From a virus: DNA of 28,340 nucleotides. Below the pieces are notes generated by a model. It made no database searches. It saw only the letters and a list, made by a program, of their open reading frames with translations, and was not told the DNA's origin. Shown piece after piece: positions 1-28,340 of the stretch. The position numbers and the translations under genes are program-made. Numbering within the stretch: the stretch's first letter is position 1; each line of letters opens with the position of its first letter. Location of the stretch: positions 1 through 28,340 of the IMG/VR virus record IMGVR_UViG_3300028829_004122; one strand, given 5' to 3'.

Positions 1-10
1 CTAAATAATT

Positions 11-397
11 ATGAAAACTTTATATTATTTCTTAGTGATATTCACTCTAAATATAAATTATGCATATAGCCATGAGATGACACCGGCATACCCAAAGTTA
101 ACACCAGCTCACGTAGATGGTATAAGCTCCGCCAGATTAAAATTGTTTAATAGAAGAAACGATGCGATTTATTATGAAATTGGAGTATTTGACGAAAATT
201 GGAATCCTTTGCCTTTTGCGGCGAGCGAAAGAATATTAAATATAAATTATTTGGAGACTATTGAATTTGAAGTATATATAAGAAATAGTGATAGAAATAA
301 AGTTACATACCTGTGTACTACGTCCAAGCTACTAAAGAAAGACGTATTATTTACAGGTGTTACATCTAAAATATGTTCTAAAATAAAGAAAGATTAA
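11..397 (+). CDS. Hypothetical exported protein, 128 aa
   Basis: The protein opens with a short Lys-containing N terminus, a hydrophobic stretch (residues about 4-19) and an A-Y-S boundary near residue 20, which looks like a cleavable signal peptide. The rest alternates hydrophobic and polar residues (around 40-95) in a way that suggests a beta-rich domain, vaguely like an Ig-like or pilus-chaperone fold; that is a weak impression only. It has two Cys near the C terminus. It is the first of a run of closely packed small genes and stops 2 bases before the next start. I do not recognise a family with certainty and assign no function; export to the periplasm or membrane is the main prediction. 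Confidence 0.7.
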   Translation: MKTLYYFLVIFTLNINYAYSHEMTPAYPKLTPAHVDGISSARLKLFNRRNDAIYYEIGVFDENWNPLPFAASERILNINYLETIEFEVYIRNSDRNKVTYLCTTSKLLKKDVLFTGVTSKICSKIKKD

Positions 398-399
398 AA

Positions 400-810
400 G
401 TGAGACTGATATATATTATTGCGTTTGCGCTTATATTTACAGGCGCAAACGCGGATACAAGTTCAGTAAATTTAGCTTTACCGAACTTACCCATGAACTA
501 TCAATCCGATAAATTTCGGGCTGGTGACTTAGATTGCTCAAACGCAATTGGTTCCGCAACTAATATGGAATTTGGCGTGACGAGTGTTATTAAGAACGGT
601 GAATATGACCAATTAAATAATAATTATAACGATCAACGAACAGGGGATGTTGGTGTATATGCTAGAATTGTAATACCTTTAGGTAAGGTTGCAAAGTCTA
701 GAATAGACTGCAATAGACTTTATGAATTAGAATTAAGAAAAAAACAATTAGAAGTTCAAAAGTTAGAAAGAGAATTGCTTGAGTTAAGAAGTTTGCAGTT
801 TGAAAACTAA
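400..810 (+). CDS. Hypothetical exported protein with C-terminal coiled coil, 136 aa
   Basis: The reading frame begins at a GTG two bases after the preceding stop. Residues 1-18 form a signal peptide (MRLIYIIAFALIFTGANA) with an A-N-A cleavage box. The middle (about 20-95) is polar with two Cys (near 46 and 104). The last 35 residues are a charged Leu/Glu/Lys-rich heptad-like helix starting at the D-C-N-R-L-Y segment, likely a coiled coil. The tight spacing suggests co-expression with the upstream exported protein. No function is recognised; a periplasmic oligomeric protein is the best description. Confidence 0.7.
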   Translation: MRLIYIIAFALIFTGANADTSSVNLALPNLPMNYQSDKFRAGDLDCSNAIGSATNMEFGVTSVIKNGEYDQLNNNYNDQRTGDVGVYARIVIPLGKVAKSRIDCNRLYELELRKKQLEVQKLERELLELRSLQFEN

Positions 811-835
811 CATATAGGAGGTTTAATAAACACAT

Positions 836-1318
836 ATGATTGATCCAGTTACAGCTATTACTGCTGCAACTGCTGCTTTCAATGGAGTGAAAAAACTTGT
901 TGCCGCAGGGCGGGAGATAGAGGATGTAGTTGGACAATTAGGAAAGTGGTATGGTGCCGCAGCAGATTTAAGTAGAGCAGAGTCTCAAAGAAAGAATCCG
1001 CCTATCTTCACTAAATTATTTAGTGGTGGTTCGGTTGAGCAAGAAGCATTAGAAATTATAGTACACAAGAAAAAGCTTGAAGAACAGGAAAAACAACTTC
1101 AAGATTTACTTAATATACGATTTGGGTTTGGTACATGGAAAGAAATGGTAGAACTGCGTAGAAAAATACGCAAAGAACGTGAGGAAACTCTTTATAAACA
1201 ACAGGAACGAAAAGCCGCATTTTTTGAAGGTGTACTTCTAATATTTCTAGTTACAATGGGATTTGTTGTACTTGGTGGTATGGTTTATCTCACAGGTCTG
1301 GGAGCTGGTTATTGGTAA
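836..1318 (+). CDS. Conserved phage protein with C-terminal membrane anchor, 160 aa
   Basis: The ATG is preceded by a good ribosome binding site (ATAGGAGG about 20 bases upstream). The first 25 residues are Ala/Thr-rich and weakly amphipathic (MIDPVTAITAATAAF). A long charged helical region (about 65-125) follows, then a clear transmembrane segment (about 128-152, LLIFLVTMGFVVLGGMVYL). From memory this architecture and the opening MIDPVTAI are shared by uncharacterised proteins in marine T4-like phages. It is probably inner-membrane anchored with the coiled part in the cytoplasm. Its function is unknown; it sits with other membrane/coiled-coil proteins and a lipase. Confidence 0.8.
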   Translation: MIDPVTAITAATAAFNGVKKLVAAGREIEDVVGQLGKWYGAAADLSRAESQRKNPPIFTKLFSGGSVEQEALEIIVHKKKLEEQEKQLQDLLNIRFGFGTWKEMVELRRKIRKEREETLYKQQERKAAFFEGVLLIFLVTMGFVVLGGMVYLTGLGAGYW

Positions 1319-1336
1319 AATGCAAGGAAGAAGAAA

Positions 1337-1999
1337 ATGAGTGAATTAGAATTTGCAGGTATGAAGTTTAAAGGCGGAAAGATGTTCGCCGTACTTACTG
1401 CGCTATCAACACTAGGAGGCGGCGCCTGGGCTGGTTTTGAATTTTATGCAGACTATATGGACATGAAAGAGATTGTTCAAAATATTGATATAGATGAAAT
1501 TGCAGCCGCAAACACATTACAGTTACAAAAGCTCGAAGACGCTATTGGGTATACACAAGATATTAAAGATGATTTAAAAGGTGATATTGCTCGTTCTGAA
1601 AATCTAATAGGAGTATTAGAAGATCAGATAATTGCAATGGAAAACACCGTAAGAGATTTACGTAAAGACGTTTATAATAAATTAGATACATTTGAAGAGC
1701 GCTTAAGATTAACTCTTAAAGACAATCAAGATACGATGACCGATTTGCGTGATCGTATTAGTACTAATTTAGAAAATTCAGAAGCAAGAATTAAAGAAAC
1801 ACAATCTAGTATCGGAGATACGTTAGAGGGTGTACGTAATGAAATGAACGTACTTCAAAAAGATGTAACTGCATCTATCAGGGAAGTTGAAGCCGGTGTT
1901 CGTCAAACGGATAAAGACATAAGAACTGATATGAAACAACTTGATAAAGACTTATCAGAAAAACTACAAGAAGCATTAGATAATCCGTTATCTAATTAG
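1337..1999 (+). CDS. Membrane-anchored coiled-coil protein, 220 aa
   Basis: A hydrophobic segment near residues 17-38 (MFAVLTALSTLGGGAWAGF) would act as an anchor. The remaining 170 residues are almost wholly Glu/Asp/Lys/Leu/Ile-rich with heptad spacing (about 45-215), predicting a long parallel coiled coil. Repeated D-I-R/D-L-R units are visible. The start follows an A/G-rich ribosome binding site (GGAAGAAG). Long coiled coils of this kind occur in phage tail, spanin-like and membrane-scaffold proteins, but I cannot pick among these. Its neighbours on both sides also have coiled coils, so a hetero-oligomeric membrane complex is possible. Confidence 0.8.
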   Translation: MSELEFAGMKFKGGKMFAVLTALSTLGGGAWAGFEFYADYMDMKEIVQNIDIDEIAAANTLQLQKLEDAIGYTQDIKDDLKGDIARSENLIGVLEDQIIAMENTVRDLRKDVYNKLDTFEERLRLTLKDNQDTMTDLRDRISTNLENSEARIKETQSSIGDTLEGVRNEMNVLQKDVTASIREVEAGVRQTDKDIRTDMKQLDKDLSEKLQEALDNPLSN

Positions 2000-2017
2000 A
2001 TATAAGCAGAGGCCAAT

Positions 2018-2377
2018 ATGGAAGTATTAGGATTAATATTTTTAACATTTATGACTATAGGATCAGAGTTTGATAAAGTAAACGATAAAATTGATATATT
2101 AGAAACAAATTTATCAATGATGCAAACTTTTCATTCAAAAACTGTTGACGAAAATCTTGCACAGCAACAGCAAATTAATGATCTTATTATTCAAATTGAA
2201 AGACTAGAAACAAAACACGAAAGTGATTTTTTAAATCTTAGCGCCGCGCATTCTTCTAGCCACGCAAGGCAAGAAACAATGTTAAGTAGCCAAAATGATA
2301 ATTTAGAGCTTTTAAGAATGGAAACGGATAGCTTGCAACAGCAACTAAGTATTATAAGTGGAGAAACCAATGAATGA
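2018..2377 (+). CDS. Small coiled-coil protein with N-terminal hydrophobic segment, 119 aa
   Basis: A short hydrophobic start (MEVLGLIFLTFMTI) is followed directly by about 100 residues of Asn/Gln/Glu/Leu-rich heptads, with several Q-Q-Q runs. It may be tail-anchored at its N terminus, or the hydrophobic stretch may be a helix in a bundle. It overlaps the next gene by 4 bases (ATGA), so translation is probably coupled. No known family is recognised. Confidence 0.7.
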   Translation: MEVLGLIFLTFMTIGSEFDKVNDKIDILETNLSMMQTFHSKTVDENLAQQQQINDLIIQIERLETKHESDFLNLSAAHSSSHARQETMLSSQNDNLELLRMETDSLQQQLSIISGETNE

Positions 2378-2700
2378 AAAAGTTTCTATTTAATTGGCTA
2401 ATAAAAGATTATATAGATGAAGCCGTAAACAAGAAATTTGAAGAGAAAGCGTATGAAAGATACGTCTATGAAAGACAACAAAACCTTCGTGATAGAATTA
2501 ATCAAATCAGAAGGACACTTGGAATTTCATCGCCACAGGGGGTTTACGTTGAAAATTCAGAAGAAGTACAAAAGCCCGGTAGTGTATTGGAAGTATCCGA
2601 CGGTAAAAAATATGGACTACAAGCGCGGGCACTTGAATCCAGAGTAAGACAAACAGAAATGGAAAATATAAAGCAAAAATTAATGAGAGGTAAAAAATGA
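2374..2700 (+). CDS. Small charged helical protein, 108 aa
   Basis: The protein is highly charged and helical, with many Lys, Arg and Glu (K-K-F-E-E-K, Y-V-Y-E-R-Q-Q). It has no membrane segment apart from a weak hydrophobic start (KKFLFNWLI). It starts inside the last codon of the upstream gene (ATGA overlap) and shares another ATGA overlap with the lipase gene downstream, so it lies within one translationally coupled string. A frame-shifted open frame at 2438-2647 inside it is a shadow. Function unknown. Confidence 0.7.
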   Translation: MKKFLFNWLIKDYIDEAVNKKFEEKAYERYVYERQQNLRDRINQIRRTLGISSPQGVYVENSEEVQKPGSVLEVSDGKKYGLQARALESRVRQTEMENIKQKLMRGKK

Positions 2701-3440
2701 TAGAAAAATGCGCAGTAATGGCTCGATGTGCGCAAATAGCTTATATGGATGGAAAAGAAGCCAAAACAGAATACAGAAAATTAGGATACACATCACACAG
2801 ATTTATTGAAAGCGACGGTGCACAGGTACATATAGTTTCAAATAAAAATGAAATCGTTTTGTGTTTCCGTGGAACAGAACCAGGAGAGTTTTCAGATATT
2901 AAAGCTGACCTAAATGCTTTACCAGATAGAGCTCAAAATGGTTCAGGATTTGTCCATAATGGATTTCAAGAAGAAGTAAATAAAGTATGGGATCAAATTA
3001 ATATTGCCCTATCAAAAATGAAACTATCAGATAAAAAGTTTTACATCTGCGGCCATTCACTCGGCGGTGCTATGGCTACTATTGCAACCAGTAGGTTCGG
3101 TACTAAAGTTGATTGCCTTTATACATACGGATCTCCAAGAACAGGGACTAGAAAATTTGTTAAGTCGTTTAGTAATATACCTCATTTCCGCCATGTTAAC
3201 AATAACGACCTGGTCACTTGTGTTCCTTTTGCTATCCTGGGATATAGACACCATTCGCAACCGCGCTATATCAACTACTTTGGAAAAATCAGAAAAATGA
3301 GCAAATGGCAACGCACAAAAGACAAGTGGCGTGGACGTTGGGCGGCAATAAAAAAGAAAATGCCTTTTGATGGCGCATATGACCATAGTATGGTTTATTA
3401 TTCAAAATACACGGAGGAGAATAAAAATGGCAATGCCTGA
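2697..3440 (+). CDS. Class 3 lipase-like alpha/beta hydrolase, 247 aa
   Basis: This is a probable serine ester hydrolase of the fungal-type (class 3) lipase family, acting on acylglycerols or phospholipids. The nucleophile motif is G-H-S-L-G-G at residues 119-124 (Ser121). The candidate acid is Asp171 in N-N-N-D-L-V and the candidate His is His230 in Y-D-H-S-M. The order and spacing suit the family, as does the strand L-C-F-R-G-T-E (55-61), which shapes the oxyanion hole. There is no signal peptide, so it would be cytoplasmic unless a neighbouring membrane protein exports or recruits it. A basic, Trp-rich segment (about 195-222) could bind membrane phosphates. The gene overlaps both neighbours and is embedded among membrane-anchored proteins. 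A role in envelope remodelling or lysis is inference. Confidence 0.85.
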   Translation: MIEKCAVMARCAQIAYMDGKEAKTEYRKLGYTSHRFIESDGAQVHIVSNKNEIVLCFRGTEPGEFSDIKADLNALPDRAQNGSGFVHNGFQEEVNKVWDQINIALSKMKLSDKKFYICGHSLGGAMATIATSRFGTKVDCLYTYGSPRTGTRKFVKSFSNIPHFRHVNNNDLVTCVPFAILGYRHHSQPRYINYFGKIRKMSKWQRTKDKWRGRWAAIKKKMPFDGAYDHSMVYYSKYTEENKNGNA

Positions 3441-3678
3441 GCAAGTAACAATAAGTACTAGTGAAGAAGTAAGGCCAATACCCCTAAAAGACGAAGATAC
3501 ACCAGAAGGAACTTTTGATTTAAGTTTTAGAATAATGAATAACGAAGTTATCGGCTTTGCAATGCGAGTTGACGACTTTAAAGCAAAATGGCTTATCCTT
3601 GGACTTATTGCTATTGCTATATTAGGTTTTGTAGCAACAGCATTTGGTCCATTGATAATGTCAACATTCGGAGGATAA
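3427..3678 (+). CDS. Small single-pass membrane protein, 83 aa
   Basis: I chose the ATG at 3427 rather than an in-frame upstream ATG at 3367, because GGAGGA lies 8 bases before it and the earlier start would run 74 bases into the lipase gene. The protein has a polar acidic N-terminal half (about 1-50) and one strong transmembrane helix near the C terminus (about 54-78). It therefore looks like a C-terminally anchored protein with its N terminus in the cytoplasm. It overlaps the lipase stop by 14 bases. Function unknown. Confidence 0.75.
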   Translation: MAMPEQVTISTSEEVRPIPLKDEDTPEGTFDLSFRIMNNEVIGFAMRVDDFKAKWLILGLIAIAILGFVATAFGPLIMSTFGG

Positions 3679-3679
3679 G

Positions 3680-3958
3680 ATGGAAATGCTTACAAGAATG
3701 TTCGGCGATACGCTGTGGATTTATACAGCTATTGGCGGATCACTAATAGGTGCAGCTTTTTTAGCATGGTTTAGAAACACACACGCAGCACTTTATTTGA
3801 TGTCAAGAGTTGATGCATTCTTAGATTATTTAGTAGATCGTTTCGGTTGGGATTGGTTACAAGATGATCCTAACGCGTGGCGTAAACGATATCCAAAAGT
3901 TACTAAAAAAATTGATGATTTGGAAATGAGAATAAAGAAATTGGAGAAAAAGAAATAA
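3680..3958 (+). CDS. Small membrane protein with C-terminal helix, 92 aa
   Basis: One transmembrane segment (about 12-32, IYTAIGGSLIGAAFLAWF) is followed by an amphipathic region and a Lys/Glu-rich C-terminal helix (about 72-92) that may form a coiled coil. GAGGATAAG precedes the ATG, which lies one base after the upstream stop. Its size and layout resemble phage holin-type or accessory membrane proteins, but a single membrane segment plus coiled coil is not diagnostic. Confidence 0.7.
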   Translation: MEMLTRMFGDTLWIYTAIGGSLIGAAFLAWFRNTHAALYLMSRVDAFLDYLVDRFGWDWLQDDPNAWRKRYPKVTKKIDDLEMRIKKLEKKK

Positions 3959-4164
3959 TGTTAAGTAAACAATGCAAGCTGCACTTAGAAGAAGCTGGTG
4001 AAACGGGTTTTGAACACGCAAAGCAAGCTGTTAAAATAGCAGTTCAATTACAATTATTAGTCCCTGCTCTTTTGGTACACGCGGTGGCTCCTCGTTTTTT
4101 TACAAACACAGCTTCAGACGTTATGGAAAACATTTTAAAGGAGAGAAAAAATGGCTTGGATTAA
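3958..4164 (+). CDS. Small membrane-associated protein, DUF6356-like, 68 aa
   Basis: The segment E-A-G-E-T-G-F-E-H-A-K (12-22), followed by a hydrophobic helix (about 26-46) ending in H-A-V-A-P, resembles my memory of DUF6356 (motif G-E-[ST]-Y-x-E-H and a later L-x-H-A-x-x-P). Those are short bacterial proteins of unknown function. The start overlaps the preceding stop (TAATG). The C terminus overlaps the next small gene by 14 bases. Family assignment is tentative; a membrane location is likely. Confidence 0.65.
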   Translation: MLSKQCKLHLEEAGETGFEHAKQAVKIAVQLQLLVPALLVHAVAPRFFTNTASDVMENILKERKNGLD

Positions 4165-4309
4165 AAATAGATTAAAAGAAAGAACAAGTTGGGATGGGAT
4201 CGGATTAGTCGGTCTTGGCCTACTTGTTTTATTTATGGCACCACTTGCCAAAATTGGCGCAGGCGTTGCAATTGCCTGGGGTGCATGGACTATTTGGAAA
4301 TCTGAATGA
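4151..4309 (+). CDS. Very small hydrophobic membrane protein, 52 aa
   Basis: The frame runs from the ATG at 4151, preceded by AAGGAGAG, to TGA at 4307-4309. It has a basic N terminus (MAWIKNRLKERTSWDG), then a hydrophobic stretch of about 30 residues split by a Lys near residue 34, long enough for one or two short membrane helices. The stop overlaps the start of the IscA-like gene (ATGA). The ribosome binding site, spacing and membrane character argue it is real. It could be a small holin-like or regulatory membrane peptide; no family is recognised. Confidence 0.65.
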   Translation: MAWIKNRLKERTSWDGIGLVGLGLLVLFMAPLAKIGAGVAIAWGAWTIWKSE

Positions 4310-4590
4310 TTTTGAATATCACAGACAATGCTAGAGAGTATCTAAAAAAGGTCGGTAAACCAAACGTGTCATTAACCGTAAAAGGTGGAGGATGCTCTGG
4401 TTTTCAATATGAATGGGGTGTTACAGAAAAAGACCCTACCGTGGAAAACCTTTGGTTAGATCCTATGGCTGAAATGTTTATATTTGGATGTACTGTGGAC
4501 TATATTGAGGAATTAGGCGGATCTTATTTAAAAGTAATAAATCCAAATGCAACCGCATCATGTGGGTGTGGCGAAAGCTTTGCCGTTTAA
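4306..4590 (+). CDS. A-type iron-sulfur carrier (IscA/HesB family), 94 aa
   Basis: Proteins of this family carry or deliver Fe-S clusters to target proteins in the cytoplasm. The three cluster cysteines are visible in family context: G-G-G-C-S-G-F (residue 35) and C-G-C-G-E-S-F (87 and 89). The length of 94 aa is normal for a bare HesB domain (about 100 aa). An extra Cys lies near residue 62. HesB-like genes recur in marine T4-like phages (established knowledge). Here it directly precedes the heme-oxygenase/bilin-reductase pair, which would draw electrons from a [2Fe-2S] ferredoxin. A supporting role there is inference. Translation is coupled to the small membrane protein upstream. Confidence 0.92.
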   Translation: MILNITDNAREYLKKVGKPNVSLTVKGGGCSGFQYEWGVTEKDPTVENLWLDPMAEMFIFGCTVDYIEELGGSYLKVINPNATASCGCGESFAV

Positions 4591-4593
4591 TAG

Positions 4594-4624
4594 TTGACAT
4601 AAACACATATCTGTGATATAAATA
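4594..4624 (+). promoter_or_regulatory. Combined sigma70-type and late promoter before heme oxygenase
   Basis: TTGACA at 4594-4599 is followed after 17 bases by TATAAA at 4617-4622, with an upstream TGTGA that gives an extended -10. The same -10 reads on as TATAAATA (4617-4624), the T4 late promoter motif. This single site could therefore serve both host-type early and gp55/gp33-type late transcription of the ho and bilin reductase genes. It lies in the 89-base gap after the IscA-like gene. Confidence 0.75.
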
Positions 4625-4635
4625 AATTTATTAAT

Positions 4636-4661
4636 ACCCCTGGGCCTAATGCCTGGGGGGT
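4636..4661 (+). promoter_or_regulatory. GC-rich RNA hairpin in the heme oxygenase leader
   Basis: The bases ACCCCTGGGC (4636-4645) can pair with GCCTGGGGGGT (4651-4661) around the loop CTAAT. The stem is 10 bp with one bulged G and two G-U pairs. It starts only about 6 bases past the expected transcript start and is not followed by a T run, so it is not a standard terminator. It could be a 5'-end stabiliser, a translation control element or an inefficient terminator for upstream transcripts. It is the most GC-rich patch in its vicinity. Confidence 0.6.
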
Positions 4662-4679
4662 AACTCACTTAAGGTTCAA

Positions 4680-5243
4680 ATGGATAATTTAAGAGAAATT
4701 ACAAAACAAGAACATCGTCGAGCTGAGCGTACTGCCTTTATGGGTAGGATGATAAAGAAACAATTAAGTCCTTATGATTATTACCTATATCTTAAGAACC
4801 AGCTTTTTGCGTATACAAATCTTGAATATTATGCTGTAGAGGCTGGTGCTATTACTAAAGATATGGAACCAATACTCAGAGGTGCAGCATTAGTAGATGA
4901 TGTTATGACTATGGAGTTAGAGCATGCCTATTCCGCAGCACCTATATTACCAGCAACAGATCACTATGTAAAATATATCAAGCAAATTAAAGATGATAAA
5001 GACAGGCTATTAGCCCATGTATATGTCCGTCATATGGGAGATTTATCAGGTGGGCAAATCATCAAAAAGTTTGTACCTGGCCCAACGGCCTTATATGAAT
5101 TTGATAAAAACGCGGATGAGCTTAAAGAGATTATCCGTTCTAAATTGCATAATGATTTGGCAGAAGAATCAAAAGTATGTTTTACTATGGTTCAAAAATT
5201 CCTTGAAGAACTTGAAGAATATATTCAAGAAGGTTCTAATTAA
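4680..5243 (+). CDS. ho1: Heme oxygenase (biliverdin-forming), 187 aa
   Basis: The enzyme opens heme to biliverdin IX-alpha, CO and iron using reduced ferredoxin. His12 in T-K-Q-E-H-R-R-A-E fits the proximal heme ligand region. The distal-helix signature G-D-L-S-G-G-Q is at 120-126, followed by I-I-K-K. Total length is 187 aa, shorter than the roughly 240 aa of cyanobacterial HO1, as is typical of phage heme oxygenases. No membrane tail is present, so it is cytoplasmic. It is followed 30 bases later by the bilin reductase, which would use its product. Promoter and hairpin elements lie just upstream. The fold assignment is strong; activity is inferred. Confidence 0.93.
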   Translation: MDNLREITKQEHRRAERTAFMGRMIKKQLSPYDYYLYLKNQLFAYTNLEYYAVEAGAITKDMEPILRGAALVDDVMTMELEHAYSAAPILPATDHYVKYIKQIKDDKDRLLAHVYVRHMGDLSGGQIIKKFVPGPTALYEFDKNADELKEIIRSKLHNDLAEESKVCFTMVQKFLEELEEYIQEGSN

Positions 5244-5273
5244 TTTTAATCACAAAATAGAAGCAAATGATAT

Positions 5274-5954
5274 ATGACACAATTATGGGATAGGCTTAAT
5301 GATTATGCCTCATATCTGTGGACACGATTTGATGATGAATTTCAAAGATATCACGAACATGGTATGGATGGGTTAGAATTTAAAGATTGGAACGATACCT
5401 TTTGGTGTTCTCATCATATTCGTAAGTGCCACTTAAAAACAATTTCACCGGCAAACGGCAAAGGTTTATGGCTTATGCATGTAAATATTTTTCCAAAGAA
5501 AGATATTGAATTGCCTATACTCGGCTTTGATATTGTTGCCGGGCCCAAGAAGATAACCGGATCTTTTATGGATTTTAGTCCATTACACGGATTTCCTCAT
5601 CCCTATAATGATCATATGCATATGCGTGTTAAAGGCCTAGAATGGAATAAACCTCGTGAATTGCCTAATTGGGCAAAGGAGATATTCTCAGACGATATGG
5701 TTGCGGTCGGCAATATCAATACCGAGTCTGAACTTGAGCAATTTATTGAAGTAACATCTGACCTTGTAGATTTTTATTTAAATAATTTAGAACAAAACTG
5801 TTTTAGCGCAAGGCGTGAAACAGCACCTATACTAAATAAGTATTGCCAAAACCAAAAAATGAATCCCCACTTGCATCGGTCAATGCTGACTATGGGTATT
5901 TCTGAGACTGATAAAGATGCATATATTAATAACGTACTTTTTGAAGAAATTTAA
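5274..5954 (+). CDS. pcyX: Ferredoxin-dependent bilin reductase, PcyA/PcyX-like, 226 aa
   Basis: Members reduce biliverdin to phycobilins with electrons from ferredoxin. The family core is visible: L-M-H-V-N-I-F-P (His69), L-P-I-L-G-F-D-I-V-A-G (80-90), and M-D-F-S-P (Asp100), the conserved Asp proposed to protonate the bilin. The C-terminal K-Y-C-Q-N-Q and V-L-F pattern matches PcyA more than PebA/PebB. PcyX, a PcyA-like clade reported from uncultured oceanic phages and paired with a phage heme oxygenase, makes phycoerythrobilin; PcyA makes phycocyanobilin. I prefer PcyX from the context, but the product cannot be decided by eye. Length is slightly below the usual 230-250 aa. The ribosome binding site is weak (AGAAGCAAATG). 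Confidence 0.87.
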   Translation: MTQLWDRLNDYASYLWTRFDDEFQRYHEHGMDGLEFKDWNDTFWCSHHIRKCHLKTISPANGKGLWLMHVNIFPKKDIELPILGFDIVAGPKKITGSFMDFSPLHGFPHPYNDHMHMRVKGLEWNKPRELPNWAKEIFSDDMVAVGNINTESELEQFIEVTSDLVDFYLNNLEQNCFSARRETAPILNKYCQNQKMNPHLHRSMLTMGISETDKDAYINNVLFEEI

Positions 5955-5976
5955 GTAAATAAATCGCTTAAATAGT

Positions 5977-6003
5977 TTGACATTTCTTAATTTTTGTTAT
6001 AAT
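5977..6003 (+). promoter_or_regulatory. Sigma70-type promoter before the small gene at 6046
   Basis: TTGACA (5977-5982) and TATAAT (5998-6003) are both perfect hexamers but 15 bases apart, slightly short of the 16-18 optimum. The element is in the 91-base gap after the bilin reductase and about 40 bases before the next ATG. That gene has a strong AAAAGGAG ribosome binding site. It probably drives the two small genes and the gp33-gp59 string as an early/middle unit. Confidence 0.7.
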
Positions 6004-6045
6004 ATAGAACTATAGAAACAAATCACAACAAAAAGGAGTTCTTTA

Positions 6046-6273
6046 ATGAAAAATCCTTATGAAGATTTTTACATTCAAATTAAAGATAGAAACGGTGCCT
6101 CAGCTTCTGTATATATTTTAGAAAAAGATGATAGTAAGATTGTATATGAAGATAGTTCAGGTAAGAAATTTTATGAAGAGTTATTTGCTGCTTTCCCACT
6201 CGAAGTTGTAGAAAGATATGCAATTGATTGGGCTCAAGGAAAAAGAAAATTAGATTGGAGAAAAGTGTCATGA
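6046..6273 (+). CDS. Small hypothetical protein, 75 aa
   Basis: It has a strong ribosome binding site (AAAAGGAG, 8 bases before ATG) and a near-consensus promoter just upstream, so it is likely well expressed. It is a mixed alpha/beta small protein rich in Asp, Lys and Tyr, ending in a basic segment (WAQGKRKLDWRKVS). It has no membrane segment or recognisable motif. It overlaps the next gene (ATGA). First gene of the unit that leads into gp33; function unknown. Confidence 0.7.
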   Translation: MKNPYEDFYIQIKDRNGASASVYILEKDDSKIVYEDSSGKKFYEELFAAFPLEVVERYAIDWAQGKRKLDWRKVS

Positions 6274-6476
6274 TAGTCAATACGTTGCTGCGGGAAACTG
6301 CAGGACAAAATTTAAAGGCGGAAATACATTTTGATGATAACGATCAAACGTATAACGTAAAGTATTATATAAACGGCTGCTTTCAGGCAGACAGACAACT
6401 CGGCAAAACTGACAGGATCTCTGTTGAGGAACATGCTAGGGGTTGGATTGATAGTGTTGGAGTTCTAAAAGGTTAA
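6270..6476 (+). CDS. Small hypothetical protein, 68 aa
   Basis: The open frame extends upstream to 6228, but the ATG at 6270 overlaps the preceding stop as ATGA, the usual arrangement here, and is preferred. The protein has a compact beta-like pattern (KAEIHFDDNDQTYNVKYY) followed by a C-terminal amphipathic helix (SVEEHARGWIDSVGVL). It overlaps the gp33 start by one base (TAATG). Similar-sized unknown proteins are common beside gp33 in marine T4-like phages, but I recognise no named family. Confidence 0.65.
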   Translation: MIVNTLLRETAGQNLKAEIHFDDNDQTYNVKYYINGCFQADRQLGKTDRISVEEHARGWIDSVGVLKG

Positions 6477-6712
6477 TGATTGAAACACGTACACCAGAAA
6501 AAATTCATATGGCAATTGCAGAAAAATTAAAAAAAGGAGCAACTTATATAGATGCTTTAGTTGAATACTCGAAAGAGAATAACATTGAAATAGAGACAGT
6601 AGCAGAAATTGTAAAAAGGTCTTCTATTATTAAAGAAAAAATCAGGGCTGAAGCAATATCCATGAAACTAGTAAAGAAAGAAAAAGTTGATGTCACTGAA
6701 CTATGCCAATGA
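6476..6712 (+). CDS. 33: gp33-like late-transcription co-activator, 78 aa
   Basis: In T4, gp33 links the host RNA polymerase beta flap to the gp45 sliding clamp and is needed for late transcription. The short, all-helical protein contains the pattern Y-I-D-A-L-V-E-Y-S-K-E-N-N-I-E-I-E-T-V-A (about 24-43) and the following K-I-R-A-E-A. From memory this is diagnostic of the gp33 of marine T4-like phages, which is shorter than T4 gp33 (about 112 aa). It lies directly before gp59 and gp32, the T4 order. The TATAAATA late promoters elsewhere in the window are its expected targets. Confidence 0.85.
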   Translation: MIETRTPEKIHMAIAEKLKKGATYIDALVEYSKENNIEIETVAEIVKRSSIIKEKIRAEAISMKLVKKEKVDVTELCQ

Positions 6713-7292
6713 AGCATCGTTTAGAACTTACGTAAACTATTTGGCGCTTAAAAAGCATTTTGATACTGACGGTTATGATTACCACAAATATAATGGTAAA
6801 ATCAGAGCTTCGTTTGATAAGTTCCAAACAAGAAACGATGCTTTCTTTTTTTATAAACTAGCAAAGAAAGAAGACGCCCTGAATATTCTTGTAGCTAATC
6901 TTGTTCGCAATCCTAAAGCCTGGATACGTGAAATAGTTGAGGAAAGAGGGGAAGAAATATATACTGAATGGAAAAAGAAAATTGATTCTATTACACACGT
7001 ATATAAAAATGAGTTGAAAAAACTTAAAGACAATTATCACGCAAACTTAGAGGTTAATGACGGACAACATCCACACGTTATGACCATGTACTTTCAAAAA
7101 CAAATATCCCTTGAGACATTTACTATACTTTCAAATATATCAAATGTTTATAGCTATTGGGATGAAAAAGTAGTTGACAAATACGTTGCTTGTGATATAA
7201 TTAGATTATCAAAGAAATACTATCCTTTCTTAGATATTGACAAAAAAAAGTTTTCAAAAATCACTAAAGATTACTTTTTTGAGAATAAATAG
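6690..7292 (+). CDS. 59: gp59-like DNA helicase loader, 200 aa
   Basis: gp59 binds forked DNA and gp32 and loads the gp41 helicase. The ATG at 6690 is chosen over an in-frame TTG one codon earlier; it lies 23 bases inside gp33. Similarity to T4 gp59 (217 aa) is visible in H-K-Y-N-G-K-I-R-A-S, then F-F-F-Y-K-L-A-K-K, then I-L-V-A-N-L-V-R-N-P-K-A-W-I. Length, basic helical composition and position between gp33 and gp32 all agree. A perfect sigma70-type promoter for gp32 lies inside its 3' part. Confidence 0.9.
   Translation: MSLNYANEASFRTYVNYLALKKHFDTDGYDYHKYNGKIRASFDKFQTRNDAFFFYKLAKKEDALNILVANLVRNPKAWIREIVEERGEEIYTEWKKKIDSITHVYKNELKKLKDNYHANLEVNDGQHPHVMTMYFQKQISLETFTILSNISNVYSYWDEKVVDKYVACDIIRLSKKYYPFLDIDKKKFSKITKDYFFENK
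7174..7201 (+). promoter_or_regulatory. Perfect sigma70-type promoter for gp32, inside gp59
   Basis: TTGACA (7174-7179), a 16-base spacer ending in TGTGA, and TATAAT (7196-7201) make both hexamers perfect. It is about 150 bases upstream of the gp32 ATG and would give a leader that runs through the end of gp59. The wider string TAGTTGACA ... TGTGATATAA matches the promoter upstream of heme oxygenase. Confidence 0.75.
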
Positions 7293-7352
7293 ATGGTGGA
7301 AACGTTTCCACATATACATCGAAAATATAACGCAAAATTAGGAGATATAAAC

Positions 7353-8288
7353 ATGACTATGTCATTTGATGCACTTAAAAAGAACCGTTCAAATTCGCTC
7401 AGCAAATTGAACTCACAGCTCGAAAAAATTACTACAAAGAGCTACTCAGATCCCAACGAAGGTAAAATGTGGAAACCAACTCGTGACAAAGCGGGTAATG
7501 GTTTTGCTATTGTTCGTTTCTTACCTGCTACCCAAGGTGAAGAAATGCCATTCGTTAGACTATGGGATCATGGATTTCAAGGTCCAACAGGTCTATGGTA
7601 TATCGAAAACTCTCTCACTACAATTGGAAAAGATGATCCTGTTTCTGAACTTAATTCAAAGCTTTGGAACAGCGGAGTTGATTCCGATAAAGAACAGGCA
7701 CGTAAACAAAAACGCCGCCTAAAATATATTGCTAATGTTCTTGTTATTAAAGACAGTGGCAATCCCGCAAACGAAGGCAAAGTCTTTATGTACCAATTTG
7801 GTAAAAAGATCTTTGATAAACTCAATGACATGATGAACCCTCAGTTTGAAGACGAAAACCCAGTCAATCCATTTGACTTTTGGGAAGGAGCAAACTTCCG
7901 CCTGAAAATTCGTCAGTTTGAAGGTTATCCTAATTATGATAAATCTGAGTTTGATAGCCCGTCACCAATTGCTGATGACGACTCAGATATTGAAGCAATT
8001 TGGAAACAACAACACAAATTGCAAGAATTGGTCGCTGAAAAGAACTTTAAAGATTATAATGAGCTCAAGGCAAAATTATATCGCGTTCTTAATCTTAGTG
8101 GTGATGCACCTAACGCAACAGGAACTGCGGAAGAAGAAACTGATACAGATCTTGATATGAGTAGCTTTGGTGCAAAAACACAAGATGCGGCGCCGATGAA
8201 AGAAGTCTCAACACCTTCACCATCGCCTGCTACTATTGACGATGATGATGAAGACCTTGCTATGTTCAGGGACCTTGTCAAAAGCTAA
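7353..8288 (+). CDS. 32: gp32 single-stranded DNA-binding protein, 311 aa
   Basis: It coats ssDNA and coordinates replication, recombination and repair. The frame stays open back to 7293, but the ATG at 7353 follows TTAGGAGA and gives the expected N terminus (MTMSFDALKKNRSNSLSKL). The core matches T4 gp32: A-N-V-L-V-I-K-D, N-E-G-K-V-F-M-Y-Q-F-G-K-K-I-F-D-K, F-W-E-G-A-N-F-R-L-K-I. The C terminus is a Ser/Pro linker then an acidic tail (DDDDEDLAMFRDL), the protein-interaction tail. There is no Cys in the whole protein, so the T4 zinc site (His/Cys/Cys/Cys) is absent. It has its own promoter within gp59 and a terminator after it. Confidence 0.96.
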   Translation: MTMSFDALKKNRSNSLSKLNSQLEKITTKSYSDPNEGKMWKPTRDKAGNGFAIVRFLPATQGEEMPFVRLWDHGFQGPTGLWYIENSLTTIGKDDPVSELNSKLWNSGVDSDKEQARKQKRRLKYIANVLVIKDSGNPANEGKVFMYQFGKKIFDKLNDMMNPQFEDENPVNPFDFWEGANFRLKIRQFEGYPNYDKSEFDSPSPIADDDSDIEAIWKQQHKLQELVAEKNFKDYNELKAKLYRVLNLSGDAPNATGTAEEETDTDLDMSSFGAKTQDAAPMKEVSTPSPSPATIDDDDEDLAMFRDLVKS

Positions 8289-8293
8289 AAGTT

Positions 8294-8315
8294 GAGGAGC
8301 TTCGGCTCCTCTTCT
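8294..8315 (+). terminator. TTCG-loop terminator after gp32
   Basis: A perfect 7-bp stem GAGGAGC/GCTCCTC closes a TTCG tetraloop (8294-8311), followed by TTCT. It starts 6 bases after the gp32 stop. The short, imperfect T run suggests partial termination that would set gp32 above uvsX expression, or a 3' stabilising hairpin. Confidence 0.8.
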
Positions 8316-8338
8316 AACCACAGCCAAGGAGAACAAGT

Positions 8339-8644
8339 ATGGCAGATAAAGACATTATAGATTTTGATTTTGGCTTTAGTTTTATTGACGATGAAATTGA
8401 AGAAGTAAAACAAACAGCTGCAAGTTCAGAAGCAGCTGCCCAAGATCTAGAAACACAACTTAGCAATCTTACAAACGAAAAGATTGACTTAGACGCAAGG
8501 ATTGAAAGACTTTACTCCGCAGTTGAACCTTTCCTTGACAATCTATGCAAATCACCAGAAAAGTCAACTATTTTCTGGCCTGATCGTGTAGAAAAAATTG
8601 AAAAATATAAGACAAAACTAAAGGCTATCGCAGAAGGAGAATAA
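8339..8644 (+). CDS. Conserved small coiled-coil protein between gp32 and uvsX, 101 aa
   Basis: The start MADKDIIDFDFGFSFIDDE, a central coiled coil (about 25-65) and the C-terminal P-E-K-S-T-I-F-W-P-D-R-V-E-K-I-E-K-Y pattern match, from memory, an uncharacterised protein found beside uvsX or gp32 in marine T4-like phages. It has a good ribosome binding site (CAAGGAGAA). It is probably cytoplasmic and may act with the recombination/replication proteins, though no activity is known. One Cys (near 64). It ends one base before uvsX. Confidence 0.8.
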   Translation: MADKDIIDFDFGFSFIDDEIEEVKQTAASSEAAAQDLETQLSNLTNEKIDLDARIERLYSAVEPFLDNLCKSPEKSTIFWPDRVEKIEKYKTKLKAIAEGE

Positions 8645-8645
8645 T

Positions 8646-9728
8646 GTGAGTCTATTAGACAAACTCGTAAAAAATAGTACTATCAAACTAACAGCACCTA
8701 TGACGGAGTCAAAAGTTTTTGGTAAAAAAGAAATGGCACCAACACCGGTTCCAATGGTTAACGTAGCTTTATCAGGGCGTGTTGACGGCGGCTTAAGCCC
8801 AGGACTTCTTGTCCTTGCAGGTCCATCCAAACATTTTAAGTCAGCCTTTGCGCTGTTAACAGCTGCAGCATATATGAATAAACATAAAGATGCTGTTTTG
8901 TTATTCTATGACTCAGAATTTGGTACGCCGCAATCTTACTTTGAGTCTTTTGGTATTGATATGGAAAGAGTAGTTCATACTCCGATTACTAATGTTGAAG
9001 AACTTAAATTTGATATTGCAAGTCAACTTGACACAATTGATAAGAAGGATCATGTGTGTATTATTATTGACTCCGTGGGTAACCTTGCTTCAAAGAAAGA
9101 AGTTGAGGATGCAATGAACGAAAAATCAGTAGCAGATATGTCTCGTGCTAAAGCACTGAAATCGTTGTTCCGTATTGTAACCCCACATCTTAACTTAAAA
9201 GATATCCCACTTATTGCTGTTAACCATACTTACCAAGAAATTGGATTGTTTCCTAAAGCTATTGTTTCAGGCGGTACGGGCATCTATTATTCAGCTGATG
9301 CTATTTGGATTGTCGGTCGCCAACAAGATAAAGTTGGTACAGAAATTCAAGGTTATCACTTTGTTATTAACATTGAGAAATCCCGCCACGTTAAAGAAAA
9401 ATCTAAAATCCCAATTAGTGTAAGTTGGGAAGGCGGTATTGTTAAATGGTCTGGTTTAATGGAAGTTGCTGAAAAAGGTGGTTACTTACGTAAACCAAAA
9501 GTTGGTTGGTATGAAGCAGTAAATCCTGCAACTGGCGAAGTTATTTCAGAAAAGTTAATGCGTGCTAAAGAAGTTAACGATAACGGTGAATTTTGGAATA
9601 TGATGTTTGAAACTACAGACTTCAAAGAATATGTACGGAATACATTTACAATTGGAGCTTCGGGCAGTATTATGCGAGAAAATAGTGAAGATGATAGTGT
9701 GCTAGAAGAAGTTGTGGAAAATGATTGA
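8646..9728 (+). CDS. uvsX: UvsX RecA-like recombinase, 360 aa
   Basis: It forms filaments on ssDNA and catalyses strand exchange. It starts at GTG (MSLLDKLVKNSTIKLTA); GAAGGAGA precedes it. The N-terminal region, I-A/V-A-L-S-G, then Walker A G-P-S-K-H-F-K-S (59-66) closely follows T4 UvsX (G-P-S-K-S-F-K-S). L-F-Y-D-S-E-F-G, I-I-D-S-V-G-N-L-A-S-K-K-E, and I-A-V-N-H-T-Y are also conserved, as is S-G-G-T-G-I-Y-Y-S-A-D. Length (360) is a little below T4 (about 390); the acidic C terminus is present but short. It overlaps gp41 by 8 bases. Confidence 0.97.
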   Translation: MSLLDKLVKNSTIKLTAPMTESKVFGKKEMAPTPVPMVNVALSGRVDGGLSPGLLVLAGPSKHFKSAFALLTAAAYMNKHKDAVLLFYDSEFGTPQSYFESFGIDMERVVHTPITNVEELKFDIASQLDTIDKKDHVCIIIDSVGNLASKKEVEDAMNEKSVADMSRAKALKSLFRIVTPHLNLKDIPLIAVNHTYQEIGLFPKAIVSGGTGIYYSADAIWIVGRQQDKVGTEIQGYHFVINIEKSRHVKEKSKIPISVSWEGGIVKWSGLMEVAEKGGYLRKPKVGWYEAVNPATGEVISEKLMRAKEVNDNGEFWNMMFETTDFKEYVRNTFTIGASGSIMRENSEDDSVLEEVVEND

Positions 9729-11157
9729 GAATACAGTATTATCTAATTTAGTATTTAACGAAGATTACTTTCGCAAAGTATATCCATATCTTAAGTTGGA
9801 TTATTTTGAAAGTAATGAACATAAAAAAATATTCACTGCATATTCTGAATATGTTGAAGAATACAGAGATCCTCCTTCAGTGGAGGTTCTCAAACTTACA
9901 CTCGACAAACGTAAAGATATGAACGAAGACATGTACAAAGATGTCATGCTCGAAGTTGATAATTTGAAACGTGATGAAGATACAGACGATGAATGGCTAA
10001 TCAAAGAAACAGAAAAGTTCTGCCAGGACAAGGATTTATTTAACGCAATTCGTAAAGCTATTCTTGTAGTTGATGGATCTGACTCTGAATTAAGTAAAGA
10101 CGGTTTACCTGCTTTATTACAAGATAGTTTATCTATTAGTTTTGATAGTTCAGTAGGTCATGACTATCTTGAAGACTTTGATTCTCGTTATGATTTCTAT
10201 CATAAAAAAGAAGAACGTATTCCCTTTGATATTGAATTACTTAACAAAATTACAAAAGGTGGTTTACCCCGTAAATCTATGACGGTTCTTTTGGCTACAA
10301 CAGGCGGCGGTAAATCGTTAGTTAAATGTCATGCAGCGGCGTCGGCATTAATGATGGGAAAGAACGTATTATATATTACAATGGAAATGGCAGAAGAACG
10401 CATCTCAGAACGTATTGATGCAAACCTTCTTGATGTTACTATTGATGAAGTTGCTGAAATGCCACGTGATGTATATACAAAAAGAATGGAACGTTTAAAA
10501 GGTAAAAGCACGGGAAAAATTGTTGTAAAAGAGTATCCTACTGGTTCTGCTCACGTTGGTCATTTCCGTCATCTTCTTACTGAATTGCGTATGAAGAAAA
10601 ACTTTAAACCTGATATTATCTTTATTGATTATTTGAATATTTGTGCGTCCGCAAGGGTAAAAGGAGCAGCTGCTGCAAATTCTTACACTCTTGTAAAATC
10701 AATAGCCGAGGAGGTACGTGGTCTTGCGATGGAATACAATTGTGCTGTGGTTACTAGTTCTCAGTTTAACCGCGATGGTTATGGCAACTCTGACGTGGAT
10801 CTTACTAATACTTCTGAAAGTATGGGAATTACCCATACTGCTGACTGTATTCTAGGCTTAATCACTTCTGAAGAACTCGATAGTCTTGGGCAGATAATGA
10901 TTAAACAATTGAAAAACCGTTGGAACGATCTTAATTACTATCGTAGGTTTGTTGTCGGAGTTGATAGATCAAAAATGAAAATCTATGATCTTGAAGACGG
11001 AGCACAACGAAACATACAAGGAGAAAGTTCTAACAATAATTCTTCAAGTAATGATGATACTCCTGCATTTGATAAATCTGCCTTTGGGCAACAATGGGAT
11101 ATGAATAAATCAAAAAAGTCTTTAAGTAAATTGTTTGAAGTTGGTGAATTGCAGTAA
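9721..11157 (+). CDS. 41: gp41 replicative DNA helicase (primase-helicase), 478 aa
   Basis: This is the DnaB-type 5'-3' hexameric helicase that works with the gp61 primase at the fork. The frame is open from a TTG at 9712, but the ATG at 9721 is preferred (MIENTVLSNLVFNEDYF). Walker A is A-T-T-G-G-G-K-S (about 192-199). M-E-M-A-E-E-R-I-S-E-R-I-D follows, then Walker B I-I-F-I-D-Y-L-N-I (about 297), and the SSQFNRDG segment (sensor-like). Length matches T4 gp41 (475 aa). The C-terminal 50 residues are Asn/Ser/Asp-rich, probably a flexible tail. The gene is followed by a strong terminator. Confidence 0.95.
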   Translation: MIENTVLSNLVFNEDYFRKVYPYLKLDYFESNEHKKIFTAYSEYVEEYRDPPSVEVLKLTLDKRKDMNEDMYKDVMLEVDNLKRDEDTDDEWLIKETEKFCQDKDLFNAIRKAILVVDGSDSELSKDGLPALLQDSLSISFDSSVGHDYLEDFDSRYDFYHKKEERIPFDIELLNKITKGGLPRKSMTVLLATTGGGKSLVKCHAAASALMMGKNVLYITMEMAEERISERIDANLLDVTIDEVAEMPRDVYTKRMERLKGKSTGKIVVKEYPTGSAHVGHFRHLLTELRMKKNFKPDIIFIDYLNICASARVKGAAAANSYTLVKSIAEEVRGLAMEYNCAVVTSSQFNRDGYGNSDVDLTNTSESMGITHTADCILGLITSEELDSLGQIMIKQLKNRWNDLNYYRRFVVGVDRSKMKIYDLEDGAQRNIQGESSNNNSSSNDDTPAFDKSAFGQQWDMNKSKKSLSKLFEVGELQ

Positions 11158-11188
11158 TCAATATTTTCAGTTGAGTGCCAAACTAAAC

Positions 11189-11214
11189 AGAGGGGCTTCG
11201 GCCTCTCTTTTTTT
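11189..11214 (+). terminator. Strong intrinsic terminator after gp41
   Basis: AGAGGGGC (11189-11196) pairs with GCCTCTCT (11201-11208) across a TTCG loop, with one G-U pair, followed by seven T (11208-11214). This is a canonical Rho-independent terminator ending the replication block. The first late promoter motif begins at the end of its T run. Confidence 0.9.
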
Positions 11215-11234
11215 ATAAATAATATCTATAAATA
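11214..11234 (+). promoter_or_regulatory. Tandem T4-type late promoter motifs
   Basis: TATAAATA occurs twice, at 11214-11221 and 11227-11234, 13 bases apart, 14-34 bases before the ATG at 11248. The exact octamer is the T4 late promoter element recognised through gp55 and gp33. The second copy would leave a leader of only about 8 bases, with the Shine-Dalgarno-like AAAGAG; the first gives about 20 bases. They separate early replication genes from probable late genes. Confidence 0.75.
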
Positions 11235-11247
11235 AAAAGAGCTCTTA

Positions 11248-12210
11248 ATGAAATACGCTGATGTAGAAAATACTCTTAAAGAAATTTATGGGTATGATAT
11301 AAAAGGCATAACAAGAAATCGCATGGCAATTGTCACTGATAAAAGGCAAGCTGCAATTGATACTACGTTATCTGCTTTTAGAGGTGCTAGATTAGTACGA
11401 GATAGAACTGCATTAAATATTTCTTCATTAGGAGTAGTATATATAGGTCCTACGCAAGTAATCGCAAAACCAAAAACTAAAAACGTTTTAAAGGCAGAAC
11501 AAGAAGCAACTGAAATACTTATAGAAGTAATAAGAGAAGCTGTTGAACAAGAAGGAAAACCAATTAGAGTTAGTATTGGTAGTTATAAAGTAGATAACGT
11601 AGTTAGTGCTGGTGCAGATCAGATCAAAGGAGATCCAAAGGCTGATATTGCTTTAATAGATAATAGTAAACGTGAAGTAGGTTTTATATCTCATAAGAAA
11701 GCCGGTGGCGCAAAGGCATATCAACAGTATGGCGGTATATCACAACGAGCTGGTACAATCATATATGAGGATGCACTTGTTGAGCAATATGTCCGAGATT
11801 TGAGCGATTATGTAAAAAGAGAATTTATTGATGGATCAGTCGGTGTTGGATTTAGCGCATGGAGAGCAGTAGAAGATACTCCAGAAGGAAGAAAATTAAT
11901 TGGTAGGTCTGTATATGGACCAAGATGGAATAACGGTAGTACGTTTAATAGGGATAGTGTACATTGTATAGGTCAAGGATCACCAGTATTAACAAGGCAA
12001 AGGGATGGGTCATATCAACTTACTTTCTCTGAGTCTACACATACTGCTAATGATTTAAATTGGGCTTTCCTTGGAGAATATAAAGCTATTTTTGCCACAA
12101 CATATAGAAACGGTAGAACAACAAGTCAACAGGATATAATTGTAAAGAACGCAAGAAGTGGAATATATCCATACGACTTTATAAGAAGTAGAAGGGCAAC
12201 AGAAATCTAA
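11248..12210 (+). CDS. Late protein with PD-(D/E)XK nuclease-like motif, 320 aa
   Basis: The segment G-D-P-K-A-D-I-A-L-I-D (129-138) followed by V-G-F-I-S-H-K (144-150) has the layout of the PD-(D/E)XK fold core: Asp133 on one strand and Lys150 on the next, with Ser/His near the usual acidic position. The next part, A-K-A-Y-Q-Q-Y-G-G-I-S, resembles unassigned marine-phage proteins. The N-terminal 60 residues contain several Arg. There are no membrane or signal segments. Expression from the late promoters just upstream points to a role in packaging, head completion or internal virion content. Nuclease activity is an inference; the missing clear Glu before Lys may mean a degenerate site. Confidence 0.6.
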   Translation: MKYADVENTLKEIYGYDIKGITRNRMAIVTDKRQAAIDTTLSAFRGARLVRDRTALNISSLGVVYIGPTQVIAKPKTKNVLKAEQEATEILIEVIREAVEQEGKPIRVSIGSYKVDNVVSAGADQIKGDPKADIALIDNSKREVGFISHKKAGGAKAYQQYGGISQRAGTIIYEDALVEQYVRDLSDYVKREFIDGSVGVGFSAWRAVEDTPEGRKLIGRSVYGPRWNNGSTFNRDSVHCIGQGSPVLTRQRDGSYQLTFSESTHTANDLNWAFLGEYKAIFATTYRNGRTTSQQDIIVKNARSGIYPYDFIRSRRATEI

Positions 12211-13265
12211 TGATAAGTTTTAAAGAATATATAACAGAAGCAATTAAAGCTGAAGATTTTGAAGCTGCCATTGTAATTGGTTGGCATGAGATCACGGGAC
12301 AAAAAATTAATCCCGCAGCAGCTGGCATTTCACAAAAAGTTTATGACAGCATTATGGCCCAACCGCAATACGTTGAAGCTGGTAAAAAAATTGCACAATC
12401 AATTAAAGATCATTTCAAATTAAGTGATAAAGTAAAGGCTGAACAATACGGTCGAGCTAAATCAAAGCTTACTTCTTTTTGGAGTGGTTATGGCGCATCT
12501 GATACAACACCAAAAACTGATATTTTAATTGGCGATAAAAGATTGTCATTAAAAATTGGTATGGCTCAATTGATGTCAGGTGGTAAAGCAGAATCAACTG
12601 CAACATTCTATGCCGCAATGGAAAAAGCAAAGGTAAAAGATTCACCACAACTGAAAAAGGTTTTAGGTATTTTTGAAGATTTTGTGACAGCACAACTAGC
12701 ACCATCACAATTAAGACCTATTATCAAATCAGGAGAAAATCCTATAGTTAATCGAGGGGAAGCTGCTCATAAACAAATTATGACAGAACTTGGTACACTC
12801 TTTGCTGAAAATGAAAAATTTAAAATTGAATTTGCCCGTGAAGCAATGTCAGGATTTGTTAAGTATGGCGAAACAAGTAATTCAGCTGCAGAATTTATGG
12901 TGGTATCAGATCATAGTGGATCTTCAACAAAAATTACATCTGTTTATGATGATGCATATTGTAAGAAGATTGCCGATGCAATGAAGCTTCAGGCACGATT
13001 TAAAACATCATCACGTAAATTAAAAGGTGTAAAGACTGGAGAGTATAACTTTTGGTCTGTTATCTCATTAATTGTTGACGCAAAGCTAAAAGAAGAAGTC
13101 GAGCTCGAAGAAGGAATGTTTACTAATCTTATTAGTAGAATTAAAGGTAAATTCGGTCAGGCTATCAAAAAAGCAAAAGCCTTTATATCAGGAAAGGTTA
13201 AAAACGTATTAACTTTCTTTGGGGCAGAACCAGAAATAAAAGTGAGCAAAAATGTTAAATTTTAA
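12210..13265 (+). CDS. Putative capsid-targeted protein with nuclease-like motif, 351 aa
   Basis: The N terminus MISFKEYITE-AIKAEDF resembles the T4 capsid-targeting sequence (IPIII begins MKTYQEFIAEA). I-T-E followed by A fits the gp21 prohead-protease rule (L/I-x-E, then A/G/S). A second candidate site is L-E-E-G near residue 304. Residues 101-117 (P-K-T-D-I-L-I-G-D-K-R-L-S-L-K-I-G) resemble a PD-(D/E)XK core with Asp104 and Lys115, then A-Q-L-M-S-G-G. The C-terminal 50 residues are basic with an amphipathic helix. It starts at the stop of the preceding gene. I infer an internal head protein with possible DNA-acting function. Confidence 0.6.
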   Translation: MISFKEYITEAIKAEDFEAAIVIGWHEITGQKINPAAAGISQKVYDSIMAQPQYVEAGKKIAQSIKDHFKLSDKVKAEQYGRAKSKLTSFWSGYGASDTTPKTDILIGDKRLSLKIGMAQLMSGGKAESTATFYAAMEKAKVKDSPQLKKVLGIFEDFVTAQLAPSQLRPIIKSGENPIVNRGEAAHKQIMTELGTLFAENEKFKIEFAREAMSGFVKYGETSNSAAEFMVVSDHSGSSTKITSVYDDAYCKKIADAMKLQARFKTSSRKLKGVKTGEYNFWSVISLIVDAKLKEEVELEEGMFTNLISRIKGKFGQAIKKAKAFISGKVKNVLTFFGAEPEIKVSKNVKF

Positions 13266-14493
13266 AAAATTTATAGCAGAAGAAAAAAACCTGCATATGA
13301 CCCACGCAGAAGATGCGATTATTGATGGCGGAATTATAGGTACTCGTAACGTTATAAATTATCTCAGAAATATTAGAGATATGCTAGGAGGCAATACAAA
13401 GTCACCAGTTAATATAAGCGTTAAATGGGATGGCGCACCGGCAGTATTTGCAGGTACCGATCCGAGTGATGGGAAGTTCTTTGTTGCCAAGAAAGGCATT
13501 TTTAATAAGAACCCAAAGCTCTATAAAACACATGCTGATATCGACGCAGATACAAAAGGTAAAGGCGATCTTAATTCTAAATTAAAAGTAGCCCTTGACG
13601 AGTTTTCAAAACTTGGGATTAAGGGTGTAGTACAAGGCGATTTTTTATATGAAAGAAGTGATATTAAAGAAGATACGATTGACGGTGAACCGCATATTAC
13701 TTTCCACCCTAACACGATTGTTTACGCGATACCTAAATCATCAAAGCTTGCTAAAGAAATACTCGGATCCAAGGTCGGAGTGGTCTGGCATACAGTATAC
13801 CGAGGATCAAAACTTGAAGAAATGTCTGCAAATTTTGGAGAGGAGATATCTAATAGTCTCAAAAAAGTAAAAACTTGTTGGCATGTTGACGCTGTATTTA
13901 AAGATCAATCTGGTAATGCAACGTTTACAGCAAAAGAAACTAAACAAATTACAAATCTTCTTTCTAAGGCAGGATCGTTGTTCCGTACTATTCCTAAAAA
14001 GACGTTTGATGGTTTATTACCTTCGGCTAATAAAGAACTTAATATGAGAGTAAATACTTATATTAACGTAAAGGTACGTGAAGGTCAGCGTGTCGGTAAA
14101 CCTAAAACATTTGTAAAAGGATTAGAAAAATACCTTAATGATTGGTATGACGGTGAAATTAATACAAAGAAATCCGCAAAAGGTAAGGCAACCTGGGAAG
14201 CCAAAAAGACCGATACAATGAAATTCTTTAAAGATAATTCTACTCGTGATATTGAAAATTTGTTCGCAATGTATAATTTAATTGTAGACGCTAAACATAT
14301 GATTGTTCGTAAACTTGAAAAAGTTGATGGATTAAAAACATTGCTTAAAACTGATAATGGTTACGAGGTTACAGGGCAAGAAGGTTTTGTTGCCATTGAC
14401 CGTTATGGTAAGAATGCGTTAAAACTTGTTGACCGCTTACAATTTTCAGCAGCAAACTTTTCAGACAAATACATTAAAGGATGGCAGAAGTAA
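13252..14493 (+). CDS. Ligase/nucleotidyltransferase-like phage protein, possible capsid targeting, 413 aa
   Basis: The motif V-K-W-D-G-A-P-A (57-64) contains a K-x-D-G box as in covalent nucleotidyltransferases (DNA/RNA ligases, capping enzymes). The later elements F-F-V-A-K-K-G-I-F (76-84) and G-V-V-Q-G-D-F-L-Y (about 125-133) could be motifs III/IV of that fold. From memory this is a widespread protein in marine T4-like phages, annotated as unknown function (I believe DUF6267). The N terminus MLNFKKFIAEEKN resembles the T4 capsid-targeting peptide, with I-A-E as a candidate gp21 site although followed by Glu rather than Ala. It overlaps its neighbours by 14 bases and 1 base. Real ligase activity is not established. 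Confidence 0.65.
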   Translation: MLNFKKFIAEEKNLHMTHAEDAIIDGGIIGTRNVINYLRNIRDMLGGNTKSPVNISVKWDGAPAVFAGTDPSDGKFFVAKKGIFNKNPKLYKTHADIDADTKGKGDLNSKLKVALDEFSKLGIKGVVQGDFLYERSDIKEDTIDGEPHITFHPNTIVYAIPKSSKLAKEILGSKVGVVWHTVYRGSKLEEMSANFGEEISNSLKKVKTCWHVDAVFKDQSGNATFTAKETKQITNLLSKAGSLFRTIPKKTFDGLLPSANKELNMRVNTYINVKVREGQRVGKPKTFVKGLEKYLNDWYDGEINTKKSAKGKATWEAKKTDTMKFFKDNSTRDIENLFAMYNLIVDAKHMIVRKLEKVDGLKTLLKTDNGYEVTGQEGFVAIDRYGKNALKLVDRLQFSAANFSDKYIKGWQK

Positions 14494-15278
14494 TGGCTAT
14501 TTGGAACAAATTAACTCAAGCATATTTACAAGGTAATAAAACTTTATTTGAAGCGTTTATGCTCGCGGATAAAGACGGTAATATCATCAACTCATTTGGA
14601 GTTGCATCTAATATTCCAATTGCTGCAGGCGACGTTGCCGGTTATGGCCATATTAATAAATTTGGCGCCACAGGCGGAGACGTGACTGCAGGTACTATCT
14701 GGGACGGTAATTCAGCAGCAGTAACATATCCGTACCCAGCTGCCGGTGTTGTAGCTGTAACTTCTACTCAAAACAGTGGCGCATCAGTTGAAATCCAAGG
14801 TCTTGACGCAGACTACGCACCACAAACAGTAACGACTACTATTGGTGGAACAACCACTGAAACATTTTCACGAGTATTTAGAGCTCGTATGGTAGATACT
14901 AATAACGATGCAGATGTTACTATCAATCAAGGTGGCGCTTTAGCTGCAAAAATTATTGAAGATAAAGGCCAAACTCTTATGGCTGTTTATACTGTGCCGG
15001 CAGGTAAAACGGCGTATCTAATCAAAATTCAAATGGGTTCTGACAAAGCATCAACCAATGCCTCGTTACAATATACATTGTTTGCAAGACCTTTCGGCGG
15101 TACATTTAATGTTAAAGGTATTTCGTACGCTGCCGGTGGTCAAAATGTTGTTGTAGAATATCCAGTGCCATTAAAGTTTGAAGAAAAGACAGATATCAAA
15201 ATTGATGTCATTGCCGCATCAGGTGGTCAAACTTGTTCTGGAACTTTTGATATTATATTGATAGACAACCCGACATAA
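14493..15278 (+). CDS. Probable virion structural protein, 261 aa
   Basis: The ATG at 14493 overlaps the preceding stop (TAATG); an in-frame ATG at 14481 is possible but would overlap more. After a helical start (MAIWNKLTQAYLQGNKTLFEAF) the protein is Gly/Ala/Thr/Val-rich and beta-like throughout. It has many small residues, several T-T-T runs and low Cys (one), typical of phage capsid decoration, neck or fibre proteins. The final third (about 155-261) looks like a beta-sandwich (VYTVPAGKTAYLIKIQMGS). It closes the late block. Assembly role unknown. Confidence 0.6.
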   Translation: MAIWNKLTQAYLQGNKTLFEAFMLADKDGNIINSFGVASNIPIAAGDVAGYGHINKFGATGGDVTAGTIWDGNSAAVTYPYPAAGVVAVTSTQNSGASVEIQGLDADYAPQTVTTTIGGTTTETFSRVFRARMVDTNNDADVTINQGGALAAKIIEDKGQTLMAVYTVPAGKTAYLIKIQMGSDKASTNASLQYTLFARPFGGTFNVKGISYAAGGQNVVVEYPVPLKFEEKTDIKIDVIAASGGQTCSGTFDIILIDNPT

Positions 15279-15429
15279 TGTCACTGTTGCATTATAAGCA
15301 ATCCGGCTATATCAAATTGGTAACCATTGTTTACCTATTTCTCTAATAAATATATTTGTAAAAAGGATTAAACCTAGGCATGGGGTCTGGGATCGGATCA
15401 TACATACACATATATTAGAGGAAACGGAA
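15279..15429 (+). promoter_or_regulatory. 151-base intergenic leader with weak late-promoter-like motif
   Basis: The gap holds the variant octamer AATAAATA (15345-15352, one base off TATAAATA), a short inverted repeat GGTAA/TTACC near 15320-15336, a TTGC/GCAA inverted pair near 15286-15300, and a good ribosome binding site (AGAGGAAACGGAA) before the next ATG. No strong terminator is visible. It probably contains the start of the small-gene transcript, but the promoter assignment is weak. Confidence 0.35.
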
Positions 15430-15684
15430 ATGACACAAGCAATCCTTATGGCACACGGCCACTTAACAGGCGCAATTGAAGGCCTATTAGATTTTTTTAG
15501 ATCAGTAAACGAAAAAAGAATTCAACATAAAGCAATCCGTGAAACGGAAAAAGCTTTACGATCATTAACAAACGCAGAACTAAATGATATCGGTATCACG
15601 CGTGGCGACATTTATACAATCGCTCGTACGTCAACCTGCATTGATAACGTAAACGCAAATAACAATTTGCGAGGTTGGGTATAA
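15430..15684 (+). CDS. DUF1127-like small protein, 84 aa
   Basis: The segment R-S-L-T-N-A-E-L-N-D-I-G-I-T-R-G-D-I (about 44-61) matches the DUF1127 (YjiS-like) signature L-s-x-r-e-L-x-D-I-G-l-t-R-x-d-I. These short basic proteins are abundant in alpha- and gammaproteobacteria, and some act with small RNAs in stress and RNA turnover (established for a Rhodobacter member). The N-terminal 40 residues are helical. It has one Cys. It overlaps the next gene by one base (TAATG). A phage copy suggests acquisition from, or mimicry of, a proteobacterial host. Confidence 0.75.
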   Translation: MTQAILMAHGHLTGAIEGLLDFFRSVNEKRIQHKAIRETEKALRSLTNAELNDIGITRGDIYTIARTSTCIDNVNANNNLRGWV

Positions 15685-15875
15685 TGGAAGCGGTAGGAAA
15701 CAGCCCGGTTGAAGCACCAAAATTTATTAAAGCTATTGGCAAATACCTAGTTGCATTTGCAATGGGCGTTTGGGCATTTGGTGAAAGTGCAGGACGAGCA
15801 AGAGCAGCCGCTGAATTATCTCGCCAAGGTTATCACCAAGAAGCTCGCAATTTAATGTTAGGAGAAAATAAGTAA
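15684..15875 (+). CDS. Small membrane-associated protein, DUF1127-like N-terminal style, 63 aa
   Basis: The ATG at 15684 shares a base with the preceding stop. Residues about 17-33 are hydrophobic (AIGKYLVAFAMGVWAFG). They are followed by a helical Arg/Ala-rich segment (ESAGRARAAAELSRQGYHQEA) reminiscent of the R-x-x-x-A-x-E-L-x-R-x-G-x-x-x-E-A helix seen ahead of the core in some DUF1127 proteins. Pairing with the preceding gene suggests that the two halves may cooperate. It overlaps the next gene by one base. Function unknown. Confidence 0.6.
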   Translation: MEAVGNSPVEAPKFIKAIGKYLVAFAMGVWAFGESAGRARAAAELSRQGYHQEARNLMLGENK

Positions 15876-16009
15876 TGTGGAAACGTTTTTTAAAAGCAAT
15901 GGAATATAGAAGTTACTGCATGGCAATCCGTGAATTACATAGTAGAGGTATGTTTAAAGAAGCACAACGTATCTCAGAATACAAACACAATATGTATCCG
16001 AGTTACTAA
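15875..16009 (+). CDS. Tiny basic protein, 44 aa
   Basis: The ATG overlaps the preceding stop (TAATG) and GGAGAAAATA lies just upstream. The protein begins MWKRFLKAMEYRSYCMAI and contains R-E-L-H-S-R-G-M-F-K-E-A-Q-R-I, the same helix style as the preceding small protein (E-L-S-R-Q-G-Y-H-Q-E-A-R-N-L). This suggests the two are paralogous fragments. It is basic and helical with one Cys. Tight coupling and shared motif support it as a real gene. Confidence 0.6.
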   Translation: MWKRFLKAMEYRSYCMAIRELHSRGMFKEAQRISEYKHNMYPSY

Positions 16010-16022
16010 TGTAAAATTTAGA

Positions 16023-16056
16023 TTGACATTATAAGTAAAATATAGTAATATAAATA
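16023..16056 (+). promoter_or_regulatory. Combined sigma70-type and late promoter of the glycan cassette
   Basis: TTGACA (16023-16028) and TAATAT (16046-16051) are spaced by 17 bases, and TATAAATA (16049-16056) overlaps the -10. The late start site would fall near 16062, inside the left arm of the following terminator hairpin. This is the only strong promoter I see before the 10-kb string of overlapping glycan genes. Confidence 0.75.
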
Positions 16057-16084
16057 AAGGAAGGTAATAAACCCTTCCTTTTTT
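16057..16084 (+). terminator. Intrinsic terminator overlapping the late start site
   Basis: AAGGAAGG (16057-16064) pairs perfectly with CCTTCCTT (16073-16080) over an 8-base loop and is followed by T residues to 16084. It would stop transcripts coming from the small genes upstream. A transcript starting at the embedded late promoter would lack most of the left arm and so escape. Confidence 0.8.
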
Positions 16085-16113
16085 ATTTAAGATAACCAAG
16101 CAAAGATTAGTTT

Positions 16114-16662
16114 ATGAAAGAATGGTTTGAAGGAAAAACTGTTTCTGTAGTTGGTAATGCACAATCACTTATCAACCAAAAGTTTGGTCAGGAAATAGAT
16201 CAAGCAGATGTCGTGGTTCGTATTAACCGCGGTGGATACAGATATCTTGAATTTAAAAAGCAAATGGGATCAAAACTTGATGTGTGGTGTATGCAAAATA
16301 TACGCCAAAACAAAGCGCATTTTGGTAGAGCACAAACAAAAGGTGCTCATAAAATGCAAATGGACACAATAGATATATCTCCACAATTTATAGAGTTAGC
16401 TGATGCCGTGTTTTCAAAAGAAGACCGACAGGCCCTTGATATTAATCTAACAAAGAAGTCGTCGTCAGGCCTTAGAGTACTATATTACATATCAAAACAA
16501 AATCCTCTTAAAGTTTCAGTATACGGTTTTGATTGGAAGAAAACTTATTCTTGGCACGAAAGGCGTAAATGTGTCGCTCATTTATTTGATGAAGAGCGTA
16601 AATACTGTTTTAATAATTTTTTTAACACAGACACCTTTTTTCTTCGTGGCTATCATGTATAA
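16114..16662 (+). CDS. GT29 (sialyltransferase-like) glycosyltransferase, 182 aa
   Basis: The N-terminal V-S-V-V-G-N-A-Q-S-L (10-19) then G-Q-E-I-D-Q-A-D-V-V-V-R-I-N (25-38) resembles the sialylmotif L (V-G-N-x-x-S-L ... I-D-x-x-D-x-V-x-R-x-N). The later S-S-S-G-L-R-V-L-Y-Y-I ... V-S-V-Y-G-F-D-W resembles motif S (S-T-G-L ... V-x-x-Y-G-F). GT29 enzymes transfer CMP-activated acidic sugars. No signal or membrane segment is present, so it is a cytoplasmic soluble form, and at 182 aa it is close to a minimal domain. Two paralogs lie at 25096-26165. Donor identity is unknown. Confidence 0.8.
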   Translation: MKEWFEGKTVSVVGNAQSLINQKFGQEIDQADVVVRINRGGYRYLEFKKQMGSKLDVWCMQNIRQNKAHFGRAQTKGAHKMQMDTIDISPQFIELADAVFSKEDRQALDINLTKKSSSGLRVLYYISKQNPLKVSVYGFDWKKTYSWHERRKCVAHLFDEERKYCFNNFFNTDTFFLRGYHV

Positions 16663-16687
16663 TTTTTTTATTTAGAAAGAAAGAATA

Positions 16688-17476
16688 ATGAAAATAAATG
16701 CTGTTACGTGTTTTAGCCTTAAAGGTTGGAAAGAAACTGGTACGCTATTAGTAAAAGGTTTTATTGAACATTGGCCTAAAGATACTTATTTGACCGTATA
16801 CGTTGATGATCCTATTCCAAAGAATAGTCTTATACGTGATGATAGAGTTAAATATAAAATACTTAACCACCCAGAGCTGTTAAGCTTTAAAGAACGGCAT
16901 GTGAATAATAAAGAAGCTAATGGCCTAGGATCTAAATCCAAAAAAGGCGGTAAAGATTATATGTTTGATGCTGTTAGATTTAGTCACAAAGTATTTACTC
17001 TTTTTCAGTTTCTCGAAGAAGAAAAAACTAATCTCCTTATATGGTTAGATGGTGACAGCAGAACACATTCTAAAGTAGAAGTTAAAGATATCTTGAATTG
17101 GATTCCGCCTAACAAATTTGCCGGATATCTTGCTAGACCTTGGATGTACACAGAAACAGGATTTCATATATTTAATATGGACCATGAGATATCTAAATCG
17201 TTTTTGAATACTTGGAAAGAATATTACACGCAAGACACTATATTTAAACTTGATAAATGGACTGACTGCCATACTTATGATGCTGCTAAGTTAAATTTTG
17301 ATGATGGATATTGGCACAACCTAAGCCCTGGTGTAAGAAACAATCATCCTTTTATTAATGGTCCTCTTGGCGAGTTTATGGATCATATGAAAGGTCCTAG
17401 AAAGATAAAAGGCACTAGTCATAGAAAGGATTTGATTGTTCAAAGAGAGCATAAATATTGGAATAACGTAAAATGA
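16688..17476 (+). CDS. Putative GT-A-type glycosyltransferase, 262 aa
   Basis: The key feature is L-L-I-W-L-D-G-D-S-R-T-H (about 116-127), whose D-G-D is a DxD-like metal/nucleotide-sugar site as in GT-A enzymes. The N-terminal A-V-T-C-F-S-L-K-G-W and V-Y-V-D-D-P are also typical of these. A Trp/Tyr/Asp-rich acceptor-side region follows. There is no membrane segment. It overlaps the next gene by 4 bases (ATGA). Sugar and acceptor are unknown; the context implies glycan assembly. Confidence 0.7.
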   Translation: MKINAVTCFSLKGWKETGTLLVKGFIEHWPKDTYLTVYVDDPIPKNSLIRDDRVKYKILNHPELLSFKERHVNNKEANGLGSKSKKGGKDYMFDAVRFSHKVFTLFQFLEEEKTNLLIWLDGDSRTHSKVEVKDILNWIPPNKFAGYLARPWMYTETGFHIFNMDHEISKSFLNTWKEYYTQDTIFKLDKWTDCHTYDAAKLNFDDGYWHNLSPGVRNNHPFINGPLGEFMDHMKGPRKIKGTSHRKDLIVQREHKYWNNVK

Positions 17477-18357
17477 TATATGTGTTTTTGTCGGGCAAAC
17501 GAGAACAAGATCGTTATTTAAAACAGGTCGCAATTGGACTTGGAGGAAAGATTGTTTATACGAGACAATTTTTATCGTTTACGCCACACAGGCCAGGAAT
17601 GCCAAGGCAAATAAAAACTAAAAAATTACATGATGCAACAGGTTTAGTTTTTGCAGGCATGCTTAGAGGAAATTATTACCTCTTAAGAACCGCCCTAGAT
17701 AATAACATACCTTACTATTACGTAGATCATGCATATCGTGGAAATGGATATAATAGTCCATTTTGGATGAGAATTACAAAAAATGGTTTCTGCCAAAATC
17801 AAATATTACCTGATGTAGATTCTCAAAGATTTAATAACCATTTTCCTTTAGCTGAGTTTAAAGACTACAATTTTAAAGAAAAGAAAAATATTGTAGTTCT
17901 CCCACCGAGTAATACTGTTGCACGAGTATTTGGTGATACAAATTGGGAATCTGTCATAACAAAAAAGATTAGAGAACATACAGATAGACCTATAGTTGTA
18001 AGAAGAAAAAATGGTCCGATTTTAGATAGTGAAATGCTGTTACAAAAGGATAAAGAAAAATATTATTATGAACATACTCTTGAACAAGCTTTAGACGAAG
18101 CATATTGCGTAGTGGCTTATAATAGTGCTGTTGCACTCGATGCGTTACAAAAAGGTATACCAGTTTTATGTGAAAGATTTTGTCCTGCATACCCGCTATC
18201 TCATGAAATATCTGAAATTGAAAATTTAACCGAAAAAGATCGCCGGCCGCTTTTTGAAAGCCTTATATGGGGCCAATATAAAATGAAAGAAGTGACTGAC
18301 CCAAGAACTTTTAAATTCATAAATAACTCTACACAATGGAAAGGAATTATTAGATAA
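17473..18357 (+). CDS. Putative GT-B-like glycan transferase/capsule-type protein, 294 aa
   Basis: The C-terminal half contains V-V-A-Y-N-S-A-V-A-L-D-A-L-Q-K-G-I-P-V-L-C-E (about 221-242). This resembles the S-[ST]-x-x-x-x-A-L-x-x-G-x-P-V loop of capsule (Kps-type) and other GT-B transferases that binds the donor phosphate. The N-terminal part has alternating strands and helices with G-L-V-F-A-G-M. It overlaps neighbours by 4 bases and 1 base. No signal peptide is present. It may be a Kdo- or hexose-type transferase; the exact class is not determinable here. Confidence 0.6.
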   Translation: MIYVFLSGKREQDRYLKQVAIGLGGKIVYTRQFLSFTPHRPGMPRQIKTKKLHDATGLVFAGMLRGNYYLLRTALDNNIPYYYVDHAYRGNGYNSPFWMRITKNGFCQNQILPDVDSQRFNNHFPLAEFKDYNFKEKKNIVVLPPSNTVARVFGDTNWESVITKKIREHTDRPIVVRRKNGPILDSEMLLQKDKEKYYYEHTLEQALDEAYCVVAYNSAVALDALQKGIPVLCERFCPAYPLSHEISEIENLTEKDRRPLFESLIWGQYKMKEVTDPRTFKFINNSTQWKGIIR

Positions 18358-18689
18358 TGAAATATGTGATTGATATTGACGGTACTATCTGTAAAGAAGT
18401 ACTTTTACCAAACGGCAAAAAAGACTATGCGTTACACGAACCAATGATGGATCGTATTGCCAAAGTAAATAAATTATATGACGCAGGTCATGAAATTAAA
18501 TATATGACGGCCCGTGGCGCAGTTAGTAAAATTGATTATTACGAATTGACTAAAAATCAATTAGACAAGTGGGGAGCAAAACATCACGAATTGAGTGTTG
18601 GTAAAAAAGAACACTACGATGTTTGGATTGATGATAAAGCATTTTGGAGTGAAAACTTTTTTCGTGAAACCGGTGAGACTTATGAGTAA
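18357..18689 (+). CDS. Small HAD-family hydrolase/phosphatase, 110 aa
   Basis: The motif D-I-D-G-T (6-10) is HAD motif I with the nucleophile Asp6 and general acid Asp8. T-A-R-G (about 52-55) fits motif II (Thr), and the C-terminal V-W-I-D-D-K-A (about 91-97) fits motif IV acid residues. A Lys (near 83) may be motif III. At 110 aa there is no cap domain. HAD proteins of this size occur in capsule and LPS gene clusters, where they act on sugar phosphates. It overlaps the PEP carboxykinase start by 8 bases. The substrate is unknown. Confidence 0.8.
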   Translation: MKYVIDIDGTICKEVLLPNGKKDYALHEPMMDRIAKVNKLYDAGHEIKYMTARGAVSKIDYYELTKNQLDKWGAKHHELSVGKKEHYDVWIDDKAFWSENFFRETGETYE

Positions 18690-19881
18690 CATTGAAATAA
18701 CAACTAGCCCGTCAGGTCGTAGTCCAGAGAGTAAATACTTTTTTGGAAGTCGTGCCAAGGATGCCTTAGATCTATCAAGACCTAAGTATAATAAAATTGG
18801 AAATGAAGAAGACTATCAAGTTATGCATATGCGTATGGACCTAATGGACTATGCGCATAATCTTGTATTCTATACCGCCGGGATGTGTTTTCGTGTTGAA
18901 ACTAACGATGATAGACATGCACAGTTTGTTCGTAACATGTTCACTGTTGTGGAGGATAACCCATTAGAGCATACAGCAGACTGGACTATTATACACCATA
19001 CGGAAATGATTGTAGACGAGCCATACATTTATGTTCATTTGGATGAGAATGTTATGCTTATTGGCGGTACTACCTTTTTAGGTGAAATTAAAAAAGGTGT
19101 GTTTAGTATTATTTCATTTGAAACGCCACCTGCCGGTGTTCTACCTATGCACTGTTCTGCATTTACATATAATGGAACAACCAACCTAATGTTTGGTCTT
19201 AGCGGCACAGGTAAAACAACACTATCAAGTGACCCTGATTATGAATTAATTAGTGATGATGAAGTTCTTTGGAACCAGGACGGTATTGAAATGATTGAAA
19301 CAGGGTGTTATGCTAAAAGCGAAGGACTAACACCAGATACCCATCCAACTATTTTTAATGCAGTTGAGTCGGCACGAAGTAAAGATACTCTAGTTGTAGA
19401 AAACCCAGGTGCTGCAAACGCAAGGCTAAGTTATCCAATTAGTTGTGTTGAAAATGCGTATCATACACCAATATTTTTTAGTCACCCTGATAATATATTC
19501 TTCTTAACAATGGATGTAACTGGTTCATTCCCGCCTGTTAGTAAAATAAGTGGTAAAGTAATTAGACGTTTTTTTGAAACCGGGTACACCAGCCAAATGC
19601 CTGGTACAGAAGCAGGGAGTGATGAAATTAAAAAAGTATTTTCACCTTGTTATGGATCACCGTTTATGCCACGGGCAATACAAGAATATAGTGATCTATT
19701 GATGCAAAAGATACACGCTAATGATTGTAACGTTTACTTAATTAATACTGGAATGGGAACTGATGGTAAACGTTTTGATTTAGCTTTTACACGTAAATGT
19801 GTTAAATCAGCAATAGATATAGGAGCTAGTGATGATAGTGAATGGTGTTCACAAGCTTTAGAGGAATTGATTAATGGTTAA
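18682..19881 (+). CDS. pckA: ATP-type phosphoenolpyruvate carboxykinase, 399 aa
   Basis: The enzyme converts oxaloacetate and ATP to PEP, CO2 and ADP, the first committed step of gluconeogenesis. Key residues known from E. coli PckA all have counterparts: S-G-R-S-P (Arg13, cf. Arg65), I-K-K-G-V-F-S (Lys137/138, cf. Lys212/213), M-H-C-S-A (His157, cf. His232), P-loop G-L-S-G-T-G-K-T-T (172-180), D-D-E (192-194) and N-A-R-L-S-Y-P-I (Arg248, cf. Arg333). I chose ATG 18682 over an open frame from 18595, which would bury the start deep in the upstream gene. At 399 aa it is about 140 residues shorter than bacterial PckA (about 540), having lost the N-terminal domain mostly. It appears catalytically intact. 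Confidence 0.93.
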   Translation: MSNIEITTSPSGRSPESKYFFGSRAKDALDLSRPKYNKIGNEEDYQVMHMRMDLMDYAHNLVFYTAGMCFRVETNDDRHAQFVRNMFTVVEDNPLEHTADWTIIHHTEMIVDEPYIYVHLDENVMLIGGTTFLGEIKKGVFSIISFETPPAGVLPMHCSAFTYNGTTNLMFGLSGTGKTTLSSDPDYELISDDEVLWNQDGIEMIETGCYAKSEGLTPDTHPTIFNAVESARSKDTLVVENPGAANARLSYPISCVENAYHTPIFFSHPDNIFFLTMDVTGSFPPVSKISGKVIRRFFETGYTSQMPGTEAGSDEIKKVFSPCYGSPFMPRAIQEYSDLLMQKIHANDCNVYLINTGMGTDGKRFDLAFTRKCVKSAIDIGASDDSEWCSQALEELING

Positions 19882-19987
19882 TACTTGGCACTATCAATTA
19901 ATGCGCCACAAAGATGGCTATTTAGCAGTACATGAATATTATTATATGGATGGAAAAAATTCTGTATGGACAAAGGAACCAGAATGA
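19874..19987 (+). CDS. Tiny conserved phage protein, 37 aa
   Basis: The ATG at 19874 overlaps the pckA stop by 8 bases and its stop overlaps the next start. The sequence MVNTWHYQLMRHKDGYLAVHEYYY, with a later S-V-W-T-K-E-P-E, matches, from memory, a short family found in marine phages (W-x-Y-x-x-x-R-H-x-D-G ... H-E-x-Y-Y ... W-T). It is Trp/Tyr/His-rich and beta-like. Function unknown. Confidence 0.65.
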   Translation: MVNTWHYQLMRHKDGYLAVHEYYYMDGKNSVWTKEPE

Positions 19988-20175
19988 GTAAAGTATTAAT
20001 GTGTGATCCACCCAGCGGATGGAAGTATGGTTTTCCTAAGCCCTTCCCAGCAGACTTCCTCGAAGATGAGAGTATTATTCCTTGGCTGTTGGAGCAAGGT
20101 TATCCACAAGCAGAGATTGACAACTGCGGCAAACACTTTTATTGTAGATTTTGGGAAACAGACACAGATGACTGA
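19984..20175 (+). CDS. Small hypothetical protein, 63 aa
   Basis: An in-frame upstream ATG at 19966 exists, but the ATG at 19984 overlaps the preceding stop (ATGA) and is preferred. The protein is Pro/Trp/Asp-rich (CDPPSGWKYGFPKPFP), with three Cys and an acidic C terminus. It looks like a compact domain of unknown function. It is in a string of small genes inserted between pckA and fba. Confidence 0.6.
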   Translation: MSKVLMCDPPSGWKYGFPKPFPADFLEDESIIPWLLEQGYPQAEIDNCGKHFYCRFWETDTDD

Positions 20176-20194
20176 ATACGATGGAGGATAAAGG

Positions 20195-20359
20195 ATGAAG
20201 TTTACACACCAACACAGTAACGGCACAAAGATTGAAATAGAAATGGCAGAACATGCGTCTATGGATGCTGTTCTTGAAGAGTTTCAAAACTTCCTTCGTG
20301 CTTGTGGATATATGATTGAATATAATCAAGTGTTAACAATAGAGGATATGGACGAATGA
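20195..20359 (+). CDS. Small conserved phage protein, 54 aa
   Basis: The ATG at 20195 follows GATGGAGGATAAAGG, a strong ribosome binding site. The sequence MKFTHQHSNGTKIEIEMAEH, with a helix V-L-E-E-F-Q-N-F-L-R-A-C-G-Y, resembles a short phage family in which a beta hairpin is followed by F-x-x-F-L-x-x-C-G-Y. Its stop overlaps the next start (ATGA). Function unknown. Confidence 0.65.
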   Translation: MKFTHQHSNGTKIEIEMAEHASMDAVLEEFQNFLRACGYMIEYNQVLTIEDMDE

Positions 20360-20877
20360 AAGTTAAAATTGGCGGATATCCAAACTATCACTATTGGTTA
20401 GATAAGTTTTTTGGGTGGAACCCTAAACAAAAGATAAGCGTTCGTATTGATAATCATGATACGTGGAGCATGGATCATACCCTTGCTCACGTTATCCACC
20501 CCATGCTAGTTCAATTAAAAGAAACAAAGCATGGCGCTCCTATGGTAGACATGAAAGATGTTCCACGAGAACTACGTGCTACTAAAAAGCAGTTGGACGC
20601 ATACGGCAAGAATGGTGATGTTGATCCTAAGTTCTTTGAGCGTTGGGACTGGATCATGGATGAAATGATCTGGGCGTTTGAACAAAAGTGTCGTGATGAT
20701 TGGGAAAGTGATTACTACGAACATCATGTACTAAGTCCAGATGAAAAAAATTACGACGGTTTCTTTGGCGGATCAAAACTTGTGTGTAAGGACCCCAAGG
20801 GTTTGAAAGCACATCAAGAGCGTATGAGCAATGGATTCCGACTCTTCGGCAAATATTATGAAAACTTATGGGATTAA
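20356..20877 (+). CDS. Conserved marine-phage protein of unknown function, 173 aa
   Basis: Segments such as V-R-I-D-N-H-D-T-W-S-M-D-H-T-L-A (30-45), Q-L-K-E-T-K-H-G-A-P (53-62), D-V-P-R-E-L-R-A-T and R-W-D-W-I-M-D-E-M-I-W-A-F-E-Q match an unassigned protein I recall from many marine T4-like phages. It is soluble and rich in Trp, Asp and His, with possible metal ligands (H-D, D-H, H-H). It starts 4 bases inside the preceding gene. No enzymatic motif is clear. Confidence 0.8.
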   Translation: MKVKIGGYPNYHYWLDKFFGWNPKQKISVRIDNHDTWSMDHTLAHVIHPMLVQLKETKHGAPMVDMKDVPRELRATKKQLDAYGKNGDVDPKFFERWDWIMDEMIWAFEQKCRDDWESDYYEHHVLSPDEKNYDGFFGGSKLVCKDPKGLKAHQERMSNGFRLFGKYYENLWD

Positions 20878-20944
20878 TATAATGATGCAAAAGAAACAAT
20901 ACAAATAATACTTAATGATATTGATAAACATGGAGTGATAGATT

Positions 20945-21739
20945 ATGAGTAAATTTATAGCGGCGATGGATCATAGCGGCGGATCAACTGGCGGTGTATT
21001 AGATCGTTACGAGCAAACTTATACTGAAAAAAATAAGATGGATCTCGTACATAAAATGAGATTACGTATGGTAAACTCACCAGACTTTACAAGTGAAAAC
21101 ATTTGGGCGGCGATCTTATATAAAGATACGGTTGAACGTGGAATGGTTCCTATTCTAAAATCAAAAGGAATTAAATCATATCTCAAAATTGATAGTGGTT
21201 GTGAACCAAACGGATACCTAAAACATTTCAAGTACCATGATATGATTGAGTTTGCAATTCAGAATGGCTGCTCAGGAACTAAGATGCGAAGTATTGTTAA
21301 AAATATAAATCAAATGGATATGATATTAGAACAGCAATTTGCGTTAGCAGAAGAAATATATAAAGCTGATTTAATGCCTATTGTTGAACCCGAAATTCCT
21401 ATAGACCATCATCAAAAACAAAACGTAGAAGATTTGTTACACGAGCAACTTTCTAAAAGATTAGACGCATTTAAAGGAAAGTGTATTCTAAAACTAACAT
21501 TGCCTGAACAACCAAACTTTTACAAAGATATTATGGAGCATAAAAAAGTTCATAAAGTAGTTGGCTTAAGTGGAGGTTACAGTACTAAAGAAGCGTGTAA
21601 ACGTTTGTCACAACAAGACGGCATGTCCGCTAGTTTTAGTAGAGGGTTAAGTGAAGGTCTATACGCTAATCAGAGTGAAACTGAATTTAATTATGCAATT
21701 GCTAAAAATATTCATATGATTAAAGAGGCGGGAAAATGA
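20945..21739 (+). CDS. fba: Class I fructose-bisphosphate aldolase, 264 aa
   Basis: It condenses dihydroxyacetone phosphate with glyceraldehyde 3-phosphate (or cleaves FBP). The bacterial class I pattern is very clear: A-M-D-H-S-G-G-S-T (7-15), G-T-K-M-R-S-I-V-K (111-119), P-I-V-E-P-E (145-150), I-L-K-L-T-L-P-E-Q (181-189), G-L-S-G-G-Y-S (207-213) and A-S-F-S-R-G-L-S-E-G-L (229-239). Lys183 in the K-L-T-L-P motif is the likely Schiff-base lysine. Length 264 is about 30 residues below the usual 295, mainly at the N terminus. A 67-base gap with TATAAT at 20878-20883 but no good -35 precedes it. It overlaps the ColD-like gene by 4 bases. Confidence 0.95.
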   Translation: MSKFIAAMDHSGGSTGGVLDRYEQTYTEKNKMDLVHKMRLRMVNSPDFTSENIWAAILYKDTVERGMVPILKSKGIKSYLKIDSGCEPNGYLKHFKYHDMIEFAIQNGCSGTKMRSIVKNINQMDMILEQQFALAEEIYKADLMPIVEPEIPIDHHQKQNVEDLLHEQLSKRLDAFKGKCILKLTLPEQPNFYKDIMEHKKVHKVVGLSGGYSTKEACKRLSQQDGMSASFSRGLSEGLYANQSETEFNYAIAKNIHMIKEAGK

Positions 21740-22899
21740 AATATAAATTAGCTAGTGATACGTGGGATCAAGAAGAGATTTGGGCAATACATCGTGTAAT
21801 TGCAAGCGGCCGTTATACTATGGGAGAAGAAGTAAAAAAGTTTGAAAAACAGTTTGCAGAATTCTTTGGCACTAATCATGCCGTAATGACAAATAGTGGT
21901 AGCAGTGCAAACTTAATTTCAATTGCAGCTTTAGCATTAAATCCAGAGTATAAAAACAAAGGAAATATCATTGTTCCTGCTGTAAGTTGGAGTACTACTT
22001 ATTTTCCTGTACACCAATGGGGATATACACTTCGTTTTGTTGACGTTGATCCCTATACGTTTAATATAGATGTGGATAAAGTTGAGGCTGCAATAGATGA
22101 AGATACCGCCGCTATCTTTACTGTAAACCTATTAGGAAATTCCTCTGATCTGCCAGGTTTAAAAATGTTATGTGATAAGTATAATATTACTCTTCTTGAG
22201 GATAATTGTGAAAGCTTAGGTGCGTCTGCAGAATTTAATTTAAAATGTGGATCCGTGGGTGAGATGGGTACCTTTAGTTTCTTTTTTAGTCACCATATGC
22301 AAACAATGGAAGGCGGTATGGTTTTAACAAACGACGGAACAACTGCTGAATATTTAAAGAGCCTTCGTGCCCATGGTTGGATCCGAGATATGGAAGAAGG
22401 TAGCAGTCTATATGAGAAATCAGGAGACCCGTTTGAAGATAGCTTTAAATTTATATTGCCCGGCTATTGTGTAAGACCTTTAGAAATGAGTGGTGCAATA
22501 GGTCAAGAACAATTAAAGAAATGGCCAAATATGATGGTTGGTCGTCGAGCAAATGCAGTACATGCAAAAGAAGCCTTTGGAAAAATAAAAGGAATGAGAC
22601 TACAACGAGAATATGGGGAAAGTAGCTGGTTTGGTTTTGGTATTGTTCTTGAAGAGCATTTAAAAGGTAGGCGTAAAGAAGTCATTAATATTCTTACAGA
22701 AAACGAAGTTGAAACACGTCCTATTGTTGCCGGCAACTTCATGAAGAACCCAGTTATAGATAGATTAAATTGGGATAGTGTAGGAACATTTGAAGCGACC
22801 GACGATCTCCATGAAAATGGTTTCTTTATTGGAAACGACTCAATAGATTTAAAACAGGAGATAAACATGGTAGCAGATATAATTGGAAACATAAAATGA
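21736..22899 (+). CDS. colD: ColD-like PLP-dependent GDP-sugar 3-dehydratase, 387 aa
   Basis: The fold is DegT/DnrJ/EryC1 sugar aminotransferase, with an N-terminal T-N-S-G-S-S-A-N-L PLP-phosphate loop (52-60) and L-L-E-D-N-C-E-S-L-G (153-162) holding the PLP Asp. Where aminotransferases have the PLP Lys, this has F-S-F-F-F-S-H-H-M-Q-T-M-E-G-G (180-194), with His186 aligned to the Lys. Replacement of Lys by His is the mark of ColD, which removes the 3-OH of GDP-4-keto-6-deoxymannose instead of transaminating C4. The adjacent GDP-mannose dehydratase supplies that substrate. No extra Fe-S cysteine motif as in RfbH/E1 is evident. The product would be GDP-4-keto-3,6-dideoxymannose. Confidence 0.88.
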   Translation: MKYKLASDTWDQEEIWAIHRVIASGRYTMGEEVKKFEKQFAEFFGTNHAVMTNSGSSANLISIAALALNPEYKNKGNIIVPAVSWSTTYFPVHQWGYTLRFVDVDPYTFNIDVDKVEAAIDEDTAAIFTVNLLGNSSDLPGLKMLCDKYNITLLEDNCESLGASAEFNLKCGSVGEMGTFSFFFSHHMQTMEGGMVLTNDGTTAEYLKSLRAHGWIRDMEEGSSLYEKSGDPFEDSFKFILPGYCVRPLEMSGAIGQEQLKKWPNMMVGRRANAVHAKEAFGKIKGMRLQREYGESSWFGFGIVLEEHLKGRRKEVINILTENEVETRPIVAGNFMKNPVIDRLNWDSVGTFEATDDLHENGFFIGNDSIDLKQEINMVADIIGNIK

Positions 22900-23876
22900 A
22901 AACGGCGTTAATCACGGGGTTTCCCGGCCAGGATGCTTGTTATCTTGCTGAACTACTTTTAGAAAAAGGATATGATGTCCATGGAATAGTTAAAAGATAT
23001 ACGAGCCCAAATTGGTCAAATATAGAATACTTAAATCTTTTTAATATGGGATTAAAAACTCATATAGGTGATGTTACAGATATGTGTAGCTTAATGGATA
23101 TTATGGAAATCGTACAACCTGACGAATTTTATAATCTTGCAGCACAAAGCTTCGTCGGTGGATCATGGCGTCTTGCATATGTAACCACCCACGTAGACGC
23201 TATAGGACCTCTCAATTGTCTTGAAGCTATTCGTCGAGTTAAACCCTCTTGTAAGTTCTATCAAGCTGCAACGTCCGAAATGTTTGGTAATAGTAATACC
23301 GAAGGCAGGCAAACAGAAAAAACTCCGTTCGAGCCTGCTAGCCCGTATGGAGTTGCGAAATTATATGGTTTTCATATTACAAAAAATTATAGAGAAAGTT
23401 ATAATATGCATGCTTGCTCGGGTATTTTATTTAATCATGAGTCACCTATTCGCGGTATTGAATTTGTTTCAAGAAAGATTACCGATGGCGTAGCAAAAAT
23501 TGTATTAGGCAAGTCTGATAAAATTGTATTAGGTAATCTAAACGCCGAGCGAGATTGGGGCCATGCTAAAGATTACGTCCTTGCACAGTGGCTTATGTTA
23601 CAGCAAAATAAACCTGAAGATTTTATAATTGCAACTGGCATTAAACACACTGTAGGAGAGTTATGTGAACTTGCGTTTAAAATAGCAGGAATACAAAACT
23701 GGGAAAAGCATGTGATATCAGATAAAGAGTTTCAAAGACCAAATGAATTACATAGCCTTCACGCTGACTCAAGCAAAGCTAAACAACTATTGGGATGGGA
23801 ACCAGAATATTTATTTGAGCAAATGATACATGAGATGGTTGTTGAAGATATACGAAGACATGAAAGTACAAAATGA
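22896..23876 (+). CDS. gmd: GDP-mannose 4,6-dehydratase, 326 aa
   Basis: It converts GDP-D-mannose to GDP-4-keto-6-deoxymannose with NADP. The N-terminal Rossmann motif A-L-I-T-G-F-P-G-Q-D (4-13) is the GMD form of GxxGxxG. The catalytic set is A-T-S-E-M-F-G (125-131) and Y-G-V-A-K (Tyr151, Lys155). L-F-N-H-E-S-P-I-R-G and R-D-W-G-H-A-K-D-Y-V are GMD-specific. Length is slightly below bacterial GMD (about 345-370 aa). It overlaps both neighbours by 4 bases. It feeds the ColD-like enzyme upstream and probably the reductase downstream. Confidence 0.95.
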   Translation: MKTALITGFPGQDACYLAELLLEKGYDVHGIVKRYTSPNWSNIEYLNLFNMGLKTHIGDVTDMCSLMDIMEIVQPDEFYNLAAQSFVGGSWRLAYVTTHVDAIGPLNCLEAIRRVKPSCKFYQAATSEMFGNSNTEGRQTEKTPFEPASPYGVAKLYGFHITKNYRESYNMHACSGILFNHESPIRGIEFVSRKITDGVAKIVLGKSDKIVLGNLNAERDWGHAKDYVLAQWLMLQQNKPEDFIIATGIKHTVGELCELAFKIAGIQNWEKHVISDKEFQRPNELHSLHADSSKAKQLLGWEPEYLFEQMIHEMVVEDIRRHESTK

Positions 23877-24415
23877 AAATAGTAGTCACTGGTCATACGA
23901 GTGGTTTAGGTAAATCTTTATATCAAAGCTTTTCTAAAAATCATCATGTAATTGGATTGAGTAGGTCAAATGGATATAATTTAGAGTCGGATATTGAACC
24001 GTTCGTCGCACATAATTTTGACGTATACATTAACAATGCATATTATAAATATTCTCAAGTTGATATTTTATATGAACTATTTAATAGAAATAAATATAAA
24101 TGTTGCACAATTATTAATATTGGTAGTGTCAGCGCAGATGGTAATAGAGATACTGTTAACGAATACGCAGTTCATAAATCTTCATTAGAAAAAGCCTGTA
24201 CCCAGCTTCAGTTAATAGATTCTGAATGCAAGGTAGTACATTTAAAACTAGGAAGAATGAATACACCAATGACAGACCATAGGAAAGAATATCCAAGAAT
24301 GGACACCGACTATATTGCCGATACTGTGGATTGGATTATAAACCAGCCTCAGAACATTTTAGTAAAAAATCTAACTTTAGATATTATGCATAGTAGAAGG
24401 AAAGTCATATTATGA
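23873..24415 (+). CDS. Short-chain dehydrogenase/reductase, 180 aa
   Basis: The classical SDR pattern is present: G-H-T-S-G-L-G-K-S-L (7-16; TGxxxGxG type), Y-I-N-N-A (NNAG-like, about 51-55), I-G-S-V-S-A (Ser, about 83-88) and Y-A-V-H-K (YxxxK, about 97-101). At 180 aa it is shorter than most SDRs (about 250). It follows GMD with a 4-base overlap, so a role in reducing the 4-keto group of the GDP-sugar is plausible, though ColC-type epimerase/reductases are longer extended SDRs. Substrate assignment is inference. Confidence 0.8.
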   Translation: MKIVVTGHTSGLGKSLYQSFSKNHHVIGLSRSNGYNLESDIEPFVAHNFDVYINNAYYKYSQVDILYELFNRNKYKCCTIINIGSVSADGNRDTVNEYAVHKSSLEKACTQLQLIDSECKVVHLKLGRMNTPMTDHRKEYPRMDTDYIADTVDWIINQPQNILVKNLTLDIMHSRRKVIL

Positions 24416-25089
24416 TACCAATTTTTATAGGATACGATAAAAGAGAAGCTGCGGCCTATCATGTATGTTCAAATTCAATTATTAGAAACGCAACGTCCCC
24501 TATTAGTTTAAATCCATTGTCACTCAATTTGCTTAAAGGATATGAGGAGAAACATTCCGACGGTAGTAATCATTTCATATATAGTAGATTTCTTATTCCA
24601 CATCTCATGGATTACAAAGGATGGGCTATCTTTATAGACGGTGATATGATACTACGCGATGATATAACAAAACTATGGGATATGAGAGATGAATCAAAAG
24701 CTGTCATGGTAGTAAAACATGATTATAAGACTCGTATGTCTGAAAAATATTTAGGTTCAAAAAATGAAAACTATCCTCGTAAAAATTGGTCAAGCGTAAT
24801 ACTTTGGAATTGCGGTCATGAAGAAAACCGTATCGTAACGACAGATTTTGTTTCAAATGCGACTGGTGCTCAAGTTCATAGATTTACTTGGCTAGAAGAC
24901 GATCTTATTGGAGAACTACCAATTGAATGGAATTGGCTTCCTGACGAATTTGGAAAAAATAAAGATGCCAAACTATTACACTTTACATTAGGTACTCCTT
25001 GTTTTCACGATTTTGCTGATTCGCCAATGGCAGACGAATGGCATCGTGAAAGAATATATGCGGACTACAGCCAGCAGCACGGATTATAA
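24412..25089 (+). CDS. GT8-like glycosyltransferase, 225 aa
   Basis: The start I-P-I-F-I-G-Y-D-K-R-E-A-A-A-Y-H-V-C (2-19) and the catalytic-metal motif I-F-I-D-G-D-M-I-L-R-D-D-I (73-85, DxD) are typical of GT8-like enzymes seen in phage and bacterial glycan clusters. A late L-L-H-F-T-L-G-T-P (about 188-196) provides the conserved His. No membrane segment is present. It overlaps the SDR by 4 bases and ends 6 bases before the GT29 pair. Donor and acceptor unknown. Confidence 0.8.
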   Translation: MIPIFIGYDKREAAAYHVCSNSIIRNATSPISLNPLSLNLLKGYEEKHSDGSNHFIYSRFLIPHLMDYKGWAIFIDGDMILRDDITKLWDMRDESKAVMVVKHDYKTRMSEKYLGSKNENYPRKNWSSVILWNCGHEENRIVTTDFVSNATGAQVHRFTWLEDDLIGELPIEWNWLPDEFGKNKDAKLLHFTLGTPCFHDFADSPMADEWHRERIYADYSQQHGL

Positions 25090-25095
25090 TATATT

Positions 25096-25605
25096 ATGAA
25101 AGAAGTATTTGAAGGTAAAAGTGTTTCGGTCGTTGGTAACGCAAGAAGTTTGTTTGATAAAACTTATGGTCAAGAAATAGATAATCATGATGTAGTTTGC
25201 AGAATTAAAAGAGGGTTCTATCAGCTCAAATCAGATGCTATTATTTCACACGGTTTAAAAACAGATGTTTGGTTTTTAAATTGGTTTAAAACTATGGACC
25301 CTAATAAAGTTACCAACAAAAAAGTAGATCATATTGTCGAAATTCTATATAATCCTGAAATAGACGAAAAATGGTTAATAAAAGATTTAGGTCATCATCG
25401 CCCATCTACTGGGTTAAGGATATTACATTTCATATCTTTATATAATCCAAAGTCCGTAAGTGTTTATGGATTTGATTGGAAGAAGACTCCTTCGTTTCAT
25501 GATAAGCAATTAATTGACGAAAGACATAACTTTGTGTTAGAAGAAGATTATTGTAGAAGGCGGTTTTTTGAAAAACAAAAAGACGTATACAGGTTAGTAA
25601 AATGA
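25096..25605 (+). CDS. GT29 (sialyltransferase-like) glycosyltransferase, copy A, 169 aa
   Basis: It has the same motifs as the protein at 16114: V-S-V-V-G-N-A-R-S-L (10-19), Y-G-Q-E-I-D-N-H-D-V-V-C-R-I (24-37), R-P-S-T-G-L-R-I-L-H-F-I and V-S-V-Y-G-F-D-W-K-K-T-P. The S-T-G-L form is closer to canonical sialylmotif S than the S-S-G-L of the first copy. It overlaps the next paralog by 4 bases. A 44-base exact repeat shared with that gene shows recent duplication or gene conversion. Confidence 0.82.
   Translation: MKEVFEGKSVSVVGNARSLFDKTYGQEIDNHDVVCRIKRGFYQLKSDAIISHGLKTDVWFLNWFKTMDPNKVTNKKVDHIVEILYNPEIDEKWLIKDLGHHRPSTGLRILHFISLYNPKSVSVYGFDWKKTPSFHDKQLIDERHNFVLEEDYCRRRFFEKQKDVYRLVK
25153..25196 (+). 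repeat. 44-base exact direct repeat, copy 1
   Basis: Identical base for base to 25659-25702. It encodes the residues F-D-K-T-Y-G-Q-E-I-D-N-H-D-V-V of the motif-L region in the first of the two tandem GT29 genes. Identity at synonymous positions exceeds what the rest of the two genes shows. Confidence 0.95.
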
Positions 25606-26165
25606 AAAGCTGGTTTGCGGGAAAAACCGTTGCCGTGGTTGGTAACGCTATATCACTATTTGATAAAACTTATGGTCAAGAAATAGATAATCATGATGTA
25701 GTATTACGTATGAACAAGGCAGCTGTTTTATATACTCGTAAAGATGCGTATATAAGTCATGGTTCAAAAACTGATATATGGGTATTTTGGAATACTGCTG
25801 AATATAAATCAATGTTTAAAAACATACCAAGTCATGTAAAGAAAATGCATGCAGGACATCAAGGTAGAACTCCTAATAATCTGCATCTTGTTGATTTTGT
25901 ATATCCTGATCACGGTTTATATCGCGAGTTAAAAAGAAAGGCTGGTAGGCATAATAATCCTACTACAGGACTTATTACTCTTGACTATATATCAAATTGT
26001 GAACCTGTCCATGTTGATGTGTATGGGTTTGATTGGAAAGAAACTCCAACATTTACGGATCCCGAGAAAAAACGTGAACGAATATGCCCACACGATTATG
26101 AAACAGAAAAGGCATATTGTATGAAAACCTTCTTTTCTAGAGAAAACTATATTTTAAAGACCTAA
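25602..26165 (+). CDS. GT29 (sialyltransferase-like) glycosyltransferase, copy B, 187 aa
   Basis: The motifs are V-A-V-V-G-N-A-I-S-L (10-19), Y-G-Q-E-I-D-N-H-D-V-V-L-R-M-N (24-38), N-P-T-T-G-L-I-T-L-D-Y-I and V-D-V-Y-G-F-D-W-K-E-T-P. It differs from copy A in its middle and C-terminal parts (e.g. an extra basic loop around 80-115), suggesting divergent acceptor use. It is the last gene of the glycan string; the next transcription unit has its own late promoter. Confidence 0.82.
   Translation: MKSWFAGKTVAVVGNAISLFDKTYGQEIDNHDVVLRMNKAAVLYTRKDAYISHGSKTDIWVFWNTAEYKSMFKNIPSHVKKMHAGHQGRTPNNLHLVDFVYPDHGLYRELKRKAGRHNNPTTGLITLDYISNCEPVHVDVYGFDWKETPTFTDPEKKRERICPHDYETEKAYCMKTFFSRENYILKT
25659..25702 (+). 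repeat. 44-base exact direct repeat, copy 2
   Basis: Second copy of the sequence at 25153-25196, in the equivalent codons of the downstream GT29 gene, 506 bases away. Homologous recombination between the two copies could delete or fuse one gene. Confidence 0.95.
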
Positions 26166-26169
26166 TTAT

Positions 26170-26177
26170 TATAAATA
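26170..26177 (+). promoter_or_regulatory. T4-type late promoter motif
   Basis: An exact TATAAATA lies 5 bases after the last GT29 stop and about 30 bases before the next ATG, which has a GGAGA ribosome binding site. It marks the change from the glycan string to late/virion genes. Confidence 0.75.
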
Positions 26178-26207
26178 AAAGAAAAACTGAATGCCTGGAG
26201 ACAAATC

Positions 26208-28097
26208 ATGGCTAAAGAAAAAGATGATTCTGTAAAGACTGATAAAAAAAAGAAGGTGAAAAATTTTAAAGAATTTGATCCTACACAATTTATTGAAGTA
26301 GAACCAGTAATTGCGGAAGCAGCAGACGGCAAAATTGTAGTTTCATGGGGTAGAATGAACCCAATTACAACAGGCCATGAAAAACTCATTAATGCTGTTA
26401 TCAATACCGCAAAAAAAGAAAAAGCGTCTCCTGCGGTTTATCTTACTCATTCCCAAGATAAAAACAAGAACCCCCTATCCTACGATGATAAAGTAAAATA
26501 TGCGCAAAAGGCGTTTGGGTCTATCATCGTAAAATCAAAAGCAAAAACTATTATTGAATTAATGAAAGAATTAGCTCGTAATTACAGGGACGTTATTGTA
26601 GTCGCTGGATCAGATAGAGTAAAAGAATTCGAGACTTTGCTAAACAAATACAACGGAAAAGAATATAAGTTTAATAGCGTTACAGTCGTTTCAGCCGGCA
26701 GTAGAGATCCTGATGCAGAAGGTGTTGAAGGAATGTCGGCTTCCAAAATGAGACAGTTTGCTGCTGACGACGACTTAAATAATTTTAGTAAAGGTCTTCC
26801 AAAGAAATTAAAATCAAGTGCGAGGCAAGTTATGACAGACGTAAAAAAAGGTATGAATGAGTCTATTCAAGAAGATGAAGATCTTCAAGAAAAACAACCT
26901 CTTTCTATACAACAGCGCCGTAAGCGCGGTCTGCAAATGAAAAGATTTAAAACAAAAATTAAAATCGGTCGTGAGCGTTCAAAAAGAAAAATGGCAAATA
27001 AAGAAAAGCTGATGAAAAGATCAAGAAAGAAAGCTTTGGAATTTATTCGCAATCGCCTTATGAAACAAAAGAAATATTCTGAAATGTCTCCAACGGAAAA
27101 AATTGCTCTTGATAAAAGGGTTCAGAAGATTAATCCTAAAGTTTTGGATCGTATTGCCAAAAGACTATTTCCAAAGGTACGCGCCGCCGAAAAAGAAAGA
27201 CTAAGATCTGTATTGAATAAAAAGCAAGAAGATACAAATGAAATGTTTGAATCTTTTATAGCTGAAAAGGATACAACTAGTTCCAAGCCACAAGATCCTG
27301 ATGTAAAAGATAGACCTGGTTCTCAACCAAAAGGTTATTACAAAGGTGTAGTAAAAGATAAAAAAGATGCCCGGGCTGCACACTTTGAAAAAGGTGCGAA
27401 AATGGATGATGATAATCCTGATGCGTATAAACCTGCTCCAGGAGATAAAGAGGCTAAAACAAAACCGTCTGTTCATACAAAAAGATTTAAAGATATGTTT
27501 GGTGAAGCAGCCGAAGGATATTGCTCGGATGATTGTTGTGGGGCGGATGTAAAAGCGGCGGATTGTACGTGTGATCCAAAATGTCCTCATTGCGATTGTA
27601 ATGCTAAGTCAATTGACGAAGCTTCCACTGTAGATACAAAGGTGCGTAAACGCCCTCATATGGCATTAGAAAAATCAGGTGCAGTCAAGATAGACAAAAG
27701 ATTTAAAATGTACAAACCCAAAAAAGAACTCCTTCTTGATAAAGAATTGACCGAGCTCGTAGAAGATATGAATGACTTTTTTCATAGTGATCTAATTGAG
27801 GAGTTGAGTACTATAATAGAAACTCAAGAGTATGATGATTTGATGGAATCTGATCCTTCAGCATCACTTAAGAAAAAGGCAGAAAAAACTGGTATATCAT
27901 ATGGTATTCTAAAAAAGGTTTTTGATCGCGGAGTTGCTGCGTGGAGAACAGGTCATAGACCAGGTACAAACCCCACACAATGGGGACACGCTCGTGTAAA
28001 TTCATTTGCCACTAAAGGTAAAGGTACATGGGGCAAGGCGGATAAAGACCTTGCTGATAAAGTACGTAAGGAAGAAGTTAGGGTGCTCCTAAAATGA
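26208..28097 (+). CDS. Nucleotidyltransferase-fused late/head protein, 629 aa
   Basis: Residues 41-200 form a cytidylyl/adenylyltransferase-like domain: W-G-R-M-N-P-I-T-T-G-H-E-K-L-I (47-61; the T-T-G-H box is the HxGH-type signature) and M-S-A-S-K-M-R (ISSTxxR-like). A Lys/Arg-rich helical region (about 225-345) follows. Then come a Cys-rich patch with 8 Cys in 26 residues (nucleotides 27522-27599) and a C-terminal domain (about 555-629, VAAWRTGHRPGTNPTQWGHA) known from many phage proteins of unknown role. The N terminus (K-N-F-K-E-F ... P-V-I-A-E-A) resembles a capsid-targeting peptide with an I-A-E/A cleavage site. Similar nucleotidyltransferases occur in marine T4-like phages. A packaged or head-assembly protein is inferred. 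Confidence 0.75.
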   Translation: MAKEKDDSVKTDKKKKVKNFKEFDPTQFIEVEPVIAEAADGKIVVSWGRMNPITTGHEKLINAVINTAKKEKASPAVYLTHSQDKNKNPLSYDDKVKYAQKAFGSIIVKSKAKTIIELMKELARNYRDVIVVAGSDRVKEFETLLNKYNGKEYKFNSVTVVSAGSRDPDAEGVEGMSASKMRQFAADDDLNNFSKGLPKKLKSSARQVMTDVKKGMNESIQEDEDLQEKQPLSIQQRRKRGLQMKRFKTKIKIGRERSKRKMANKEKLMKRSRKKALEFIRNRLMKQKKYSEMSPTEKIALDKRVQKINPKVLDRIAKRLFPKVRAAEKERLRSVLNKKQEDTNEMFESFIAEKDTTSSKPQDPDVKDRPGSQPKGYYKGVVKDKKDARAAHFEKGAKMDDDNPDAYKPAPGDKEAKTKPSVHTKRFKDMFGEAAEGYCSDDCCGADVKAADCTCDPKCPHCDCNAKSIDEASTVDTKVRKRPHMALEKSGAVKIDKRFKMYKPKKELLLDKELTELVEDMNDFFHSDLIEELSTIIETQEYDDLMESDPSASLKKKAEKTGISYGILKKVFDRGVAAWRTGHRPGTNPTQWGHARVNSFATKGKGTWGKADKDLADKVRKEEVRVLLK

Positions 28098-28340
28098 CTG
28101 GCGATTCTATTGCTATTCAACGTGCCAAGGATGCAGAGCACGCAAAGGCAATGGGTCGTTCAGTAAAAACAGGCCGTAAACTTCCAAAGAAAACTATGAC
28201 TTCAACTCAAAGATCACTTGCATCAATGCGTGGAGAAGAAGTAGAAATGGACGAAGCACACGATCCTAAACACGTAAAGATGGCGGTAGGTATTGCATCA
28301 GATAAAAGATATGCTGGTGGTAATATGACGGGTGCAGTTA
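28094..28340 (+). CDS. Late phage protein, truncated by window end (at least 82 aa)
   Basis: The ATG at 28094 overlaps the preceding stop (ATGA) and the frame stays open to the last base. The visible part is basic at first (AIQRAKDAEHAKAMGRS), then has S-L-A-S-M-R-G-E-E-V, then H-V-K-M-A-V-G-I-A-S-D-K-R-Y-A-G-G-N-M-T-G-A-V. That last string recurs, from memory, in head-associated or unknown proteins of marine T4-like phages. The frame is unmistakably coding, but the C-terminal part lies outside the window. Confidence 0.75.
   Translation, partial: MTGDSIAIQRAKDAEHAKAMGRSVKTGRKLPKKTMTSTQRSLASMRGEEVEMDEAHDPKHVKMAVGIASDKRYAGGNMTGAV

Follow-up and report, generated by a model that had tools for sequence, protein, structure and literature searches.

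A 28,340-nt stretch of viral DNA (IMG/VR record IMGVR_UViG_3300028829_004122, positions 1 to 28,340; hereafter the window) encodes a compact phosphoenolpyruvate (PEP) carboxykinase, PckA, and a class I fructose-1,6-bisphosphate aldolase (FBA) in a single string of phage genes. The pair probably functions as part of an auxiliary metabolic kit for gluconeogenesis found among marine T4-like phages, which here would feed sugar-nucleotide synthesis. Computation established the identity of the genes, their active sites and folds, the selection acting on them, their recurrence and synteny, and the standing of the short PckA as the only PEP carboxykinase (PEPCK) found in certain bacteria. The window phage is itself T4-like, with the core replication genes UvsX and gp41 and a late promoter motif, and its gp41-type helicase matches those of T4-like phages of Sinorhizobium, Methylophilales, and cyanobacteria. 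The initial annotation assigned it to a group that usually carries pentose-phosphate or photosynthesis genes; this is a cyanophage trait, and no cyanobacterial host is indicated here.

The gene string

The pckA and aldolase genes lie on the same strand in a compact string whose members overlap mostly by 1–8 nt. Its features are as follows:

16049..16056, + strand: T4-type late promoter motif TATAAATA; the string's first gene starts 65 nt downstream
16114..16662, + strand: GT29-like glycosyltransferase, which opens the string (PF00777, 9.5e-12)
16688..18357, + strand: two genes with no Pfam or PHROG matches, conserved with the pckA–aldolase pair in the nearest relatives, L001–L003
18357..18689, + strand: small HAD phosphatase, 110 aa (phrog_1238; EcbF/BcbF capsule-phosphatase-like), with an 8-nt overlap with pckA
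18682..19881, + strand: pckA, compact ATP-type PEP carboxykinase, 399 aa (PF01293, predicted fold, active-site residues)
19874..20359, + strand: three small ORFs (37, 69, and 54 aa), not between pckA and the aldolase gene in L001–L003
20356..20877, + strand: 173-aa phage protein, phrog_11543
20945..21739, + strand: class I fructose-1,6-bisphosphate aldolase, 264 aa (NF003784, 2iqt, catalytic residues)
21736..22899, + strand: ColD-like GDP-4-keto-6-deoxymannose 3-dehydratase
22896..23876, + strand: GDP-mannose 4,6-dehydratase, Gmd (PF16363, E = 3.8e-112)
23873..24415, + strand: short-chain dehydrogenase (SDR), possible 4-keto reductase (weak SDR matches)
24412..25089, + strand: glycosyltransferase family 8 (GT8; PF01501, 1.3e-8)
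25096..26165, + strand: two GT29-like glycosyltransferases (PF00777)

The three small ORFs and the phrog_11543 gene fill the interval between pckA and the aldolase gene in the window, an interval of only 6 nt in L001–L003; in another locus, L070, a phrog_11543 homolog lies two genes upstream of the aldolase. The TATAAATA motif occurs at five intergenic places against 0.37 expected, and is placed alike in L001 and L002, 61 nt upstream of the string. Scans for sigma-70 promoters and terminators performed no better than on shuffled sequences.

The HAD protein matches phrog_1238 (6.8e-21), TIGR01689 (3.4e-5), and 9iqw (6e-8), and its DxDGT, T, K, and DD motifs are conserved among 35 distinct homologs. 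It is a candidate sugar-bisphosphatase partner of the pair, but could have another sugar phosphate as substrate. The ColD-like protein aligns with ColD (PDB 2gms, E = 3e-107) through the SHH motif, with His replacing the PLP lysine, while Gmd scores 378 bits against TIGR01472 (cut-off 415). Judging from ColD, the sugar made beside the pair looks like a 3,6-dideoxyhexose. No phosphomannomutase was found within the window, and a cupin encoded beside the aldolase (c16) gave no convincing match as a phosphomannose isomerase.

A compact PEP carboxykinase and a trimmed aldolase

The pckA reading frame is unbroken from its ATG at 18682 to its stop at 19881, and its product exceeds the gathering score of PF01293 (298 bits against 26.5, E = 1.4e-88). 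It falls below every NCBIfam cut-off for full-length PckA (best score 288 bits against 636), as expected because the protein is shortened; the enzyme should nonetheless not be labeled “standard PckA”. At 399 residues against 540 in the E. coli enzyme, it is about 140 residues shorter, as the initial annotation had stated. The profile match spans E. coli residues 63 to 471, and relative to E. coli PCK (1aq2, 6at3) the phage protein is missing ~62 residues at the N-terminus, ~70 at the C-terminus, and internal loops. Residues R65, G209, K212, K213, H232, C233, S250, K254, T255, D268, D269, R333, R449, and T455 (E. coli numbering) are invariant in 43 viral homologs, and the ligands of oxaloacetate, Mn, and Mg-ATP (R65, K213, H232, K254, T255, D268, D269, R333, R449, and T455) are all kept in phage PckA. 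The earlier statement that every key motif is retained thus holds for all tested catalytic, metal, and nucleotide residues but one: Tyr207 of the substrate pocket, which is Phe132 in the phage protein and Phe in 41 of the 43 viral homologs. A structure of the E. coli Y207F enzyme with oxaloacetate bound exists (PDB 6at3).

The AlphaFold model (pLDDT 91.4) displays the bilobed PEPCK fold and is matched to E. coli PCK by Foldseek with a TMq of 0.86 (E = 2.6e-38). The short form constitutes a clade separate from canonical ATP-type PckA, with a long branch between them. From these features, we predict that phage PckA is a compact, catalytically complete, and active PEPCK.

The aldolase scores 243 bits against NF003784 (E = 4e-72), below the model cut-off of 392, and matches PDB 2iqt at 38% identity (E = 1.1e-46), to which its predicted TIM-barrel compares with a TMq of 0.94 and an rmsd of 1.8. 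It shares the fold and full catalytic set of this fda/PRK05377-type class I aldolase, but is trimmed at the N-terminus. The residues equivalent to D33, K107, K146, R148, E187, E189, S300, and R303 are invariant in 21 viral homologs, as is the Schiff-base lysine K229 (K183 in the phage aldolase), bearing out the remark that all family motifs are kept.

Median dN/dS values of 0.10 for PckA and 0.22 for FBA indicate strong purifying selection. PckA copies contain no stop codons, and a single one (L074) has a broken frame, possibly through an assembly error. This copy is all that was found in favor of the genes being recent, decaying host-derived passengers, a view contradicted by the dN/dS values, the 91 viral relatives of PckA, and deep viral diversity, and with practically no chance of being correct. 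The degraded insertions with frame damage that the initial annotation had named as grounds for abandoning its proposal are not what the viral copies look like; the pair is intact, recurrent, and set among phage genes, and evolves under purifying selection, as is expected of auxiliary metabolic genes (AMGs).

Recurrence in phages and in marine bacteria

The short-PckA signature appears in about 112 IMG/VR contigs and an aldolase of this type in at least 215. The pair, earlier described as an unusual module, thus belongs to gene families shared by some hundred or more related phage contigs; it is no lone oddity. Whole PckA-bearing records contain FBA in 26 of 46 cases and GAPDH in 13 of 46. PckA and FBA lie within 8 kb of each other in 15 of 18 dereplicated records, where 6.2 are expected, and in nine of 12 records longer than 40 kb (p = 5e-5 or less). 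Chance is ruled out for the two genes and their arrangement.

The tie between them is only loose. FBA is commoner than PckA and mostly occurs without PckA nearby: PckA lies within 6 kb in 9/50 aldolase loci, and the main partner of the aldolase is the HAD phosphatase, found at that distance in 34/50. Other recurrent neighbors are GAPDH (no more than 100 bp from FBA or PckA in eight of 13 records), phosphomannomutase (near PckA in 15/43 relatives), KDO-8-P synthase (KdsA), and PRPP synthase (Prs; no farther than 6 kb from the aldolase in 8/50 loci and directly adjacent in several). GAPDH and KdsA score above curated cut-offs (TIGR01534 and NF003543), and KdsA occurs in 6/43 PckA neighborhoods, for example close to PckA in L037, L038, and L040; a sister clade of the window phage carries it beside PckA. 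In several clades, PckA sits among replication genes (gp43, gp44, gp46/47), away from glycan genes, and PurM adjoins it in L056 and L079. Among isolate phages, INPHARED yielded only nine records, at 30–39% identity and mostly with the annotation or size of bacterial contaminants; neither gene was found in sequenced phage isolates, nor was a cultured model phage.

In single-cell genomes of five uncultured species of one marine alphaproteobacterial genus, the short PckA likewise turned up as the sole PEPCK, although these genomes are incomplete and may miss a second PckA; no paper naming them was found. There, the gene adjoins hprK–rapZ, the ancestral locus, where canonical pckA is retained by relatives in the order; in four sister species, only the canonical enzyme (534 aa) occurs, encoded at another locus. 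Because it is the only PEPCK found in these five bacteria and sits at the native locus, their apparent reliance on the short form suggests that it works, and provides natural evidence of function. An AU test on the direction of transfer does not reject viral monophyly of short PckA (p = 0.289), which is recovered in 0 of 200 bootstrap trees. It may be, though we advance this only tentatively, that a phage-evolved minimal PEPCK entered marine alphaproteobacteria and replaced canonical pckA at its native locus, leaving gluconeogenesis to a viral-type enzyme. The aldolase gives no sign of originating in the short-PckA bacteria, since an fda-type aldolase was found in none of the five genomes and only four strong matches (37–42% identity to the window protein) occur across 142 genomes of the bacterial class.

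Proposed role, alternatives, and precedents

In the route that we propose, PckA would convert host oxaloacetate and ATP to PEP, which host enolase, phosphoglycerate mutase, and phosphoglycerate kinase, with a phage GAPDH in some relatives, would carry to triose phosphate. The phage aldolase would condense this to fructose-1,6-bisphosphate, and the co-encoded HAD phosphatase or a host FBPase could then pull the product toward hexose phosphate. From the position of the pair in a presumably late-expressed string that also encodes Gmd, ColD, and glycosyltransferases, the most likely sink in the window phage would be a glycan containing a GDP-mannose-derived 3,6-dideoxyhexose; in other clades it may be KDO or PRPP. 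The initial annotation likewise had carbon flowing into hexose phosphates and on to GDP-mannose sugars. The functional-looking enzymes and their linkage in the string support this, while the activity and direction of flux are ones we infer; the link to the GDP-mannose pathway is strengthened by the successive 4-nt overlaps joining FBA, ColD, Gmd, SDR, and GT8, by the upstream late-promoter motif, and by the phosphomannomutase genes near PckA in relatives. The PEPCK and aldolase reactions are both reversible, which, like the Phe in place of Tyr207, counts against the kit. So do the many FBA loci lacking a nearby PckA and the placement of PckA among replication genes in several clades.

The gluconeogenic carbon might instead pass mainly into nucleotides, via the non-oxidative pentose phosphate pathway to ribose-5-phosphate and PRPP for phage DNA. 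Prs beside the aldolase, PurM beside PckA, and the replication-gene setting of PckA point that way, and phage carbon AMGs, including those of cyanophages, are usually read as dNTP supply (PMC4053976). We consider this rather unlikely, however, as the window pair is embedded among glycan genes behind a late-promoter motif and adjoins no nucleotide gene. A smaller chance attaches to PckA supplying PEP to the PEP-condensing synthases of KDO, sialic acid, or legionaminic acid, with the aldolase serving separately: family GT29 takes its name from sialyltransferases and KdsA lies near PckA in the sister clade, but the window string yielded no PEP-condensing sugar synthase and no CMP-sugar synthetase, and KdsA is limited to those six neighborhoods. 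With no such synthase found, the earlier suggestion that PEP provides an acidic sugar for the GT29 enzymes has no support in the window.

ATP-type PEPCK is reversible and runs from PEP to oxaloacetate in some CO2-rich fermenters, and this would favor a reversed PckA that turns PEP, CO2, and ADP into oxaloacetate and ATP, whether anaplerotic or ATP-making, during infection. The accompanying aldolase, GAPDH, and phosphatase, the marine heterotroph setting, and the ordinary pckA locus occupied by the short form in its bacteria make this highly unlikely. That short PckA has taken on a different role, for instance as a kinase of PEPCK fold acting on small molecules or proteins, is scarcely credible: the lost residues, the Tyr207 change, and the long branch would fit such a shift, but the oxaloacetate, metal, and nucleotide residues are all retained, and five bacteria have it as their only PEPCK found, at its native locus. 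The gluconeogenic kit remains our preferred reading.

Known carbon AMGs of marine phages include talC, zwf, gnd, fba, and manA (PMC4053976), and both fba and class I FBA (K01623) have already been seen in viromes. These are likewise phage-borne central-carbon enzymes, but they serve the pentose phosphate pathway or glycolysis, whereas the kit here would be gluconeogenic; the main text of that survey does not mention pckA. A study of trench-sediment viromes names both pckA and ALDO as viral AMGs from KEGG annotation only, and its available text describes neither a linkage between them nor their lineage, active sites, or replacement of host genes (PMC12448302). An aceBA operon for the glyoxylate shunt, carried by a T4-like marine viral genome (PMC5332604), would similarly push C2/C4 carbon toward gluconeogenesis, but is an upstream step without PckA. 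The paper on PcyX/Shemin phages mentions neither PEP carboxykinase nor aldolase. As listed viral genes, pckA and aldolase are therefore already known; what appears to be new is the lineage of compact PEPCKs, the kit, and the replacement of the host gene.

Most known phage carbon genes come from cyanophages, where they drain sugars into nucleotides. If true, the kit described here would take the opposite first step, converting TCA-cycle acids to sugars in phages of heterotrophs. Lambda lysogens turn pckA off (reviewed in PMC6359870), and a phage gluconeogenic kit would therefore be the lytic counterpart. A 399-aa PEPCK on which ocean bacteria seemingly rely makes the minimal size of this enzyme, as well as the exchange of a central-metabolism gene between virus and host, directly testable.

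Identity and active sites of the phage PckA and aldolase

Both gluconeogenic genes named in the initial annotation lie where it placed them: pckA at 18682-19881 (399 aa) and the aldolase gene at 20945-21739 (264 aa). PckA, a compact ATP-type PEP carboxykinase (PEPCK), matches profile PF01293 with 298 bits. The class I fructose-bisphosphate aldolase matches the fda-type model NF003784 with 243 bits and, at 1e-46, the 2iqt enzyme of P. gingivalis. Both proteins fall short of the NCBIfam cut-offs, which derive from full-length enzymes. Aligned with solved enzymes, the phage PckA spans E. coli residues 63 to 471, lacking the first 62 and last ~70 residues of the E. coli protein, and its loops are trimmed. 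The predicted PckA model (pLDDT 91.4) has the E. coli and Thermus PEPCKs as top structural matches (TMq 0.83-0.87), and the aldolase model (pLDDT 94.5) superposes on 2iqt with a TM of 0.94.

Both active sites are intact. The equivalents of R65, G209, K212, K213, H232, C233, S250, K254, T255, D268, D269, R333, R449, and T455 are invariant in 43 viral PckA sequences, which bears out the earlier reading that the key motifs are kept, but that reading overlooked the position of E. coli Tyr207, occupied by Phe in 41 of the 43. PDB entry 6at3 is, by its title, E. coli Y207F crystallised with oxaloacetate bound, so a site with Phe there can still hold substrate. The Schiff-base lysine and other catalytic residues of the aldolase are kept in 21/21 viral sequences. 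Residue numbers follow the usual E. coli PEPCK and rabbit aldolase numbering; most of the former are confirmed by PDB titles.

Spread, selection and loose linkage of the phage genes

PckA relatives occupy at least 91 viral loci in IMG/VR (61-82% identity in those aligned), a DNA signature of the short gene occurs in 112 contigs, and aldolases of the window type occur in at least 215. No internal stops were found in the PckA copies; a frame break divides one of them (locus L074). Both genes are under purifying selection: the median dN/dS is 0.10 for pckA, and for the aldolase gene it is 0.22. Because relatives are this numerous and low in dN/dS, and the PckA copies free of internal stops, the genes are not the recent degraded insertions with frame damage in relatives that had been considered initially. 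Neither protein was found at viral-like identity among INPHARED phage isolates. Several phage-collection records (AFYI01000003, AGRM01000003, OR845349, OR851181, OR849896, and others) resemble bacterial sequence, with canonical PckA or aldolase matches.

PckA and the aldolase form a loose kit rather than a fixed pair: searches over the full length of 46 PckA-bearing records found an aldolase in 26 and a GAPDH in 13. Among 18 dereplicated records with both PckA and aldolase, the two are no more than 8 kb apart in 15, against 6.2 expected under random placement; for records longer than 40 kb the figure is 9 of 12 (2.7 expected, p = 5e-5). In 8 of 13 records a GAPDH gene is found at most 100 bp from one or the other, and a viral GAPDH copy is above the GAPDH-I cut-off. 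Within six genes of PckA, 43 dereplicated neighbourhoods contain phosphomannomutase (15), aldolase (14), GAPDH (8), a small HAD phosphatase (8), and KdsA (6). The aldolase is most often accompanied by the small HAD phosphatase, at 34 of 50 loci (22 of them within 300 bp), followed by PckA (9), PRPP synthase (8), GAPDH (7), and KdsA (5).

Other phage-borne genes were recorded at these loci. Type I GAPDH above the curated cut-off occurs at L019 (1364-2329) and 14 other loci, and matches phrog_21942, labelled as of unknown function. A eukaryotic-type (HAD) phosphomannomutase occurs at L079 (9233-9937) and 26 other loci, directly after pckA in several phage clades, and a KDO-8-phosphate synthase lies near pckA in one clade (L037, 2437-3231).

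Phage fba is already known from viromes (PMC4053976), and K01623 has been reported there as well (PMC4022391). For trench sediments, PMC12448302 names pckA and ALDO as viral genes from annotation alone, and a marine T4-like virus genome carrying aceBA has been tied to gluconeogenesis (PMC5332604). The open literature searched yielded no report of the compact PEPCK lineage, of such a PEPCK being linked to genes for aldolase, GAPDH, and phosphatase, or of a compact PEPCK as the sole bacterial one.

The window gene string and its probable adjoining sugar pathway

Judged by UvsX, a gp41-type primase-helicase, and further genes common to T4-like contigs, the virus of this 28,340-base IMG/VR record is T4-like; for the primase-helicase, the best matches come from T4-like phages infecting Sinorhizobium, Methylophilales, and cyanobacteria. 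At 4680-5954 the same phage carries genes for a heme oxygenase (PF01126, 85 bits) and, behind it, a ferredoxin-dependent bilin reductase (PF05996, 72 bits), a hemO-pcyX/pebS-type cassette of a kind familiar from marine phages, together with an ErpA/IscA-type iron-sulfur carrier gene (4306-4590; TIGR00049, 68 bits, above cut-off) and a class 3 lipase-like gene (2697-3440; PF01764, 73 bits). The pair lies in a single-strand string with overlaps mostly of 1-8 nt:

16114-26165, one strand, first part: GT29-like, two unassigned genes, HAD, PckA, small ORFs, phrog_11543
16114-26165, one strand, second part: aldolase, ColD-like, Gmd, SDR, GT8, two GT29-like
16049, 11214, 11227, 4617, and 26170, coding strand: intergenic T4 late-promoter motifs TATAAATA

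The motif occurs six times in the window, always on the coding strand, and five occurrences fall in intergenic DNA, which makes up 6.7% of the sequence and would be expected to hold 0.37. One precedes the first gene of the string by 65 nt and has a counterpart at the corresponding position in relatives L001 and L002; another stands after the string. It is reasonable to infer that the whole string is transcribed late. In the nearest viral relatives (L001-L003), PckA and aldolase are 80-83% identical to those of the window and spaced by 6 nt, with the same glycan genes following.

The gene at 21736-22899, which resembles a sugar aminotransferase, has ColD as its best match (3e-107) and the diagnostic His in place of the PLP lysine. 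It probably encodes a ColD-like 3-dehydratase making 3,6-dideoxyhexoses, and for this reason the adjoining pathway most likely runs from GDP-mannose through GDP-4-keto-6-deoxymannose to GDP-4-keto-3,6-dideoxymannose, a colitose-type route rather than a perosamine one.

We propose that phage PckA would convert oxaloacetate to PEP, that lower gluconeogenesis would fall to host enzymes, joined in some relatives by a phage GAPDH, and that the phage aldolase would form fructose-1,6-bisphosphate, to be dephosphorylated by the HAD protein or a host enzyme. In the window phage, the hexose phosphate could then be used for GDP-sugars. The HAD protein keeps its DxDGT, Thr, Lys, and DD motifs in aligned homologues and resembles capsule-biosynthesis phosphatases; it may act on fructose-1,6-bisphosphate, and coupling to a phosphatase would pull the aldolase reaction toward hexose phosphate. 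The pair might instead serve nucleotide supply, with which PRPP synthase and PurM as neighbour genes are consistent, or PEP might be used directly, as the KdsA clade suggests; reverse flux is a further rival to the gluconeogenic direction.

Short PckA in marine alphaproteobacteria

The viral PckA alignment was run against 84,980 species genomes in a scan that depends on exact conserved peptides and could miss divergent forms; it recovered short PckA at viral-like identity in only five marine alphaproteobacterial genomes (L090-L094, from single cells or metagenomes) and two MAG-binned phage contigs. The latter (L088 and L089, binned into Marinimicrobia and Flavobacteriales MAGs) match phage loci L028 and L076 in nearly all genes. 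The five genomes belong to one 12-species genus, in which five species have short PckA alone and four the canonical 534-aa form alone; no PckA of any form was found in the remaining three. Short-form species share 84-90% ParC identity with one another (full-length copies) and 71% with the canonical group.

In relatives within the order, canonical pckA adjoins rapZ-hprK-chvG-chvI (the chvG/chvI names were assigned by eye), with a conserved ~555-aa gene on the other side in some. Short-form species carry short pckA between rapZ-hprK and the 555-aa gene. In the four canonical-form sister species (L199, L200, and L202 against L217-L219), pckA is absent beside hprK-rapZ (three loci read) and lies elsewhere; if the contig reaches far enough, its neighbours there are urease or xanthine-dehydrogenase-like genes.

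A careful PEPCK tree places the bacterial sequences inside viral diversity, in a cluster with three viral ones (100/100). None of 200 bootstrap trees unites the viruses in one clade, but viral monophyly is not rejected by an AU test (p = 0.289), so that transfer from virus to host is favoured but not established. The simplest reading is that a phage-type gene replaced canonical pckA at its native locus, and a second pckA is likely absent from the short-form species, whose genomes are incomplete. This bacterial lineage apparently depends on short PckA and, if the replacement is true, the short enzyme would perform the cell's PEPCK work.
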